NCBI GenBank assembly: GCA_029309925.1
Contig: JARKND010000004.1
Location: 124,001 to 188,000, forward strand
DNA length: 64,000 bases
Direction of reading: 5' to 3'
From: Fulvivirgaceae bacterium JP3-4
GTDB lineage: Bacteria; Bacteroidota; Bacteroidia; Cytophagales; Cyclobacteriaceae
Below, one piece after another: positions 1-64,000 of this stretch (within the stretch, counting starts at the first letter, position 1; each line of letters opens with the position of its first letter). Under the pieces are notes generated by a model. It ran no database searches, had not been told where the DNA came from, and worked only from the letters and a program-made list of their open reading frames with translations. The translations under genes were made by a program, and so were the position numbers.

Positions 1-751
1 CATTGTCGAGCTCGGCAATCTGTGCTTCAATAGCCGCACTGATCACAACAACTTCTGCATTCTCGCCTTGCACGTGCTTGCGCAATGCCTCAACATGCTT
101 GTTACCTGTGTGGATAGACTCTTCCTCAACGTTCGCAACGTAAATCACCGGCTTCGCGGTGAGCAGCTGAAGATCTTCAACCGCCTTTTTCTCCTCGTCA
201 TCCATTTGCACTGCACGGGCGTTCTTCCCCGAAAGAAGCGTCTCCTTATAATGCTGAAGCGCTGCTAATTCCTTCTTCGCTTTTGCATCACCACTCTTCG
301 CAGTGCGTTCAACGCGGCCGATCTTCTTTTCGATTGAATCGAGATCCTTGAGCTGAAGCTCTGTATCGATAATTTCTTTATCCGCCACAGGATCTACGCG
401 ACCGTCAACGTGTACAATGTTGTCGTTCTCAAAGCATCGCACCACATGGACGATCGCATCCACTTCGCGAATGTTTGCCAGGAACTGATTGCCAAGGCCT
501 TCACCCTTACTTGCCCCTTTCACTAGCCCCGCAATATCAACGAACTCGATACTGGTCGGAATTACTTTCTGCGGATTCACCAATCCTTCCAGGATCTTTA
601 AACGCTCATCTGGCACCGAAATAATGCCCACGTTGGGCTCGATCGTACAGAAAGGAAAGTTTGCCGCTTCCGCCTTATTGTTGGAAATTGAATTGAAAAG
701 GGTTGATTTTCCAACATTTGGCAGCCCGACAATCCCGCATTGTAAACTCAT
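1..751 (-). CDS. ychF: Redox-regulated/ribosome-binding ATPase YchF (Obg-like), 3' end outside window
   Basis: The reverse strand from the ATG at 749-751 encodes about 250 residues of the roughly 365 usual for this family; the C-terminal part, including the TGS domain, lies beyond the left edge. The P-loop GLPNVGKSTLFN is at the very N-terminus, followed by NFPFCTIEPN (switch region) and VDIAGLVKGASKGEGLGNQF (G3 and the YchF-specific segment). Next come a coiled-coil-like charged stretch and VIYVANVEE, where YchF proteins carry their unusual G4 motif that favours ATP over GTP. YchF is a cytosolic P-loop ATPase that binds ribosomes and affects stress responses. A consensus Bacteroidota promoter sits just upstream (769-798), giving a leader of only about 10 nt. 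The identification is firm; only the C-terminus is unseen. Confidence 0.96.
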   Translation of the reverse strand, partial: MSLQCGIVGLPNVGKSTLFNSISNNKAEAANFPFCTIEPNVGIISVPDERLKILEGLVNPQKVIPTSIEFVDIAGLVKGASKGEGLGNQFLANIREVDAIVHVVRCFENDNIVHVDGRVDPVADKEIIDTELQLKDLDSIEKKIGRVERTAKSGDAKAKKELAALQHYKETLLSGKNARAVQMDDEEKKAVEDLQLLTAKPVIYVANVEEESIHTGNKHVEALRKHVQGENAEVVVISAAIEAQIAELDN

Positions 752-768
752 AAATCGCAATTAGGGCG

Positions 769-798
769 CAAATATAAGGCATAGTAAGCAATTGGCAA
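769..798 (-). promoter_or_regulatory. Bacteroidota-type promoter of ychF
   Basis: Read on the minus strand, TTG (796-798) is separated by 19 nt from TATATTTG (769-776). This matches the -33/-7 consensus (TTG, TAnnTTTG) of the primary sigma factor in Bacteroidota. The predicted start of transcription is only about 10 nt before the ychF ATG, so the leader would be very short. Confidence 0.7.
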
Positions 799-1012
799 CT
801 GACAGTTGGCAAGTCTGGTCTATCGTGATTGTGAGTTTGTGTCAAATAGGCAGCAGGCAAGACAATAAGCAACGTTCAGCAGGCAACATCATTTGCTTAA
901 TGGAAACTCTGATACAGTGATTTCTAATTTCAAGAAATTGGCGCTACCGCTTTAACACTGACACATTGCCAACTTCTTTTTGCCAATTGCTAATTTGCTT
1001 GAGGAGTCGGTC

Positions 1013-1041
1013 AAAAAAAAAGCCTCCCCGAAGGAAGGCTT
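1013..1041 (-). terminator. Rho-independent terminator after the DUF3276 gene
   Basis: On the minus strand a stem AAGCCTTCC / GGGAGGCTT closes on a TTCG tetraloop and is followed directly by at least eight T residues. It lies 28 nt past the DUF3276 stop codon. Confidence 0.9.
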
Positions 1042-1068
1042 TATTAGGTATAGGTTTAGAATTTAGGT

Positions 1069-1425
1069 TTAGTCCCATTTGAGCTCGCTGTCGATTTCCG
1101 TAGGGCGGGCAGCTGTGGTTTCAGCTTCTTCGCGCTCCTGGTGATCGAATTGTGAAAAGTCTACGTTAGGCATCAACTCTGTTTTTACGTGATTCACCGT
1201 GTTTGTCAGCGCCTCCATAAACTTGTTAAAATCTTCTTTGTATAGGAAAATTTTATGTTTTTCGTAAGTAAAACCATCTTCCTTAAAACGCTTCTTACTC
1301 TCCGTGATGGTCAGGTAATAATCATTCGAACGAGTTGATTTCACATCAAAAAAGTAGGTTCTTTTCCCCGCTTTTACTTTAGTAGAGAAGATTTCATCCC
1401 TACCGTTTGTCTTGTTTTCTTCCAC
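1069..1425 (-). CDS. DUF3276 / PUR-alpha-like nucleic-acid-binding protein
   Basis: This small protein of 118 residues matches the DUF3276 family, widespread in Bacteroidota and structurally related to PUR-alpha single-strand nucleic-acid-binding repeats. The recognisable core is IFSTKVKAGKRTYFFDVK followed by NDYYLTITESKKRF and a KIFLYKEDF strand; the C-terminal 30 residues are acidic and probably disordered. The start used is GTG at 1423-1425, which places the family's usual MEEN-type N-terminus directly before the core; no ATG in frame is better. A near-consensus promoter lies at 1468-1498 and a strong terminator follows, so it is probably a single-gene unit. The role is inferred from the family: binding of single-stranded DNA or RNA in the cytoplasm. 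Confidence 0.9.
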   Translation of the reverse strand: MEENKTNGRDEIFSTKVKAGKRTYFFDVKSTRSNDYYLTITESKKRFKEDGFTYEKHKIFLYKEDFNKFMEALTNTVNHVKTELMPNVDFSQFDHQEREEAETTAARPTEIDSELKWD

Positions 1426-1467
1426 AATCCTTCAATTTTATAGTTAGGTTTAACGCAATGGTTCTAT

Positions 1468-1498
1468 CGAAGATAGTATTTTGGCTAAGGATTGCAAA
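1468..1498 (-). promoter_or_regulatory. Near-consensus promoter of the DUF3276 gene
   Basis: On the minus strand TTTG (1495-1498) is followed after 19 nt by TATCTTCG (1468-1475), one mismatch from TAnnTTTG. The predicted leader is about 35 nt. Confidence 0.5.
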
Positions 1499-1576
1499 CT
1501 AAGTGGCAATAATTAAGTTTGGACAGCGTTTGCAAATCTTCGCAAGGGCCGAAAATTATTCATTTTTTGACAGATT

Positions 1577-2482
1577 GTGAGCATACGATTAAATGAAATA
1601 GCGCAAAATGTTAGCCTTGAACTACTTGCAAGGCAGATGGTAGAAGGGTTCATCACGGGTCTTCACAAGTCGCCATACCACGGATTTTCGGTTGAATTTG
1701 CAGAGCACAGGCTTTACAACGAAGGTGAGAGTACCCGTCACGTTGACTGGAAAGTATATGCCCGGACAGACCGGTTGTTTACCAAGCGTTATGAAGAAGA
1801 AACGAATCTTCGATGTCTGATCGCGCTGGACACTTCACCGTCCATGTATTATCCTGAAGAATCAAAATCGAAAATCCGGTTCAGCGTTTACGCAGCTTCA
1901 GCACTGAGCTATCTGCTTACACGGCAACGTGATGCCGTGGGCCTTTGTCTGTTCTCCGATCGCATTGAAACGATCACTCCAGTACGTTCTACTGCTACCC
2001 ATCTTGACAAAGTATTCACACTGCTGAACAACGTGGGGAACAAACCATCGAACCAGCACAGGACGCGGGTTGGCCAGGTGCTCCATGAAGTTGCCGAGAA
2101 GATTCACAGGCGTTCATTGGTGGTAATCTTCAGCGATATGTTTGACGGTGACGAAAATACAGAAGAGGTTTTCAAGGCGCTGCAACATCTCAAACACAAC
2201 AAACACGAAGTCATTGTATTTCATGTGATGGACAACCAGACGGAACTTCTCTTTGATTTCGAAGACCGGCCGATGGAATTCATTGACCTGGAATCAGGCG
2301 ACAAGATCAAACTGAATCCTGCGGACATAAAAACGCACTACCGTGCTGAAGCGCAAAAGTTTCACGCGATGCTTAAAATGCGCTGTAACCAGTATAAAAT
2401 TGATTTTGTAGAAGCAGACGTGCGGAGCGATTTTAGTACGATTCTCCAGACTTACCTGATCAAGAGGACGAGAATGCGGTAG
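1577..2482 (+). CDS. DUF58 domain protein (vWA-like)
   Basis: The 301-residue product carries the DUF58 signature region EHRLYNEGESTRHVDWKVYA followed by TKRYEEETNLRC, then a vWA-like fold with LIALDTSPSMYY, a degenerate MIDAS (DxSxS appears as DTSPS), and VVIFSDMFD. There is no signal peptide or membrane segment. Such proteins usually sit beside MoxR-type AAA ATPases and act with them on metal insertion or envelope assembly; here no MoxR gene is adjacent, so the partner must be elsewhere. The start is GTG at 1577; it gives the family's N-terminus, and no in-frame ATG lies near. The gene stands alone, divergent from the DUF3276 gene. Confidence 0.9.
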   Translation: MSIRLNEIAQNVSLELLARQMVEGFITGLHKSPYHGFSVEFAEHRLYNEGESTRHVDWKVYARTDRLFTKRYEEETNLRCLIALDTSPSMYYPEESKSKIRFSVYAASALSYLLTRQRDAVGLCLFSDRIETITPVRSTATHLDKVFTLLNNVGNKPSNQHRTRVGQVLHEVAEKIHRRSLVVIFSDMFDGDENTEEVFKALQHLKHNKHEVIVFHVMDNQTELLFDFEDRPMEFIDLESGDKIKLNPADIKTHYRAEAQKFHAMLKMRCNQYKIDFVEADVRSDFSTILQTYLIKRTRMR

Positions 2483-2489
2483 TTTCGAA

Positions 2490-2648
2490 AGTAGGCAGTA
2501 GGCAATTTGGCAATAGGCAATAGGAGAGTAAACTACTCCTGAAATACGAAACCCGGTTAACTGGTCATAGGCAACCTAATAGTGATAATGTACAACGCGG
2601 CTAACGCGGATTACCACCTTGCCTATTGCAGATAGCCTACTGCCTACT
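2490..2648. repeat. Imperfect inverted repeat around the DUF58-ferredoxin junction
   Basis: The left arm (2490-2524) reads AGTAGGCAGTAGGC then GGCAATAGGCAA. The reverse complement of the right arm (2617-2648) begins with the same AGTAGGCAGTAGGC and also ends with GCAATAGGCAA. About 90 nt separate the arms. The right arm runs into the ferredoxin stop codon. The same words occur in degenerate form at 786-1000, so this looks like a dispersed intergenic repeat family. Confidence 0.65.
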
Positions 2649-3006
2649 AATTCTGTTCGACTTCCTGGTGAAGCCAGGCTTTCTTGGCAAGCAGCTCTTC
2701 TTTGGTTTCCACCATGTCAGGATCAGGCACACAGCAATCAACGGGACAAACTGCGGCACACTGAGGCTCTTCATGAAAACCAGAACACTCCGTGCATTTA
2801 CCTGAAACGATATAATAAAATTCATTGGAGACAGGTGTCTGCGGAGTCTTACCATCCACAGCTGAACCGTCTTCAAGTTCTACTTTCTCAAGCTTTGTAC
2901 CCCCAGCCCAGTTCCACTCGCGGCCTCCCTCGTAGATTGCTGTATTCGGGCATTCCGGCTCACATGCACCACAGTTGATGCATTCGTCCGTAATCATTAT
3001 TGCCAT
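2647..3006 (-). CDS. 4Fe-4S dicluster ferredoxin
   Basis: This 119-residue cytosolic ferredoxin has a first cluster motif at C9, C12, C15 and C19 ([12 protein letters not shown]). The second set is C71, C74, C83 and C87 with CP following; the eight-residue gap between C74 and C83 and the extra C91/C92 resemble the long-insert 2[4Fe-4S] type. Between the two motifs is a 50-residue insertion with WNWAGG. Its function is low-potential electron transfer. It is divergent from the acyl-CoA reductase gene, sharing an 87-nt intergenic region; this neighbour pair recurs in Bacteroidota from general knowledge, but whether the two proteins are redox partners is inference. A textbook promoter lies at 3039-3070. 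Confidence 0.93.
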
Positions 3007-3038
3007 GCTTTTCCTACTTTTGGATCGTTAACGTTCTA

Positions 3039-3070
3039 CAAAAATACTTGCAAATTGTCATCCTGACAAA
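3039..3070 (-). promoter_or_regulatory. Consensus promoter of the ferredoxin gene
   Basis: On the minus strand TTTG (3067-3070) is followed after 20 nt by TATTTTTG (3039-3046), an exact match to TAnnTTTG. On the plus strand TACTTTTG at 3015-3022 could be the -7 element of the divergent reductase gene, but no TTG lies at the right distance. Confidence 0.7.
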
Positions 3071-3093
3071 CAAAGCAGGTGCCATAAAAGTTT

Positions 3094-4101
3094 ATGAAAC
3101 TGGAAGATAGAATTGCCGCGTTTGTAAAATTGGGTAAAGAGCTTGATGCAATCGATGTAATGACGTGGGAGAGCCTGATATTGAAGGCAAGAAACGAAAA
3201 CGCGTGGTTCACCGAAGAAAGCATAAAATCTGCATTTAAGGGCATTGGCCTTTACCTGACCGAAGAAAATCTGAAGAAATGGACGGGCTCGTACAAGCTA
3301 ACGGACGTTAAGCCGAAGACCATCGGGGTCGTCATGGCTGGCAATCTCCCGCTGGTTGGCTTCCATGATTTCCTCACCGTACTCATCAGCGGGAACATTC
3401 TTCTTGTCAAGTTATCTTCAAAAGATCGCGTACTGCCATTGTTCATCGCTGAAAAGTTAGTGGCAATCGATCCACGATTTGCATCATTCATAAAATTCGA
3501 AGAGCAGCTGAAAAACTTTGATGCGGTCATTGCTACAGGAGGCGACAATTCCGCGCGCTATTTTCATTATTACTTTGGCAAGTATCCGAATGTGATCCGG
3601 AAGAACAGGACCTCCTGCGCCATACTGAAAGGAAACGAAACGGATGCGGAGCTTGAAGCCCTCGGCTTCGATATTTTTAACTACTTCGGATTAGGCTGTC
3701 GCAACGTTTCAAAGATATTTATCCCAAAGAATTATGACCTGGCCACCATCTTTCCGAAGTGGGAGCGATTCAAGGAAGTGATCAACCATCACAAGTACAA
3801 CAACAACTACGATTACCAGAAGTCGATACTGCTCGTCAACGGATATCACTTTTACGACAATGGTTTTCTACTCGTGCAGGAGAGCGAAAAGCTCGTGTCC
3901 CCAATCGCTGTTTTGTATTATGAACGTTATGAAGACGAGAGCGATCTGGCGCTGAAAATTTTTGAAGCAAAAGATAAAATCCAATGTATTGTGGGGAAGA
4001 TGACACCTGCGTCAATACCGTTTGGTCAGGCACAGTCCCCTATGCTCTGGGATTATGCTGACCAAATTGATACTTTAAAGTTTCTTGAAAATCTGAATTA
4101 G
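3094..4101 (+). CDS. LuxC-like acyl-CoA reductase
   Basis: The 335-residue product matches the acyl-CoA reductase (LuxC-related, aldehyde-dehydrogenase fold) family found across Bacteroidota. Visible landmarks are the N-terminal dinucleotide-binding region IGVVMAGNLPLVGFHDFL (about 77-94), LVKLSSKD, an ATGG segment near 147-150, and NRTSCAILKG with C175. A second cysteine in FGLGCRN (C202) is also a nucleophile candidate. The expected reaction is NADPH-dependent reduction of an acyl-CoA to an aldehyde. There is no signal peptide. It is divergent from the ferredoxin gene, suggesting joint control. Its length agrees with the family. The substrate cannot be deduced. Confidence 0.9.
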   Translation: MKLEDRIAAFVKLGKELDAIDVMTWESLILKARNENAWFTEESIKSAFKGIGLYLTEENLKKWTGSYKLTDVKPKTIGVVMAGNLPLVGFHDFLTVLISGNILLVKLSSKDRVLPLFIAEKLVAIDPRFASFIKFEEQLKNFDAVIATGGDNSARYFHYYFGKYPNVIRKNRTSCAILKGNETDAELEALGFDIFNYFGLGCRNVSKIFIPKNYDLATIFPKWERFKEVINHHKYNNNYDYQKSILLVNGYHFYDNGFLLVQESEKLVSPIAVLYYERYEDESDLALKIFEAKDKIQCIVGKMTPASIPFGQAQSPMLWDYADQIDTLKFLENLN

Positions 4102-4245
4102 AGTCGTCTCCTCGTGTCCGGTCTCCTCTAGTATAAGAGCTTCTCTGATAGCAGCGCTTTCTTCACCGCGGTGACGCGATGCGCGCTATGTTGCGCGATG
4201 AGTTGGTGCGGGGAATGAGAAGATATCGGATGTAAACCAAGTTCG

Positions 4246-4290
4246 TAAAAAAAGCTGCAAGCCGAAGCGCTCCGCTTAGACTTGCAGCTT
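4246..4290 (-). terminator. Terminator of the giant type IX cargo gene
   Basis: On the minus strand a 10-bp perfect outer stem AAGCTGCAAG / CTTGCAGCTT encloses a second small stem (AAGCG / CGCTT) and is followed by seven T residues. It sits about 60 nt past the stop codon at 4350. Confidence 0.85.
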
Positions 4291-4349
4291 GAAGCTTCTG
4301 ACTTGCAGCCCGCTGCCTTCCTACTTTATAAAGCTTGTACCCAAGTGAC

Positions 4350-7300
4350 TTAAGGTTTCTGTCCGCGAATGATTTCCACCCAACCCGTGATTGGCGATTC
4401 ACCACCTATTGACAGCTGATAGAAGTAGACACCGTCTGCTGCGCCTTCGCCTGTCCAGTTGTTCTGGTAGTTAGTGCTTGAGTAAACTTCTTTACCCCAG
4501 CGGCTCGTCACAATAAGTTTTGCATTGTCAGCAGGCAGATTGCGGATGAAGAACAAATCATTAACGTTATCACCATTTGGCGTAAAGATGTTCGGGATAT
4601 ATACCGTCTGATCCATCTTCACACGGGCAGTCAGCTCGAGTACACAACCGACCTCATCTGTCACCTGAACGACATAACGTCCCGGAGGTATGTTGTCGAA
4701 CTTCTTACCGAACTGGTTATTGGCATTTAGATCTGGTTCAGTGAAGTTTGTCTCATACTGAGGGAAGTTGAAGGACGCTGCTGAGTCCAGCTCGATTCTC
4801 ACCTGGTACGGTGTGGTTCCTCCGCTGATGTTTGTAACCTCAAGGGATCCATTGGCGATATCCGGATAAGATTGCTCTCTTGGCCCGATAAGCGCAAAGA
4901 CCTCGTTCGGTATAACCACGTCTACCATTGGCGATGTGATCATGCAATTGGTGGCCGAATTAGTTTGTACGAGCTGCAACGTGTAGTCATCCGCGTTGCG
5001 CAGGAATGTGTGCTGCTGGTACTCGAGGAATTCAGTGGCTGTGGCGGAGATCGCACTGCGCTGGATTGTCTCCACAAGCACCCCTGTCGATTTGCGGTAC
5101 ACGCGAATTTCAAATGGCGCGCCCGGCTCACCGGTAATATTAGTCAGGGTGAGAGATAAGTCGTTGGCAACGCATGTCGGCTGCACCTCGAAGCTCAGCG
5201 CATAGGCACCCTGCATGGCGATTGGTTCGCTGCGTGTCGGGCATACCGCTGAGTTTGTTCTCGCGTAGATGAAGTAAGTGCCTCTCGCAAGGTTGTCGAA
5301 TGTGATGAATGGATCTGAATAATTCCGGTAGTCAGCGTCAGCAGGCTCGTTAAACTGATCCTGACTAACCGCCAGACGGAAAGTACCCGGATCAAGCACC
5401 TTCACTACAATCGCACCGCTGTTGCCATTGTTCGCACAGGTTGGATCGATCACGGTATAAGAGAAATTGATGAACCCAGGGAACGTGACGTTGGCCGGGA
5501 TGATCTTCTCACAACCAGCGCCATCACGTACGCGAATCGAATAGAAGCCGCCACTCAGGCCGGTGAAGTTGTTGTCGGTTTTATAGTTGATACCGTCAAT
5601 TGAGAATTGATATCCACTACCGGATCCACCACTCGCGATAATGTTAGTGACCGCACCATCCGCCCCAGCACACGATGCTGGCGTGATGCTGAACGTAGCA
5701 TTGATATCAGGGTTGATGCTGTTGATGGTCACCTCTACAGAAGTGTGACACACATCTCCGGCACTTTCTCCAACCAGAATGTTGTAAGTTCCCAGGGGAG
5801 GAAGGTCTGCAATCTGACCAGGAGTTCCAGGCACAAATGGCTTCCATGAAAGATTATCGATCGAGTAGAAGTATTGGCCCGTTCCACTGCCAGTCGCATT
5901 GATGACAACTGAACCTGTGGCAGAACCAAAGCAAGTTGGGTTCGTGACGCTGGCAAGATCGAGCGTTGCGTCAACCGTTGTCTGCAAAGGCAGGCTGTAA
6001 GGCAGGCGACATACGTTCGTTCCATCATCAACCTGATAGAAATAGTTCGTAGATGCTGAAAGTTCATCAAAAGTGTACGCAGTGTTCGGTGCAATCACGA
6101 CAGCCTTGGTGAAAATCGGAGTTGCAACGCTGTCATAAAGTGTCAGCACATAATTCGGAGAAGGCGATCCTCCCGTTACCGTAAACCGCAGTTCACCATC
6201 ATCCTGACCTCCACAGGTTGGACGTGTTTCAACTACGTTTACCGTGAACACCGTGCAATTGATGTTTCCACCACCGCCTCCGCCATTTCCACCAGTGCAC
6301 AATGGATCGTCTTCATCCAGGATGGTCAACACAACATCATCCTGGTTTGCAGTACATGCTCCGGCAGGTTCATCAGTCGTAAGTCGAAGCACATAGTCTC
6401 CGGACACAGAGGCCGTAAACGTCACTGTGCCAGGGTTTGCCAATGCTCCGGTGTTGCTGATGACGCCATCACCACCTGGAGGAGACGAGATCAGACTCCA
6501 TGTGCCGGTGGTTGCAACGCCACCAATCGAAGCTCCGGTTAGATTGATCGTTCCATCCGGACATGTAAACTTATCCGCACCTGCTGTCACAATCGCGCCA
6601 GGGTTAACTGTTACGGTAATATTCTGTGCAGCACCAATGCAAGATCCAAATGTCGGAGTAACAACATACGTGACCTGGATTGGTGCAGCAGTCGCATTTG
6701 TCAAAACATTGTTGATCTGAATTGTACTACCTGTGAAACCGATATTCGATGCGCTTGTCGCTGGCCCTGCGCCATCAGGGTCCGGCCAGCTAAAGGTTGT
6801 TCCAACTGGAAGGCTGGACGCACTGAAAACGACATCTCCAACATTTTCTCCGCTGCAAATTGTTTTCGCCTCAGCCGAAATTGAAGGTACCGGATTGACA
6901 GTGATGACAACATTCTGAGTCGCTCCTGTACATGCACCGATGGAAGGCGTTACGACATACGTAACAGTAATCGGAGCTGTTGTCGCGTTTGTAAGCACAT
7001 CATTGATATGCGTAACTCCGGATGCTCCGAGCGCAACGTTCACGCCAGCACTTGCCGGGCCCGCTCCGTCAGGATCCGGCCAGTTGAATACCGTTCCCGC
7101 TGGCGTGTTTGTCGGACTAAGTTCTATACGATAGCTGGTATTTGTGCCAGCGCAAATCGCCTTTGTCTGATTGGCAACCATTGCCGGGATTGGATGAACA
7201 GTAACCGCCACGTTAGAAGCATTCAAGCATCCTCCTGAAAACACAACATAACTGATGGTATGATTGCCAGGACCTGCCGCGGCAGGATTGAAACTATTGC

Positions 7301-10300
7301 CTGTGAGGCCCGGTCCGACAAACGACCCACCTGGAGTTGCGGGTGTAAGCACTGATGCGCCATCGGTCACACAGTACGCTGAAGCGAGACCGGTGAATGA
7401 CGCATCCGGCAACCCGAGAACATTGATGATCGCACTTCCGGTGATTTTTGCATTCGGTGCAGTGACAGTACAATTCGTTACAGTGTTGGTGACACTTACA
7501 ATTGTGTAGGTGGTGTTGACAACCGGAGCAACATTGACGGTCGCGCCTGAGGATACATTGTTGAGGTTAAAGTTGCTGCTGCCATCCGTGTAAACGATGT
7601 TATACGTTCCGGCTGACAGCGTGAATGTAAGTACTGCATTCTGGCCGGAACAGTTAGTCGTGCTTCCGCTGATAGATGCTACAGGGAGACGATTGATTGT
7701 CACGACCATGTTATCTGTCGCTGATGTGCAGGTGCCTGCCGGATCATCAGTCGTAATTGTCAATGTTACGCTGCCAGCGTTGATGTCATTGGCTCCCGGT
7801 GTGTACACAGCGGTCAACGAAGTTACATCGTCAAACGAGCCATCACCGGAAGTAGTCCACGTGATTGAACTTGCGCTGCCTCCCATTGTTCCAGAAAGAC
7901 TGACATTCGCAGCTTCGCATACTGTCTGATTCGCGCCTGCACTTACCTGGGCTGCCGGATTAATGGTAATCGTCACTACATCAGATGCTGCGTTACAATT
8001 GTTCGCTGGATCATCTGTAGTGAGCGTCAGATTTACTGAGCCCGCGAGAATATCGTTAGGGCCAGGCGTGTATTGCGCGCCAGCAATCGCTGCGTTATCG
8101 AAGGTACCATCGCCAGCCGTGGACCATGTCAGGGTTGTCGCAGTTCCGCCAATGACGCCTGCCAGCGTTGCAGTATTTCCTTCGCAGATCGTGTTATCAG
8201 CACCAGCGTTCGCTGTTGGCGCATCTTCGAGCGTTATAACCATCTGATCGACATCCGCCACGCAAGGACCCGCAGGGTCATCAGAAGTCAACGTTAACGT
8301 AACGGTGTTCGCTGCTATGTCCCCTGCACCTGGCGTATAAGTAGAAGTTAAAAGGTTTGCATTGCTGAATGTTCCATCGCCTGACGTAGTCCATGTTATA
8401 CTCGCGGTGCTTCCTCCCATCGTTCCGGCAAGGGTAATCACGCTTGTTTCACAAACTGTCTGGTCTGCGCCAGCGTCTACACTTGGAGCATCGTTGATTG
8501 TCACCGTCATGACATCCACCGCAGCATTACAGCTATTGGCAGGATCGTCAGTCGTGAGCGTAAGGTTCACAGTTCCAGCGGTGAGATCATTCGGTCCCGG
8601 TGTGTAAACTGCTCCCGGAAGATTCACGTTATCAAATGTACCGTCACCGGAGGTTGTCCATGTTAATGAGGTTGCTGCGCCACCGATCAAGCCAGACAGC
8701 GTTACCGTGCTTCCTTCACAAATTATCTGATCAGCGCCTGCATTTGCTGTGGCAGCATCTTCAAGTGTAATCGTCATCTGATCGATGTCGGCAGGGCAGG
8801 GTCCTGCAGGATCGTTTGAGGTGAGTGTTAATGTCACTGTATTGGCACCAATGTCACCAGGACCCGGTGTGTACGTTGAAGTGAGAGAGGCTGCGTTACT
8901 GAAGGTTCCATCGCCTGAAGTGGTCCATGCGGTAGTTGTTGTACTTCCTCCACTTGTTCCAGCAAGCGTGATCACAGACGACTCACAAACTGTCTGGTCC
9001 GGTCCGGCATTCACATCCGCTGCGTCATTTATCGTTATAGTCACCACATCCGATACTGCCGCACAGCTTCCTGGCGGGTCATTTGTGGTCAGGGTCAGGT
9101 TGACGGTACCTGCAAGAATATCGTTGGCGCCAGGCGTATAAATGGCACCTGGAAGTGTTGCGTCATCAAAGGAGCCATCTCCGGAAGTTGTCCAGGTAAG
9201 ACTTGTTGCAGCGCCTCCGATAACTCCGGCAAGCGTTACAGCGCTGCCCTCACAGATTATTTGGTCAGCTCCAGCGTTGGCTGTCGCCTGATCATCGATT
9301 GTAATCGTCATCTGATCAACATCAGCCGGGCAAGGCCCTGCGGGATCGTTTGAAGTCAGCGTCAGCACTACGGAATTGTTGATGATATCATTTGGACCAG
9401 GCGTATAAGTAGATGTGAGTGAATTGACGTTGCTGAATGCTCCATCTCCTGCAGTTGTCCATGTAATGGTGGTAGTACTGCCTCCACTCGTTCCTGCCAA
9501 TGTAACAACACTACCGGTACAAATGGTCTGATCCGCTCCTGCGTCAACGTCCGCTGCATCGTTGATTGTTACAGTCATTACATCAACCGCTGCATTACAG
9601 TTGTTAGCAGGATCGTTCGTTGTCAGGGTAAGATTAACAGTACCCGCATTGATGTCATTAGCGCCTGGTGTGTACACTGCCCCGGCAAGCGTTGCGTCAT
9701 CAAACGTTCCGTCACCGGATGTCGTCCAAGTGAGGGTCGTGGCGCTTCCTCCAATGATTCCGGCAAGCGTTACAGTGCTGCCTTCACAGATTATCTGGTT
9801 TGCCCCGGCATCTGCTGTAGCCGGATCGTCAAGGGTAATCGTCATCTGATCAACATCAGCCGGGCATGGTCCCACCGGATCGTTCGATGTGAGCGTCAGT
9901 GTCACTGAATTGGTTGCGATATCAGTGGCTCCTGGTGTATAGGTAGATGCCAATGAATTTGCGTTGCTGAAAACTCCGTCTCCTGAAGTCGTCCATGTGA
10001 CTGTTGTAGTGCTTCCGCCACTTGTTCCGGCAAGATTAATGATGCTTGTTTCGCAAACAGCCTGGTCGGGCCCTGCGTCTACTTCAGCAGCATCGTTGAT
10101 TGTTACTGTCATAAGATCAACAGCTGCGTTACAGTTATTTGCCGGATCGTCTGTAGTAATTGTCAGATTCACCGTTCCGGCTGTGATGTCATTAGGTCCC
10201 GGTGTATACACCGCTCCAACCAGGGTCGGGTCATTAAACGTACCATCACCTGAAGTAGTCCACGTGATGCTGGTTGCTGTACCAGCGAATGAGCCGGCCA

Positions 10301-13300
10301 TCGTGACGGTGCTTCCTTCACATATTATTTGATTTGGGCCTGCGTCTGTCGTAGGTGCATCCTGCAGCGTGATCGTCATTTGATCAATGTCTGCAGGGCA
10401 AGGTCCGGCAGGGTCGTTTGATGTGAGCGTAAGCGTTACGGTGTTTGCAATGATATCGCCCGGTCCTGGAGTGTAGGTAGCCGTGAGTGAATTTGGATTA
10501 CTGAATGATCCGTCACCTGCGGTAGTCCACGTAACAGTGGTTGTACTGCCTCCGCTTGTTCCCGCAAGCGTGATAATGCTTGTCTCACAAACGATCTGAT
10601 CGGGACCTGCATCAACTTCGGCTGCATCATTAATGGTAACGGTCATCACATCCGCGACAGCGGTACAGTTATTGGCCGGATCGTCAGTGGTGATAGTCAG
10701 ATTTACCGTTGCCGCCACGAGGTCATTTGGTCCTGGCGTATAAACAGCGTTCGGCAGCGCAGCATTATTGAATGTGCCATCACCTGAAGTTGTCCAGGTC
10801 AGGCTTGTTGCCGTACCTCCGATCGTTCCTGAAAGACTTACTGTGCTTCCCTCGCAGATAATTTGATTCGCTCCTGCATCTGCTGTAGGTGCATCCTGCA
10901 AAGTGATTGTCATCTGGTCAACATCAGCGGCACACGGTCCGGCAGGATCGTTTGAAGTGAGTGTCAACGTCACGGAGTTTGCGATCCTGTCGTTGACACC
11001 AGGCGTGTAGGTAGATGTCAGCGAATTAGCATTGCTGAATACGCCATCGCCAGCTGTTGTCCATGTCACGGTAGTTGTACTTCCACCGCTTGTTCCGGCA
11101 AGTGTTATTACACTCGTCTCACAGACCGTCTGATCCGGGCCTGCATCAACTTCCGCAGCATCGTTTATCGTGACTGTCATTACGTCCGCGACAGCGGTAC
11201 AGTTGTTAGCAGGGTCATCAGTCGTAATGGTGAGGTTAACCGTTCCTGCTGTGAGGTCATTTGGCCCGGGCGTGTAAACAGCATTTGGCAGCGCGGCATT
11301 ATTGAATGTTCCGTCACCGGAAGTGGTCCAGGTCAGGCTCGTAGCAGTTCCACCGATTGATCCCGCAAGAGTCACAGTACTTCCTTCACAAATTATTTGG
11401 TTCGCTCCAGCGTCCGCAGTTGGCGCGTCCTGCAGCGTGATGATCATCTGATCAATGTCTGCCGGGCAAGGGCCTGCTGGATCATTCGATGTGATTGTAA
11501 GTGTTACCGAGTTTGCAATAATGTCGGCTGGTCCAGGCGTGTAGGTAGACGTAAGCGAATTTGGATTGCTAAAGCTTCCGTTGCCGGAAGTGGTCCATGT
11601 GATTGTAGAAGTGCTGCCTGCACTTGTACCGGCCAGCGTAATGATGCTTGTCTCGCAGACCGTTTGATCGGGGCCTGCGTCAACTTCAGCGGCATCATTG
11701 ATGGTGACCGTCATGAAGTCTGATGTTGCATTACAATTGTTCGCGGGGTCATCGGTAGTAATGGTCAGGGTTACCGTACCGGAAGTGATATCATTTGGCC
11801 CCGGAGTGTAAATAGCGCCAGGGAGATTCGCGTTGTTAAATGTTCCGTCACCGGAAGTGGTCCACGTAAGGCTTGAAGCCGTCCCTCCGATCACTCCAGA
11901 AAGTGTCACGGTACTGCCTTCGCAGATGATCTGATTTGCACCCGCATCTGCAGTTGGCGCATCCTGGAGTGTGATTGTCATTTGATCAACATCGGCAACA
12001 CAGGGACCGGCAGGATCATTCGAAGTGAGGGTCAATGTAACCGTGTTGGCGATCAGATCATTGACGCCAGGCGTATAATTTGAAGTTAAAGAATTTGCAT
12101 TGCTGAATGCTCCGTCACCCGATGTTGTCCAGGTTACGGTTGTGGTTCCGCCACCGCTTGTGCCGGCAAGTGTTATCGGACTGGTTTCACAAACAATCTG
12201 ATCCGGCCCCGCATCGACCTCCGGAGCATCATTGATTGTCACCGTCATGACATCAGCAACCGGAAGACACGTATTTGGAGGATCGTTCGTTGTAAGTGTA
12301 AGATTAACTGTTCCTGCTGTGATATCATTCGGGCCTGGTGTATAAACAGCCCCAGGGAGCGTTGCATTGTTAAATGTTCCATCGCCAGATGTGGTCCATG
12401 TTAGACTTGTCGCAGTACCACCAATAACTCCGGCCAGCGTGACTGTGCTTCCTTCACAAATGATCTGGTCTACTCCGGCATTTGCAGTTGGCGCATCATC
12501 GAGTGTCAGTGTCACCTGATCAACATCGGAAGGGCATGGTCCGGCTGGATCATTCGAAGTGAGTGTCAGCGTTACGGTGTTCGTTGCCCGGTCATTTGCT
12601 CCTGGTGTATATGTTGATGTGAGTGAATTGGCGTTGCTGAAAGATCCATCACCTGAAGTTGTCCAGGTAACCGTGGTTGTGCTTCCTCCGCTTGTACCTG
12701 CGAGGTTTACAATGCTGGTTTCGCAGACTGTCTGATCGGGACCTGCATCAACCTCGGCCGCATCATTGATAGTGACCGTCATTACATCGGCAGCGGCAGG
12801 GCAGCTGTTTGCAGGATCATCTGTTGTGAGTGTGAGGTTAACGGTTCCCGCGGTGATATCATTCGGGCCGGGTGTGTATACAGCTCCGGGCAGTGTCGCA
12901 TTATTAAAGGAGCCATCTCCTGAGGTAGTCCAGGTAAGACTGGTGGCGCTTCCTCCTATAGATCCAGCAAGCGTAACAGTGCTGCCCTCGCATATGATCT
13001 GATCGGCACCTGCATTTGCTGTTGGAGGTGTATCGCGTGTGATGGTTACCTGGTCGGTACTTCCTGTGCACAAGCCGCCCACGTCAGTGATGCGCCATTG
13101 AAAAGTATTTGCTCCAAGAGATAAACCGGTGACAGTCGTAGTAGGACTGTTCGCGTTCGTAAATGTACCTGTTCCTGCGATGACTGTCCATGTTCCGATC
13201 TCACCCGGGCCGGCCGCGTTGGCGGCAAGCACAGCGTTATCGGCACACACGTTTTGATCAGGACCTGCGGCTGCGGTGGTTGTTACAGCAATGTTGATCA

Positions 13301-13943
13301 CCTGCGAGGCGACACAACCATTTGCATCCGTTACATTGATTGTATAAGATGCGGCATCCAGTGAGTTTACAACAATGTTGGTTGGATTGGCGTTCGGATT
13401 GCTTGGCGCAATTGGCGTTCCTGTTGTTACCCAGCTGACATTGTAAGGGATACTTCCCCCTGCTATTGTCAGGTTTATTGAACCGTCACCGACACCTGGT
13501 GTGGCATCGCAATCGGGATCTGTTGAATTGACAGTTATCGCCAGAACGTCTGGCTCGGTGATTTCAAAGTAACCAGGAGGCACAGGAACAATTGCGCGAA
13601 CACTCAGCGCACCGCATCCAACCTTAATCAAGCGAACCTCATATATACCTGGGGGAACATCGGAATACACTACACTCCGGTTAGGCTTATCTTCAAATTC
13701 GGTTGCACTCAGAAAAGGCAAGCCCGAGCCTTGATCGAACAATTGAAAATTGTATGGCTCCTGGAGGGTTGTAGCGTTATCAAGGTCAACAGTAATTGTA
13801 CCGTTATTAAGCCCGTTACAGGTGACGTTTGTGGATGCCAGCAGGTCAATGTCTGCGGGTATGGAACCGCATTGAGCGTTTACTTCATGCAGCGCACCGG
13901 TAAGGCCAAAAAATGCGAGCAGTAAAACCTTAAAAAGTTTCAT
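4350..13943 (-). CDS. Giant repeat-rich surface protein with gliding-motility-type (CHU_C) type IX sorting domain
   Basis: This is a single uninterrupted frame of 3197 residues. A signal peptide (MKLFKVLLLAFFGLTG to about residue 23, cleavage before Q24) is followed by two SprB-like segments and one PKD-like domain to about residue 300. Then come 20 tandem domains of about 89 residues (about 305-2085), alternating between type A (QIICEGSTVTLAG) and type B (QTVCETSIITLAG). Each has a WTTSGDG core, a YTPG strand and a second cysteine (NNC or GPC). Several further PKD-like modules follow (two with FxWPDPDGAGPA), then a glycine-rich linker, SprB-like repeats, and a C-terminal domain with YIPNIFTPNGDNVND and a closing GWVEIIRGQKP. 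That last domain directs export through the type IX system. The family role is adhesin or matrix protein; the partner is unknown. Its terminator is at 4246-4290. Confidence 0.95.
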   Translation of the reverse strand: MKLFKVLLLAFFGLTGALHEVNAQCGSIPADIDLLASTNVTCNGLNNGTITVDLDNATTLQEPYNFQLFDQGSGLPFLSATEFEDKPNRSVVYSDVPPGIYEVRLIKVGCGALSVRAIVPVPPGYFEITEPDVLAITVNSTDPDCDATPGVGDGSINLTIAGGSIPYNVSWVTTGTPIAPSNPNANPTNIVVNSLDAASYTINVTDANGCVASQVINIAVTTTAAAGPDQNVCADNAVLAANAAGPGEIGTWTVIAGTGTFTNANSPTTTVTGLSLGANTFQWRITDVGGLCTGSTDQVTITRDTPPTANAGADQIICEGSTVTLAGSIGGSATSLTWTTSGDGSFNNATLPGAVYTPGPNDITAGTVNLTLTTDDPANSCPAAADVMTVTINDAAEVDAGPDQTVCETSIVNLAGTSGGSTTTVTWTTSGDGSFSNANSLTSTYTPGANDRATNTVTLTLTSNDPAGPCPSDVDQVTLTLDDAPTANAGVDQIICEGSTVTLAGVIGGTATSLTWTTSGDGTFNNATLPGAVYTPGPNDITAGTVNLTLTTNDPPNTCLPVADVMTVTINDAPEVDAGPDQIVCETSPITLAGTSGGGTTTVTWTTSGDGAFSNANSLTSNYTPGVNDLIANTVTLTLTSNDPAGPCVADVDQMTITLQDAPTADAGANQIICEGSTVTLSGVIGGTASSLTWTTSGDGTFNNANLPGAIYTPGPNDITSGTVTLTITTDDPANNCNATSDFMTVTINDAAEVDAGPDQTVCETSIITLAGTSAGSTSTITWTTSGNGSFSNPNSLTSTYTPGPADIIANSVTLTITSNDPAGPCPADIDQMIITLQDAPTADAGANQIICEGSTVTLAGSIGGTATSLTWTTSGDGTFNNAALPNAVYTPGPNDLTAGTVNLTITTDDPANNCTAVADVMTVTINDAAEVDAGPDQTVCETSVITLAGTSGGSTTTVTWTTAGDGVFSNANSLTSTYTPGVNDRIANSVTLTLTSNDPAGPCAADVDQMTITLQDAPTADAGANQIICEGSTVSLSGTIGGTATSLTWTTSGDGTFNNAALPNAVYTPGPNDLVAATVNLTITTDDPANNCTAVADVMTVTINDAAEVDAGPDQIVCETSIITLAGTSGGSTTTVTWTTAGDGSFSNPNSLTATYTPGPGDIIANTVTLTLTSNDPAGPCPADIDQMTITLQDAPTTDAGPNQIICEGSTVTMAGSFAGTATSITWTTSGDGTFNDPTLVGAVYTPGPNDITAGTVNLTITTDDPANNCNAAVDLMTVTINDAAEVDAGPDQAVCETSIINLAGTSGGSTTTVTWTTSGDGVFSNANSLASTYTPGATDIATNSVTLTLTSNDPVGPCPADVDQMTITLDDPATADAGANQIICEGSTVTLAGIIGGSATTLTWTTSGDGTFDDATLAGAVYTPGANDINAGTVNLTLTTNDPANNCNAAVDVMTVTINDAADVDAGADQTICTGSVVTLAGTSGGSTTTITWTTAGDGAFSNVNSLTSTYTPGPNDIINNSVVLTLTSNDPAGPCPADVDQMTITIDDQATANAGADQIICEGSAVTLAGVIGGAATSLTWTTSGDGSFDDATLPGAIYTPGANDILAGTVNLTLTTNDPPGSCAAVSDVVTITINDAADVNAGPDQTVCESSVITLAGTSGGSTTTTAWTTSGDGTFSNAASLTSTYTPGPGDIGANTVTLTLTSNDPAGPCPADIDQMTITLEDAATANAGADQIICEGSTVTLSGLIGGAATSLTWTTSGDGTFDNVNLPGAVYTPGPNDLTAGTVNLTLTTDDPANSCNAAVDVMTVTINDAPSVDAGADQTVCETSVITLAGTMGGSTASITWTTSGDGTFSNANLLTSTYTPGAGDIAANTVTLTLTSDDPAGPCVADVDQMVITLEDAPTANAGADNTICEGNTATLAGVIGGTATTLTWSTAGDGTFDNAAIAGAQYTPGPNDILAGSVNLTLTTDDPANNCNAASDVVTITINPAAQVSAGANQTVCEAANVSLSGTMGGSASSITWTTSGDGSFDDVTSLTAVYTPGANDINAGSVTLTITTDDPAGTCTSATDNMVVTINRLPVASISGSTTNCSGQNAVLTFTLSAGTYNIVYTDGSSNFNLNNVSSGATVNVAPVVNTTYTIVSVTNTVTNCTVTAPNAKITGSAIINVLGLPDASFTGLASAYCVTDGASVLTPATPGGSFVGPGLTGNSFNPAAAGPGNHTISYVVFSGGCLNASNVAVTVHPIPAMVANQTKAICAGTNTSYRIELSPTNTPAGTVFNWPDPDGAGPASAGVNVALGASGVTHINDVLTNATTAPITVTYVVTPSIGACTGATQNVVITVNPVPSISAEAKTICSGENVGDVVFSASSLPVGTTFSWPDPDGAGPATSASNIGFTGSTIQINNVLTNATAAPIQVTYVVTPTFGSCIGAAQNITVTVNPGAIVTAGADKFTCPDGTINLTGASIGGVATTGTWSLISSPPGGDGVISNTGALANPGTVTFTASVSGDYVLRLTTDEPAGACTANQDDVVLTILDEDDPLCTGGNGGGGGGNINCTVFTVNVVETRPTCGGQDDGELRFTVTGGSPSPNYVLTLYDSVATPIFTKAVVIAPNTAYTFDELSASTNYFYQVDDGTNVCRLPYSLPLQTTVDATLDLASVTNPTCFGSATGSVVINATGSGTGQYFYSIDNLSWKPFVPGTPGQIADLPPLGTYNILVGESAGDVCHTSVEVTINSINPDINATFSITPASCAGADGAVTNIIASGGSGSGYQFSIDGINYKTDNNFTGLSGGFYSIRVRDGAGCEKIIPANVTFPGFINFSYTVIDPTCANNGNSGAIVVKVLDPGTFRLAVSQDQFNEPADADYRNYSDPFITFDNLARGTYFIYARTNSAVCPTRSEPIAMQGAYALSFEVQPTCVANDLSLTLTNITGEPGAPFEIRVYRKSTGVLVETIQRSAISATATEFLEYQQHTFLRNADDYTLQLVQTNSATNCMITSPMVDVVIPNEVFALIGPREQSYPDIANGSLEVTNISGGTTPYQVRIELDSAASFNFPQYETNFTEPDLNANNQFGKKFDNIPPGRYVVQVTDEVGCVLELTARVKMDQTVYIPNIFTPNGDNVNDLFFIRNLPADNAKLIVTSRWGKEVYSSTNYQNNWTGEGAADGVYFYQLSIGGESPITGWVEIIRGQKP
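7690..13030 (-). repeat. Ten A-B pairs of 89-residue repeats (about 534-bp period) within the giant gene
   Basis: The coding sequence holds ten copies of a two-domain unit, 178 residues or about 534 bp each. The IICEG and VCETS landmarks alternate without exception, although copies 7 and 10 of type B diverge (TICTGS and TVCEAA). The pairs nearest the middle are most alike, and those nearest the C-terminal end are most diverged. This suggests growth by duplication of the pair rather than of single domains. Confidence 0.9.
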
Positions 13944-14158
13944 CGTGGCGTTTTAAAAGTACAATCAGGTCAGGTAGCCTGTTAAACATAAAATGCTTAA
14001 CTGTTCAATTCCCCGTAAAGGATAAATAACTTCAAAAAAGGTATTGTAACCCTTTTAACCCACAATAAAGGTCTGGATTAACTGTCGGTACACCATTTCC
14101 AAAAAATTACTTACCCTATACAGGTAATATTTAGTCTAAAAAATTAAGTTTTTGGCGT

Positions 14159-14713
14159 TTAAAACTTACGTTTCAGGATCTCGCTCAACACCACCGCCTT
14201 TTTGAGCCCTTCAGGGTCCTGAAAATCTTTGGTATAGTCTTCTAACACATTGCGACTCTGTTGTTCTTCGAAGACTTTGAATTTACCGAACTGCACTTTT
14301 GTATCACTCACTTTCAAAGTTTCCTCGAGAGATGGTCTGTTAAACGCCTCACGTTTTGCTTGCTCGTAAGCTGCGTTGACTCTCTCCTCTTCCTTATACC
14401 GCTTGTTATAGCTGACCTCTTCAAGGTCTTCTGCTTCTTCTTTCAGCTCATCATCGTAATCGACATACTCCGGCTGCTGCTTTTTCGTTTCATAAGATGG
14501 CTGCGGGGGTCTTTTGGCCTCCGTTATCTCACGCAACAACTCTTCAAACGTCAGGGGTTTAGGCTTCTGTGTTGAAGGCGGTGTTGCATCATACTCGACA
14601 GGCCGGTCGGGCCGGTGGTCGGGGATGTCTTTGGGCTGATTCTCAGGCTTCTTCAGTGCCCGGGCAATTGCATATATGATCGCTATGATCACATAAATCC
14701 AAAAACTATCCAT
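14159..14713 (-). CDS. Small protein with N-terminal membrane segment and charged tail
   Basis: The protein of 184 residues starts with a single hydrophobic helix (SFWIYVIIAIIYAIARAL), followed by a proline- and glutamate-rich, probably disordered stretch (PEYVDYDDELKEEAEDLEE). It ends in a more ordered segment finishing VVLSEILKRKF, a pattern common in unnamed Bacteroidota proteins. ATG at 14711-14713 is preferred over a TTG two codons upstream because it starts directly before the membrane helix. It is expected to be an inner-membrane anchor protein with a cytoplasmic tail. It is transcribed away from smc across a 243-nt gap. The function is not recognised. Confidence 0.75.
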   Translation of the reverse strand: MDSFWIYVIIAIIYAIARALKKPENQPKDIPDHRPDRPVEYDATPPSTQKPKPLTFEELLREITEAKRPPQPSYETKKQQPEYVDYDDELKEEAEDLEEVSYNKRYKEEERVNAAYEQAKREAFNRPSLEETLKVSDTKVQFGKFKVFEEQQSRNVLEDYTKDFQDPEGLKKAVVLSEILKRKF

Positions 14714-14800
14714 AAACAAAAATAGTAAAATTATTTAAAAACGCTATTTGCCTCATTTCTATCGGTTTCGGGAAGACTTTATGAAACTGAGTTTTTTTAT

Positions 14801-14832
14801 TTTGAATTGCAGAACCCACAGGCTTATCTTTG
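14801..14832 (+). promoter_or_regulatory. Consensus promoter of smc
   Basis: TTTG at 14801-14804 is followed after 20 nt by TATCTTTG at 14825-14832, an exact fit to the Bacteroidota -33/-7 pattern. The smc start codon is about 115 nt downstream of the predicted start, leaving an unusually long leader. Confidence 0.7.
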
Positions 14833-14956
14833 CCGACTTGTCTTCAGTTATCAGCCTCTAAAAAGACGGATTTGAGAAGCTCAGTAAGGATTCTTTCCGG
14901 AGTCTTGTAAAGGCCTGTTGATAAGTACTTTTTAACCACTACAACCACTACAGAAC

Positions 14957-17900
14957 ATGCAATTAGCGAAACTGGAGATCAAAGGCTTCAAGAGTTTTGC
15001 CGACAAAGTTGTTATCAACTTTGACGAAGGGATTACCGGGATTGTAGGCCCTAACGGCTGCGGTAAATCCAATGTTGTTGATTCCATCCGATGGGTATTG
15101 GGAGAGCAGAAGACCAGCGCGCTGCGATCGGAGAAAATGGAGAACGTTATTTTTAACGGGACCAGTCAACGCTCGCCTCAGCAAATGGCCGAAGTGTCGC
15201 TCACCATTAACAATACCAAAAACATCCTCCCGACCGAGTATTCACAAATCACTATTACAAGACGACTTTACCGCTCGGGTGAAAGCGAATACTTGCTCAA
15301 TGGTGTAGTATGCCGACTCAAAGACATCACCAACCTGTTCATGGACACAGGTGTTGCTTCGAACAGCTACGCCATCATCGAACTCGGCATGGTTGATGAT
15401 CTCCTGAATGACAAAGACAACAGCCGCAGAAGTCTATTCGAGGAAGCTGCCGGCATTTCCAAGTTCAAGAAACGCAAGAAGGAAACGCTGAAGAAGCTTG
15501 AAGACACCGATGCGGATCTCGAGCGCGTTGAAGATCTTCTCTTCGAAATCGAGAAAAATATGAAGAGTCTCGAGAAGCAGGCCAAGCAGACCGAGAACTA
15601 TTACAAGATAAAAGAAGACTACAAGGAGAAAAGTATCACGCTTGCAAAAGTCGTTGTTAACAAGCAGAAGGATAAGTTCAACACGATCTCCCAGCAGATC
15701 GAAGCGGAGAACGATCGAAAGCTTGCCCTTACTTCCTCGGTTGCTGAAAAAGAGGCTGCCATCGAAAAAGCGAAGGCAGAGCTAATCCTGAAGGAGAAAA
15801 CACTTTCATCACGCCAGAAGGCAATCAATGAATTTGTTTCTAAGATCCGCGCTTACGAAAGCGAAAAGCAGATCAAGAACGAGCGGATCAAATACCTGAA
15901 CGACCGTGCAGCAGGTTTGCGCGAACAGATCGAACAGGATCGCAAGAGCAATGAACGCGCGCGTTTCAGCATCCAGAGCCTGGAGCAGGAAAAGGCAGGC
16001 GCTGAGGAAATCCTTGCGGAGATCAATGCTAAGCTTGAAACGCTCAAGCAGGATTACGAAGAGCAGAAAAAGAAAACCACTGCACTACAGGCGGAAGCAG
16101 ACACGCTTCGCCAGGTGCAGCGCGATAAGCAGGAAGAAACGTTCCAGATCAACAAGGGTGTTGAAATCCGCGAGATCCAGGTATCATCGCTGAAACAGGA
16201 ACTCGAACGCACCGCGACTGATACAAGTCAGCAAAGCGCAAGCCTTGTCGAGTTTGAAAAGAAACTCGTCATCCTCCAAGAAGAGATCAACCGCAAAACC
16301 GAAGACCTGGAAGGCCTTAAGCGCGAAGAAGACGAGAATCAACACCGTACTTCATCGCTGGAAAAAACCATTGAGATGATTCGTGAAGAAATGAATGTGA
16401 CAAGCCGAAAGCTTGACGCTCGTCAGAACGAATTCAACCTCACGAAATCGCTCGTTGAAAACCTCGAGGGCTTCCCGGAAGCGATCAAGTTCCTGAAGAA
16501 GAAGGTGGCAAAAAATGCTCCCCTCCTCTCCGATATTCTTACGACTTCAGAAGAGTATCGCGTTGCTATCGAAAACTATCTCGAGCCATACCTGAACTAT
16601 TACATTGTTGATCACGAGTCAGAAGCTTACGAGGCGATCAACATTCTCAGTGACGCATCAAAAGGTAAAGCACATTTCTTTATCCTTGATGCGTTCGAAA
16701 AATTCGAGACTTCATCAACACGGATTTACTCCAACGCTTTCCCGGCTACGCAGATCATTGAATTTGATCCCAAGTACCGCAAGCTGATGTCGTACATCCT
16801 TGATCGCGTTTATATCTATGAAGGCGATATCAAGAACATTCCTGCTTCGGATGAAAATACATTCATCACCAAAAGCGGAAAACTAACCCGCAGAAGATTC
16901 TCGATCTCTGGAGGTTCTGTCGGTCTGTTTGAAGGTAAGAAAATTGGTCGTGCAAAGAATCTCGAAAAGCTTGAGAAAGAGATTAAGGAACTCACTGCGA
17001 AACTCGATGAGATCCGCACCAGTCTGGTGGAGAAGCAAAGCGATCTTGAAAAACTTCGCAATAACAAACTTCGCTACCGCATTGAAGAGTTGCAAAACGC
17101 AATCCGCCAGGTGAATGAAGAACATGTTTCGATCCGCACCAAGCGCGAGCAGTTTGCAAGCATGCTCAGCTCTGCCGATCTCAGACGTGAAGATATCCTC
17201 GAAAAGATCGATACGCTTCTTCGCGAACTTGATGACCTGAAGCCAAAAGCACAGCAGACGCAGCACGAACTTCAGGACCAGGAGACAAAACTTTCGATCA
17301 TCACCGAGACACTCGCTGGCAACAGCGATCTGCTGGGGCAGAAATCTGCAGCGTTTAACGAGCAGAATATTTTCTTCCACCAGCAGGAGAACCGCGTGAA
17401 GAGTATCGACCAGGAAATGCGCTTCAAGCAGGAGTCGATGGATCAGAGCAGCCAGCGCATCCAGGTGAATACGGACGAGCTCAGAAAAAATGAAGACGAG
17501 ATCAAGACGATCATCGAAGGAACGCAAACCAACGATGACGAGCTTCTCGGCATGTATGAGCAGAAGGAAGAGATGGAGAAAGGCCTGAGCGAGGCTGAAA
17601 AAGAGTACTACGAGTCGCGCGGGAATATTGACGCAGTGGAAAAAGAACTGCGCGAAATTCAGCATGGCAGACAAAGCATCGACACACTTTTGATGGAATT
17701 GCAGAATTCACTGAACGAAAGCAAAATGCAGCTGAACTCAGTGAAGGAGCGTCTTTCCGTTGAGTTCAATATCGATCTCGATTCTGTAGTCGGTCAGGCA
17801 ACGCCCGAAGAAGCGGAAGCGCTGTCGAAACTTGAGGAAGATGATATCCGCAAGAGCGTAACGAAGATCCGCGAAAAGCTTGACAACATGGGTCCTATCA

Positions 17901-18493
17901 ACCCGATGGCAATGGAAGCTTACACCGAGATCAAACAACGCAACGATTTTATTCTTTCACAAAAAGAAGATCTCCTGAAAGCGAAAGAATCTTTGTTTAA
18001 CACCATTGCCGAAATCGAAGGTGTGGCAAGCGAAACGTTCATGGATGCGTTTAACAAAATCAAAGAGCACTTTATCCGCGTGTTCCGTTCGTTGTTCACA
18101 GAGGGTGATGAGTGCGATCTCAGACTTGTTGATCCTAACAATCCGCTGGACTCTGAAATTGACATTATTGCTAAACCAAAAGGCAAGCGTCCATTGACGA
18201 TCAACCAGCTTTCGGGTGGAGAGAAGACTCTGACGGCAACCGCGTTGTTGTTTTCGATGTACCTCCTTAAGCCAGCGCCTTTCTGTATTTTCGATGAGGT
18301 TGACGCACCGCTTGATGATGCAAACATTGATAAGTTCAACAACATCATCCGCAACTTCAGCAAAGACAGCCAGTTTGTGATCGTAACACACAACAAGCGC
18401 ACCATGACTTCAACTGATGTGATCTATGGTATCACAATGGTGGAAAAGGGAATTTCTCGCGTGGTTCCTGTGGATTTGAGAGAATTGGCGTAG
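14957..18493 (+). CDS. smc: Chromosome segregation protein SMC
   Basis: The 1178-residue product has the full architecture of bacterial SMC. Walker A GPNGCGKSN is at residues 31-39, followed by the Q-loop region WVLGEQ. A long coiled coil runs from about 170 to 500, then a hinge domain (about 505-680, beginning GFPEAIKFLKKKV), then the return coiled coil. The C-terminal ABC signature is LSGGEKTLTATALLF with Walker B FCIFDEVDAPLDD and a closing VTHNKRTM switch histidine. SMC dimers entrap and compact chromosomal DNA together with ScpA and ScpB, which are not in the window. The length is normal. A clear promoter lies at 14801 and a terminator at 18573, so it is probably monocistronic. Confidence 0.98.
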   Translation: MQLAKLEIKGFKSFADKVVINFDEGITGIVGPNGCGKSNVVDSIRWVLGEQKTSALRSEKMENVIFNGTSQRSPQQMAEVSLTINNTKNILPTEYSQITITRRLYRSGESEYLLNGVVCRLKDITNLFMDTGVASNSYAIIELGMVDDLLNDKDNSRRSLFEEAAGISKFKKRKKETLKKLEDTDADLERVEDLLFEIEKNMKSLEKQAKQTENYYKIKEDYKEKSITLAKVVVNKQKDKFNTISQQIEAENDRKLALTSSVAEKEAAIEKAKAELILKEKTLSSRQKAINEFVSKIRAYESEKQIKNERIKYLNDRAAGLREQIEQDRKSNERARFSIQSLEQEKAGAEEILAEINAKLETLKQDYEEQKKKTTALQAEADTLRQVQRDKQEETFQINKGVEIREIQVSSLKQELERTATDTSQQSASLVEFEKKLVILQEEINRKTEDLEGLKREEDENQHRTSSLEKTIEMIREEMNVTSRKLDARQNEFNLTKSLVENLEGFPEAIKFLKKKVAKNAPLLSDILTTSEEYRVAIENYLEPYLNYYIVDHESEAYEAINILSDASKGKAHFFILDAFEKFETSSTRIYSNAFPATQIIEFDPKYRKLMSYILDRVYIYEGDIKNIPASDENTFITKSGKLTRRRFSISGGSVGLFEGKKIGRAKNLEKLEKEIKELTAKLDEIRTSLVEKQSDLEKLRNNKLRYRIEELQNAIRQVNEEHVSIRTKREQFASMLSSADLRREDILEKIDTLLRELDDLKPKAQQTQHELQDQETKLSIITETLAGNSDLLGQKSAAFNEQNIFFHQQENRVKSIDQEMRFKQESMDQSSQRIQVNTDELRKNEDEIKTIIEGTQTNDDELLGMYEQKEEMEKGLSEAEKEYYESRGNIDAVEKELREIQHGRQSIDTLLMELQNSLNESKMQLNSVKERLSVEFNIDLDSVVGQATPEEAEALSKLEEDDIRKSVTKIREKLDNMGPINPMAMEAYTEIKQRNDFILSQKEDLLKAKESLFNTIAEIEGVASETFMDAFNKIKEHFIRVFRSLFTEGDECDLRLVDPNNPLDSEIDIIAKPKGKRPLTINQLSGGEKTLTATALLFSMYLLKPAPFCIFDEVDAPLDDANIDKFNNIIRNFSKDSQFVIVTHNKRTMTSTDVIYGITMVEKGISRVVPVDLRELA

Positions 18494-18572
18494 TGAGCAG
18501 AGCCTAACGCCATGGGTAATGGTTGATGGGCGATGGCTAATGGGTAGGATAATTATTGGACAGAGAATACTG

Positions 18573-18595
18573 AAAGCCCCGGTCGGGGCTTTTTT
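18573..18595 (+). terminator. Terminator of smc
   Basis: An AAAGCCCC / GGGGCTTT stem on a 4-nt loop is followed by a T-run, about 80 nt past the smc stop codon. The DNA between holds a low-complexity stretch of GATGGGTAATGG-like words. Confidence 0.85.
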
Positions 18596-18775
18596 CTTGA
18601 ACGCTAAATCCTCTTAAGGGGACTTAAATACACAATAATTTTAAGGGTTATAAGTTGATAAAAAGTGAGGATACCCTTCTTTACGTTACTCCTGGCTTTC
18701 CGTAGGTGAAGTTACAGCCTGACAGCTTGTTGTTATGGGGTAAATATTTATATTGAGGATGTACTTATTTGCCCT

Positions 18776-21700
18776 ATGAGAAGAATTTTACTGGTTCTCT
18801 TACTTCTTTCTTCATTCTCAGGTTTTTCGCAAACGCAGCAGGTCAGCGGGAAGGTTACTTCGGCTTCTGATCCCGGTGGCCTTCCGGGTGTGAACGTGCT
18901 TGTGAAGGGAACGAATCGGGGCGTGATGACCGATGTAGATGGAAATTTCACTATCGAGGCGAGCCAGGGTTCAACGCTCGTTGTTTCATTTGTCGGATAC
19001 CTTACCCAGGAAGTTGCCGTTGGCACGCAGACGCAAATCAATGTGGTGCTCGTTGACGAGTCACGCGAGCTTGACGCGGTCGTGATCACAGGGTTCCAGG
19101 AAGTTGAACGAAAACTTTTTACAGGTTCTGCATCGCTTGTAAAAATGAGTGAGATCCGCGCTCCGGGAATGTCTGATGCAGGGCGCATGCTGGAAGGACG
19201 AGTTGCTGGCGTGACAGTCGACAACGTATCAGGGACGTTCGGAACCAGTCCGAAAATTCGCATCCGCGGAAACACATCGATCAATGGCGACACGCAGCCT
19301 CTCATGGTGATCGATGGTGTTATTCTCGAAGACTTAAATGCCGTTAACGCAGATGATATTATCACCGGCAATGCAAACACACTCACCGCGTCCTCGATCG
19401 CAGGATTGAATCCCGATGACATCGAGTCATTCCAGGTTTTGAAAGACGCTTCAGCGACTGCGTTGTATGGCACGCGGGCGAAAAATGGCGTGATCGTAAT
19501 TACAACGAAGCGTGGAAAGAGTGGAGTGACCAAAGTTAACTACACCGGCAACTTCTCCATCAACCTCCGCCCTACTTACAACCAGTTTGATATTTTGAAT
19601 TCAGGCGATGAGATGTCGATCTATCGAGAGATGTACGAAAAAGGGCTGATCGATATTACTACTTCCGTCAAGGCTCAGAACTACGGAGCGATGGGAAAGA
19701 TGTTCGCGTTAATCTCCGACCACGAGATCAACTGGGGACCGGATGGAACACTGAATGAGGATTTCCTCAATCAGTATGAAAACGCGAATACCGACTGGTT
19801 TGATGTGTTGTTCAATGACTACTCACTGCAGCAACAGCACGCCTTAAGCTTTACCTCGGGAACAGAAAAACACAACAGCTATTACTCCATCAGCTACCTG
19901 AACGACAACGGCCAGACCATAGCAGACAATGTGAAACGTTATGCAGGAACAGCCAAGAACTCGTTCATCTTCACCGACAAATTTTCGCTCGACCTCAAAC
20001 TGACTGCCAACTACCGCGACCAGCGCGTGCCGGGTACGCAGAACCGAGATTTCGATCCGATTACGGGAAGGTTCAGAAGGGATTTTGATATCAACCCGCT
20101 GAGCTATGCCCTCAACACCAGTCGCTCGATCCGTCCATACGATAACGCAGGTAATCTTGAGTACTTCAGAAGGAATTATGCTCCGTTTAACATACTGCGA
20201 GAGCTGCAACTGAACTACATCAACATCAATGTAGCAGATGTGTCGACCCAGGCGGATATCAACTACGACATTCTTGATAACCTCACTTTCCGCAGCACAG
20301 GGCAATTCCGATATGCAGGCACGAAGCGCGAGCACGTCATCCATGAGAATTCAAATCAGGCGGAAGCCTACAGGGCCGATGACACGCAATATATTCAGGA
20401 CTCAAATCCGTTATTATTTAAAGATCCCGATGACCCGGGTGCTCAACCGAAGATCGTTCTTCCGGAAGGCGGATTTAACAACGTGAATGAAGACGAGCTG
20501 AATTACTACTATGTGCGAAACAGTATCGACTGGTCTCACACGTTCAGCAGTGTTCACAGCGTGAATGTACTGGCGGGCCAGGAAATTAAATTCACAAATC
20601 GCGAAAGCCGCAGAGTCGATGGTATTGGCGTGGTGTATGAGAATGGTGGCATTGTGAATACCGATCCACTCATGATCGATTTCCTTAACCGTCAGGGTAT
20701 ACGCACGTATGCGATCGGCATCGACCGTGAACGCTTTGCAGGTGCATTCATTAATGCGGGTTATTCTTTTAAAGAGAAATACATTTTCAACGGAACGTTG
20801 CGATACGATGGTTCAAACCGTCTTGGCAAAAGCCGACAAGCGAGATACCTTCCGACCTGGAATATCAGTGGCGCGTGGAACCTCGACAAGGAATCGTTTA
20901 TCGACTTTTCATGGCTTACCTATTTAAAACTTCGCGGCACCTATGGGCTTTCCGCAAACCTCGGACCCAATACGAGTGCTCTCCTCAATCTGCGGTCAGG
21001 CGTCACGTTGCGTCCAACGGATGTTGAGTCCTATCTGTACATCCAGGATCTGGAAAATTCGAACCTGACCTGGGAAAAGCTGAAAGAGCTTAACGTGGGC
21101 CTTGACTTTGGACTCCGCGAAAACACCATCACCGGTACGATAGATCTGTACAACCGCGATTGCTACGACCTGATTGGAATATTGCAAACAAGTGGTGTTG
21201 GTGGAAACGCCTACAAGACGGGAAACTATGCAGACATGAAAACGCAGGGAGCTGAGTTTGCGATTAACACTTTAAATCTGAAGCTGAAAGATTTCACATG
21301 GTCAACATCCTTCAACATCGGCTACACGCGCGACAGGATCACACGTCTCGAATTCAATCCAAGGATCGGGGATGCGATTGTTCAAGGCGGGGCTGCAGTG
21401 CTCGGTGGCCCGCGCAGAGGTTTGTTCTCTACTCGTTTTGCCGGTCTTGATTCTAGAGGCATTCCCACTTTCTATGACGGCAGTGGTGAAGTAGTGTATA
21501 ATTATGATCTTCAGGACCGCGAAAACCTTCGTGAAATTCTTCACTATGACGGCCCTGCAGAGCCACGCGGTGCAGGTGGATTAACCAACACATTTACCTA
21601 TAAGAATTTTACGCTGAGTGCATTCCTGTCGTTCAAGTTTGATTATAAGATCAGGCTCGATGATGCCTTTAATCCAACCTACACCGACTTCAGCAGTTTC

Positions 21701-22081
21701 TCAAAAAGTTTTGTCAATCGCTGGGTCGTGCCTGGTGACGAACAGTTCACAGATATACCGGTGATCCTTGATCAGCGCGTTATTGCAACGCAGAGCCCGG
21801 ATTTTCAAAGTGCCTATGATCTCTATAACAAGAGCACAGCCCGGGTTGCGGATGGAACCTATGTGAGATTGAAGACCGTGCGCCTTGCTTATGTGCTTCC
21901 CGCCAACTGGGCAAAGAAGATTGGCGCGACCAATGCGCAACTGTCAGTGGAAGGTCAGAACCTGAGCTTGCTCTACTCAGATAAAAAGCTCAACGGTCAG
22001 GACCCGGAGTTCTTTTCCTCAGGTGGTGTTGCACTGCCACAACCTCGCCTGATCACAACATCAATAACAGTCGGATTTTAG
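18776..22081 (+). CDS. SusC/RagA-type TonB-dependent outer-membrane transporter
   Basis: The 1101-residue protein begins with a signal peptide (ILLVLLLLSSFSGFSQ), then a carboxypeptidase-regulatory-like domain (VSGKVTSASDPGGLPGVNVL to GYLTQEVAV, about 24-95). The plug follows, with the SusC landmarks RIRGNTSING, PLMVIDGV and DASATALYGTRAKNGVIVITTK; the rest is a 22-strand barrel ending with aromatic-rich ITTSITVGF. It imports a bulky ligand across the outer membrane using TonB energy, working with the SusD-like lipoprotein 10 nt downstream. Partners in this operon (a zinc metallohydrolase and DUF4302) are a known non-glycan arrangement of Sus pairs, so the substrate need not be a polysaccharide. 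No glycoside hydrolase, sigma/anti-sigma pair or hybrid sensor is next to it. Confidence 0.96.
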   Translation: MRRILLVLLLLSSFSGFSQTQQVSGKVTSASDPGGLPGVNVLVKGTNRGVMTDVDGNFTIEASQGSTLVVSFVGYLTQEVAVGTQTQINVVLVDESRELDAVVITGFQEVERKLFTGSASLVKMSEIRAPGMSDAGRMLEGRVAGVTVDNVSGTFGTSPKIRIRGNTSINGDTQPLMVIDGVILEDLNAVNADDIITGNANTLTASSIAGLNPDDIESFQVLKDASATALYGTRAKNGVIVITTKRGKSGVTKVNYTGNFSINLRPTYNQFDILNSGDEMSIYREMYEKGLIDITTSVKAQNYGAMGKMFALISDHEINWGPDGTLNEDFLNQYENANTDWFDVLFNDYSLQQQHALSFTSGTEKHNSYYSISYLNDNGQTIADNVKRYAGTAKNSFIFTDKFSLDLKLTANYRDQRVPGTQNRDFDPITGRFRRDFDINPLSYALNTSRSIRPYDNAGNLEYFRRNYAPFNILRELQLNYININVADVSTQADINYDILDNLTFRSTGQFRYAGTKREHVIHENSNQAEAYRADDTQYIQDSNPLLFKDPDDPGAQPKIVLPEGGFNNVNEDELNYYYVRNSIDWSHTFSSVHSVNVLAGQEIKFTNRESRRVDGIGVVYENGGIVNTDPLMIDFLNRQGIRTYAIGIDRERFAGAFINAGYSFKEKYIFNGTLRYDGSNRLGKSRQARYLPTWNISGAWNLDKESFIDFSWLTYLKLRGTYGLSANLGPNTSALLNLRSGVTLRPTDVESYLYIQDLENSNLTWEKLKELNVGLDFGLRENTITGTIDLYNRDCYDLIGILQTSGVGGNAYKTGNYADMKTQGAEFAINTLNLKLKDFTWSTSFNIGYTRDRITRLEFNPRIGDAIVQGGAAVLGGPRRGLFSTRFAGLDSRGIPTFYDGSGEVVYNYDLQDRENLREILHYDGPAEPRGAGGLTNTFTYKNFTLSAFLSFKFDYKIRLDDAFNPTYTDFSSFSKSFVNRWVVPGDEQFTDIPVILDQRVIATQSPDFQSAYDLYNKSTARVADGTYVRLKTVRLAYVLPANWAKKIGATNAQLSVEGQNLSLLYSDKKLNGQDPEFFSSGGVALPQPRLITTSITVGF

Positions 22082-22091
22082 CAAACGGATC

Positions 22092-23540
22092 ATGAAAGCG
22101 TTCACACAACTAAAAACCTACCTCCTGATTGCCACGCTGATTGGCTTTGCAGGCTGTAACGATTTTCTGGAAGAAAACCCAGACAATCGCGTTGAGCTAA
22201 ACACCATCGATAAGGCTGCACAGCTACTCACCAATGCATACTCGGGGGCAAGCTACGGTTTTACCGAATGGATGAGCGACAATGTTTCGTTCACTTTCGG
22301 AACGCAGAAACTTGTTCAGCACAACCAGGCCTACCGTTGGGAAGATATCATTGATATTAACCAGGACACGCCATCATTTTTCTGGACATCCACATACGAT
22401 GCGATAGCGCACGCCAACGAGGTTTTGGCTGTTATTGACAAGTTGCCGGGCGATGAAGCAAGGAGAAATGCTGTGAAGGGTGAGGCGCTCCTGTGCCGAG
22501 CCTATGGACACTTCATGCTCGTAAACCTTTTTGCAAAACATTTCGATGAACAAACCGCTGACGATGATCCGGGAATTCCATATGTCCGCGAGCCTGAAAC
22601 TGAATTCATCAAGAAGTACACGCGAAATACCGTAGAGGAAGTTTATGATTTCATTGAAGATGACCTGATGGATGGACTGGATCTGATCAACGACAGCTTT
22701 TATGCAAACTCCGGAAAATATCACTTCACACGCAACGCGGCACTGGCGTTTGCCTCCCGTTTCTATTTGTTCAAGCGCGATTACAACGAATGTGTCCGTT
22801 ACAGCAATCAGTTGCTCGGTGCGAGTCCTACAACATACGTAAAAGACATTCCTGCACTGTTACTGCAACGTATCAATGTTGAAGACTATATCCGGTTGTA
22901 CCACGCTCCTACTGACAACAGTAATTTATTATTGCTCAGACATCTTTCGAATTTCCACGTTCCAAGCCTTGGCCACTGGCCATCACGCCCGCTCTACTCG
23001 CAGATCTATGAGAACAACCCGTTCGGTCTGACGGATGAACGACAGGATCCTGCCTGGGTGGCCGGAGAAAACGGCCTGGCAGCAACCAAATTTGAATTCC
23101 TTTTCGAACGTTCAAGCCTGACTTCCAACGTTGGTTATAACTACACGATATTCCTGGGATTCCGTGGTGAAGAAGTATTGCTGAATCGCGCGGAAGCTTA
23201 TGTATTGAGCAATCGCGTCAACCTTGCGCTAGCCGACCTGCAGGTGCTTGCATCAAAGCGCTACCGCGGAACTGTTGATCTTACAATCCAGCGTCTGCGC
23301 AATTACTACGGTTCGACCAATGACCGGCTTGTAACACTGCTATACACGCTGGATGAGCGTCAGAAAGAATTTTTGCATGAAGGCATGCGATGGTTCGATA
23401 TCAGGCGTTACGGGTTTGAAGTCTCGCATGTAACCGAAGACGGCAGCACAATCAAACTTGATGAAGAGGACGATCGCAAAGTCCTGCAGATCCCACAGGC
23501 GGCCATCGATGTTGGAGGACTGGAAGCAAATCCAAGATGA
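22092..23540 (+). CDS. SusD/RagB-type outer-membrane lipoprotein
   Basis: The 482-residue product has a lipoprotein signal (LIGFAGC, C22 lipidated) followed by the SusD opening NDFLEENPDNR. Helical TPR-like segments include FWTSTYDAIAHANEVLAVID and GEALLCRAYGHFMLVNLFAKHF. The C-terminal SusD landmarks are RGEEVLLNRAEAYVL and LDERQKEFLHEGMRWFDIRR. It forms the lid of the SusC channel and captures ligand at the cell surface. It starts 10 nt after susC and its stop codon overlaps the next start by 4 nt (ATGA), so translation is likely coupled. The order SusC-SusD-metallohydrolase-DUF4302 is complete and in one direction. Confidence 0.95.
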   Translation: MKAFTQLKTYLLIATLIGFAGCNDFLEENPDNRVELNTIDKAAQLLTNAYSGASYGFTEWMSDNVSFTFGTQKLVQHNQAYRWEDIIDINQDTPSFFWTSTYDAIAHANEVLAVIDKLPGDEARRNAVKGEALLCRAYGHFMLVNLFAKHFDEQTADDDPGIPYVREPETEFIKKYTRNTVEEVYDFIEDDLMDGLDLINDSFYANSGKYHFTRNAALAFASRFYLFKRDYNECVRYSNQLLGASPTTYVKDIPALLLQRINVEDYIRLYHAPTDNSNLLLLRHLSNFHVPSLGHWPSRPLYSQIYENNPFGLTDERQDPAWVAGENGLAATKFEFLFERSSLTSNVGYNYTIFLGFRGEEVLLNRAEAYVLSNRVNLALADLQVLASKRYRGTVDLTIQRLRNYYGSTNDRLVTLLYTLDERQKEFLHEGMRWFDIRRYGFEVSHVTEDGSTIKLDEEDDRKVLQIPQAAIDVGGLEANPR

Positions 23541-24412
23541 GTATGATGAAGAAAAAATATATATCACTCTTTCTGATTGCGGTAGCATCGCTGGCTGCCC
23601 CGGGTTGTTATCCCGATGAGGAACTGAACATTCCCAAGAAGGAAGTTACCGATTCGGAAGACGACCTTGATGAATTTATACAGGACCGCTTCATCGATGA
23701 GTATGGCGTTGCTGTCAGATACAAGTTTGTCGATCGCTACGTTGACCAGAATAAACGTGTGACGCCACCCAAGCTTGACGTTGTAAGGCCGATGCTTGAC
23801 TTCCTTACCGACTTTTGGATTGAGCCTTTTTCTGAAGTCGCCAATGGCGAAACGTTTTTCCGGAATCACGTGCCCGCTGAAGTCATTTTTATCGGGTCGA
23901 CCATTTACAATGCCGATGGAACCGTGACGTTAGGAACAGCAGACGCAGGTGCGAGAATTACGCTGACAGAAGTTAACTTCATCGATGTCTCCGACCGCGA
24001 CTGGATCTTCCGTCAACTTGGAACAATCTACCATGAGTTTGCCCACATCATGCATCAGCGCTACAACCTGCCTGCGAGCTGGCAACAGATCTCACCCCAG
24101 GGCTATACGTCACTCGGTTCATGGTATAACCTGACGGATGAAGAAGCGCTGCAACGCGGATTTGTTTCGCCTTACGGGACAAGCACTTTCAATGAGGATT
24201 TCGCGGAGATTGTAGCATTCTTCCTTTACGATCCCGATTTCTACGCCAAGTATATCAATGATGAAACCAATTGCGCCACAGCGGATTGTGTTTCGCGGAA
24301 TGAAGGGCGTGCAAAATTGCGCCAGAAGCTTACGGCAGTAATTGCGCATTACAAACAAAATGTTGGTGTGGATCTCGAGCAGGTTCGCGCGAGGGTGCAA
24401 GCAAGACTTTAA
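23537..24412 (+). CDS. Substrate-import-associated zinc metallohydrolase lipoprotein
   Basis: The 291-residue lipoprotein (lipobox LAAPGC, C24) has a zinc-binding HEFAH motif at residues 166-170 in the context GTIYHEFAHIMHQRYNLP. An acidic segment further on (NEDFAEIVAFFL) may supply the third ligand. It matches the family of HExxH lipoproteins encoded with SusC/SusD pairs. It most likely cleaves a peptide or other amide bond of the captured substrate at the outer-membrane surface. The start ATG overlaps the SusD stop by 4 nt; an ATG two codons further in is also possible. Glutamate- and aspartate-rich residues directly after the lipid anchor fit a surface-export signal. The substrate is unknown. 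Confidence 0.9.
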   Translation: MSMMKKKYISLFLIAVASLAAPGCYPDEELNIPKKEVTDSEDDLDEFIQDRFIDEYGVAVRYKFVDRYVDQNKRVTPPKLDVVRPMLDFLTDFWIEPFSEVANGETFFRNHVPAEVIFIGSTIYNADGTVTLGTADAGARITLTEVNFIDVSDRDWIFRQLGTIYHEFAHIMHQRYNLPASWQQISPQGYTSLGSWYNLTDEEALQRGFVSPYGTSTFNEDFAEIVAFFLYDPDFYAKYINDETNCATADCVSRNEGRAKLRQKLTAVIAHYKQNVGVDLEQVRARVQARL

Positions 24413-24415
24413 ACC

Positions 24416-25783
24416 ATGAAGAAGGCTTTTTATATTTTACTCACATTCATCGTCACTGCACTTTCATGCGATGATGACGATATACAGGTATTTGAGAAAA
24501 GTGCCGACCAGCGCGCTGCGGAAGCGATTGCAACATTGAAGGCAGACCTTATTGCACCCGCGAACGGCTGGCGCGTGAAATACAGACCTGTGGATGGCGC
24601 GGGATCTTACTACGTGCTGATGAAGTTTGGAGAGGACAACAAAGTTCGCATACAATCCGACCTTACGTCCGATGATGGTCTTTATGTAAACCAGGTGATC
24701 GGTTACCGCATTGACAATTCGCTTGGTCTTGAGCTGATCCTGGAAAACTACTCGATGTTTCATTACCTGTACGAGCAGGACCAGGCGACATTTGCTGCCG
24801 AATATGAGTTTGATTTCGTTAACAAAACCCCTGACAATGCGCTGGTATTCGTAAGCAAGTCAGACTTTTCAAACAAGACAACGATCTTATTTGAAGAAGC
24901 GTCCGCGTCCGATGTTAATCTGCTGGGAGTAACCGTGAACGAGAACCTCGGGACCTTGGCGGATGACTTTGACGCATTCCATTTGTTCAGCTCGTCATTG
25001 AAGGTGCAGTTCACGAACAAAAATATTGTTCTCTACGGAGGCATTGATGCGGCCAAACGGATCTTCAGCATCAGTGGTGCAACGCCAAAGGACAACCCTC
25101 AAAATATTCAGATCGTAAGTATTTCTACAAGTTATATTTTACAGGGAAATTCAATTGTGTTCGATACACCGATCGCGGGTAACTTCGCGGGAACGAACTT
25201 ATCGATTACCTCAATTGCCCTCAATACACTCTCCACCGGATCTGTGCAGCCTTGTGCCGACCCTACACCGATTCACATTTATTCAGGTCAGACTTCCTTG
25301 GGCGATGCAATTACGTTCGAAAGCACAATCGTCAACGCTGGGGGTACTGGTTTTACGCAGTCCACATTGTTCGTTGCGCCCATTCAGAATATTCGAAAAA
25401 GCGGAGAATTTATCTTTGACGAAATAGAACAGGATCTGCCTGGTGTGCTTGAGATGTACCTGCTCTATAATTTTTCATATCGCGGTGAGGTCATTACTGC
25501 AATGGGTTTCGCTTTGCAAAACAAAGACGGAAGCGTGACGATCGCAGTCAAGGAATTCACGCTGGCAATGCAATCGAACAAACTGACGTTCACGTTTGAT
25601 CCTGAGTTCAGATTCCTTGGCGATGAGGGATTCACCCCTGACGCAGACATCAATAACATCGATAAGTATCTGAATGCACTCACGGAGGGCAATACAACAT
25701 ACGTATTCAAATATAGTGATGGTATTTATGAGTTCAACAACCCGTGCAGCGGATGGACCTTCGCCTTTATTGATATTGACTGA
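24416..25783 (+). CDS. DUF4302 domain lipoprotein
   Basis: The protein of 455 residues starts with a lipoprotein signal (TFIVTALSC, C18) followed by an acidic DDDD tract typical of surface-exposed Bacteroidota lipoproteins. The family landmarks are the N-terminal helix with ADQRAAEAIATLKADLIAPANGWRV, cut here by a beta strand YRPVDGAGSYYVLMKF. The rest is beta-rich with no catalytic motif. DUF4302 proteins are regularly the last gene of the SusC/SusD/metallohydrolase set, so it is probably a substrate-binding accessory. It begins 3 nt after the metallohydrolase stop, in the same operon, and ends at a bidirectional terminator (25798-25835). The function is inferred only from context. Confidence 0.88.
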   Translation: MKKAFYILLTFIVTALSCDDDDIQVFEKSADQRAAEAIATLKADLIAPANGWRVKYRPVDGAGSYYVLMKFGEDNKVRIQSDLTSDDGLYVNQVIGYRIDNSLGLELILENYSMFHYLYEQDQATFAAEYEFDFVNKTPDNALVFVSKSDFSNKTTILFEEASASDVNLLGVTVNENLGTLADDFDAFHLFSSSLKVQFTNKNIVLYGGIDAAKRIFSISGATPKDNPQNIQIVSISTSYILQGNSIVFDTPIAGNFAGTNLSITSIALNTLSTGSVQPCADPTPIHIYSGQTSLGDAITFESTIVNAGGTGFTQSTLFVAPIQNIRKSGEFIFDEIEQDLPGVLEMYLLYNFSYRGEVITAMGFALQNKDGSVTIAVKEFTLAMQSNKLTFTFDPEFRFLGDEGFTPDADINNIDKYLNALTEGNTTYVFKYSDGIYEFNNPCSGWTFAFIDID

Positions 25784-25797
25784 TCACAAGGCATTCA

Positions 25798-25835
25798 ATA
25801 AAAAAGCCTCAGTCGTTATCCCGGCTGAGGCTTTT
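25798..25835. terminator. Bidirectional terminator between the Sus operon and the facing lipoprotein gene
   Basis: An 11-bp stem AAAAGCCTCAG / CTGAGGCTTTT has A-runs on one side and T-runs on the other, so it can end transcription from both convergent genes. Confidence 0.88.
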
Positions 25836-25855
25836 ACCTGAGGAGCTAAAATAAT

Positions 25856-26914
25856 TTACTTCAAAGACCCTCTTAACGAGAGAGGTTTGACAGCGGTAGC
25901 TCTTCGGAGTATTTGTTCTCTTGAAATTTTATTACCAACCCGGCTTCCTGAGGTTGGGATAGTCAGCTCTGTAACGTTCGTATAGTTCAAACCGCTTTTC
26001 GTAATCGACTGCGTAATCTTTGATTGCGGTGCTGATGAACTGTAATTATTGATGTTCGCGAGCGTGTAGCTGCCATTAAATTGAAGCAAAGGATTTGACG
26101 TGCCGCTCGTGGTTGTCAACGTGCCTCCAAAGTTCAGTATCTCGATCATAAAATCTACATCATCTGCGGTACCGCTTTTGTAGACGTAGCTTAAACCGAA
26201 AGTGCGTGCAGGGTAGCCGCCCGGTATCGTGATAATCTCATAGGGGTTGCTTGCATTTGAGAACGCTGCACCACCGGCAAATGTATTATTGAAGTAGATC
26301 AGCATATCCATGTTCACATCGCCAGGGTTCTCGCTGTTGTTGATGCCCCACTGCATATAAACGTAGGCGTCATCTTCCAGAACTTTGATTTCGTGCTCCA
26401 GTGCTTCGCCAAGTTTGCCAGGGCCGGAGACTACCGATTCGAGCACGAGCTCAATACTTTCGTATGGGATATCGTCATCGTTTAATTCCGAGTCAGCATC
26501 CCATTCCATTACAAAATCTTCGTAAATGCGAACATTGAACGAAGCTTCAGTTGCGCCTTTCAGTATGGTCACGTTGGTTCCATCCACTGTCAGAGACTCA
26601 CCTTCTGCCTCAATGGTGAAATCATTAAGTTCATCGGTTGACGCGGTCTGACGTGCATTGCCATCCACATCAAACTTGAGCACTACATCACCTGCTAACG
26701 GAATATCAAAAACAAGCTTTGCCTTGATCACGCGCCCGACACCATCATCAGCCTCATCGGGATGAAAAGATGCCACTGTCCCATCAGATTCAGTGACCTC
26801 TTGTTCAGCAAGTTCAAAATTAATTCCGGCAACAGGTACCTCATCATCTTTACAGGAATTCAGGGCGGTAACAGCACCGATGGCAACCACGCCCAGGAGA
26901 AATTTAATTTTCAT
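25856..26914 (-). CDS. Unnamed lipoprotein with Calx-beta-like N-terminal region
   Basis: The product of 352 residues starts at the ATG at 26912-26914; an upstream in-frame start (26947) would place 11 extra residues before the signal peptide and is less likely. The signal MKIKFLLGVVAIGAVTALNSC gives a lipidated C21 followed by acidic KDDE. Residues about 30-130 read like a Calx-beta-type sandwich (FELAEQEVTESDGT, LKGATEASFNVRIYED), and the remainder is a beta-rich domain with tyrosines and glycine turns and no known catalytic motif. It is an outer-membrane, probably surface lipoprotein. It lies 157 nt downstream of the CotH-like gene in the same direction and could be cotranscribed. No function is assigned. 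Confidence 0.8.
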   Translation of the reverse strand: MKIKFLLGVVAIGAVTALNSCKDDEVPVAGINFELAEQEVTESDGTVASFHPDEADDGVGRVIKAKLVFDIPLAGDVVLKFDVDGNARQTASTDELNDFTIEAEGESLTVDGTNVTILKGATEASFNVRIYEDFVMEWDADSELNDDDIPYESIELVLESVVSGPGKLGEALEHEIKVLEDDAYVYMQWGINNSENPGDVNMDMLIYFNNTFAGGAAFSNASNPYEIITIPGGYPARTFGLSYVYKSGTADDVDFMIEILNFGGTLTTTSGTSNPLLQFNGSYTLANINNYSSSAPQSKITQSITKSGLNYTNVTELTIPTSGSRVGNKISREQILRRATAVKPLSLRGSLK

Positions 26915-27071
26915 TGGTTTAGAAAAAGTTATGTTCAGAGAAGCCATTAGCCGTCAAAAATTTCAATGCATTCGTTTTCGTTGATGCCAGATAATGGACG
27001 TATATAAATGTAATGATTGTCCTGCTAATTATGAAGAGTGATGTATACCAAAGGCTTTAACGCGCGTGAAA

Positions 27072-28703
27072 TCACTGTTTTATTACTTTACCCGCAGCAA
27101 TTTCCTTGCCTGCGCTGGAAATGCGGTAGAGGTATAGTCCGCGGGCCAGGGAGCCACCAAATGACGCATTAAATACCCCATTTTGCTCAGCCTGGACAAC
27201 ATGGTCCTCCAGCAATGTGCCTGTCATGCTATAAATCCTCAATCTGAATGTCCCGGCCCTGGATGGGATTTGCACACGGAATACTGACGGGAAGGGATTT
27301 GGATAAACTTGTGTTTTGAGCGGTATATTTTCTTCAACATCAGTCACAAGTTGCGTAAGGTTCGCATCGAGCCACGTTGTACGTTGACCGATCCAACCTT
27401 TCAGCCAGTTGACCTCCGCTTCAAAGCTGGGACCTACGTAGAAGTTTGGCCAGACATAGGAATTCATAACGGGCCATGTCTGAAAATTGCGCTGCTGACT
27501 TTCCTGATTCAGGACCGCAGCAACGGAATCAATATACGCGTGAATGGAGGCAGTAGAGAACTTGCCATTTCGAAGCGATACCCATCTTTCTGATACCTTT
27601 TTTGCAAAATTGGCATCGCGAAATAATTGTTCCCACCAGAATGGAATGAGCCAGGTATCGTTGGGACAAAGTCTATTGAACTCGGAATAAACGAATCCCG
27701 AGGGCTCTCCACTTGTGCAATAGTTCGCGTTGCCAAAACCGAGGTTAAAATCCCATATTGGCCCGGCAAATAGTTTACCGCCCTGCGAATCTTTTTGTTT
27801 ATAAAAGAATGAACTCAGTCTGTATCCATCGACATTCTTAGTGAGTTCATTCATGATCAGAAAATCGACAAACGAATCGATATCGATATATTTTGCATAA
27901 CCCTGGTCCGGATCTGCAAATGAAGAACCTGCCAGCGCACGTTCAAATTGCGAAATGAAGTTGGCGATGTAGGTCTTCTGCTGCGGAACAATTTCATCCC
28001 ACTTCGGATACTCGTATTGAAAGGTAATCTTCTTATTGACAGCCGAGCGCGGAGGGAACTCGGATACGAAGCCCGGCCCGCTGCTGCCGTCCACTTTGTC
28101 AAGCTTGATGATGTACCCCCCTGTCAGGTCGTCTCCTGAAATCTCATTCGGTTCGAGGCTGCTGATGTCAACTCGATTCTTGTCGCGCTTGATCTTTTCA
28201 TTGAGGAAGTAAACGCCCTGATAATTTCCATTGAGCACGAGCTCGCAATATTTCGTTCTGGGTGCATATCTGCCCATCGAGCGGCCGAGCTTGTAGGCGA
28301 GCACATCACGCATCAGCGTTTTGTCATTGTATGGGGCCGACAGAACCCAATCTTCCTCCGCAGGTAAACCCAGCAGCGACACAGCTGTATCGGCCCCGGC
28401 TGCGTTTCTCAGTTCAACGGCATATTGCTTTTTCGGAAATAAAACGCGTGAGGAAGATCCCCGAAGTTCAATTGCAACTTTTCCATTGTACACATTGGCG
28501 ACATCGGTCACGTTGTTGCGTTTGCCAGGACCATTGTCGATGATTTTCATGTCTACCGTTACCTTGGGCTCATCGAGAATATTGAACCCGTTTGTGTTAA
28601 TGATAACGATTGGCAGATTGGATGACTGAAATGTCTGAGCAGCGGCAGGACTGAACGCAACAGCCAGAAAAAAAATAAAATTGCCGAGCCAGGTCTTTGA
28701 CAT
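27072..28703 (-). CDS. Secreted CotH-like kinase with type IX sorting domain
   Basis: The 543-residue protein has a signal peptide (FIFFLAVAFSPAAAQ). Its CotH kinase domain shows the family landmarks ELRGSSSRVLFPKKQYAVEL, WVLSAPYNDKTLMRDVLAY, YQGVYFLNEKIKRDKNRV, NELTKNVDGYRLSSFFYK and GPIWDFNLGFGN, where the last Asp is the expected metal ligand. The C-terminal 85 residues form a type A type IX sorting domain (VYPNPFPSVFRVQIP to a final AAGKVIKQ). CotH proteins are atypical protein kinases, best known in Bacillus spore coats; in Bacteroidota they are secreted and their targets are unknown. Length and domain order are usual. Confidence 0.92.
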   Translation of the reverse strand: MSKTWLGNFIFFLAVAFSPAAAQTFQSSNLPIVIINTNGFNILDEPKVTVDMKIIDNGPGKRNNVTDVANVYNGKVAIELRGSSSRVLFPKKQYAVELRNAAGADTAVSLLGLPAEEDWVLSAPYNDKTLMRDVLAYKLGRSMGRYAPRTKYCELVLNGNYQGVYFLNEKIKRDKNRVDISSLEPNEISGDDLTGGYIIKLDKVDGSSGPGFVSEFPPRSAVNKKITFQYEYPKWDEIVPQQKTYIANFISQFERALAGSSFADPDQGYAKYIDIDSFVDFLIMNELTKNVDGYRLSSFFYKQKDSQGGKLFAGPIWDFNLGFGNANYCTSGEPSGFVYSEFNRLCPNDTWLIPFWWEQLFRDANFAKKVSERWVSLRNGKFSTASIHAYIDSVAAVLNQESQQRNFQTWPVMNSYVWPNFYVGPSFEAEVNWLKGWIGQRTTWLDANLTQLVTDVEENIPLKTQVYPNPFPSVFRVQIPSRAGTFRLRIYSMTGTLLEDHVVQAEQNGVFNASFGGSLARGLYLYRISSAGKEIAAGKVIKQ

Positions 28704-28777
28704 ATGCTAAAACTAATGATGATATTCGAGAAATAAAAGCCGGGCGATCCGGATAATTGAAACCAATTGTCAGACGA

Positions 28778-29680
28778 ATGAAAAGGAGAAAAGCACTTTC
28801 AGCATTGGCTGCACTCGCGGCATTCAGCGGCTCACCTTCGTTATCTGCATTCTCTATGAACTCACTTATAAAAAGAAAGATTGGCAGCACTGGCGAAGAA
28901 ATTCCGTGTGTTGGCCTTGGCACATGGCAGACATTTGATGTGGGCAGTCACGATGAAGAACGAAAGCCATTGCGTGAAGTTCTCAATACGCTCGTAAAAA
29001 CCGGTGCCTCTGTGGTCGACAGCTCACCCATGTATGGAAGCTCAGAGGAAGTGGTGGGCGATCTCTCCTCTGAATTGAAAATGAATGACAAACTTTTTAT
29101 TGCGACAAAGGTTTGGACCAGCGGAAAAGACGCGGGCATCCGGCAAATGCAAAATTCATTTCGCCTGCTCAGGCGTGAGAGGATCGATCTGATGCAGGTC
29201 CACAATCTTGTCGACTGGAAGGTGCATTACCAAACTTTAAAAAAGTGGAAAGAGGAAGGAAAGATCAGGTATATCGGCCTCACGCACTATACCGACAGCA
29301 TGCACGAGACGTTGCGTCAGATCATTGAATCAACTCCAATCGATTTCATTCAGATCAATTATTCGCTCAATAGCAGGAATGCCGAAAAAACTTTGTTGCC
29401 TGCGGCCAGGGACAAGGGTGTGGCAGTGCTGATCAACAGGCCTTTTGACGAAGGCGCTTTATTCCGCAATGTGAAAGGTAAAGCTGTGCCGGCTTATGCG
29501 AAGGAATTCGACTGCACCACGTGGGGCTCGTTCTTCCTGAAATATATTCTTGCGAACCCTGCGGTGACTTGTGTGATTCCCGGCACATCCAATCCAAAAC
29601 ACCTCGCTGACAACCTCAGCGCGGGCACCGGCAAACTTCCCGAGCCATCACATTTGAAAAAGATGATCGCGGAAATTTAG
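28778..29680 (+). CDS. Aldo/keto reductase with Tat-like signal
   Basis: The product of 300 residues (from ATG 28778; an upstream TTG at 28757 is less likely) begins MKRRKALSALAALAAF, a twin-arginine-like signal, followed by a mature part starting around SLIKRKIGSTGEEIPCVGLGTW. The aldo/keto reductase tetrad is visible: Asp and Tyr in VVDSSPMYGSS, Lys in FIATKVW and His in MQVHNLVDW. The C-terminal NADPH-binding segment CVIPGTSNPKHLADNL is also present. It probably reduces carbonyl groups in the periplasm, or carries a preformed cofactor out through Tat; the substrate is unknown. It is divergent from the CotH-like gene and converges on the permease gene with a 4-nt gap. Confidence 0.9.
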   Translation: MKRRKALSALAALAAFSGSPSLSAFSMNSLIKRKIGSTGEEIPCVGLGTWQTFDVGSHDEERKPLREVLNTLVKTGASVVDSSPMYGSSEEVVGDLSSELKMNDKLFIATKVWTSGKDAGIRQMQNSFRLLRRERIDLMQVHNLVDWKVHYQTLKKWKEEGKIRYIGLTHYTDSMHETLRQIIESTPIDFIQINYSLNSRNAEKTLLPAARDKGVAVLINRPFDEGALFRNVKGKAVPAYAKEFDCTTWGSFFLKYILANPAVTCVIPGTSNPKHLADNLSAGTGKLPEPSHLKKMIAEI

Positions 29681-29684
29681 ACCG

Positions 29685-32126
29685 CTATTCGTATTTGAGT
29701 GTTTCAGCAGGATTGATCAGCGCAGCTTTTATGCCGTGGTAGCTGACGGTGACCAAAGCAACAAAAAGCCCGGCAAGCATACTGATTGCAAAGAGCTCCC
29801 ACCCTATTTCAATCTTGAAGGTGAAGGACTTGAGCCACCACTCCTGCATCACATACCAGGACACAGGCGCGGCAAGCCCGAACGCGATCAGCGAAAGCCA
29901 CACGTATTGCCTGTTTAGCAAAATGAAAATGTTACCGAGTTCTGCGCCCATTACCTTTCGTATTCCAATTTCTTTTGTTCTGTTCAGCGCATTGATTCCG
30001 GCAAGACCGAAAAGGCCGAGACATGCAATCACAATGGCAAAAGCGGTGGAAAGCCCGGTGATCTTCATCCATCGGTCGTAGCTCTCATATTGTCTTGCCA
30101 CATCTTCATCGACAAAAGTGTATTCGAACGGTTTATCCGGAAAAAGTGATGCCCATGATTTCTTCACTGCTTCAACGCTCTCCGTCAGGTCCTCTCCTTT
30201 TAGTTTTATCATCACTGTAGTCACGTAGCCCAAATCTTTTTTATTCATGGAGAGGAACATCGGTTCGATATCCTGCTCAAGTGAAGTGAAATGATAGTCT
30301 TTAACCACTCCAATCACCCTTGCTCCAAGGCTTGTTGAATCTTCCTGGTAGTTCAAATACTCTTCGAGCGGATTCTCCCATTTCATATCCCTGACAAGGG
30401 CTTCATTTACAATTATAGCACTGCTGTCAGAGGTTATGGCCGGATCAAAATTTCTGCCCGCGACAAGTTCAATTCCGAGCAAGGGAATATAATCTGTGTC
30501 CACACGGTAAACGTAAGCCTGTTTGTTCTCGTCTTTGATCTTGTATCCATATCGAGACCAGCCTCTGTTAAATGACGAACTCGTTCCTGCTACACCGGCA
30601 ACGTTAGTGTTCGAAGCCAGTGCGTTCTTCAATTGTTCATACGCGCGTTCCGATTTCTCATCATAGCCCGCCTGGGTATCTACCGCGATGATCTGCTCTT
30701 TGTCATAGCCCAGGTCTTTCGTAGCGATAAATTTCATTTGTCTGTACATGATCACTGAGCAAATGATCAGCGATGCCGAGAGAAAGAACTGAAAAACAAC
30801 CAACGGCCTGGTGAACCCTGCGTGTACCCGTGACGTGAATCTTCCTTTCAAAATTGACGCAGGCAAAAATCGCGAGAGGAACATGGAAGGATAACTTCCT
30901 GACAGCAAACCAACCACCACTGTGATCAGGACGCTAACGCTCAGCCATTCGGCAGGATTAACATTCGTAAATGAAATTCCCTTACCTGTAAACTGATTGA
31001 ATGACGGAAGGAACACAAATGCTAACCCGATACCGATCAACATCGAACCAAATGCAAGTAACACAGATTCAAACGAAAGTTGCATGATGAGCTGTGCCCG
31101 GTGTGCACCAATCACTTTACGAATTCCGATTTCAATTCTTCTTGATGCAGAAGTGGTCAATGCGAGCGAAATATAGTTGATACACGCGATGAGCAGGATA
31201 AGCAATGCAATGCCGCCAAGGATCCACGAATACTTGGGATCGCTCACCTTTTCCCAACCCACATCAACCGATTGGTGAATAGCAGCCAGGTTTTTAAAGT
31301 TAAATTCGAAGACCTTGTACTCAGCCGGGACATTCCCACTCTCACGCCATTTCACGAGCTTTTCGCCCATGTATTTTTGCGTGAGCGAGTCAAGGTTAGC
31401 TTTGAAGACAGATTCTTTTATTCCTGGACGGAGTTGTACAAACGTTGGGTATGAGAAGTTACCCCAGCTTTCACGACTGCGGGCGAAATTTGGCTGCGCA
31501 GTAATCGGCATCAGAACTTTGAACTGAAGACTGGAATTCGCAGGCGGGTTCTGTATAACACCTGCAACCGTGAACGTCTTCTCCTCATTTATTGTGAACG
31601 TAACGATCTTCCCGATCGGATCGTCATCGCCATAGTATTTCTTTGCAATCTCTTCCGTAAGCACAATGTCTGCGGGATCGTGGAACAATTTATCCGGGTC
31701 GCCTGACAGGAGCTCGAAAGAAAACATTTTGAAGAAACCGCTATCAACAAAAGCCACGCGTTCAGAAAACACCCTGTCGTTCGCACGGATTATCCCCTCG
31801 CCCCAATTGTTAAACCGCGTAACATGCGCCACTTCTGCCATTTCTTCGCGCATCACTTCACTGAGCTTTGCCGGCAGATAGGCATGACTCGAATAAACAT
31901 CCTTCTCTCCCTTTTTATATTTTTCTTCCTGGAAGCTTGTGCAGTGAATACGGTAAATCAGTTCCTTGTTCGCGTGAAACTGATCGAAGCTCTTTTCATC
32001 ATTAATAAAGAGATAGATCAATATGCAGAATGCAATGCCGATGCTCAGACCGAATGCATTGATGAAAGAGTAGAGCTTCCGTTTTGAAATGTTTCTAAAT
32101 GCGATCGTCAGGTAATTTCTGAACAT
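29685..32126 (-). CDS. FtsX/MacB-type permease (third gene behind padR)
   Basis: The 813-residue protein carries two MacB-like halves. The N-terminal membrane helix (FINAFGLSIGIAFCILIYLF) is followed by a periplasmic core to about 280. Next come three helices (starting WILGGIALLILLIACINYISL) with the ASRRIEIGIRKVIGAHRAQLI motif typical of FtsX permeases, then a second helix, a second periplasmic core and three closing helices with NRTKEIGIRKVMGAELGNI. No ATP-binding domain is present. Such permeases normally pair with a LolD/MacB-like ATPase to move lipids or peptides or to transmit force; no ATPase gene is in the window. It lacks the PadR-linked prefix that its two upstream neighbours have and lies 116 nt behind them. 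Confidence 0.92.
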   Translation of the reverse strand: MFRNYLTIAFRNISKRKLYSFINAFGLSIGIAFCILIYLFINDEKSFDQFHANKELIYRIHCTSFQEEKYKKGEKDVYSSHAYLPAKLSEVMREEMAEVAHVTRFNNWGEGIIRANDRVFSERVAFVDSGFFKMFSFELLSGDPDKLFHDPADIVLTEEIAKKYYGDDDPIGKIVTFTINEEKTFTVAGVIQNPPANSSLQFKVLMPITAQPNFARSRESWGNFSYPTFVQLRPGIKESVFKANLDSLTQKYMGEKLVKWRESGNVPAEYKVFEFNFKNLAAIHQSVDVGWEKVSDPKYSWILGGIALLILLIACINYISLALTTSASRRIEIGIRKVIGAHRAQLIMQLSFESVLLAFGSMLIGIGLAFVFLPSFNQFTGKGISFTNVNPAEWLSVSVLITVVVGLLSGSYPSMFLSRFLPASILKGRFTSRVHAGFTRPLVVFQFFLSASLIICSVIMYRQMKFIATKDLGYDKEQIIAVDTQAGYDEKSERAYEQLKNALASNTNVAGVAGTSSSFNRGWSRYGYKIKDENKQAYVYRVDTDYIPLLGIELVAGRNFDPAITSDSSAIIVNEALVRDMKWENPLEEYLNYQEDSTSLGARVIGVVKDYHFTSLEQDIEPMFLSMNKKDLGYVTTVMIKLKGEDLTESVEAVKKSWASLFPDKPFEYTFVDEDVARQYESYDRWMKITGLSTAFAIVIACLGLFGLAGINALNRTKEIGIRKVMGAELGNIFILLNRQYVWLSLIAFGLAAPVSWYVMQEWWLKSFTFKIEIGWELFAISMLAGLFVALVTVSYHGIKAALINPAETLKYE

Positions 32127-32242
32127 AAGGTTTTACCGGTTTATTTGCTCAGGTAATATGGTCAGAACCTTCAATTCACTGAAGCGATCCGCCACCACCC
32201 GTGTAAAGGATGTATTGAGTCGTTAAAAAGTTGTATTCAGCC

Positions 32243-34918
32243 TTATTCGTAGCGAAGACTTTCTACCGGATTGGCGTTCGCAACTTTGAGTGATTTCGCA
32301 ATTACCGTGCTGACAGTAAGCAGGAAGATCATGAGGACCGGCACAGCGAGCAACCACACCGTTAGATCTATCCTGAAGGCATATTGCTCAAGCCAAAGAT
32401 TCACGCCTGCAGCTACAAGCGGTACTGCGACAACACTGGCAATCACAAGCAACACTACAAAATCCCTGGAAAGTAAGGCGAGGATGTTTTTCACCGATGC
32501 ACCGAGAACTTTTCGCACGCCAATTTCTTTCGTGCGTTGCAATGTGGTGTATGCCACGAGCCCGAATAGCCCAAGGCACGCTATAAAAATCGCAAAGCAC
32601 GCAAAAAAGATGAACAACGAGGTGTTCGTGTTCTCTGCTTTGTACTGATCGTTGAAATACTTGTCGAGGAAAAAATACTGAAATGGTCGTTCCGGATTTA
32701 CTTTCTTCCAGGCGTGCTCGACTTCTGCGAGCGCTGGTCGTACATCACCTTGAACTTTCGCAAAGTAATAGCGGTCGTTCCATCCGAAGTCAAGGTTCCA
32801 CATCGGAAAATAGACTATTGGCTCATAATTGCTCTTGAGGGAACGTTGATTGTAGTCTCTTATGATCCCGACAATTTCCACGTTTCCTTGTTCGAGGCCG
32901 CTCAGTTGTTCATTGAGGATCTCGGCAGCATTATTGAATCCGAAGAGCCTGGCCGCAGCTTCATTGATAATCACTTTATGCTGATCCCCGCTGGCTTTGT
33001 CAAAATTGCGGCCTGCGAGGAATTCAACACCGAGCGTTTCAAAGAAATGATCATCGATGGTTGCAAGTTTCAGCTCCGCAGGAACGGTTGACTTTCCGGC
33101 AACTGAGACGGCAGGTCGCAAACCCAGGTTGATTACTTCATCGCCAGGGGCAACAGAGGATATGCCAATCGAGGAAATACGCGGTGAATTGGTTAGCTGT
33201 GCTCTGAAGTCCTCATATGCCTTGTATTTCTGAAAACCATAACCCTTAACGACAAGCACCTGACCCACTTTCATTCCGAGGTCGAAGGTCTTCATGTACA
33301 TCAGCTGGCGATAAAGCACGAACGTAGCCACCGTAAACCCGATACAAAATACAAACTGCGTAGTCAGAAGGATTTTTTGCAGCGGAATCCGACTTGATGG
33401 AAGTGCGACACCGGCCCCTTTCAGGACCAGCGCAGGTTTAAACGCGGTGAGGATGAATGCGGGATAGAGAACTGAAAAAACGATCCCTGCGAACAACACT
33501 GCAATGGCAACGAGGAAAAACCGTGGAGCGAGAAACACGTTCGTGACCGATGGCCAGGACACGTTGAACCATGTTTCGAGCACAGGCACGCTGACAAGAT
33601 AGAGTCCTGCAGCAAGCGCCAGCGCAAAAACGTTCAGTACGAATGATTCGACCAGTAGCTGCAGGGTGAGCTGAGCCCGGGTGGACCCGACAACTTTGCG
33701 GATTCCAATTTCGGTTTTTCTTTCAATTGCCTTTACCGTGGCAAGATTGATGTAGTTGATATACGCGCAGACAACAATACAGCAACCGATGATCAGCAGA
33801 AACAGGATGGCGCGACCATCGTTGTTCGCTGATATTTCTCCCTTAAGGGACGAATTCAGATGAATGTCAGTAACAGGCTGAAGGCGGAATTCGACAGCAT
33901 CGTTGTAATATTCCATCTCTTTGCCAAACTGTGAGACCCGAAGCTTCGTCATTTGTATGCCAAGGCGTTCTGAATCGGTACCGGGCCTGACTTTCAAATA
34001 GCAGTAAGTGTAGTCCCAGTGCCAGTAAGTAGAGCCATTGTGAAGATCTTTGTGAATGACGTTGAAGGACATCAAAAAATCAAAACTGATATGTGAATTG
34101 GCTGGGGGATCCTGAATGACACCCGTTACCTTGAAGTTGCTTTCCGGAAGATTATTGTGCGAATCAAGGAACAGTATTTTGCCGATCGGATCTTCTTCCC
34201 TGAAGAATTTTCGTGCTGACGATTCGGTAATCACGATGCTCGTAGGATCGTTCAACGCGGTAGCAGGGTTTCCACGAACCAATTCGAAATTAAAAATCCT
34301 GAGAAAGCCCGGATCGGCCAGATAGATCCGCTGCTCATTAACCAGGATATCTTTATACCTGACGGCATTGAAACCCGTGAACACTTCAAGCGCTGTCAGC
34401 CTCGCATAATCTTCAACTTCCGGAAACGATTCTTTCACAGACGGCCCGGCCCAGGGCATCGTAGTGGCACGCAAGTCATTTGGGGTCCGTTCTTTGTTCC
34501 ACGCTGTGGTCACGCGATAAATATTAGCCGCATCTTTGTGAAAACTATCGAAGCTCTTTTCAAACGAAACGTAGTCGGAGATGAGCAGCGCAGCCGCCAT
34601 ACCGAGTGCCAGCCCCAGAATATTAATTACGCTAAACGTTCGATTCTTATTCAGGTATCGGAACGAGATGGTAAAATAACTCCTGACGATTCCGCCAGAG
34701 ATCGTAGACATTTTCAGTTTATTTCGAAGAATAATTCCTGGTCTGCAGAAGCAGATAACATTCCATAAAAGCTTTCGCCTTGCTGCAGCGTTTCCAAAAT
34801 CCTTCTCGTCAGCGAAATACTGCTCCTGCAGATCGCCTTCAATCCCTTCAATAATTTCTTCAGGACAAAAAATGCGAAGCAAACGAAAAGGAAATTGCGG
34901 AATGCTGTGCTTACTCAT
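32243..34918 (-). CDS. FtsX/MacB-type permease with PadR-linked N-terminal prefix (second in operon)
   Basis: The protein of 891 residues opens with a soluble prefix of about 75 residues (RLLRIFCPEEIIEGIEGDLQ to FCRPGIILRN) characteristic of permeases encoded next to padR genes. The usual double FtsX architecture follows: helix FSVINILGLALGMAAALLIS, periplasmic core, three helices with IERKTEIGIRKVVGSTRAQLT, and a second half ending with LQRTKEIGVRKVLGASVKNILALL. Its ATG overlaps the stop codon of the preceding permease gene by 8 nt (ATGAGTAA), showing translational coupling. No ATPase is encoded nearby. The exported substrate is unknown; antimicrobial-peptide or lipid-stress response is a fair guess from PadR relatives. 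Confidence 0.93.
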   Translation of the reverse strand: MSKHSIPQFPFRLLRIFCPEEIIEGIEGDLQEQYFADEKDFGNAAARRKLLWNVICFCRPGIILRNKLKMSTISGGIVRSYFTISFRYLNKNRTFSVINILGLALGMAAALLISDYVSFEKSFDSFHKDAANIYRVTTAWNKERTPNDLRATTMPWAGPSVKESFPEVEDYARLTALEVFTGFNAVRYKDILVNEQRIYLADPGFLRIFNFELVRGNPATALNDPTSIVITESSARKFFREEDPIGKILFLDSHNNLPESNFKVTGVIQDPPANSHISFDFLMSFNVIHKDLHNGSTYWHWDYTYCYLKVRPGTDSERLGIQMTKLRVSQFGKEMEYYNDAVEFRLQPVTDIHLNSSLKGEISANNDGRAILFLLIIGCCIVVCAYINYINLATVKAIERKTEIGIRKVVGSTRAQLTLQLLVESFVLNVFALALAAGLYLVSVPVLETWFNVSWPSVTNVFLAPRFFLVAIAVLFAGIVFSVLYPAFILTAFKPALVLKGAGVALPSSRIPLQKILLTTQFVFCIGFTVATFVLYRQLMYMKTFDLGMKVGQVLVVKGYGFQKYKAYEDFRAQLTNSPRISSIGISSVAPGDEVINLGLRPAVSVAGKSTVPAELKLATIDDHFFETLGVEFLAGRNFDKASGDQHKVIINEAAARLFGFNNAAEILNEQLSGLEQGNVEIVGIIRDYNQRSLKSNYEPIVYFPMWNLDFGWNDRYYFAKVQGDVRPALAEVEHAWKKVNPERPFQYFFLDKYFNDQYKAENTNTSLFIFFACFAIFIACLGLFGLVAYTTLQRTKEIGVRKVLGASVKNILALLSRDFVVLLVIASVVAVPLVAAGVNLWLEQYAFRIDLTVWLLAVPVLMIFLLTVSTVIAKSLKVANANPVESLRYE

Positions 34919-37595
34919 GCTTCAAAGTTTGCGCGGGACTTAACATTGCAGTCTTGAGCACCTGCATGCTGATGGTAATGGCAGCAATCGTTACAATCGC
35001 GATCAGCGGAAGGGCGAACATAAACCAACTGATCTCTATTCGGTACGCATAGCTCTCGAGCCACCCCTGCATGCTGAAATAGGCAATCGGCAAGGCAATG
35101 ATCGTGGCGATGAGCACCAGCTTAATAAAATCAATTGAAAGCAACGAGACAATACTGGCGAGGGATGCGCCAAGGACTTTGCGAACGCCAATTTCCTTTG
35201 TGCGCTGAACAGCAGTGTAGGACGACAACGCAATCAATCCCAGACACGAGATCACAATTCCTAGAACCATAAAGATGGTCACAACTTTACCGAAGCGATC
35301 GTCATCACGATATTGTGTTTTATATTTTTCCTCCAGGAACCGATACTGAAATGCATTATCGGGAAACGCCTTATCATAAACCGCCTTCATTTGAGCAAGA
35401 AGCGGTTGTGTCTCAGCGTCTTTTGTCAGAACGGAAAAATCGTGATATGTGCTGTAGGTCGGACGGAAAACCATAGGCTCTTTCGGCTTGCGCAATGACT
35501 CCTGGTGATAATCACTCACCACACCCACGATCGTCCACTTTCGCGTTCCGTTGTTACCCCAGATAATTTCCTTACCCACGGCACTCTCAGGGTTATCGAT
35601 TCCAAGCAACTTTGCCGCGCTAACGTTCAGCATTACCGTTGTGATGTCCTGGAAATTCTCTTTGTGATCTGTGGCAACAAACTTGCGTCCGAAGAGAAGG
35701 TTGATCTTGTAGGTATCAAAAAAAGAATAGTCAACGTTCATCACGCTCATTGTGTATCTGGCTGAAGACGGGTGTTCCGCGAGGCGGATACCAAATGCAC
35801 GCGGAAGGCGATCACCCGGGGTGTTATTGCTTGATGTTACACTGACAACGCCATCAATGCGAGCGAGTTCTGTTTTGAACGTCTCAACGCGGGTAATGAA
35901 TGTTGAATCCCAGCTTGTGCGTTCGGGCTGTTGAATGATAACTGTATTGTAGATATTGATGCCGAGATCCGAATCATTCATAAAACGGAGTTGCTTGGAG
36001 ACGATCATCGTGCCCGTGATGAGTGCAGCAGAAGCCGTGAACTGAAATACTACGAGGCCTTTCCGAAGAAATTGTCCCTTAGATGATCGCTGGAATTTTC
36101 CTTTCAGCACCGTTGCCGGCTGATAGGATGATAGCACAAACGCGGGATAAAATCCGGACAGCAACATCCCTCCGACCATGAGGCTGAAGAAGATAATAGT
36201 GGTCTGGAGGTCTATGCCTGTGAAGATGCGCGACCAGTTTAACCTGGCATCAATCAACGTGTTGAATGAATCCTGAAGCAGGGCTACGAGCAGCACAGCA
36301 ATCGCGAAAGCAACCAGGCTGATCAACACAGACTCAAAAATAAATTGACGCACAAGTTGTGATTTGTAGGCGCCCATCACTTTGCGCAATCCAACTTCCT
36401 TCGCGCGATCGAGTGCTTTTGAAGTGGTGAGGTTGATGTAATTGATCCAGGCAAGGACGAGAATGAAAATCGCAACGATCAACATTGCCCACACCGCCCT
36501 ACCACTCGCCACTTTGGCTATGTCATATTCATAGTCAGAAAAAAGGTGCGCACGCTTCAGCGGTTGAAGGTAGAATTTCTCGATACTTCCTGAGACCTTG
36601 TCACCCTGAAAATACCGCTGGCTGTAGTCGTCAAATTTTGCTTCAAGATTTTTATAATCCACACCTGGCTTAAGCACGAGGTAATGACGCATGTCAGACC
36701 AGGTCCAGCTGTTGTCCGCTTCCGGATGTTCCGGTGTAAACAAGGTAGCGTAGGCAACCAGGGCATCAAACTGAATGTGTGAGTTTTCGGGAACGTCCTT
36801 GAGGATTGCAGTTACCTTGTAAGGCTGCTGGTCGAGTCCCCAGTAAAGTGTTTTTCCGATCACGGAGAGAAAGTCGTTGTCTTCGATACGGAAGAAAGTG
36901 CGGGCAGTAGTCTCGGTCAACACGATTGTATAGCGCTCTTTCAACGCGCTTTCCCGGTTGCCGACAATCAGCGGAAAATCAAAAACCTGCAAAAAGTATT
37001 CGTCAGTGAAATGACAATTCTGTCCCGTGAAAATTTCATCGTTCACTTTGACGTTCATTGCTCCGCCCGGCATGAGACGTGTATACATTTCGATCTCCGG
37101 ATAATCTTTGGCCATGGTCGGCCCGATGGTGGGATACATGATAGTTCCGTGCTGAATCAGCTTTCCATGTTGGAACCGATCGTTGGTGACCCGATAGGTG
37201 CGGTCAAGCTTTGAATGAAAAGTGTCGTAGCTGAACTCAAAGCTGACAAACTGGAAAATAAAAAGGCATGCAGCAAGGCCGAGTGCCAGACCGATGACGT
37301 TGATACCTGAAAAGACTTTGTTCTTCAGAATATTCCGAAAAGCGATGACGAGATAGTTGCTCAGCATAATGAATTCGGTTATGGGTAGAGAAAAAGAATT
37401 TCGAAAAATGATCCCGGGCCTGCAAAACAACAGCACGCGCCACAAGAACAGCCACCTGGCCTTCGTTGCACCACGGCTGACAACATCATGCTCGAACTCC
37501 TCGAGCAGATCGCCTTCAATTCCTTCATGCAGTTGCCGGGGGCAAACGAGTCGGAGGAATTGCAGCGCTGTGCGTGGTGGAACGATTTGCTTCAT
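34911..37595 (-). CDS. FtsX/MacB-type permease with PadR-linked N-terminal prefix (first in operon)
   Basis: The 894-residue product is a close paralogue of the gene downstream, with the same prefix (LQFLRLVCPRQLHEGIEGDL, then FCRPGIIFRN) and two FtsX halves. Key pieces are the helix GINVIGLALGLAACLFIFQF, the motif LDRAKEVGLRKVMGAYKSQLV after the first helix group, and VQRTKEIGVRKVLGASLASI before the final helices. The start is 3 nt after the padR stop, so both belong to one operon. The prefix may contact PadR or the membrane surface; that is inference. The tandem arrangement of three related but clearly diverged permeases suggests old duplications. Confidence 0.93.
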   Translation of the reverse strand: MKQIVPPRTALQFLRLVCPRQLHEGIEGDLLEEFEHDVVSRGATKARWLFLWRVLLFCRPGIIFRNSFSLPITEFIMLSNYLVIAFRNILKNKVFSGINVIGLALGLAACLFIFQFVSFEFSYDTFHSKLDRTYRVTNDRFQHGKLIQHGTIMYPTIGPTMAKDYPEIEMYTRLMPGGAMNVKVNDEIFTGQNCHFTDEYFLQVFDFPLIVGNRESALKERYTIVLTETTARTFFRIEDNDFLSVIGKTLYWGLDQQPYKVTAILKDVPENSHIQFDALVAYATLFTPEHPEADNSWTWSDMRHYLVLKPGVDYKNLEAKFDDYSQRYFQGDKVSGSIEKFYLQPLKRAHLFSDYEYDIAKVASGRAVWAMLIVAIFILVLAWINYINLTTSKALDRAKEVGLRKVMGAYKSQLVRQFIFESVLISLVAFAIAVLLVALLQDSFNTLIDARLNWSRIFTGIDLQTTIIFFSLMVGGMLLSGFYPAFVLSSYQPATVLKGKFQRSSKGQFLRKGLVVFQFTASAALITGTMIVSKQLRFMNDSDLGINIYNTVIIQQPERTSWDSTFITRVETFKTELARIDGVVSVTSSNNTPGDRLPRAFGIRLAEHPSSARYTMSVMNVDYSFFDTYKINLLFGRKFVATDHKENFQDITTVMLNVSAAKLLGIDNPESAVGKEIIWGNNGTRKWTIVGVVSDYHQESLRKPKEPMVFRPTYSTYHDFSVLTKDAETQPLLAQMKAVYDKAFPDNAFQYRFLEEKYKTQYRDDDRFGKVVTIFMVLGIVISCLGLIALSSYTAVQRTKEIGVRKVLGASLASIVSLLSIDFIKLVLIATIIALPIAYFSMQGWLESYAYRIEISWFMFALPLIAIVTIAAITISMQVLKTAMLSPAQTLKHE

Positions 37596-37598
37596 GCG

Positions 37599-37925
37599 CT
37601 ATCCAAACTTTAACTGTGGAATGAGTTTCCACATGTCCATGCGTGATTCTTTCAGTGCGCGAAGCATGGCAAGGCCTGCATTCGTAACTTTAAAAATCCG
37701 CTTGCGCCTGCCGCCTCGTGAATTAGTCGCTCCGCCCATTGACGATTTTACATAACCTTTGTCTTCCAGCCGGTAGAGCGTGACGTGTACGGCACTTAAA
37801 TTTACACGTCTCCCCACCCTTTCTTCGATCTCGGTCACGATGGCATTGCCGTACGCTTCTTCCTGCAGTATACCGACCATGGTAAGCACCAATTCTTCGA
37901 ATTCACCAAGATATTCCTTTCCCAT
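37599..37925 (-). CDS. PadR-family transcriptional regulator
   Basis: This 108-residue winged-helix protein has the PadR landmarks EELVLTMVGILQEEAYGNAIVTEI split by a turn, the recognition helix region NLSAVHVTLYRLEDKGYV, and a beta wing SMGGATNSRGGRRKRIFKVT. The C-terminal dimerisation helix is short, as in subfamily 2. PadR proteins are repressors relieved by small lipophilic compounds or peptides. The gene leads the permease operon (3-nt gap), and its own promoter region holds a palindrome (37955-37980) that is a good autoregulatory operator candidate. Confidence 0.93.
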   Translation of the reverse strand: MGKEYLGEFEELVLTMVGILQEEAYGNAIVTEIEERVGRRVNLSAVHVTLYRLEDKGYVKSSMGGATNSRGGRRKRIFKVTNAGLAMLRALKESRMDMWKLIPQLKFG

Positions 37926-38287
37926 TTGTATATAATTTGTAAGACTAATCTACTATTAGTATATATTTTGTCATACTAATCGGCTGTAATTATTGTCGCC
38001 TGTCCGATATCAGGCTGTGAACCAGCTATTTAGCTCGTATATTTTTGTAAAAGATTTTCATCATTTCGGGTATTTATCGTGGAATAATGCCATCAATCGT
38101 GTAATCCGGACAGGCATGAAAGAAAATTAAAACTCCTGCGTTAGGTTCGCGTCACGAAAAAAGATCTGATGGTTGAACGTAAAGGGTTGAGTCATGAACT
38201 GAAGGGCACGAGTACAACGTCTGTAGCAGCTTTACATCTTTTTTATTTTATTTTTTAACACGCCATTACCTGGCCTAAACCAACACA
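37926..38287. other. Intergenic region between padR and the beta-helix block
   Basis: Apart from the padR operator candidate, this 362-nt stretch shows only AT-rich DNA with T-runs around 38236-38260 directly before the first lipoprotein gene. No small gene or structured RNA is supported. Confidence 0.4.
37944..37980 (-). promoter_or_regulatory. Palindromic operator candidate upstream of padR
   Basis: Perfect 8-bp arms ATTAGTAT (37955-37962) and ATACTAAT (37973-37980) flank 10 nt. A third half-site ACTAAT (37944-37949) forms another dyad with ATTAGT at 37955-37960. All lie within 55 nt of the padR start, where a PadR dimer would be expected to bind. Confidence 0.55.
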
Positions 38288-38677
38288 ATGATGAGAATCA
38301 ATTATCGTAATGCTAAGTCCGAAGTTAAAGCCTCTGTGTTTTTTGTAGCATCTCTTTTCTTTATGGCAAGTTGCCAGGAAAACGAAATGCAGGAAATCAC
38401 CGAAGATGTAGCTACTTCAGCAACGGCTGTTGAAGGAGAATCAAATGTAGGAAGTATCACTATTGAAGGTGCGAATACACAATTCAGCGACAACGTGGAA
38501 TGCAGCACATGTACATACGTAGTTGCAGAAGACATTGAAACGATCGATGGTAAAGAACTTGGCCTTGCCCCGGGAAGTGTAATCTGCCTGGATGCAGCTA
38601 AGAAATATGGCAACCTGACGTTTGTCAATGTAGAAGGCACTGAAGAGGCACCGATCACGATCGGCACTTGTAAATAA
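38288..38677 (+). CDS. Small lipoprotein made only of the beta-helix family's N-terminal cap
   Basis: The product has 129 residues. A lipoprotein signal (FFMASC, C29) and an acidic, serine-threonine-rich spacer precede a 60-residue module CSTCTYVV, then IDGKELGLAPGSVICLDAAK, then NLTFVNVEGTEEAPITIGTC, ending at CK. The same module (CxCTYxVP, IDGxxLGxKPGxxICL, FxNxxGTxxxPIxIxNCGG) opens the three full-length lipoproteins downstream, and here the protein stops just at the cysteine where their beta-helix begins. There is no leftover helix sequence after the stop, so it looks like a designed single-domain protein rather than a broken gene. It starts 23 nt before the next gene's ATG and is probably cotranscribed with it. 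The function is unknown. Confidence 0.82.
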   Translation: MMRINYRNAKSEVKASVFFVASLFFMASCQENEMQEITEDVATSATAVEGESNVGSITIEGANTQFSDNVECSTCTYVVAEDIETIDGKELGLAPGSVICLDAAKKYGNLTFVNVEGTEEAPITIGTCK

Positions 38678-38700
38678 TTATTAATCCATAAAATTTTCTG

Positions 38701-40101
38701 ATGACAATTGTAAAGAGACCCACTCTCCTGCTAAAACTTTGTGTGTTGCTGATCGCGAGCGCGTTCATTCGCTGTTCCGAAGACGAGATTTTCGAGGAGG
38801 AAATCACGCTTGAGGAGGATTTAGTTACAAGAGCTGCCGCTGACTGCGGGTGCACTTACACTGTGCCATCGAAGGCATGGGTGGTGGACGGAGCAACGCT
38901 GGGGATCAAGCCGGGTGCTGTGATCTGTTTAAGTGCCACCAACACTTACTATAATGTTCTGTTCAGAAATCTGAAAGGTACGGCTACCAGTCCGATCACA
39001 ATTAAAAACTGTGGCGGCACTGCGGTGCTGAATGCTACAGGAAAAGGTTACGGTCTGAAGACTGAAAAAAGTCAGTACATCAGGATCACGGGTGGCAGCG
39101 GAAGCACTTACGGGATAAAAGTAGTCGGTGGACAGCAAGGCGTTTCACTTGAAGGACTAACCACTTACGTGGAAGCCGACCATTTGGAGGTTGCATCATC
39201 AGGATTTGCGGGCTTTATGGTGAAGACCGAGCCAACCTGCGACAACGCGACTATCCGTGGTAACTTTGTCATGAGAAATGTTTTCCTTCATCACAACTAT
39301 GTTCACGACACAGGAGGCGAAGGTTTCTATGTAGGTCATACGTTTTACCTGAAGGGCATCAGCACACCTTGTGGGATTCGCCTGCCACACATTCTTGAAA
39401 ATGTCAAGATCCACGATAACGTGATCAAAAATTCAGGCTGGGAATCGATCCAGGTAGGTTCAATCCCCGGTGGCGTGCAAGTGTACAACAACCGCATCGA
39501 AAATTACGGAGTGAAAAATGTTCAGTATCAGAACAACGGTGTTCAATTCGGTGAAGGTGCTCCCGGCAAGTTTTACAATAACTACATCAAAGGGGGCAAA
39601 AACATTGGATTGTTCATTCTCAACAACGGTGACAACACGGTGTATAACAATATTATTGTTAACACTGGTGGCGATGGAATTTTCTGCGATGATAGGACAG
39701 CAACGGGTCCTGGCTTCAAGTTCATAAATAATACGATTATCAATCCCGGAGCTAACGGAATAACGCTGTACGCTGACCAGGTGGTAATGAATTACGTCTA
39801 CAACAACATCATCGTTAATCCAGGTGCCTACACGAAGTACACGTATCCACGCAGCGGAAATGATGCTTATGTATACTTGTTGAGCAAGACGATGCGCGCA
39901 ACACAGGGTAACAATCAGGTCACCCGCGATATCAGCACGTTGAAGTTTGTCAATCCCGGTGCTTTTAATTATGCACTTACAAGCACGTCACCAGTGATCA
40001 ACAAGGGTTACAACATTTCCGCGTATAGCATCACCGTTGACTACGCTAATGAGCCTCGCCTCATCGGAAGTGGATACGACATCGGTGCTCATGAATATTG
40101 A
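38701..40101 (+). CDS. Right-handed beta-helix surface lipoprotein, paralogue 1
   Basis: The 466-residue product has a lipoprotein signal ending FIRC (C25) and an acidic EDEIFEEEITLEED spacer that fits surface export. The cysteine cap (CGCTYTVP ... IKPGAVICL ... NCGG, about residues 46-104) is followed by a parallel beta-helix with many N-asparagine turns (NNYIKGG, YNNIIVNTGGDGIFC, INNTIINPGANGI). The conserved motif HDTGGEGFYVG and NSGWESIQVG recur in all paralogues at the same place. The C-terminus ends YDIGAHEY, the 'choice-of-anchor Q' type of ending seen in secreted beta-helix proteins. The fold suggests polysaccharide binding or lyase activity, but no lyase catalytic pattern can be confirmed. 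A terminator follows at 40133. Confidence 0.88.
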   Translation: MTIVKRPTLLLKLCVLLIASAFIRCSEDEIFEEEITLEEDLVTRAAADCGCTYTVPSKAWVVDGATLGIKPGAVICLSATNTYYNVLFRNLKGTATSPITIKNCGGTAVLNATGKGYGLKTEKSQYIRITGGSGSTYGIKVVGGQQGVSLEGLTTYVEADHLEVASSGFAGFMVKTEPTCDNATIRGNFVMRNVFLHHNYVHDTGGEGFYVGHTFYLKGISTPCGIRLPHILENVKIHDNVIKNSGWESIQVGSIPGGVQVYNNRIENYGVKNVQYQNNGVQFGEGAPGKFYNNYIKGGKNIGLFILNNGDNTVYNNIIVNTGGDGIFCDDRTATGPGFKFINNTIINPGANGITLYADQVVMNYVYNNIIVNPGAYTKYTYPRSGNDAYVYLLSKTMRATQGNNQVTRDISTLKFVNPGAFNYALTSTSPVINKGYNISAYSITVDYANEPRLIGSGYDIGAHEY

Positions 40102-40132
40102 TTTCAGTTTTTAGTTAGTATTTGGTTTAATC

Positions 40133-40160
40133 AAGCCTCGCAGAAATGCGGGGCTTTTTT
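40133..40160 (+). terminator. Terminator after beta-helix paralogue 1
   Basis: The stem AAGCCTCGCA / TGCGGGGCTT (one G-T pair) on a GAAA loop is followed by six T residues, 32 nt past the stop codon. It separates the cap-gene/paralogue-1 unit from paralogue 2. Confidence 0.88.
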
Positions 40161-40362
40161 ATGCCCATAGCAATGGCCGCCTGCACGGCTCATTTTTTTT
40201 ACACACAGCCGCTTTCTTACATTATACAATAAGCGGCCATATTAAAAAGTTTTACAGCCGCTGGTTTAGCATCTTGCGTAAGCTTAACCCTATGCCTATG
40301 TAAACTAACCTGACTCCGCTGTCTCCTGGCTTTCGTCTGTCAAATTAAACCCCACACTTATC

Positions 40363-41769
40363 ATGAAATTGACCTCCACCCCACTGAAGGTTGTCGCCTA
40401 TGCGTTTGCGCTAACTATAGCCTTCTCGTGTCAGACACAAGAAGAATTCGAGCCTCTTCCTGATGACGAGGAAATCAAGACTCACATCAATTCAGTCACC
40501 GACTGCTCAACGTGCACGTACGTGGTGCCTGAACGCACCCATGTGATCGATGGAATAATACTCGGACTGAAACCTGGCGACAGGATTTGTCTCAATTCCA
40601 CAACAGCATACAAGAATCTTCTTTTCAGAAATATTGTCGGAACGGCCGAGCAGCCGATAGTGATTACCAACTGCGGTGGTACAGCCACCCTGAATGCAAC
40701 CGGAATGTCCTTTGGATTGAAGACTCAAAACTCGAAGCATTTTCGTCTTACAGGCGGGTCGGTGGCGAATAGTTACGGGATTAAGGTTGTCAACGGCCAC
40801 ATAGGGCTTGCGTTAGGCGACCTCTCGACAAACTTCGAAGTCGACCACGTTGAAGTGATGGGTTCCGGCTTCGCAGGCATTATGGCGAAAACCGATCCCA
40901 GCTGTGATCCGGCAACGTCCCGCGAGAATTTTATCATGAAGAATGTGAACCTCAACTACAATTATGTCCATGATACCGGAGGCGAAGGATTCTATGTTGG
41001 CAATTCATTCTACCAGGCGGGCGTCAATACGGATTGCGGAATTCGTTATCCTCACGAAATACATTACCTCAGACTTTTCAACAACATTGTAAAAAATTCT
41101 GGTTGGGACGGAATTCAGGTTGGATGTGCTACGGTGGGCGCTAAGATCTACGGAAACACCATTGAGAACTACGGAACGATGAACCAGTATAATCAACGAA
41201 ACGGAATGCAACTTGGTGAAGGCACGGGTGGACTTTGCTATGGTAATTTCATCAAGCAGGGAACTGGTTCAGGTATGAACGTGCTCGGCCTGGGCACGAA
41301 TGTGATTTACAACAATGTGATTGTGGATACAGGTGACATGGGAATCTTCTGCGATGAGCGTTACACAACAGGCACAGGATTCAAATTCATCAACAACACC
41401 ATCGTCAATCCGAAAACCGATGGAATCCGGCTTTATGCGGAGAAGGTTGCGATGAACGTTGTGATTAATAACATTATCGTGAATCCAGGAAACTATGTGA
41501 AGTATGTTTATCCTCGTGTTCCAGCTGACGCGTTTATCTATAAATTGAGCAAGGACGTGAAGATTGATCTGCGCAACAACTTCTTCACGACATCGATCAG
41601 TGATGTGCAGTTCATCGATCCGCTTACAAACAACTACCGGCTGGCGCTGACATCGCAAATGATCGACAAAGGCGCGGACATCAGCAGTTGGGCAATCGGT
41701 ACCGACTTCTACAAGAAATCAAGAATGCGCGGTCTCGGGTACGACATCGGTGCAGCGGAGTATCAATAA
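40363..41769 (+). CDS. Right-handed beta-helix surface lipoprotein, paralogue 2
   Basis: The 468-residue lipoprotein (IAFSC, C23) has the same build: acidic spacer, cap with CSTCTYVVP, LGLKPGDRICL and NCGG, then the beta-helix with HDTGGEGFYVGNSF, NSGWDGIQVG and NGMQLGEGTGGL. The end is YDIGAAEYQ. Two cysteines in DPSCDP and TDCGIRYPHE are shared with paralogues 1 and 4 and may form a disulfide that staples the helix. It has its own upstream region (after the terminator at 40133) that includes a small hairpin GCCGCTT / AAGCGGC at 40208-40237. Its stop codon directly abuts that of the FkbM gene on the other strand, with no base between. Confidence 0.88.
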   Translation: MKLTSTPLKVVAYAFALTIAFSCQTQEEFEPLPDDEEIKTHINSVTDCSTCTYVVPERTHVIDGIILGLKPGDRICLNSTTAYKNLLFRNIVGTAEQPIVITNCGGTATLNATGMSFGLKTQNSKHFRLTGGSVANSYGIKVVNGHIGLALGDLSTNFEVDHVEVMGSGFAGIMAKTDPSCDPATSRENFIMKNVNLNYNYVHDTGGEGFYVGNSFYQAGVNTDCGIRYPHEIHYLRLFNNIVKNSGWDGIQVGCATVGAKIYGNTIENYGTMNQYNQRNGMQLGEGTGGLCYGNFIKQGTGSGMNVLGLGTNVIYNNVIVDTGDMGIFCDERYTTGTGFKFINNTIVNPKTDGIRLYAEKVAMNVVINNIIVNPGNYVKYVYPRVPADAFIYKLSKDVKIDLRNNFFTTSISDVQFIDPLTNNYRLALTSQMIDKGADISSWAIGTDFYKKSRMRGLGYDIGAAEYQ

Positions 41770-42642
41770 CTAAGCGGCTTTACGGACGCCTGTTTCGATC
41801 TGATATTTTTTCTGCAGTGGAATCACCGCTTCCTCCGGAATGAAAAACACATTGTAGTTTTTCGTTCCTGAGCGGAGGGTGTCACCTCTCAAGATGAACG
41901 GCTGGTATTCGAGTGCGTACAGAAAGTCGAGTTCACGATGGGCCGGACTTTCCATCAGAATAACTGGTCGCGCTTTTCGGATCGTCTCCTCGCCTCCGCG
42001 CAGAACTTCATACTCAAAACCCTGCACATCGATCTTAATGAAACAAGGAGAAAGTCCAAATTCGTCAAGGCGTTTTACCTGGCATCGAACCTTTTTAACA
42101 TCCAGCTTCTTTTCAGAATAACCGTATAAACGGTTGCGCAGCCAATCGCGCGCGTTCTGCTCTTTGAACGATGCAAGTCCGTCAAACATGTACTGATTGT
42201 AAAACGGGACATACAAATCGAATTGACTTGAAACATCCCCAAGACCGTAATTAAAAATTTTCACCCGATCATCGTTGCCATATAGCCGGTTGAGCTTGCT
42301 CGCCAGATATCCATTGGGTTCAAAAGCGAAAACTTTACTGTCCGGCTGACGCATAAGGATTGACTGAATTGCATCGCCACGATTGGCCCCGATGTCTATG
42401 AACACGTTGTTCTTCGGATTTGAAAACAGGGTGACCAATTCGAATTCTTTCTCATGAGTCCGGTCCATCACTGACCGGATTGTGCGTTGAACGGAGAACT
42501 TGAGATCTTGTGCGAATGGAAAATGTACCTGGATCGATCTGAAAAATTTCAAGACTGTTCTATTCATAAGGCCTTTTTTAAAACCGAAATCGGTTGAAAT
42601 GTCAGAAGAAAAATCATGCCGTTCATCTTTAATGAGGCGCAT
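41770..42642 (-). CDS. FkbM-family methyltransferase
   Basis: The 290-residue protein carries the SAM-binding motif NNVFIDIGANRGDAIQSI followed by KVFAFEPNGYLASKL, KIFNYGLGD and CFIKIDVQGFEYEVLRGG, the standard FkbM series. There is no signal peptide or membrane segment, so it acts in the cytoplasm, normally O-methylating sugars or lipid-linked intermediates. It sits inside the beta-helix block in the opposite direction, stop to stop with paralogue 2 and 62 nt divergent from paralogue 3. A link to a methylated surface glycan bound by the beta-helix proteins is possible but is inference. An internal ATG (MNRTVLKFF) is an alternative start. Confidence 0.9.
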   Translation of the reverse strand: MRLIKDERHDFSSDISTDFGFKKGLMNRTVLKFFRSIQVHFPFAQDLKFSVQRTIRSVMDRTHEKEFELVTLFSNPKNNVFIDIGANRGDAIQSILMRQPDSKVFAFEPNGYLASKLNRLYGNDDRVKIFNYGLGDVSSQFDLYVPFYNQYMFDGLASFKEQNARDWLRNRLYGYSEKKLDVKKVRCQVKRLDEFGLSPCFIKIDVQGFEYEVLRGGEETIRKARPVILMESPAHRELDFLYALEYQPFILRGDTLRSGTKNYNVFFIPEEAVIPLQKKYQIETGVRKAA

Positions 42643-42704
42643 GATCTTCGCATAGCAGCAGTTGGAATGAAATTAGTACAGGTAGCTGCGCACCAGAAAC
42701 TCTT

Positions 42705-44108
42705 ATGATATTTGCAAAAAACCGCTTATTCGGCCATTCTTCGCTGGTCATCATGTTCCTATTGGCGATCACATCTTTGCACCGCGACAACTTCCCGGAG
42801 ATCAAAGAAGATTTTTCATGTGCGGAGTGTGATTACATCGTAAAGGGCTATCACAACGATGGCAGGAAAATTCCGATCTTCCCTGGCCAGGTGATATGTT
42901 TTGACGCCTCTCTCAAATATAAAACGGTGAAGCTTTCTCACATCAAAGGAACGAAGTTAAAGCCTGTGGTCATCCGCAACTGTGGCGGTGTAGCGACCAT
43001 ATCGGAGGGACTACGGGTTGAAAACTCGGAGCATTTCCGTCTGCTGGGCGATGGCGCATCGAACGCACAATACGGTATAAAGATCCAAACGCACAAGAGC
43101 TTCTATGCGTCATTTGAGATGTTCACTACCGACTTCGAAGTAGCATTCGTAGAAGTTGCCGGATATAACAAGAACGGTGAAGGAGAAGGCTCTGGCTTCG
43201 CTGGCTTCGGGATTAAGACAAGCCCTTACCAGGATTGCCAGCTCTTCAGCGATTCCACCCGACAGGCCTGGGTGATGCGCAATGTCAACGTTCACCACAA
43301 TTGGGTTCACGATGTTGGTGGCGAAGGAATGTACATCGGTCATGGCTTCTACAGCGGACGCAAAGAACAAAAATGTCCGTTCAAAACCTGGTCGCATTCT
43401 ATCAAGGGTTTCAGGCTTCATCACAATCTTGTTGAAAACACGGGTTGGGATGGCATTCAGGTTAAGAACGTTGATGAAGACTGCGAAGTGTACAATAACA
43501 TCATCCGCAACTATGGAACGAGAGGACACCGGGCACACAACGAAGGGCTGATGATTGCTGACGGTGTAACCGGAAAGGTTTACAACAACCTTATCGATAC
43601 AGGAACAGGACATGGTATTATGTTCCAGGGAATGGGCAACAACGACATCTTCAACAACATCGTGTTAAATGCGGGAGAAGATGGGTTCAACGGTACGGCT
43701 AGTGTAATGGGCCTATACCTTCCGGACGGCTATTACAGGATATTTAACAATACGATATACAATTCGGGCGAAGACGGATTTACATTCTTCAGTGCAAGAG
43801 GCGGAGAAAAACTCATCATGAACAACCTGGTGATCAAAGCTGGCGGAAAGCTTTACCCGAAAGGTGCTCCCGTCACGCTTTCAAACAACATCTTTGTCCA
43901 GGATACCACGCTTGTCGATTTTGCAAAAACGCATATCGCGAGTTTTGACAGCGGGCTAATGGATAACATCATTCTGGAGCGTTATCCGGCAACGATCAAC
44001 AAGGGCACAGACGTCCGTACATATCTTCCGACATTGACTTTCGATTTCTATAACCGCAAGAGACCGCAAGGCGGTGCGTTCGATATTGGCGCAATCGAAT
44101 ATGAATGA
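42705..44108 (+). CDS. Right-handed beta-helix protein, diverged paralogue 3 without lipobox
   Basis: The 467-residue product shares the cap (CAECDYIV, FPGQVICFDAS, IRNCGG) and helix motifs (HDVGGEGMYIGHGF, NTGWDGIQVK, YDxGA-type end FDIGAIEYE). It lacks a lipobox: the N-terminal hydrophobic segment SSLVIMFLLAITSL is followed by HRDNF with no cysteine. It may be released to the periplasm, stay membrane-anchored or use another start. Insertions (NKNGEGEGSGF) also set it apart. Its start lies 62 nt from the divergent FkbM start, so both may share a control region. It is the most distant member of the family here. Confidence 0.86.
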   Translation: MIFAKNRLFGHSSLVIMFLLAITSLHRDNFPEIKEDFSCAECDYIVKGYHNDGRKIPIFPGQVICFDASLKYKTVKLSHIKGTKLKPVVIRNCGGVATISEGLRVENSEHFRLLGDGASNAQYGIKIQTHKSFYASFEMFTTDFEVAFVEVAGYNKNGEGEGSGFAGFGIKTSPYQDCQLFSDSTRQAWVMRNVNVHHNWVHDVGGEGMYIGHGFYSGRKEQKCPFKTWSHSIKGFRLHHNLVENTGWDGIQVKNVDEDCEVYNNIIRNYGTRGHRAHNEGLMIADGVTGKVYNNLIDTGTGHGIMFQGMGNNDIFNNIVLNAGEDGFNGTASVMGLYLPDGYYRIFNNTIYNSGEDGFTFFSARGGEKLIMNNLVIKAGGKLYPKGAPVTLSNNIFVQDTTLVDFAKTHIASFDSGLMDNIILERYPATINKGTDVRTYLPTLTFDFYNRKRPQGGAFDIGAIEYE

Positions 44109-44451
44109 TTCAGAATAGCTGAGAAGTGATTTTCTGAAATCTTTTTAAATTTTTCACATTGCTGACTTTTCACCTGCGACTTTTCGACAGCGTCCGTGCA
44201 GTTCATCGCCACTGATCGTGACTTATTACTTACCTGAATAAAGTTTTGATATTGATCATCAAAAAATCTTAGTCTTTGTCAAAAAGCTTACATCGCTACT
44301 TCATGTAAAAAATTGCCGGTACCAACAGCGCTGCGTTAAGTTCTTTTGCATCATCATTTTGCTAGCAAAGGAATGATAACAAAAAAAGCCCGCTAGTTAT
44401 TTTTTAACCTGCAACCTACTTCCCTCGAGTAATTGCATAACCTGAAGTTAG
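44109..44451. other. Intergenic region upstream of beta-helix paralogue 4
   Basis: This AT-rich stretch of 343 nt holds no supported gene. A short palindrome TTTGCTAGCAAA lies near 44360. A TTATTTTTTAAC word before the start also occurs upstream of the cap-only gene (about 38248), which may hint at shared control, but no clear -33/-7 pair is visible. Confidence 0.35.
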
Positions 44452-45858
44452 ATGATGTTTCAAGAAAAGATTGCACCTTTTTTCAAAGCCCTCTCATTTG
44501 CCATTGCGGCCACGATCATTTTCTCTCAATGTTCAACCGATGACATTCTTGAAGAAGAGGAACTGACCGAAGACATGAAAACCTCAGCCAAGAGCACAAG
44601 CTGCGGATGTACTTACACCGTTCCATCAAACAAAAATCTTATCGATGGCAGGGTACTTGGAATCAAACCCGGAGCAGTGATCTGTCTTAGCGCAGCGAAC
44701 AGCTATAAAAATCTGAATTTCCAGAATATCGTTGGAACGTCAACAGCCCCCATCACGATCCGGAACTGCGGAGGAACAGCTGTTATCAATGCAACAGGAA
44801 TGACCTACGGTATTAAGTTCGGGAAGAGTAAATACTTCCGTATCACAGGAGGTAATACAGACGGTGTCTACGGAATCAAAATTCAAAGCGGTCACATCAA
44901 CATGTCTCTCGAAGCACTGACTACCGACTTTGAAGTAGATCATATTGAAGCGATCTCTGCAGGGTTCGCAGGAATTATGGCAAAGACCGATCCGACATGC
45001 GATGCTGCGACAACCCGCGGTAATTTCACCATGCGCAATGTTTCGATTCATGACAACTACGTGCACGACTGTGCGGGTGAAGGATTATACATCGGAAACT
45101 CGTTTTACAAGAATGGTGTATCCACTTCGTGCGGCAGAAAGTATCCTCATGAAATCCACTACCTGAAAGTTTATGATAATAAGATAAACAATTCCGGATG
45201 GGAAGGAATCCAGATCGGTTGTGCCACGGTTGGAGCGGAAGTTTATGGCAACTCAGTGGAAAACTACGGAAAGAAAAATGCCGCAGCGCAAAACAATGGT
45301 GTACAACTTGGCGAAGGAACGGGCGGAAAGTTTTATGCAAACTTTATCAAGTCGGGACCTGGAAACGGACTGATCGTTCTCGGACTTGCAGACAATGTCA
45401 TTCACAACAATATTATCGTGAATGCCGGTGCAAGCGCAATCTTCTGTGATGACCGATTGAGCACAGGAACTGGGTTCAAGTTTCTCAACAACACATTGAT
45501 CAACCCGAAGCAGGACGGCATCCGAATCTATGCAGAGTATCTGAAGAATGTTGTGATTAACAATATCATTGTGAACCCGGGCAGTTATACAACTTACACA
45601 TACCCCCGGACTGCAAATGACTCATATGTGTATAAGATCAGCAGCAAAGTAAATCTCGAGATTGCTAACAACTATTTTACACGCAGCATTACTGCGCTGA
45701 AGTTCGTGGGATACACAAGCGACAACTACCGGCTAACAAGTACATCACCTGCCGTAAACAAAGGCAAGAGCATTTCAACTTTTGCTATCGCGAAGGACTT
45801 CTACCAGGATCTGCGATTGCAACTCGGCTCGTACGACATTGGAGCAAGCGAATATTAA
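44452..45858 (+). CDS. Right-handed beta-helix surface lipoprotein, paralogue 4
   Basis: The 468-residue lipoprotein (FSQC, C27) has an acidic spacer, the cap (CGCTYTVP, LGIKPGAVICL, IRNCGG) and the same beta-helix with HDCAGEGLYIGNSF, NSGWEGIQIG and NNGVQLGEGTGGKF. It ends YDIGASEY. It is closest to paralogue 2 in the middle and to paralogue 1 in the cap, which suggests exchange between copies. The conserved H-D-x-x-G-E-G-x-Y-x-G motif at the same helix turn is the best candidate for a binding or catalytic site. The expected location is the outer face of the outer membrane. A strong terminator follows directly. Confidence 0.88.
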   Translation: MMFQEKIAPFFKALSFAIAATIIFSQCSTDDILEEEELTEDMKTSAKSTSCGCTYTVPSNKNLIDGRVLGIKPGAVICLSAANSYKNLNFQNIVGTSTAPITIRNCGGTAVINATGMTYGIKFGKSKYFRITGGNTDGVYGIKIQSGHINMSLEALTTDFEVDHIEAISAGFAGIMAKTDPTCDAATTRGNFTMRNVSIHDNYVHDCAGEGLYIGNSFYKNGVSTSCGRKYPHEIHYLKVYDNKINNSGWEGIQIGCATVGAEVYGNSVENYGKKNAAAQNNGVQLGEGTGGKFYANFIKSGPGNGLIVLGLADNVIHNNIIVNAGASAIFCDDRLSTGTGFKFLNNTLINPKQDGIRIYAEYLKNVVINNIIVNPGSYTTYTYPRTANDSYVYKISSKVNLEIANNYFTRSITALKFVGYTSDNYRLTSTSPAVNKGKSISTFAIAKDFYQDLRLQLGSYDIGASEY

Positions 45859-45862
45859 AGCA

Positions 45863-45893
45863 AAAAGGTCCTGAGCAGTCAGGACCTTTTTTT
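45863..45893 (+). terminator. Terminator after beta-helix paralogue 4
   Basis: A perfect AAAGGTCCTGA / TCAGGACCTTT stem on a GCAG loop is followed by further T residues, a few nt past the stop codon. Confidence 0.92.
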
Positions 45894-45931
45894 GGAACGC
45901 TTTTTTTGCCCAAAAGACAAATTGCATTTCT

Positions 45932-46201
45932 ATGAACTTACCAAAAGTTGTAATCAAAGATAATTTTAGTGACTATCTCGATGGCAAGGAAGTCAAAGCA
46001 GCCTTTATCAGTCAGACAAAGGACCAGGCATGGCCCGGTGAGCATGTGATGGCGTTCAAAGATGCAATTGCCGCTGGTACGAATCTTACGGTTCCAAAAT
46101 CACAGCAGTCGCATTACATCGGTATCGAAGGCACCATTACCGAGGTTGTCAATGATCCGGCTGCAAACAGCACAAAGTTCGTGAAGGTCAAAAAAACCTA
46201 A
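45932..46201 (+). CDS. Small unrecognised cytosolic protein
   Basis: The 89-residue product (MNLPKVVIKDNFSDYLDGK to KFVKVKKT) has no signal or membrane segment and a mixed alpha-beta composition. A middle stretch FKDAIAAGTNLTVPKSQQSH may be a loop. Base composition and amino-acid make-up are like those of real genes here. It starts 73 nt after paralogue 4 and behind a terminator, so it is probably its own unit, and it converges on the permease gene with a 20-nt gap. No family is recognised. Confidence 0.65.
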   Translation: MNLPKVVIKDNFSDYLDGKEVKAAFISQTKDQAWPGEHVMAFKDAIAAGTNLTVPKSQQSHYIGIEGTITEVVNDPAANSTKFVKVKKT

Positions 46202-46221
46202 CGGTCGCTGCTTCTACAATC

Positions 46222-48672
46222 CTATTCATACTTCAGCGTTTTAGCCGGTTGGCTCCACGCTGTTTTAATCGCTTCATAGCTGATGGTGAGCAGAGCAATC
46301 GCCAGCGATATTCCGCCTGACAAAAGGAATACACCAGCACCAATGGTAATCCTGTATTCAAACGTAGACAGCCAGTCCTTCATCATCCACCACGTGATCG
46401 GTACGGAGATGACTAGCGAAATGCCAATGAGCATGATATAATCTTTTGAAAGCAGCACCAGCAACGATTGTTCTGTCGCACCGAGAACTTTACGGATACT
46501 GATTTCCTTAATCCGATTTTGCATAGCGAGTGAAGCAAGTCCATAGAGACCAAGGCTTCCGATCAATATCGCAAGCATGGTCGTCAGACTGACGATCTTG
46601 CCAAGGTTCTGATCACTGCGGTATTGCGCGTTCAGGGTTTCATCAACAAATTGAAAATTGAATTCTTCACCACCGGTTATTTTATCCCAGATTGTCTCGA
46701 TCTTTGCAAGTGTTTCACTGGCCTGACCAGGCTTGAGGCGAATAAACAGTTTTGGAATTGGACTGTTCTGCACGTTGATATTTTCAATTCCCGTAAGGAT
46801 CACCGTTGGGTTCATTCCAAGCACAAGGGGTTCTACCTTCGTATAAAGCGACTGGTAGTTGAAGTCTTTAACCATGCCAATGATCTCGTGGTCCTCAAAG
46901 TTCTTTCCCGGGATCTTCTTTCCTACTGGATCTGTCCATCCAAACATTTTTGCAAACGCTTCGTTCACAATGAGTGATCGTCTCTGATCAGAAGGATTTT
47001 CGTCTGAGAAGTTTCTTCCGACCACCACATCTATTTTCATTGCGGGAAGAAAGTCATCGTCAATCGTGTTATAGCTAAAGGTGCGGTACACTGCCTGATC
47101 ATCAGTGAAACCAAGATTCACCCAGTTGCCATTTCCGAAATCATGGGAAGATGCACTGACAGATGCAATCTGCGGAAGCCCGGCAAGTTCACGTTTAAAT
47201 CTCTCTGCTATTTCAAACCCCTTCGGGACGCGTTCGCGCAAGCCCCTCCCCTCATTCACATTCAGTTGAATGACTGCGAGCTGTTCTTTGTCAAAACCAA
47301 GATTCTTAGACTGTAAGAAGTGAAGTTGCTCACGCATGACCAGCGTGCTTGAAATCAAAAATATCGACAGCACCAGTTGAATGCCTACAAGCACTTTACG
47401 CAACGTTTGTTTACTGCTTCCGCTTTGGAGTGCGCCTTTCAGCACGGCAATGGGTTTGAATGATGACAGCACAAATGCCGGATAACTCCCCGCGATCAAA
47501 CCAATCACTGCGATGAGCGACACGCTCACGAAAACCAGAAACTTATCGATCGGAAGCGAAAGTGTTTTGCCTGACAACGTGTTAAATGTTGGCAACGCGA
47601 GAAACGATAGCATGAGTCCGATAAAGAGCGCGAGGAATGTGATGATCACAGCCTCTCCGATGAACTGGAAAATAAGCTGCTGACGCTGCGCACCTGCGAC
47701 CTTGCGGATTCCGACTTCCTTCGAGCGCTTCAGCGATCTGCCTATCGACAGCGTGACAAAGTTGATGCACGCCACGATGAGGATCAAACCTGCTATTGCT
47801 CCGAGTATGTAGGAGTATTTCGGATCACTCACGGGGGCAATGCCCGCAGGCAACGATGTGTCAAGATGAATCTTCGTCAATGGCTGCAGCCCGACAAAGT
47901 ATTTACTCTTCTCGTAGTCTTCACCTATTAACGGTTTGAAAACAGAAGGAAATTTTTTCGAAAGCACAGCGGGATCTACTCCTTCTTTCAACAGCACAAA
48001 TGTTTCAGGAGTGATGTTAAACCATCCGCTGGTAAGGGCCTTTTCGCTGTAAAGCTTTGGATAGTTAAGATCTGAAATCACCATCCCGAACTGTATGCTT
48101 GAATTTACAGGTGGATTTTTCAGAACGCCCTTGACGGTGAAGTCTTCAAATTTTTCGCCCAGCAGCAGCGAAACAGTTTTGCCAATCGCCTCGTCTGTGC
48201 CGAAAAAACGTTTCGCATATTCTTCGGTAACCAGGATCGCAGACTGATCACGGAGGATGTCCGTTTTTTCACCTTGCACCAGTTCGAAGTCAAACATCTC
48301 AAGGAAATCAGCACCCGCAATCGTGGCGGATTCAGAGAACAACTCATCGCCCACCCGAACCTGTGTGCCGATGTTATTCCTTCGAACCATCAGCTCCACC
48401 TCCGGAAGATTATCTTTCAGTGCGGGCCCCAGTGGGAAAGGCGTTGTGATGTCGATAAATTGCTGATTGACGCCCCAGTCTTCAATCACGTACGCTCTGT
48501 AAATCCTGTCCGCTTTTGAGTGAAACCGATCGAATGTCAGCTCATCTTTCACAAAAAGACTGATGAGCACACAGCATGCGATGCCGATACTCAATCCCAC
48601 AACATTAATAGTAGAGTGCGCTTTGCTTCTCCACAGCGAGCGAAACGCGATTTTCAGGTAATTTTTAAGCAT
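46222..48672 (-). CDS. FtsX/MacB-type permease, stand-alone
   Basis: The protein has 816 residues from ATG 48672; an upstream GTG (48732) would add 20 residues without a signal and is less likely. It has the double FtsX layout: helix TINVVGLSIGIACCVLISLF, periplasmic core, ILGAIAGLILIVACINFVTL then LKRSKEVGIRKVAGAQRQQLI, and a second half closing with QNRIKEISIRKVLGATEQSLLVLL. It is related to the three padR-linked permeases but has no prefix domain, padR or ATPase gene beside it. Four such permeases in one window fits the large expansion of this family in Cytophagales. The substrate is unknown. Confidence 0.92.
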   Translation of the reverse strand: MLKNYLKIAFRSLWRSKAHSTINVVGLSIGIACCVLISLFVKDELTFDRFHSKADRIYRAYVIEDWGVNQQFIDITTPFPLGPALKDNLPEVELMVRRNNIGTQVRVGDELFSESATIAGADFLEMFDFELVQGEKTDILRDQSAILVTEEYAKRFFGTDEAIGKTVSLLLGEKFEDFTVKGVLKNPPVNSSIQFGMVISDLNYPKLYSEKALTSGWFNITPETFVLLKEGVDPAVLSKKFPSVFKPLIGEDYEKSKYFVGLQPLTKIHLDTSLPAGIAPVSDPKYSYILGAIAGLILIVACINFVTLSIGRSLKRSKEVGIRKVAGAQRQQLIFQFIGEAVIITFLALFIGLMLSFLALPTFNTLSGKTLSLPIDKFLVFVSVSLIAVIGLIAGSYPAFVLSSFKPIAVLKGALQSGSSKQTLRKVLVGIQLVLSIFLISSTLVMREQLHFLQSKNLGFDKEQLAVIQLNVNEGRGLRERVPKGFEIAERFKRELAGLPQIASVSASSHDFGNGNWVNLGFTDDQAVYRTFSYNTIDDDFLPAMKIDVVVGRNFSDENPSDQRRSLIVNEAFAKMFGWTDPVGKKIPGKNFEDHEIIGMVKDFNYQSLYTKVEPLVLGMNPTVILTGIENINVQNSPIPKLFIRLKPGQASETLAKIETIWDKITGGEEFNFQFVDETLNAQYRSDQNLGKIVSLTTMLAILIGSLGLYGLASLAMQNRIKEISIRKVLGATEQSLLVLLSKDYIMLIGISLVISVPITWWMMKDWLSTFEYRITIGAGVFLLSGGISLAIALLTISYEAIKTAWSQPAKTLKYE

Positions 48673-49167
48673 TGCGATGGGTGTTTGGTTGAATTTGATG
48701 AAAGCTTTGCTTTTGCGCCACAGGGTCGTCACCAGCTTCTTAACCGATGTAGCGAACCGTCAGATAGTTGTATTGAAACGATGTTGGCCTGAAAATTTTA
48801 GTGGAGAATTCTTTCAACACTAAAGCATAAAGAAATGAATTACCAGTGGGGATCTTGGAAAGGAAAGCCGAATCGGCACCAGATGTTAGTCGAGAATCGG
48901 AATCCGACCAAAACTACGCGCATCAATGGCTATGGCATGGGCGTAACGTTTACAACCCGCTGCTTCGTCTGGGACAAAAATTTCTCATCTACTGTTGAGG
49001 CTATGCGATTCTTCGAACCATTATCGAGCCATCGATTTTAGCATTAGCAACGCATTTTCACTGGCCGACTGCCCGGTAGAACGAGCGGCTATTTCTACGT
49101 TTTCAATGTTTGCGGAATAATTTTTTCGACAGCGCTCTTTCTTAGATCAAATTAACGAGGAGGAGAT
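48673..49167. other. Intergenic stretch with one doubtful ORF
   Basis: Nothing firm lies here. The only open frame of note is the 68-codon ORF at 48835-49041, listed separately. No terminator, consensus promoter or structured repeat was recognised. Confidence 0.35.
48835..49041 (+). CDS. Doubtful small ORF (68 aa)
   Basis: An ATG-initiated frame encodes MNYQWGSWKGKPNRHQMLVE and then a glycine/phenylalanine-containing stretch (GYGMGVTFTTRCFVW). It lies in a gap of about 500 nt and does not shadow a gene, which is the main argument for it. There is no signal, no recognisable family, no clear ribosome-binding site and no promoter. It could be chance. Confidence 0.25.
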   Translation: MNYQWGSWKGKPNRHQMLVENRNPTKTTRINGYGMGVTFTTRCFVWDKNFSSTVEAMRFFEPLSSHRF

Positions 49168-49365
49168 GTGAAGAAAATTAATTTTGACAGCCTGAATATG
49201 TCGCTTGTTGCGGCAATTGGCAATCCGATAATAAACAAACCCGGAAGAAGGAGTAACCCGGTTCCAACACGTCCGGATGAGGAGGAGGAAGAACCTGCGA
49301 AACCCGGCAAGGAGGATCCAACCAGGAAGAAAAAGAAAAAGAGCATATATGAAGTCACGTATTGA
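49168..49365 (+). CDS. Small charged ORF coupled to the cupin gene
   Basis: The 65-residue product begins MKKINFDSLNMSLVAAIGNP and ends in a proline-rich tail with a run of five glutamates and then five lysines. The start is GTG, with an AGGAGGAG-type ribosome-binding site at 49157-49165, unusually strong for this genome but only a few nt from the start. Its last 17 nt overlap the cupin start codon, so translation is probably coupled. Either it is a genuine small protein or a translated leader for the cupin gene. No family is recognised. Confidence 0.5.
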   Translation: MKKINFDSLNMSLVAAIGNPIINKPGRRSNPVPTRPDEEEEEPAKPGKEDPTRKKKKKSIYEVTY

Positions 49366-49918
49366 ACTTGCCAACCCGCTCCAGCATGTCAATATTGTAC
49401 GCCATCTGATTCCCGATGATGGTACTTTTCCGAATAACGGCCATCTGGCGCTCATCATTTACAGAAAGGCATTGCGACTTGAAGCCAATGCATCTAATGA
49501 TGTAGAACAATTTCTCGAAAGCAATGGATGGTCAAATGCCTGGGAAGATGGCGTGTTTGACTATCATCATTATCACAGCACAGCACATGAAGTACTTGCA
49601 GTCATCGAAGGGTCATCCCGGATTCAGTTTGGCGGGCCATCCGGGATATCACTGATGCTTGAACAGGGTGACGTCATTGTGATTCCTGCTGGAGTAGCAC
49701 ACAAGAATCTGGGCGGAGAAGAGAACTTTAAGGTCATAGGAGCTTATGCTGGCGGAAGAGACTATGATATGAATCATGGCAAAGAAAGCGAACGACCTAA
49801 GGCTGATGAGAATATCCGGCAAGTGCCGCTCCCCGAAAGTGATCCGGTCTTTGGCATGAGCGGACCACTCATCAAAGAATGGAGCGCGCAGCCAGACGAA
49901 ATCGCGGAAGTACTGTAA
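49349..49918 (+). CDS. Cupin-domain protein
   Basis: The 189-residue protein contains a cupin metal-binding core: FDYHHYHSTAHEVLAVIEGSSRIQFG (two or three His plus Glu, broken here at residue 20 in FDYHHYHSTAHEVLAVIEGS) and a second motif GDVIVIPAGVAHKNLG. The second half is hydrophilic with DYDMNHGKESERP. ATG 49349 is chosen because it directly precedes the conserved domain; an earlier in-frame start at 49277 would add 24 basic residues translated from the overlapping small ORF region. It is cytosolic and probably binds Fe, Mn or Zn. The reaction is unknown; relatives are isomerases, dioxygenases and sugar-binding regulators. It ends before a bidirectional terminator. Confidence 0.87.
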   Translation: MKSRIELANPLQHVNIVRHLIPDDGTFPNNGHLALIIYRKALRLEANASNDVEQFLESNGWSNAWEDGVFDYHHYHSTAHEVLAVIEGSSRIQFGGPSGISLMLEQGDVIVIPAGVAHKNLGGEENFKVIGAYAGGRDYDMNHGKESERPKADENIRQVPLPESDPVFGMSGPLIKEWSAQPDEIAEVL

Positions 49919-49928
49919 CCTAAATAAA

Positions 49929-49956
49929 AAACCCATCAGTTCTCACTGATGGGTTT
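49929..49956. terminator. Bidirectional terminator between the cupin and esterase genes
   Basis: A perfect 12-bp stem AAACCCATCAGT / ACTGATGGGTTT on a TCTC loop has A-rich sequence before and T-rich sequence after, between two convergent genes. Confidence 0.88.
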
Positions 49957-49980
49957 ACCTTGAATTGTTCGATCGATTCC

Positions 49981-51474
49981 TTAAACGGAAAGTCTTCTTC
50001 TCGATCCAGTCTGCACAGTCGATGCGGACAATTCGTGGCTTATTAACACCTCACGGTATGGCAGATCGTTAGTGTCAAGTGTCGCAAATCGTGTTGGCGA
50101 TGATTGGGCTGGCGCTGTTACGCGCTCAAACCTGATATCCATTTCGCCATTCAGGCCAGCGGTTGTGTTTGTCACGACCAGCTTCATGTCATCATACTTC
50201 GTTCCTCCTTTGTTGTCGGTCACCGTCAATCTGAAGTAGTAAGTTCCGGCAACAAGGTTCGATGCCCAAAGCTTCGATGTCGTTGTGTTTGACATTGAGA
50301 TGCTCGGTCCGGAAACTTTCGTCCACTTGTATGATGCGATATAGCCATCCGGATCAGAAGCAGTGCCCACGATCGTCATCCCTTTGTTCGTAGTTGACTT
50401 ATCAGAGCCTGCACTCACTACCGGCAACTTATTCGTTGTTGACGTAGATGAAGACACTACGACTTTTACATCATCATACTTCGAAGCGCCTTTGTTGTCC
50501 TTCACAGTCAGTCTGAAGTAATAAGTTCCCGCAGGCATATTAGACGTAGTAAGTTTCGAGGACGTTGTGCCGCTCATAGTACACGAGCTTCCGCTGGTTT
50601 TGGTCCACTGATAGGAAGCGATTGTTCCATCAGGATCAGATGCCGTACCGTCAAGGGATGTATAGTTGGTTGGAAGGTAGACTGTCTTGTCGGATCCAGC
50701 GCTTACAACGGGCACGGCATTCGTAGTTGTTGTCGTTCCTCCCGATGTTGTACCGTTGGTGAAGCTTAGCATCCAGCTGAGTGCAGTCGTCTCTTTATAT
50801 ACCTTGTCCCAGATGACGTGGCCCATGCCCGGGAAAATTGTAAACTTTGCCAACGGACTAGGCTTCGGAGTAGAAGCATTGATCGCGGTGATCATCTTTT
50901 GTGTCACTGTATATGACACAACATAATCCTTATCACCATGGAATCCCCAGGTCGGAACATTTTCCTGCGCAAGCTTATAAGCTGAACCCAACAAATTATA
51001 TCCAGTACAGATCGGCAGAATAGCAGCCCAGGTTGCAGGATAGGCCGTAGCAACTGACCACACACCTCCTCCACCGAGACTGAGTCCGGTCAGGTAAATT
51101 CTTCTGTTATCAATACGGAGATATTTTTTCACGTGATTCAACACATCCATTACATAGTCTCCCGTCCACTTGCCCATTGAAGTTTTAAGCTGTGGAGAAA
51201 TGAGAATGAAGGGATACTGCTGCCCGTACTTCACGTATTTCGGAAGTCCAACGTTGTCAACAAGCTCAAGAGAGCTGAGCGTGTTACCCTTCTCTTTGAT
51301 CCCGTGAAGTGAAATCACGATGGGATAAAGATTTGAATTCGAATTGTACCCTTGCGGAAGATATTCAAGATATCCGATTCCGCCTGAAGTCATTTTTGCT
51401 GTTTGTTGTGCGAAGGTTTGTGAAAACAGCAAGCTGGCTGCAACAACCAGGAGGCAAGTGATTTTGATTTGCAT
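49981..51474 (-). CDS. Secreted esterase-like alpha/beta hydrolase with two PKD-like domains
   Basis: The protein of 497 residues begins at ATG 51474, directly before a signal peptide (ITCLLVVAASLLFSQTFAQ); an upstream GTG at 51522 is less likely. The N-terminal half is a polyhydroxybutyrate-depolymerase/feruloyl-esterase-like hydrolase with YLPQGY, ISLHGIKEKG and nucleophile S132 in YLTGLSLGGGG, and an expected histidine in FPGMGHVIW. Two PKD/REJ-like domains follow (VVSAGSDKTV, VVSAGSDKST). Unlike its larger paralogue at 59308 it ends RRRLSV without a recognisable type IX sorting domain, so its final location is uncertain. The substrate is an ester, perhaps of plant or microbial polymers (inference). 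Confidence 0.9.
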   Translation of the reverse strand: MQIKITCLLVVAASLLFSQTFAQQTAKMTSGGIGYLEYLPQGYNSNSNLYPIVISLHGIKEKGNTLSSLELVDNVGLPKYVKYGQQYPFILISPQLKTSMGKWTGDYVMDVLNHVKKYLRIDNRRIYLTGLSLGGGGVWSVATAYPATWAAILPICTGYNLLGSAYKLAQENVPTWGFHGDKDYVVSYTVTQKMITAINASTPKPSPLAKFTIFPGMGHVIWDKVYKETTALSWMLSFTNGTTSGGTTTTTNAVPVVSAGSDKTVYLPTNYTSLDGTASDPDGTIASYQWTKTSGSSCTMSGTTSSKLTTSNMPAGTYYFRLTVKDNKGASKYDDVKVVVSSSTSTTNKLPVVSAGSDKSTTNKGMTIVGTASDPDGYIASYKWTKVSGPSISMSNTTTSKLWASNLVAGTYYFRLTVTDNKGGTKYDDMKLVVTNTTAGLNGEMDIRFERVTAPAQSSPTRFATLDTNDLPYREVLISHELSASTVQTGSRRRLSV

Positions 51475-51859
51475 TCTTCTCAAATTTGAACGTGGTCGCT
51501 CCTCGCAAACAGAGTGATCCACACGTTAGGTGGTAAATAAAATTGTTAAGTGTACTTACATAATGAAAGAGCAAATCCGATGATGGCATGATAATTTTAT
51601 CATGTCAGGTGACTATAAAATCATCGTAGTTGCTTTTCTCAGAGACTGCTATCCTCGCCATGGATAGCCACCAGCACGCATTCTTTTTTCAATTGATGGC
51701 TCAAAGAAAGAGCTAAAACCCGTTTGCGCAATTTCCAATCAGATAAGTGGGCCTATGTTTCGAAGACTTGCGGATATTGGAGATTAGTGTTCTGACATTA
51801 ATGAGAATTAATCTCTGCAAAGTAATTTATCATGTGGAGCGCGCGACTGTAGAATTTAA
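51475..51859. other. Intergenic region with a dyad
   Basis: This 385-nt stretch between the esterase and FMN reductase genes holds the 18-bp dyad listed at 51587. No gene is supported. Confidence 0.4.
51587..51604. promoter_or_regulatory. Perfect dyad upstream of the esterase gene
   Basis: CATGATAA and TTATCATG form perfect 8-bp arms around a 2-nt centre, 113 nt before the esterase start codon. The length and symmetry fit a dimeric regulator site. No T-run follows, so it is not a terminator. Confidence 0.4.
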
Positions 51860-52420
51860 TTACTGCTGCTGCATTTTCTGCTTAGCAGCAATACACCAAA
51901 GCAATTCATTTACAAAATTCAAAGCGCGTTTCTCCATTGTCGGTTCAAGTGGTTTTCCATTTTCATCCATTGCTTTATTCACGTTGGGAACGGGGAACAT
52001 TGCCGGCACAGTCCATGCACGAATTTTCCACAGCGAGAATTGCAGTGAGGTGATCACCTGCGTACCTCCGAAATTTCCATCAGACACTGTCGAGATGGCA
52101 ACCGGCTTTCGGTGCCATTCATCATAGAGCAGATCCACTACGTTCTTGATACTCGCGGGATATCCTCCATTGTATTCAGGCGTCACGATGATGACACCAT
52201 CAGATTTTTTGATTCGGTCGGCAAAATCAAGCACATTAGCAGATGGGTGCGACTGATATTTAAGGCGTTCATCAAAAAGCGGAAAGTTGTACGTCTTCAG
52301 GTCGAGTATTTCAGCTGTAGCCAACTTCTTCGACTCAATGAATTCTTTAAAAAAAAGTGCAACGCGATTACTCGCATGACCTGTGCGAACACTTGCTGCA
52401 ATAATGGAAATGTGCGGCAT
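51860..52420 (-). CDS. NAD(P)H-dependent FMN reductase
   Basis: The 186-residue flavodoxin-fold protein has the N-terminal phosphate-binding stretch SIIAASVRTGHASNRVA and the family motif VTPEYNGGYPASIKNVVDLL, then KPVAISTVSDGNFGG. The family reduces FMN, quinones or azo compounds with NAD(P)H in the cytoplasm. The length is normal, the ATG start directly precedes the first beta strand, and the C-terminus ends in a glutamine-rich tail. It is divergent from the Nudix gene across 50 nt. Confidence 0.93.
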   Translation of the reverse strand: MPHISIIAASVRTGHASNRVALFFKEFIESKKLATAEILDLKTYNFPLFDERLKYQSHPSANVLDFADRIKKSDGVIIVTPEYNGGYPASIKNVVDLLYDEWHRKPVAISTVSDGNFGGTQVITSLQFSLWKIRAWTVPAMFPVPNVNKAMDENGKPLEPTMEKRALNFVNELLWCIAAKQKMQQQ

Positions 52421-52470
52421 CTGAACTTTTGATTACTTTGCGAATATAAACATTGCCCTCAACTTTAAGC

Positions 52471-52950
52471 ATGGCAAAGCAAAACATCGCTGCAGGTCTA
52501 CTGATGTGCAGGTTTGAAAAAGATGAATTGGAATTTTTTCTCGTCCACCCCGGAGGACCATTTTATCGGAACAAGGAAGATGGCGTCTGGAGCATTCCGA
52601 AAGGAATCCCGGAATCAAACGAAGAATTGCTCCAGGTCGCGGTTCGCGAGTTTGAAGAAGAGACCGGCATCAGACCAGCGCGAGAATTTCATTCCCTGGG
52701 TTACGTGCAGCAAAAAGCCGGAAAGATTGTTCACGCATGGACCTTCATTGGAAAGTGGGATCCGGCCGAGGGAATCAGATCGAATTCGTTCTCAATGGAA
52801 TGGCCACCCAGATCAGGAAAGCAACAAAGCTTTCCTGAAATGGACAGGGCTGCATGGTTTAATTTGCAGGAGGCGAAGAAAAAAATCAACCCTGCTCAGA
52901 TTGCTTTTCTCGAACGCGCATCCGGTCACTATAAAGGCATCACAATCTAG
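52471..52950 (+). CDS. Nudix hydrolase
   Basis: The protein of 159 residues starts at ATG 52471 (an upstream TTG at 52453 is less likely). It has a complete Nudix box at residues 45-67 (GIPESNEELLQVAVRE then FEEETGI; Gx5Ex7REUxEExGU satisfied). Flanking features IAAGLLMCRF and LEFFLVHPGGPF are like those of the diadenosine-polyphosphate / ADP-ribose type. It hydrolyses nucleoside diphosphate linkages in the cytoplasm; the exact substrate is not evident. Its TAG stop codon shares the palindrome CTAG with the stop of the convergent S9 peptidase gene. Confidence 0.93.
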   Translation: MAKQNIAAGLLMCRFEKDELEFFLVHPGGPFYRNKEDGVWSIPKGIPESNEELLQVAVREFEEETGIRPAREFHSLGYVQQKAGKIVHAWTFIGKWDPAEGIRSNSFSMEWPPRSGKQQSFPEMDRAAWFNLQEAKKKINPAQIAFLERASGHYKGITI

Positions 52951-54896
52951 TTCACTGTTAATCCGTTCAGGAGGTGCTGCTTTACAAATTCTATGGTTGC
53001 GTAAAACTGAAAGTCAATGTTATTTTTTTTACGGAAACCGTGACCTTCGTCCTTCGCCATGAGGAACCAGACTGATCCGCCATTTGCCTTGATCTTGTCC
53101 TTCATCTGAATTGACTCGGTGTAAGGCACCCGTGGGTCATTTCCTCCCTGCACGATAAAGATTGGTTTTGAAATTTTATCAGTGTGATTGAGCGGAGCGA
53201 TCTTCTCAAAATATTCTGCCATTTTTGGGTCGCGCTCATCGCCATACTCTACCCTTCTCAGGTCTCTGCGATACGCTTCAGTGTTTTTCATGAACGTGTT
53301 GAAGTTGGAAATACCAACTACATCAAGCGAACATTTTATTTTGTCGTTATAAAGATAGGCAACAGCAAGCGTCATGTATCCTCCATAACTTCCACCGGTC
53401 ACCATGATCCTGTCTTTATCCAGGTTGGGCTGCGTTTCAATCCAGTCGATCAGCGTCCCGATATCCTGGACCGACTCTTCACGCTTCATACCGTTGTCAA
53501 GATCAAGAAAGGTTTTTCCGTAGCCGGATGATCCGCGCACATTTGGATAGATGATCGATACCCCGAGCTCATTAAGAAAATAATTCGTCCTTCCGGCAAA
53601 AGTTGGTCGTGATTGCCCTTCCGGTCCGCCATGAATGTTGATAATGACAGGACGTTTACCGGTAAATTTGCTTGATGCCTTGTAAAGATATCCCGATATC
53701 ATTTTTCCATCGAAAGATTTCCAGGTGATCAGCTCTGGCGCCTGAAGTGTGCTGACATCCATCCCGCCAAGTTCACTTTCAGTCCAGCGTGCCAATTGCT
53801 TCGATGTTGTATTGTACTCATAAACATCCGATGATGAGTTGAATGTATTGAATGCAAAGCCGACAGATTTTGAATCCGCTGCCCAGTCAACACCGAAAAT
53901 CACTCCGGTAGGAAGGTTCGGAACGGCTGCAAATTTGTTTGTTGCGGTAGAAAGAATGTACATTTTAGAGAGACCATTTTCGTTGGTAACAAATGCGAGC
54001 TGTTTTCCATCCGGTGAAAGCATTCCTTCGTCAACATCCCATTCGATAGTCGTTGACAGCGGTGTGAGTTTCTTTGTTGCAAGATCGAAATACGCAAGCC
54101 TGTTAAATTCGCTGTCTTTATTTGTAGTTAAGTAAATCCCTTTTTTATCTGAAGAGAACGCAATTCCGCTATAGGTTGTACGCTCATCCTTCTCCGGCAG
54201 CAGCCTGGATTTTTCGCCTGTCTTCACATCGAGCATGTACAGCCTTGTTTCGTTGATTGATATCCCTTCCTGCAAAAGAATTTTTGAATCATCAGCAGAC
54301 CAGTCGACCACACCCCAGCCGCCTCCTGTATTCTCTGCAACTTTCTTATCCGATGATGGGTCCAAAGGATTCATTACATAGATATCGCGATCCTGCCCGT
54401 TTCTCTTTGTCGATCCATAGGCAATCCAGTCTCCTTTTGTATTCCACTCGATGCCTCCGTTTTGTGATCGTTTTCCGTCCGTAAGCAGTGTTACCTTTTT
54501 AGTCGCCATGTCATAGCGGTAGATCTGCCCGAACTCATTTCCTCCCACATCGCGCACAAAAAGGAAGTAATCGCCTTTGTTGGGTTCGAAGCTTGCGGAA
54601 CCAACAGGTTCATCGAAGAATGTGATCTGCCTGCGGTCGCCTCCCGGCATTTTCACATAATGGAGTTGTGCAGTGTTGCCGAACCGTGTCGAGATCATCA
54701 TTTCCTTTCTCACGGGATGCCACTCCACGAGTGATGCTCCGCGGGATTCGGTATAATTCTTCACCGTGGCAACAAGATCAGCAGACAAAGGCGGAATTCC
54801 CTCCGCTACGAGATTGTCAGCAACAGGGATTGTAGTTTGTGCGTTGCCTGCCACCGCGAACAAACCAATCAGCAAAATGAGGAGTGTGCGTTTCAT
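52947..54896 (-). CDS. Secreted S9-family prolyl-oligopeptidase-like peptidase
   Basis: The 649-residue protein has a signal peptide (LLILLIGLFAVAGNAQ), a seven-bladed WD/TolB-like propeller (about 60-380) and an alpha/beta hydrolase domain with nucleophile S503 in VTGGSYGGYMT, D587 in QGGNDPRVP and H619 in DEGHGF. This pattern is that of acylaminoacyl-peptidase / dipeptidyl-peptidase relatives. It is expected in the periplasm, trimming oligopeptides. There is no type IX sorting domain. The stop codon overlaps that of the Nudix gene. No clear promoter was found in the 170 nt upstream. Confidence 0.94.
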   Translation of the reverse strand: MKRTLLILLIGLFAVAGNAQTTIPVADNLVAEGIPPLSADLVATVKNYTESRGASLVEWHPVRKEMMISTRFGNTAQLHYVKMPGGDRRQITFFDEPVGSASFEPNKGDYFLFVRDVGGNEFGQIYRYDMATKKVTLLTDGKRSQNGGIEWNTKGDWIAYGSTKRNGQDRDIYVMNPLDPSSDKKVAENTGGGWGVVDWSADDSKILLQEGISINETRLYMLDVKTGEKSRLLPEKDERTTYSGIAFSSDKKGIYLTTNKDSEFNRLAYFDLATKKLTPLSTTIEWDVDEGMLSPDGKQLAFVTNENGLSKMYILSTATNKFAAVPNLPTGVIFGVDWAADSKSVGFAFNTFNSSSDVYEYNTTSKQLARWTESELGGMDVSTLQAPELITWKSFDGKMISGYLYKASSKFTGKRPVIINIHGGPEGQSRPTFAGRTNYFLNELGVSIIYPNVRGSSGYGKTFLDLDNGMKREESVQDIGTLIDWIETQPNLDKDRIMVTGGSYGGYMTLAVAYLYNDKIKCSLDVVGISNFNTFMKNTEAYRRDLRRVEYGDERDPKMAEYFEKIAPLNHTDKISKPIFIVQGGNDPRVPYTESIQMKDKIKANGGSVWFLMAKDEGHGFRKKNNIDFQFYATIEFVKQHLLNGLTVN

Positions 54897-55069
54897 AAGT
54901 TTAGGCGCTTAAGGACAGATAAGTTAGCCTTTTTTCAAGAACGCTCACAAACTTTTAATGCAATACTCAAATCACGAGTTTAAACATTAACGAAGTGAGT
55001 GCGCGAAAAATACCTGCCTATGAAGCCTCTACGGGTGGGAATGAAGAAATTGGATTGCTCAGGGAAAAA

Positions 55070-55462
55070 TCAGAAATGCCCTCGTTGCGCGATATATTTT
55101 TTTATGGTCTTAACCAGCTCATTATAGTGCTCAATGCGGTTCGGTTTTTTGAAATATGAATTGCATCCAAGCGAAAGGCAGCGGATCTCGTCTTCCTTAT
55201 TGTCTGAGGCGGTCAGAATAATTACAGGAATTCTGCGCAGGGATGGGTTATTTTTTAATTGATACAGCGCCTGAAAGCCATCGAGCAAAGGCATGTTCAG
55301 ATCAAGGATAATCACATCAGGTTTTGCATCACGGATTGCCAATTCGTCAAGAAGCTCCTGGCCATTGGAAGCCGTGTCGACCGGCCCCTTGTAGCTATTG
55401 GATACAAGCGCTTCCTGTACGAATTCAAGGTCATCAATATCGTCATCAACCAGAAATACCAT
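55070..55462 (-). CDS. CheY-like single-domain response regulator
   Basis: The 130-residue protein starts at ATG 55462, directly before FLVDDDIDD. It is a stand-alone receiver domain with the acidic pocket D6-D8, phospho-acceptor D54 in IILDLNMPLLDG, Thr in IILTASD, and Lys in YFKKPN. There is no output domain, so it passes the signal by protein contact. It lies 63 nt divergent from the RsbQ-like / histidine-kinase pair, whose kinase also lacks an attached receiver, making it the likely phosphorylation target (inference). It resembles the Rcp1-type receivers paired with PAS-kinases. Confidence 0.9.
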   Translation of the reverse strand: MVFLVDDDIDDLEFVQEALVSNSYKGPVDTASNGQELLDELAIRDAKPDVIILDLNMPLLDGFQALYQLKNNPSLRRIPVIILTASDNKEDEIRCLSLGCNSYFKKPNRIEHYNELVKTIKKYIAQRGHF

Positions 55463-55525
55463 ATTAAATGTTATAATTGCAGACAGCAATTTTTTCGGTT
55501 CGGATGCAACTTAACAAAGAATGCA

Positions 55526-56341
55526 ATGAATAAAAATGTGATTCAACGAAACAATGTGAAAATTTCCGGCAGCGGCAAGCAGCCTATGTTATTTGCACAT
55601 GGCTTTGGCTGTGATCAAAACATGTGGCGCTTTGTGATACCAGCGTTCGAAAAATCGTACAGGATAATCTCGTTCGATTATGTCGGTGCAGGAAAATCAG
55701 ATTTGCGCGCCTACAATTCAGAAAGGTATTCAAACCTCAATGGCTATGCGCAGGATGTACTGGAGATCTGCCGCGAGTTGGAGCTGGCGGACGTTGTTTT
55801 TGTCGGTCATTCGGTGAGCAGCATGATTGGTGTGCTGGCTGCCATAAAAGAACCACGGTATTTTGCTGATCTGATTCTCATCGGCCCTTCGCCCTGTTAC
55901 ATTAATGATGGTGAATACACCGGAGGGTTTGAACGCAAAGATATCGAGGAACTGCTCGACACCATGGATCGCAACTATATTGGCTGGGCTAACTTTCTGG
56001 CACCAGCGATCATGAAAAACGCTGACCGGCCGGAATTAAGTCAGGAACTCACCCAAAGCTTCTGCTCCACCGATCCCAGGATTGCACGCGAATTCGCTGC
56101 TGCAACTTTCTTTTCCGATAACAGGCAGGACTTGCTCAAAGTAACGACACCTTCGCTTATCCTTCAGTGCTCCGAAGATATAATCGCTCCGCTTGCTGTG
56201 GGTGATTTTCTGCACGCTCACCTGAAGAACAGTGAATTGAAAGTGATGAAAGCAACCGGGCACTGTCCACACATGAGCCACCCGGAAGAAACGATTGAGT
56301 TGATGAAGGCTTACCTGCGTGAACGAACGATACATGGATAG
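55526..56341 (+). CDS. RsbQ-family alpha/beta hydrolase (sensor module)
   Basis: The 271-residue protein strongly resembles Bacillus RsbQ and plant D14/KAI2-type hydrolases. Landmarks are FAHGFGCDQNMWRFVIPAFE, ISFDYVGAGKSDLRAYN, GYAQDVLEICRELEL, VFVGHSVSSM with S96, PSPCYINDGEYTGGFE, QCSEDIIAP with D218 and GHCPHMSHPEET with H246. The Ser-His-Asp triad is complete. RsbQ hydrolyses or binds a small hydrophobic ligand and passes the signal to a PAS domain (RsbP in Bacillus). Here the overlapping next gene supplies such a PAS domain fused to a histidine kinase. The start ATG 55526 gives the RsbQ-like N-terminus. It is cytosolic. Confidence 0.95.
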   Translation: MNKNVIQRNNVKISGSGKQPMLFAHGFGCDQNMWRFVIPAFEKSYRIISFDYVGAGKSDLRAYNSERYSNLNGYAQDVLEICRELELADVVFVGHSVSSMIGVLAAIKEPRYFADLILIGPSPCYINDGEYTGGFERKDIEELLDTMDRNYIGWANFLAPAIMKNADRPELSQELTQSFCSTDPRIAREFAAATFFSDNRQDLLKVTTPSLILQCSEDIIAPLAVGDFLHAHLKNSELKVMKATGHCPHMSHPEETIELMKAYLRERTIHG

Positions 56342-57539
56342 GTTACTCGACAATGCCCCGTGCGGCTACGTCATTTTCACCGATGAGGGGATCATCCAAT
56401 GGATGAACGGGACGTTGTTGGGTTGGCTCGGTCTGCGTAGTGAGGATGTCTTTAACAAGCATGTGGAAGTCATCTTAACGCTTCCCAGCCGGATCTTTTA
56501 CAATACTCATTTTTTTCCACTTCTAAAATTACAGGGAAAGGCGGAAGAAATTTTCCTGCAACTGAAGACAACATCAAACGAAACCGTTCCCGTGCTTGTC
56601 AACGCGGAACGAAGGCAGGAATCTGAAGCATGGTTGCACCATTGCGTCATCCTCCCTGTTCACCAGCGGCAGAAATATGAGGAGGAAATTCTAAACGCAA
56701 AACGACTGGCCGAAAAAGCGATGCAGGAGAATCTCCATCTGCAGGAATTAAAATCAACCCTTGAAACGAAATCGCTGGAACTTGAAAGGCATTACCGTAA
56801 ACAGTTTTCGCAGAATCAGAGCCTGTTGCAGTTCAGCAAAATAATTTCACACGACCTACAGGAACCTATCCACAAAATCCAACTCTTTGCCGACCGGATT
56901 CTCACAAAGGAAACTGTGTCAGCGAGAACCCACAATGACCTTCTGAAAGTTGACCGCTCTGCAGAACGCCTGAGGCAACTTACCAGAGCGCTCCAACAGT
57001 ATATCAGTATTGATGCCGAAACGGGAATGACTGACGTAAATATCAGAGATATCATCCTCGAGGCAGCAAGACAGGTGAATGAAGTGCGGAAAGTGTCGGG
57101 ATCAGAATACAATATTGTCATTGAGGATATCCCGGTCGTGACCGGCAACATGACTCAGCTCACATTACTATTCTACCACCTGCTCGACAACGCAATTCAA
57201 TTCCGCGATCCGTCACGGAAACTTGTTGTTAATGTGAAGGCCGTGACACTTGATGAAAACATTTATCACCACTCACCAGAGCGGTATAAATTCACGGAGC
57301 ATGCGCGCATATTTTTTTCAGACAACGGGATTGGGTTTGACATGCAATACCGGGATTATATCTTCAAAATTCTAAAAAAGATATCTGCATCCGATCCAGG
57401 CCTTGGTGTCGGGCTCGGGCTGATCAAAAAAATTGTCGATAACCATTCTGGTGTCATCACGGTTGATTCGGTCGTGGGTCAGGGTACGACTTTCATCATT
57501 ACCCTGCCGAAGCACCACACACAGAATTCCTTAGTTTAA
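56334..57539 (+). CDS. Cytosolic PAS-histidine kinase coupled to the RsbQ-like gene
   Basis: The product has 401 residues from ATG 56334 (overlapping the RsbQ-like stop by 8 nt); a GTG at 56319 would add five. An N-terminal PAS domain (LLDNAPCGYVIFTDEGIIQW to about 115) is followed by a coiled coil, the H-box FSKIISHDLQEPIHKIQLF with H173, and a HATPase domain with FYHLLDNAIQF, FSDNGIGFD and GLGVGLGLIKKIV. There is no membrane segment. In Bacillus, RsbQ signals to a PAS-PP2C phosphatase (RsbP); here the same sensing pair has a kinase output, the receiver probably being the divergent CheY-like protein. The architecture is of the type known for RsbQ/PAS modules with varied outputs. Confidence 0.93.
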   Translation: MDRLLDNAPCGYVIFTDEGIIQWMNGTLLGWLGLRSEDVFNKHVEVILTLPSRIFYNTHFFPLLKLQGKAEEIFLQLKTTSNETVPVLVNAERRQESEAWLHHCVILPVHQRQKYEEEILNAKRLAEKAMQENLHLQELKSTLETKSLELERHYRKQFSQNQSLLQFSKIISHDLQEPIHKIQLFADRILTKETVSARTHNDLLKVDRSAERLRQLTRALQQYISIDAETGMTDVNIRDIILEAARQVNEVRKVSGSEYNIVIEDIPVVTGNMTQLTLLFYHLLDNAIQFRDPSRKLVVNVKAVTLDENIYHHSPERYKFTEHARIFFSDNGIGFDMQYRDYIFKILKKISASDPGLGVGLGLIKKIVDNHSGVITVDSVVGQGTTFIITLPKHHTQNSLV

Positions 57540-57580
57540 GGCGTCTCAAACTACGACCCGATCATATCGTGCAAGAATTG

Positions 57581-57612
57581 TTTTGAAATCTTAACCCGGG
57601 TTTGTATATTTC
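57581..57612 (+). promoter_or_regulatory. Near-consensus promoter of the secreted two-domain protein
   Basis: TTTTG (57581-57585) is followed after 19 nt by TATATTTC (57605-57612), one mismatch from TAnnTTTG. The leader to the ATG at 57716 would be about 95 nt. Confidence 0.5.
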
Positions 57613-57715
57613 TTTTCACAACGCGAAAATCCCTCCCGCCTGAGATGTGTTGTTCCAACGGAAGGCCTTGAACGCTGTCTGAAAGCGACTTTCTTAAACG
57701 TTCAAATAAAACCCC

Positions 57716-58534
57716 ATGAAAATCTCTTCCAGCCTAAGGCAGCGAGGAAACAAGGTTTCTTTGCTGTTGCTCTCCGCCATCCTTTTGTCAACAATCTCGT
57801 TGGCACAAACCCAAACCCCAGTCTTTGTTCGTGTAGTACTTCAAAAAGTTCATCCTGGCAAGGAAGCCGACTTTGAAAAATTTATGAAGGAAACGATGAA
57901 GCCGGTGCACGAACTCAGAAAGAAGAAAGGAAAGATTACTAACTGGCGATTGTACAGAGTTCATTTCACCGGTGCAAATGATGAGTACAACTATGTGAGT
58001 GTTAACTATTATAATTCATGGCCGCAGACGCAGGCAAATGATGACTGGCCAGCTTTGATGAAAGAAGCGGATGCAAAAGCAGATCCTGTCGCGCTTGGCG
58101 CAAGATTCAATGAAATGAGAACCATTGTTCGTCAAATGCTTTATTACCGCCAGGAGACGGTAACTCCGAAGACACCAGTGGTGCCTAAGTTTGTGATGAT
58201 CGATTTTATGAAAGTGAGACCCGGCATGATGGAAGCGTACATGGCTGTCGAAAAAGACTGGAAAGCATTCCATCAAAACCTTGCAGATAATGGTAAGGCT
58301 GCTGGCTGGGGACTCTGGTCACTCGTGCTGCCATCGGGCAGTGCACGCACGCATGACTTCGTCACCAGCAATGGCTACAGCGCTTATGCGCAGGTTGGTG
58401 ATATTGACTACGCTGCAACATTCAAAGCCGTGTACCCATCAAGAGACCCTCAGGCTGAATTTGACCGTGCCGACAAAGCCCGCGATCTCGTCAAAAGTGA
58501 ACTGTGGGAACTGATCATGGGATTGGATCAATAA
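57716..58534 (+). CDS. Secreted protein with two ferredoxin-like (dimeric alpha-beta barrel) domains
   Basis: The 272-residue protein has a signal peptide (VSLLLLSAILLSTISLAQ) and two related halves. Each half begins with a strand plus a 'xVxPGxEAxxxxxE' motif: VVLQKVHPGKEADFEKFMKE (about 40-59) and VMIDFMKVRPGMMEAYMAVE (about 160-179). This resembles NIPSNAP/monooxygenase-type dimeric alpha-beta barrels, here duplicated in one chain. No catalytic residues or cofactor motif can be pointed to. It is expected in the periplasm. It converges on the SRPBCC gene with a structured spacer between them. Confidence 0.78.
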   Translation: MKISSSLRQRGNKVSLLLLSAILLSTISLAQTQTPVFVRVVLQKVHPGKEADFEKFMKETMKPVHELRKKKGKITNWRLYRVHFTGANDEYNYVSVNYYNSWPQTQANDDWPALMKEADAKADPVALGARFNEMRTIVRQMLYYRQETVTPKTPVVPKFVMIDFMKVRPGMMEAYMAVEKDWKAFHQNLADNGKAAGWGLWSLVLPSGSARTHDFVTSNGYSAYAQVGDIDYAATFKAVYPSRDPQAEFDRADKARDLVKSELWELIMGLDQ

Positions 58535-58542
58535 GAACAAAC

Positions 58543-58612
58543 GTCTCAGCAAAGCATCTCTCCCCGTCTTGCTAACATACAGCTTGTAACGGGAACAGTG
58601 CTTTGCTGAGAC
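58543..58612. repeat. Long interrupted hairpin between convergent genes
   Basis: A perfect 14-bp outer stem GTCTCAGCAAAGCA (58543-58556) / TGCTTTGCTGAGAC (58599-58612) encloses a second 5-bp stem CCCGT (58563-58567) / ACGGG (58589-58593). It fills most of the 92-nt gap between the two stop codons. No proper T-run follows on either side, so it may be a terminator of unusual form or an mRNA end protector. Confidence 0.6.
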
Positions 58613-58626
58613 TATTTCACTAACCA

Positions 58627-59067
58627 CTATCTGCGTTCGAGATAAGCTTTCAACGTCTCCGAAACTATCGGCCATGCCTGACGTACTGCTTCGTAATACC
58701 AGTCCCAATGCTCCCCCTGCTGATAGCCATCCTGACAGATATACACCTGTGTTTTTGTTTCATCGAGTTGTCGTGCTTCGATAATCAATCTCATCGGTCC
58801 GAGCAACGCACGCTCCGGATTCATGTAGACGAAATTATCCACGACCAATCTTTCATTTGGACGAAAGTCACCGATGGTTCCGGTTGATACAAATCCGAAA
58901 CCTTTTTCAGAAATATTCCACGCAAGGGCATACATGCCACCAACCTTCTTCTCTATCAATGACCGCTCAACATTCCACCAGCCACGAAGCATATCAGAAT
59001 CTGTAAATGCACCAATTACCAATGCAGGTGTCGTCTTGATTGTGATCGATACTTCAACTTTACGCAT
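58627..59067 (-). CDS. SRPBCC (AHSA1/START-like) protein
   Basis: The 146-residue protein begins at ATG 59067; an earlier in-frame start (59157) adds 30 residues with no conserved feature. It has the typical opening VEVSITIKTTPALVIGAFTD, then MLRGWWNVERSLIEKKVGGMYALAW, a central beta sheet, and a C-terminal helix ending LKAYLERR. Such proteins form a hydrophobic pocket for lipids or co-chaperone contacts. It is cytosolic; ligand unknown. A TAATTTTG element on the minus strand at 59079-59086 may be its -7 box, giving a near-leaderless message. Confidence 0.85.
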   Translation of the reverse strand: MRKVEVSITIKTTPALVIGAFTDSDMLRGWWNVERSLIEKKVGGMYALAWNISEKGFGFVSTGTIGDFRPNERLVVDNFVYMNPERALLGPMRLIIEARQLDETKTQVYICQDGYQQGEHWDWYYEAVRQAWPIVSETLKAYLERR

Positions 59068-59120
59068 ATTGAGTTGTGCAAAATTAAAATATTTTCGGCT
59101 GGACTGCGATTGAAAACAAG

Positions 59121-59163
59121 AAACCCCATGTGACGACTCCCCTTGAGCCGCCAACACGGGGTT
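59121..59163 (-). terminator. Possible weak terminator of the large PKD-esterase gene
   Basis: On the minus strand AACCCC and GGGGTT arms (with additional partial pairing beside them) flank about 30 nt and are followed by TTCTTGTTTTC. The loop is long, so this is tentative. Confidence 0.35.
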
Positions 59164-59207
59164 CTGGTTAACAGTTTAAACTTTACTTAACTCTAACTTT
59201 CTTTATT

Positions 59208-59300
59208 TCGCGGCCTTGTCTTTTTTGCCTTGGCTTTTGATTTTTGGTCTTTGGAACTTGGATTTTGGTCTTTGGATCTTGGATTTTCCCTCTTGGCTCC
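59208..59300. repeat. Low-complexity intergenic repeat of TTTGGTCTTTGGAACTTGG-like words
   Basis: The words TTTTGGTCTTTGGA and CTTGGATTTTGG recur several times over about 90 nt just after the stop of the 59308 gene. The stretch is non-coding, T/G-rich on the plus strand, and looks like a dispersed intergenic repeat. It is distinct from the GGCAATAGG family at the left end of the window. Confidence 0.55.
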
Positions 59301-59307
59301 TGCCCTG

Positions 59308-62049
59308 TTACCTCACATAAACTTTCCCACTCTCCATGCGCTTACCCTGACGGATAACATTGTAAATGTATAGTCCGCTATGGTTCATCACCTCGCGCTG
59401 ACTTGTTGCTGACCAGTTGCCGGCATAAATCCGTTCTCCTGCCTCGTTGAAGACAATTACCGTTGCAGCTTCAAGCTGAGATTCGGAGAGGTCACCCAAA
59501 ATCTTCTCTTCCTCTGATTCCATTACAAGAACCTCGGCTTCTTCGGCTGCAAAGTTCGCTGCAGCGGTTGAAAGATCCTGAACAACGAGTTTCATATCAT
59601 CGTAACGCGTTCCTCCGGCATTGTCCTTTACGGTAATTCGAAACACATACGTTCCTGCAATGAGATTGTAAGCCCAGAGTTTCAGGGTTGTCACATTGCT
59701 CATGGGAGCTGCAGGGCCAGAGATCTGCGTCCATTGGATTGATGCGATTGTTCCGTCTGAATCTGAAGCCGATCCCACGATTGTAATCGCTTTCGTTGGA
59801 AGGGTGATTGTTTTGTCTGAACCCGCAGAAACTGTTGGGAGAATATTCGGTGTCGGCTCCGGGGCAACAACGAGTTTTACATCATCATAGGCAGAAGTTC
59901 CCTTGTCGTCTGTCACAGTGAGGCGGAATGAATAGGTTCCCTCCACCAGGTTAGATGCGAATAGGCTTGACGTGGCAGCGTTGCTCAATGAGGCTGTGGG
60001 GCCTGCAATTTTCGTCCAGTTATAAGACGCTATTGTTCCGTCTGAATCAGTTCCAGAGCCAACGATCGTGATCGACCGCGTTGGCAACGTAATCGTTTTA
60101 TCAGGACCGGCATTGGCAACAGGAGCTACATTCGGATACGTTGTCTGCGTTGACTCGCTCTTCACGGTGAGGATCATGTCATCCGAACTTTTACCACCGA
60201 GATTATCGGTAACGGTGAGGCGGAAGGAATAAACGCCCTCCACAAGATTGTAAGCCCAAAGCTTTGATGTTGTCGCATTGCTCATGGACGCAGCAGGACC
60301 GGAAATTTTTGTCCAGGCGTATGAAGCGATTGTACCATCTGCATCAGTTGCAGATCCAACAATTGTGATTGCCTTTGTGGGCAGTGTTATCGTCTTGTCC
60401 AGACCAGCCTTCGCCACCGGTGCTATGTTATTTGTCGGGGCAGGATTTACTGTCACTGTTACATCATCAGACTTTTGACCGCCATCGTCATCAGTGGCAG
60501 TTACGCGGAATATATAAGTGTCCTGTCCTAATGCTGAAAGCGCCAGTCTAGCTGTATTTGCACCTGTAAGCGTAGCTGTGCCTCCGGAGACTTTTGTCCA
60601 GGCAACGGAAGCAATTGTGCCATCACTGTCTGTTACAGTTGCAGTGAGGGAAAGTGAACTTGTCGGAAGGGTAATGGTTCTATCCGGTCCAGCACTGACA
60701 GACGGCAATGCGTTTGGCGCAGGGTTCACTGTTACCGTCACGTCATCTGATTTTGTCGCACCTGCGTTGTCAGTTACGGTGACACGGAACACGTATGAAC
60801 CTTCAACCATAGCTGTTGTCGACAATGTTGAAGAGGACGTGCCCGTGAGTGTTGCTGTGCTTCCGGAAACTTTTGTCCATGCATAGGATGCAATGGTGCC
60901 ATCACTATCACTGGCAGTGGCGGTGATCGAAGTCGAGTTAATGGGAAGTGTGATCGTCTTGTCGGCACCAGCGCTCACCGTTGGCAGTGTATTCTGGTAT
61001 GTGCTGCTCACATTTATTTTCACATAATCAGAATCGGTTATGCCGGCATTATCAGTAACCTTGAGACGAAACGTATACGTGCCCGTCACAAGATTCGAGA
61101 GTGCAAGCGCTGATGTGGCGCTGTTGGCAAGACTTGCTGTATTGGGGCCGCTCAGTTGTTCCCACAGATAACCAACGATGCTTCCATCAGCATCTGTCCC
61201 CGATCCAGTCAGCGTTGTTCCACCAGGAGCTACATTCTTGTCAGGACCAGCATTTGCAACCGGAACCTTCGAGCCTTTTTTAGTTGTATTGGTAAACGAG
61301 GTAATCCACTGATAGAGGTTCGGATTGTGAACTGAGTTGTCAGTCTTGTAGGCTTTAGACCAGGCGTTGTGGTTGACACCAGGATAGAGTGTCATTTTTG
61401 CGAGCGGACTTGGAGCTGGCACACACGCGTTGATCGCATTCACCATGTTTACACTTCGCGAATAAGGCACGGTCGTGTCTGAGTCACCATGGAATGCCCA
61501 GACCGGTACATTCTCTGCAGCGATGCCGCAGGCCTTTGTCGGGGAGTTGTATCCACCGCAGACCGGAGCGATGGCTGCAAAAAGTTCAGGATAATCCTGA
61601 GCAGTCACCCACGTTCCACCGCCACCAAGGCTGAGGCCGGTCAAATAGATTCTTCGTTCGTCAATCCTTAAGTATGTTTTGATATGGTTGATAACCTCCA
61701 CTACATAAGATGATGGCCAGGTGCCGTAATTGTCTTTCAATTGTGGTGAAATGAGAATGAAGGGGAATTGTGTTCCATTCTTCACATACATCGGAGGCCC
61801 GAGCTTCGCCACTTCATAAATACTCGCCTCCAGTTTCACAGGGTCAGTGGTGTTTGGGCCACGTTCACCAACGCCATGGAGGAAAATCATCACCGGGTAC
61901 TTATCAGAATTGTTCGCATAACCCTGGGGTAGGTACTCGTAGTAAGCGATGGTAGAAGGTTTCGTTGTTTTAAATACTTGTTGCGCCTGAAGAGCAGTTG
62001 CAAAAACGGTTAACGTTAGACAAAACAGAATTTTTGCAGCGTGTCTCAT
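59308..62049 (-). CDS. Secreted esterase-like hydrolase with six PKD-like domains and type IX sorting domain
   Basis: The 913-residue protein has a signal peptide (ILFCLTLTVFATALQAQ) and an N-terminal esterase/depolymerase-type domain (YLPQGYANN, IFLHGVGERGP, nucleophile S140 in YLTGLSLGGGG, histidine in YPGVNHNAW). Six PKD/REJ-like domains follow (each opening like VSAGxDKTITLPT, with a TDSDGTIASYxWTK core). The type A type IX sorting domain covers about the last 70 residues (VIVFNEAGERIYAGNW to GLYIYNV and SGKVYVR). It is exported and attached at the surface. It is the larger paralogue of the gene at 49981, which shares the catalytic half but has two PKD domains and no sorting domain. The substrate is unknown. 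Confidence 0.93.
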   Translation of the reverse strand: MRHAAKILFCLTLTVFATALQAQQVFKTTKPSTIAYYEYLPQGYANNSDKYPVMIFLHGVGERGPNTTDPVKLEASIYEVAKLGPPMYVKNGTQFPFILISPQLKDNYGTWPSSYVVEVINHIKTYLRIDERRIYLTGLSLGGGGTWVTAQDYPELFAAIAPVCGGYNSPTKACGIAAENVPVWAFHGDSDTTVPYSRSVNMVNAINACVPAPSPLAKMTLYPGVNHNAWSKAYKTDNSVHNPNLYQWITSFTNTTKKGSKVPVANAGPDKNVAPGGTTLTGSGTDADGSIVGYLWEQLSGPNTASLANSATSALALSNLVTGTYTFRLKVTDNAGITDSDYVKINVSSTYQNTLPTVSAGADKTITLPINSTSITATASDSDGTIASYAWTKVSGSTATLTGTSSSTLSTTAMVEGSYVFRVTVTDNAGATKSDDVTVTVNPAPNALPSVSAGPDRTITLPTSSLSLTATVTDSDGTIASVAWTKVSGGTATLTGANTARLALSALGQDTYIFRVTATDDDGGQKSDDVTVTVNPAPTNNIAPVAKAGLDKTITLPTKAITIVGSATDADGTIASYAWTKISGPAASMSNATTSKLWAYNLVEGVYSFRLTVTDNLGGKSSDDMILTVKSESTQTTYPNVAPVANAGPDKTITLPTRSITIVGSGTDSDGTIASYNWTKIAGPTASLSNAATSSLFASNLVEGTYSFRLTVTDDKGTSAYDDVKLVVAPEPTPNILPTVSAGSDKTITLPTKAITIVGSASDSDGTIASIQWTQISGPAAPMSNVTTLKLWAYNLIAGTYVFRITVKDNAGGTRYDDMKLVVQDLSTAAANFAAEEAEVLVMESEEEKILGDLSESQLEAATVIVFNEAGERIYAGNWSATSQREVMNHSGLYIYNVIRQGKRMESGKVYVR

Positions 62050-62579
62050 GCTCCATCAGGTTTAATCAGGTTGGTAAATAAAGGCGGGGCGATCTTCAGG
62101 TCAATCGTTCCCGATCTGTAATTGCTTACACTACAAAAGTGCAGCAATAGAAATTTTTTTTTCTTTTACTCTGGGTAGTAAGGGCTCGTCTGTAAGAATT
62201 TTTAAAATGTCGGAAGTTGATCGACTAGAATCAGAAAGCAACGGAGCGGCCATACGCGAATTGATGCGTCACGCTGATTTTCGACTGCCGGTTAAGTGAA
62301 CGTTATCGGCCGATGAGTTACATGATCGTCCGGAGAGATCCGATTACTTTTGGATTGTCAAAAAGTATTAACATACGATACTGCCGCTTCATTGCCTTCC
62401 GAACGTTCCCTTCTGTAGTGCCGTTTCCCCAGTCTCATGAAACCATGGATGTAATTTTTTAATACAGTTTTAAGAAACTTTATTTCTTCTTTTAAAATTT
62501 ACGGCTGTTCCTTAGCTGAACTACACGGCTGTCGCTTCCTAAAGAATTGATATTTCGGCTGAATGTGTGAAAAGGAACT
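62050..62579. other. 530-nt intergenic region without supported gene
   Basis: No gene, structured RNA or repeat can be supported. The only open frames are very short, for example a 30-codon frame from 62208 that is indistinguishable from chance. Direction of transcription on both sides is leftward, so promoters of the large esterase gene should lie in the left part, but no good -33/-7 pair is visible. Confidence 0.4.
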
Positions 62580-63719
62580 TTACTCTCGGGATTTCGGTGA
62601 TTTCTTTTTTGTGCCGATGTGAAGTTTCTCTTTCACCCAGAGGGTAATTTTTGAAGGCTTTTTTGCATCGGGATCGCCAATCACAAAGCCGATTGGCTTC
62701 AATGGCTCGACATGATCACAGATAATTTTGATGATGCCCATCATTGGAAGGAACAGTATCATACCTGCCACGCCCCAGATCATACCGCCCGCGATGATGC
62801 TTAGAATGGACGTCAGCGCGCTGAGGCTCACCTCTCCACCGACAATATTGGGTTCAATGAAATAATTGTCCATCGTTTGGATCACGAACATAACGAGCAC
62901 CGCCATCAGGGCCGGCTGCATGGAGTCTTCCGTAACGAGAGCCATGAAGACTGGAAATAATCCTCCAAGCACAGTTCCTACATACGGTATGAGGGTAAGG
63001 AGTGCCGCAACGCCTGCCAGCAAAATGGCGTTTTTAATTCCAACGATGCTCAATCCTATAGAATAGAGAATCCAGATAATAGTAATGGACATTGCCCGAC
63101 CCGTGAGATACTTCTGGGAAACTGTGCTGATGTCGTTCACCACTTTCTTTACCTTTCCCTCGTCTTCATCCTTATAAAGTCGTAGAAAGAACGATTCGTA
63201 TTTCTCTTTGCTGAAGATAAACAGGAAAGTAAAAACCAACGTAAGGATAATTCCAGCGACAGCGGAAGTAATGCCGGACAGCACGCGCGTCACCATGCTG
63301 CCGCCTTTCTTCGACTGCGACTGCGACTCCTGTGCTTTCTTAGCCTGCTCTTTTACAACTTCCTCCTGACGCTTTTCGGAAACACCATATCGTTTCTCAA
63401 TGTAATCCTGCCCCTTTGCAATCATCTCGGTGCCCTTCTGCTTGATCTTGTCAATGTCTTTTCCAAAAGTTGCAATCTGCGCCCCGATGATAAGCACCAT
63501 TCCTACGACTACAGCCGCCAGGATCAGTACACAACTTAAAGTTGAAAGCGCTCGTGGGAATCCCCAAGAGTCCAGTTTCCTGCACAACGGGGCCATCAGC
63601 ATCGCAAGCATTGCTGCGAATACGATAGGTATGATAAAACTTCTTCCGAAGTACATCACTACCACAGCCAACACAAAAAAGAAAAGATACTGATTAACGC
63701 GTCCGAAAATTTCTTTCAT
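62580..63719 (-). CDS. AI-2E family transporter (PerM-like)
   Basis: The 379-residue membrane protein (from ATG 63719; a GTG at 63758 adds 13 residues) has paired hydrophobic helices (YLFFFVLAVVVMYFG, FAAMLAMLMAPLCRKL, LSCVLILAAVVVGMVLIIG) and a charged periplasmic or cytosolic segment rich in lysine, glutamate and serine (about 125-155). The family's C-terminal part follows, with LTLIPYVGTVLGGLFPVFMA, the strongly conserved PYVG. The family includes the AI-2 exporter TqsA and others whose substrates are unknown; AI-2 export is not implied. The C-terminus is basic (KKKSPKSRE). Confidence 0.92.
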   Translation of the reverse strand: MKEIFGRVNQYLFFFVLAVVVMYFGRSFIIPIVFAAMLAMLMAPLCRKLDSWGFPRALSTLSCVLILAAVVVGMVLIIGAQIATFGKDIDKIKQKGTEMIAKGQDYIEKRYGVSEKRQEEVVKEQAKKAQESQSQSKKGGSMVTRVLSGITSAVAGIILTLVFTFLFIFSKEKYESFFLRLYKDEDEGKVKKVVNDISTVSQKYLTGRAMSITIIWILYSIGLSIVGIKNAILLAGVAALLTLIPYVGTVLGGLFPVFMALVTEDSMQPALMAVLVMFVIQTMDNYFIEPNIVGGEVSLSALTSILSIIAGGMIWGVAGMILFLPMMGIIKIICDHVEPLKPIGFVIGDPDAKKPSKITLWVKEKLHIGTKKKSPKSRE

Positions 63720-63875
63720 ACCGATGTAAAACTCATCAGTATGTTCATAAAAAGTCACTCCAACCGATCAGGCCCGAAAAAACAGTGCAACAAAATGCTG
63801 TGACACGAAAAAAAGCTGAATGACGCGAGGTCTGGCTTCGTCTTTTCTTAACTGGCGTAGATTTCTTTACCCACC

Positions 63876-64000
63876 TTAAGAAAACAGGTCCGAGCTGAGG
63901 TAGCGGTCTCCCCTGTCACATACGATGAAGACGATGACGCCCTGCTCGATTTCGGCTGCAATTTTCATCGCAGCGCTCAAAGCACCACCGCTACTCATAC
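63876..64000 (-). CDS. cysM: Cysteine synthase B (partial, C-terminal end only)
   Basis: The minus strand from the right edge reads MSSGGALSAAMKIAAEIEQG and then VIVFIVCDRGDRYLSSDLFS, stop at 63876-63878. The SSGGA loop that binds the PLP phosphate and the ending ICDRGDRYLS-type motif are those of O-acetylserine sulfhydrylase B. The leading methionine is internal, as the frame continues past the window. The enzyme makes cysteine from O-acetylserine and sulfide, or thiosulfate in some members, in the cytoplasm. Only about 41 residues are visible. Confidence 0.88.
   Translation of the reverse strand, partial: MSSGGALSAAMKIAAEIEQGVIVFIVCDRGDRYLSSDLFS

What the first reader, a model, noticed from the sequence alone, without database searches (positions are those of the whole stretch)
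38288..45858. Tandem family of capped beta-helix surface proteins, a candidate undescribed system
Four full-length right-handed beta-helix proteins share a 60-residue N-terminal module (CxCTYxVP, IDGxxLGxKPGxxICL, NCGG) that is not a known named domain to me, plus two invariant helix motifs: H-D-x-x-G-E-G-x-Y-x-G and N-S/T-G-W-D/E-x-I-Q. Three are surface-type lipoproteins with acidic spacers. Each copy, apart from the first pair, has its own upstream region, and strong terminators end paralogues 1 and 4. This suggests separate, possibly differential expression of variants, as in systems that vary surface binding proteins.
Basis: partly seen in the sequence, partly recalled or inferred. Interest (0 to 1): 0.7.

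Follow-up and report, generated by a model that had tools for sequence, protein, structure and literature searches.

The report
Surface beta-helix proteins for sugar polymers
A soil bacterium carries four related surface-type proteins that look like sugar-polymer-processing enzymes, plus a tiny sister protein made of only their first section; relatives elsewhere often sit among genes that build the cell's own slime, so this is probably an uncharacterised polysaccharide-handling family rather than a variable surface-coat system.

Summary
Four intact right-handed beta-helix proteins (466-468 aa) and a cap-only 129-aa lipoprotein lie at 38288-45858 in a Chryseosolibacter-type genome. The cap is not a separate new domain: AlphaFold2 shows it as the first coils of the helix, and profiles align it with the first coils of GH136 and PL6 enzymes (weak alone). 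The two motifs fall on consecutive coils. A variable surface-protein system is not supported: the same order stands at the same site in C. histidini, with copies 1 and 2 clearly and copy 4 probably orthologous. Best reading: an uncharacterised glycan-processing or glycan-binding family. Relatives are fused to an alpha/beta-hydrolase (20 of 79 loci), follow a GT2 glycosyltransferase gene (29 of 79), and lie within 25 kb of that GT2 in 6 of 10 related genomes; the window array itself is not near it. The stand-alone cap lipoprotein is unusual: four copies in 3 of 3 genomes of the genus seen, none confirmed in 193 other family genomes (one match cut by a contig end), under purifying selection.

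The parts
38288..38677 (+). stand-alone cap lipoprotein (129 aa): signal peptide, Cys, acidic spacer, extra strand pair, cap; ends one residue after the fourth cap cysteine
38701..40101 (+). beta-helix copy 1 (lipoprotein type), 23 bp after the stand-alone cap gene; clade with C. histidini L009:4242-5660
40133..40156 (+). intrinsic terminator-like hairpin after copy 1
40363..41769 (+). beta-helix copy 2 (lipoprotein type); pairs with C. histidini L009:6009-7478
41770..42642 (-). FkbM-family methyltransferase, convergent with copy 2 and divergent from copy 3
42705..44108 (+). beta-helix copy 3, deep separate clade, no lipobox Cys; pairs with C. histidini L054:7842-9242, which lies elsewhere in that genome
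44452..45858 (+). beta-helix copy 4 (lipoprotein type); structure predicted; nearest row C. histidini L009:7917-9440
44602..44775 (+). cap of copy 4 (residues 51-108): first coils of the beta-helix with the CxC, IC and NC cysteines
45064..45096 (+). motif HDxxGEGxYxG of copy 4 (residues 205-215)
45190..45213 (+). motif NSGWEGIQ of copy 4 (residues 247-254), next coil
45862..45891 (.). terminator-like dyad after copy 4
37599..37925 (-). small regulator (PadR-like by eye, no family search was run on it), divergent from the stand-alone cap gene; at this place in all three species
49981..51522 (-). alpha/beta-hydrolase + PKD protein of the kind that is fused to this beta-helix in other bacteria
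59308..62049 (-). second alpha/beta-hydrolase + PKD protein of that kind

Best explanation
The four proteins belong to an uncharacterised family of secreted right-handed beta-helix proteins that act on polysaccharide. Their fold is nearest to GH136 lacto-N-biosidases and PL9/PL6 lyases. I think they bind and most likely cleave or modify a polysaccharide in a groove on one face of the helix, lined by K178, H205, E210, Y213, D/E251 and Q254 (numbering of copy 4), in some lineages together with a secreted alpha/beta-hydrolase that would remove acyl groups. In this bacterium three copies and the stand-alone cap are lipoproteins, probably on the cell surface. The likely substrate across the family is a self-made exopolysaccharide. 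Shown: fold prediction, conservation, fusions, gene neighbourhoods. Inferred: catalysis, substrate, surface location, and that the window copies share the substrate of the relatives. The stand-alone cap is inferred to be an accessory subunit (docking or folding partner) for copy 1 or for the hydrolase.
For: Fold: pLDDT 91 overall, about 98 in the domain; Foldseek best hits GH136 7v6i and 5gqc (E 1.5e-9, 1.1e-8), then PL9 Pel9A, PL6, chondroitinase B; profile hits GH136 6kqs 4.7e-6 and GH87 7c7d 1.4e-5. Conserved polar cluster on consecutive coils in 96 relatives. Hydrolase link: fused in 20 of 79 loci, fused or in the held stretch in 24 of 79. The own genome has 14 matches to the hydrolase; the three close ones (54-100% identity, the next 39%) are the two window genes and one that ends 17 bp before the second stand-alone cap gene. 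Other partners: malectin, PA14, PKD, type IX tails. Exopolysaccharide link: GT2 gene directly upstream in 29 of 79 loci, methyltransferase downstream in 28, FkbM in 19; two further GT2-type and two GT1/GT4-type glycosyltransferases upstream in L066; GT2 within 25 kb of a beta-helix in 6 of 10 related genomes (0.17 expected); all 10 genomes with a strong beta-helix hit have the GT2 against 18 of 49 others (Fisher p 2e-4). The fifth beta-helix protein of this genome lies in a flippase/Wzy/glycosyltransferase locus beside PorP/SprF.
Against: No family model for a named enzyme was hit, only generic Beta_helix, NosD and choice_anch_Q. Foldseek TM-scores are modest (0.51-0.55 at best among the top hits, rmsd 7 or more), as is common between beta-helices. 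Profile alignments stop before the GH136 catalytic Asp pair, so no known active site was matched. The window array is not near the GT2: another contig in this genome and in both other Chryseosolibacter drafts (in C. indicus the array's contig is only 32 kb, so linkage there is not excluded). 55 of 79 loci show no hydrolase in the stretch held. Five genomes with only weak beta-helix hits were counted among the 49; three of them have the GT2.
Confidence: 0.55

Rival explanations
1. Non-catalytic glycan-binding scaffold or adhesin: the beta-helix holds polysaccharide at the cell surface (a matrix-binding protein), and the conserved cluster is a ligand site or structural core.
For: Fusion with PKD arrays, malectin and PA14, and in this genome a 2032-aa relative next to PorP/SprF, a build like large type IX adhesins; several lipoprotein copies kept side by side.
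Against: Invariant E210 and Y213 and near-invariant K178, H205 and Q254 in 96 sequences look more like an active site; the nearest folds are enzymes.
Confidence: 0.22
2. Degradation of foreign (plant or microbial) polysaccharide for food: hydrolase and beta-helix proteins form a surface degradation set beside the SusC/SusD-like pair of the window.
For: SusC/SusD-like genes at 18776-23540, conserved at this site in both other species; hydrolase-PKD proteins nearby.
Against: The SusC/SusD set carries Peptidase_Mx1 and DUF4302, not glycoside hydrolases, and ends about 13 kb before the array; elsewhere in the family the neighbours looked at are biosynthesis genes.
Confidence: 0.15
3. Variable surface-protein system with differential or phase-variable expression.
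For: Separate upstream regions and terminators; several paralogues in tandem.
Against: Same order at the same site across species; third-position-biased divergence as under purifying selection; only weak inverted repeats.
Confidence: 0.04

Closest known systems
GH136 lacto-N-biosidases (LnbX, BsaX, ErLnb136)
   Same: Closest solved fold, same kind of N-terminal coil, and a second gene product or domain needed for activity (PMC7335108, passages)
   Different: The partner there is an alpha-helical domain that embraces the helix; here the small neighbour is a copy of the first coils. The catalytic Asp pair could not be aligned.
PL6 alginate lyases / chondroitinase B and PL9 Pel9A
   Same: Right-handed beta-helix; cap aligns with the first coils of PL6 enzymes; Foldseek hits
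   Different: About 10-15% identity; calcium and Lys/Arg active sites not tested
Vibrio RbmB, a lyase of the matrix polysaccharide (title and start of abstract only, PMC11637428)
   Same: Polysaccharide lyase acting on the cell's own matrix polysaccharide; Foldseek hit at E 1.1e-3
   Different: No sequence match seen; a hydrolase partner is not known to me
AlgG/AlgE alginate epimerases
   Same: Beta-helix; AlgG works in exopolysaccharide making (recalled); weak profile hits, E 0.1-0.9
   Different: Not significant
Type IX-secreted PKD/CHU_C adhesins with PorP/SprF
   Same: The fifth family member of this genome is of this build
   Different: The window copies have no PKD or type IX tail

Membership tests
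Pfam Beta_helix PF13229 | profile score over the gathering cut-off | tested here: met
   48.4, 44.4, 34.1, 33.9 bits against 25.9 for 4 of 4 full copies
GH136 | catalytic Asp pair (D568/D575 in ErLnb136) | tested here: inconclusive
   profile alignments end at chain position 513-514, before the pair
GH136 | alpha-helical partner subunit GH136I/LnbY | tested here: not met
   the adjacent small protein is predicted mostly beta, with one helix of four residues; other places in the genome were not searched for such a partner
PL6 / PL9 lyases | Lys/Arg active site with calcium-binding acidic residues (recalled) | not tested
   no residue-level structural alignment was available
Surface-exposed Bacteroidota lipoprotein | signal peptide, Cys, then polar and acidic residues (export signal, PMC5080379 passages) | tested here: met
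   copies 1, 2, 4 and the small protein, by eye; copy 3 does not; no predictor and no experiment
Phase-variable surface protein system | recombination sites, recombinase, or shuffled order between relatives | tested here: not met
   order kept; weak inverted repeats only; no recombinase in 26 of 38 window proteins scanned
Type IX secretion cargo | C-terminal CHU_C or Por_Secre_tail domain | tested here: not met
   absent from the window copies; over the cut-off in 9 of 12 relatives scanned (L118 below its cut-off, L023 and L015 none)

The most novel reading that the evidence does not exclude
The stand-alone cap is a surface-anchored starter coil: a lipoprotein that offers the first turns of a beta-helix as a docking edge, so that full-length helices or secreted hydrolase-PKD proteins assemble on it at the outer membrane and form a surface complex that finishes (deacylates and trims) the cell's own exopolysaccharide.
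Probability: 0.12. Interest if true: 0.75.

Novelty: new variant of a known kind. Interest (0 to 1): 0.45.

Why it matters
It would give a function lead for a large group of proteins that carry only the generic beta-helix label, tie them to exopolysaccharide making in Bacteroidota, and pose a testable question: why a bacterium keeps a separate gene for just the first coils of a beta-helix.

Tried and rejected
Bacteroidota promoter pattern TTTG-N17-21-TAnnTTTG (recalled): 3 matches in the window, none at these genes; 14 of 100 shuffles had as many. Rfam: no match in the window. Defence library: no match for the five proteins. Phages: no match for the small protein; plasmids: two distant records for copy 4. 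Small protein against NCBIfam: SP_0198 lipoprotein at E 0.0048, 16.8 bits against a cut-off of 100, taken as chance. Fold search of the small protein: nothing at E <= 0.001; the closest local match by rmsd is GH136 6kqt, 39 columns, rmsd 1.8, E 4.7. Idea that the small protein is a truncated relic: rejected because of four copies, three of which end within two residues after the fourth cap cysteine (the C. indicus one has another end), and pN 0.16 against pS 0.78 in the cap (synonymous sites saturated). Idea that FkbM travels with copy 3: only suggestive; the C. histidini counterpart lies next to a PMT_2-type glycosyltransferase, and in G009 a sugar transferase stands one gene away. Paper search on beta-helix with PKD, esterase and type IX secretion: none.

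Rows dropped or not used: one search kept the best 80 of 111 confirmed matches (79 loci). The 96-row alignment leaves out hits under 150 bits, with incomplete model cover, or with a repeated segment. The cap alignment used 44 of 89 cap stretches plus the 4 stand-alone ones. The central alignment used 32 of 96 rows. Of the 150 neighbour proteins listed, 10 were sent to a family search. In one search at most 21 first-look candidates per genome were scored. The tree is of the quick kind.
Full report
What is there. The window holds five related genes on the + strand: a 129-aa lipoprotein (38288-38677) and four full-length proteins of 466-468 aa (38701-40101, 40363-41769, 42705-44108, 44452-45858), with an FkbM methyltransferase on the - strand between the second and third full copies. 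Pfam Beta_helix passes its cut-off in all four. Three full copies and the small one look like surface lipoproteins by the rule Cys, polar residue, acidic residues (by eye; rule from PMC5080379, passages); copy 3 lacks the Cys. Hairpins follow copies 1 and 4.

Where it lives. The two other held genomes of the genus have contigs of the same lengths as Chryseosolibacter indicus PWU20 and C. histidini PWU4, so I take the window for a third member of that genus. The site is shared: in all three species the small gene stands next to the same divergent small regulator and is followed by one full copy (C. indicus) or three (C. histidini). In a quick tree, copy 1 falls in a starred clade of three with its C. 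histidini counterpart and a C. indicus gene, copy 2 pairs with its counterpart (starred), copy 4 has its counterpart as nearest row but in a weak, unresolved group (87), and copy 3 belongs to a distant clade whose C. histidini member is elsewhere in that genome. Copy 3 and FkbM therefore seem to have been added between copies 2 and 4, or lost there by C. histidini. This kept order speaks against a shuffling system.

What the cap is. AlphaFold2 on copy 4 with 96 sequences gives pLDDT 91 and places the cap as the first coils of one continuous helix. A family profile aligns it with positions 273-330 of the GH136 enzyme 6kqs (whole match 4.7e-6, the cap stretch alone 0.079). For a cap-only profile the five best hits are PL6 or GH136 enzymes, at the start of their helix domain, but at E 0.03-0.2 only. 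So the cap is not a new domain, although its cysteine pattern seems particular to this family.

Fold and conserved residues. Foldseek against the PDB ranks GH136 lacto-N-biosidases first (E 1.5e-9, TM 0.51), then PL9 Pel9A, PL6 lyases and chondroitinase B. In 96 sequences C183, E210 and Y213 are invariant, and K178, H200, H205 and Q254 are kept in 90 to 94. By the predicted strands, H205-E210-Y213 and W250-E251-Q254 sit at matching places of consecutive coils. That is a cluster on one face, judged from strand order and not from measured distances. All four window copies keep K178, C183, H205, E210, Y213 and Q254.

Links to an alpha/beta-hydrolase. Some relatives carry an alpha/beta-hydrolase and PKD domains on the same chain: 20 of 79 loci have the hydrolase fused, 24 of 79 fused or within the held stretch, 55 of 79 neither. 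In this genome the hydrolase search finds 14 matches; the three close ones (54-100%) are the two window genes at 49981 and 59308 and one that ends 17 bp before the second stand-alone cap gene. Their G-x-S-x-G, Asp and His are present by eye.

Links to exopolysaccharide making. In 29 of 79 loci, all Bacteroidales, Bacteroidia or Bacteroidetes by record title, the beta-helix gene follows directly on a GT2 gene; a SAM methyltransferase follows it in 28 of 79 and an FkbM gene stands upstream in 19 of 79. In L066 two further GT2-type and two GT1/GT4-type glycosyltransferases lie upstream. I then looked for that GT2 in ten related genomes with strong beta-helix hits: it lies within 25 kb of a beta-helix gene in 6 of 10 (0.17 expected under random placing). 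All ten have the GT2, against 18 of 49 other relatives (Fisher p 2e-4, relatedness not corrected; the 49 include five genomes with weak beta-helix hits). The fifth beta-helix protein of this genome (2032 aa, 16 PKD stretches, CHU_C) lies in a locus with a flippase, Wzy, glycosyltransferases, a hexapeptide acyltransferase, a Wzz/tyrosine-kinase-like protein (scores below the cut-offs) and PorP/SprF. Against this, the window array itself is on another contig than the GT2 in this genome and in both other Chryseosolibacter drafts.

The stand-alone cap. It occurs four times in the three genomes of the genus seen. Among 196 family genomes searched, every other match that covers the cap lies in a frame of over 440 aa, save one cut by a contig end (G010). 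Between the window and C. histidini its cap part shows pN 0.16 against pS 0.78, so it is kept by selection. AlphaFold2 (48 sequences, only four of them over the N-terminal part) gives residues 51-129 at pLDDT 87-97, with two extra strands (54-62, 64-70) made of a stretch that the four stand-alone forms share and the window's full copies lack; the C. indicus full copy has a similar run. I read it as a self-contained small domain. Its function is open. GH136 shows that a beta-helix enzyme may need a second gene product (PMC7335108, passages), but that partner is alpha-helical.

In print. A search for beta-helix, N-terminal cap, stand-alone and lipoprotein gave 4 papers with three of the four terms, none on this by title; choice-of-anchor with beta-helix gave one; beta-helix with exopolysaccharide in Bacteroidota none. 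These searches cover only the held open library.

Verdict. A real, conserved family with an unusual small member; most likely glycan-processing or glycan-binding surface proteins, not a variable surface-protein system. Catalysis, substrate and the role of the small protein are inferred.

Noticed in passing
37926-37982: The stretch next to the divergent small regulator holds ATTAGT/ACTAAT repeats that are conserved in all three species, a possible operator of that regulator.
   Followed up: partly
18776-25783: SusC/SusD-like pair with Peptidase_Mx1 and DUF4302 proteins, at the same site in the other two Chryseosolibacter species.
   Followed up: partly
4350-13943: A 3197-aa PKD/SprB-repeat protein with a CHU_C type IX tail.
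   Followed up: no
45932-46201: An 89-aa ORF after copy 4 without any family match above a cut-off.
   Followed up: no
L046, L058, L066 and 26 other loci: Recurrent gene order (FkbM in 19), GT2, beta-helix, methyltransferase, mostly followed by a hybrid histidine kinase, in Bacteroidales and unclassified Bacteroidetes; may be an undescribed exopolysaccharide system.
   Followed up: partly
L115:3613-9711: 2032-aa beta-helix + PKD + CHU_C protein next to PorP/SprF inside a Wzy-type exopolysaccharide locus of the same genome.
   Followed up: partly
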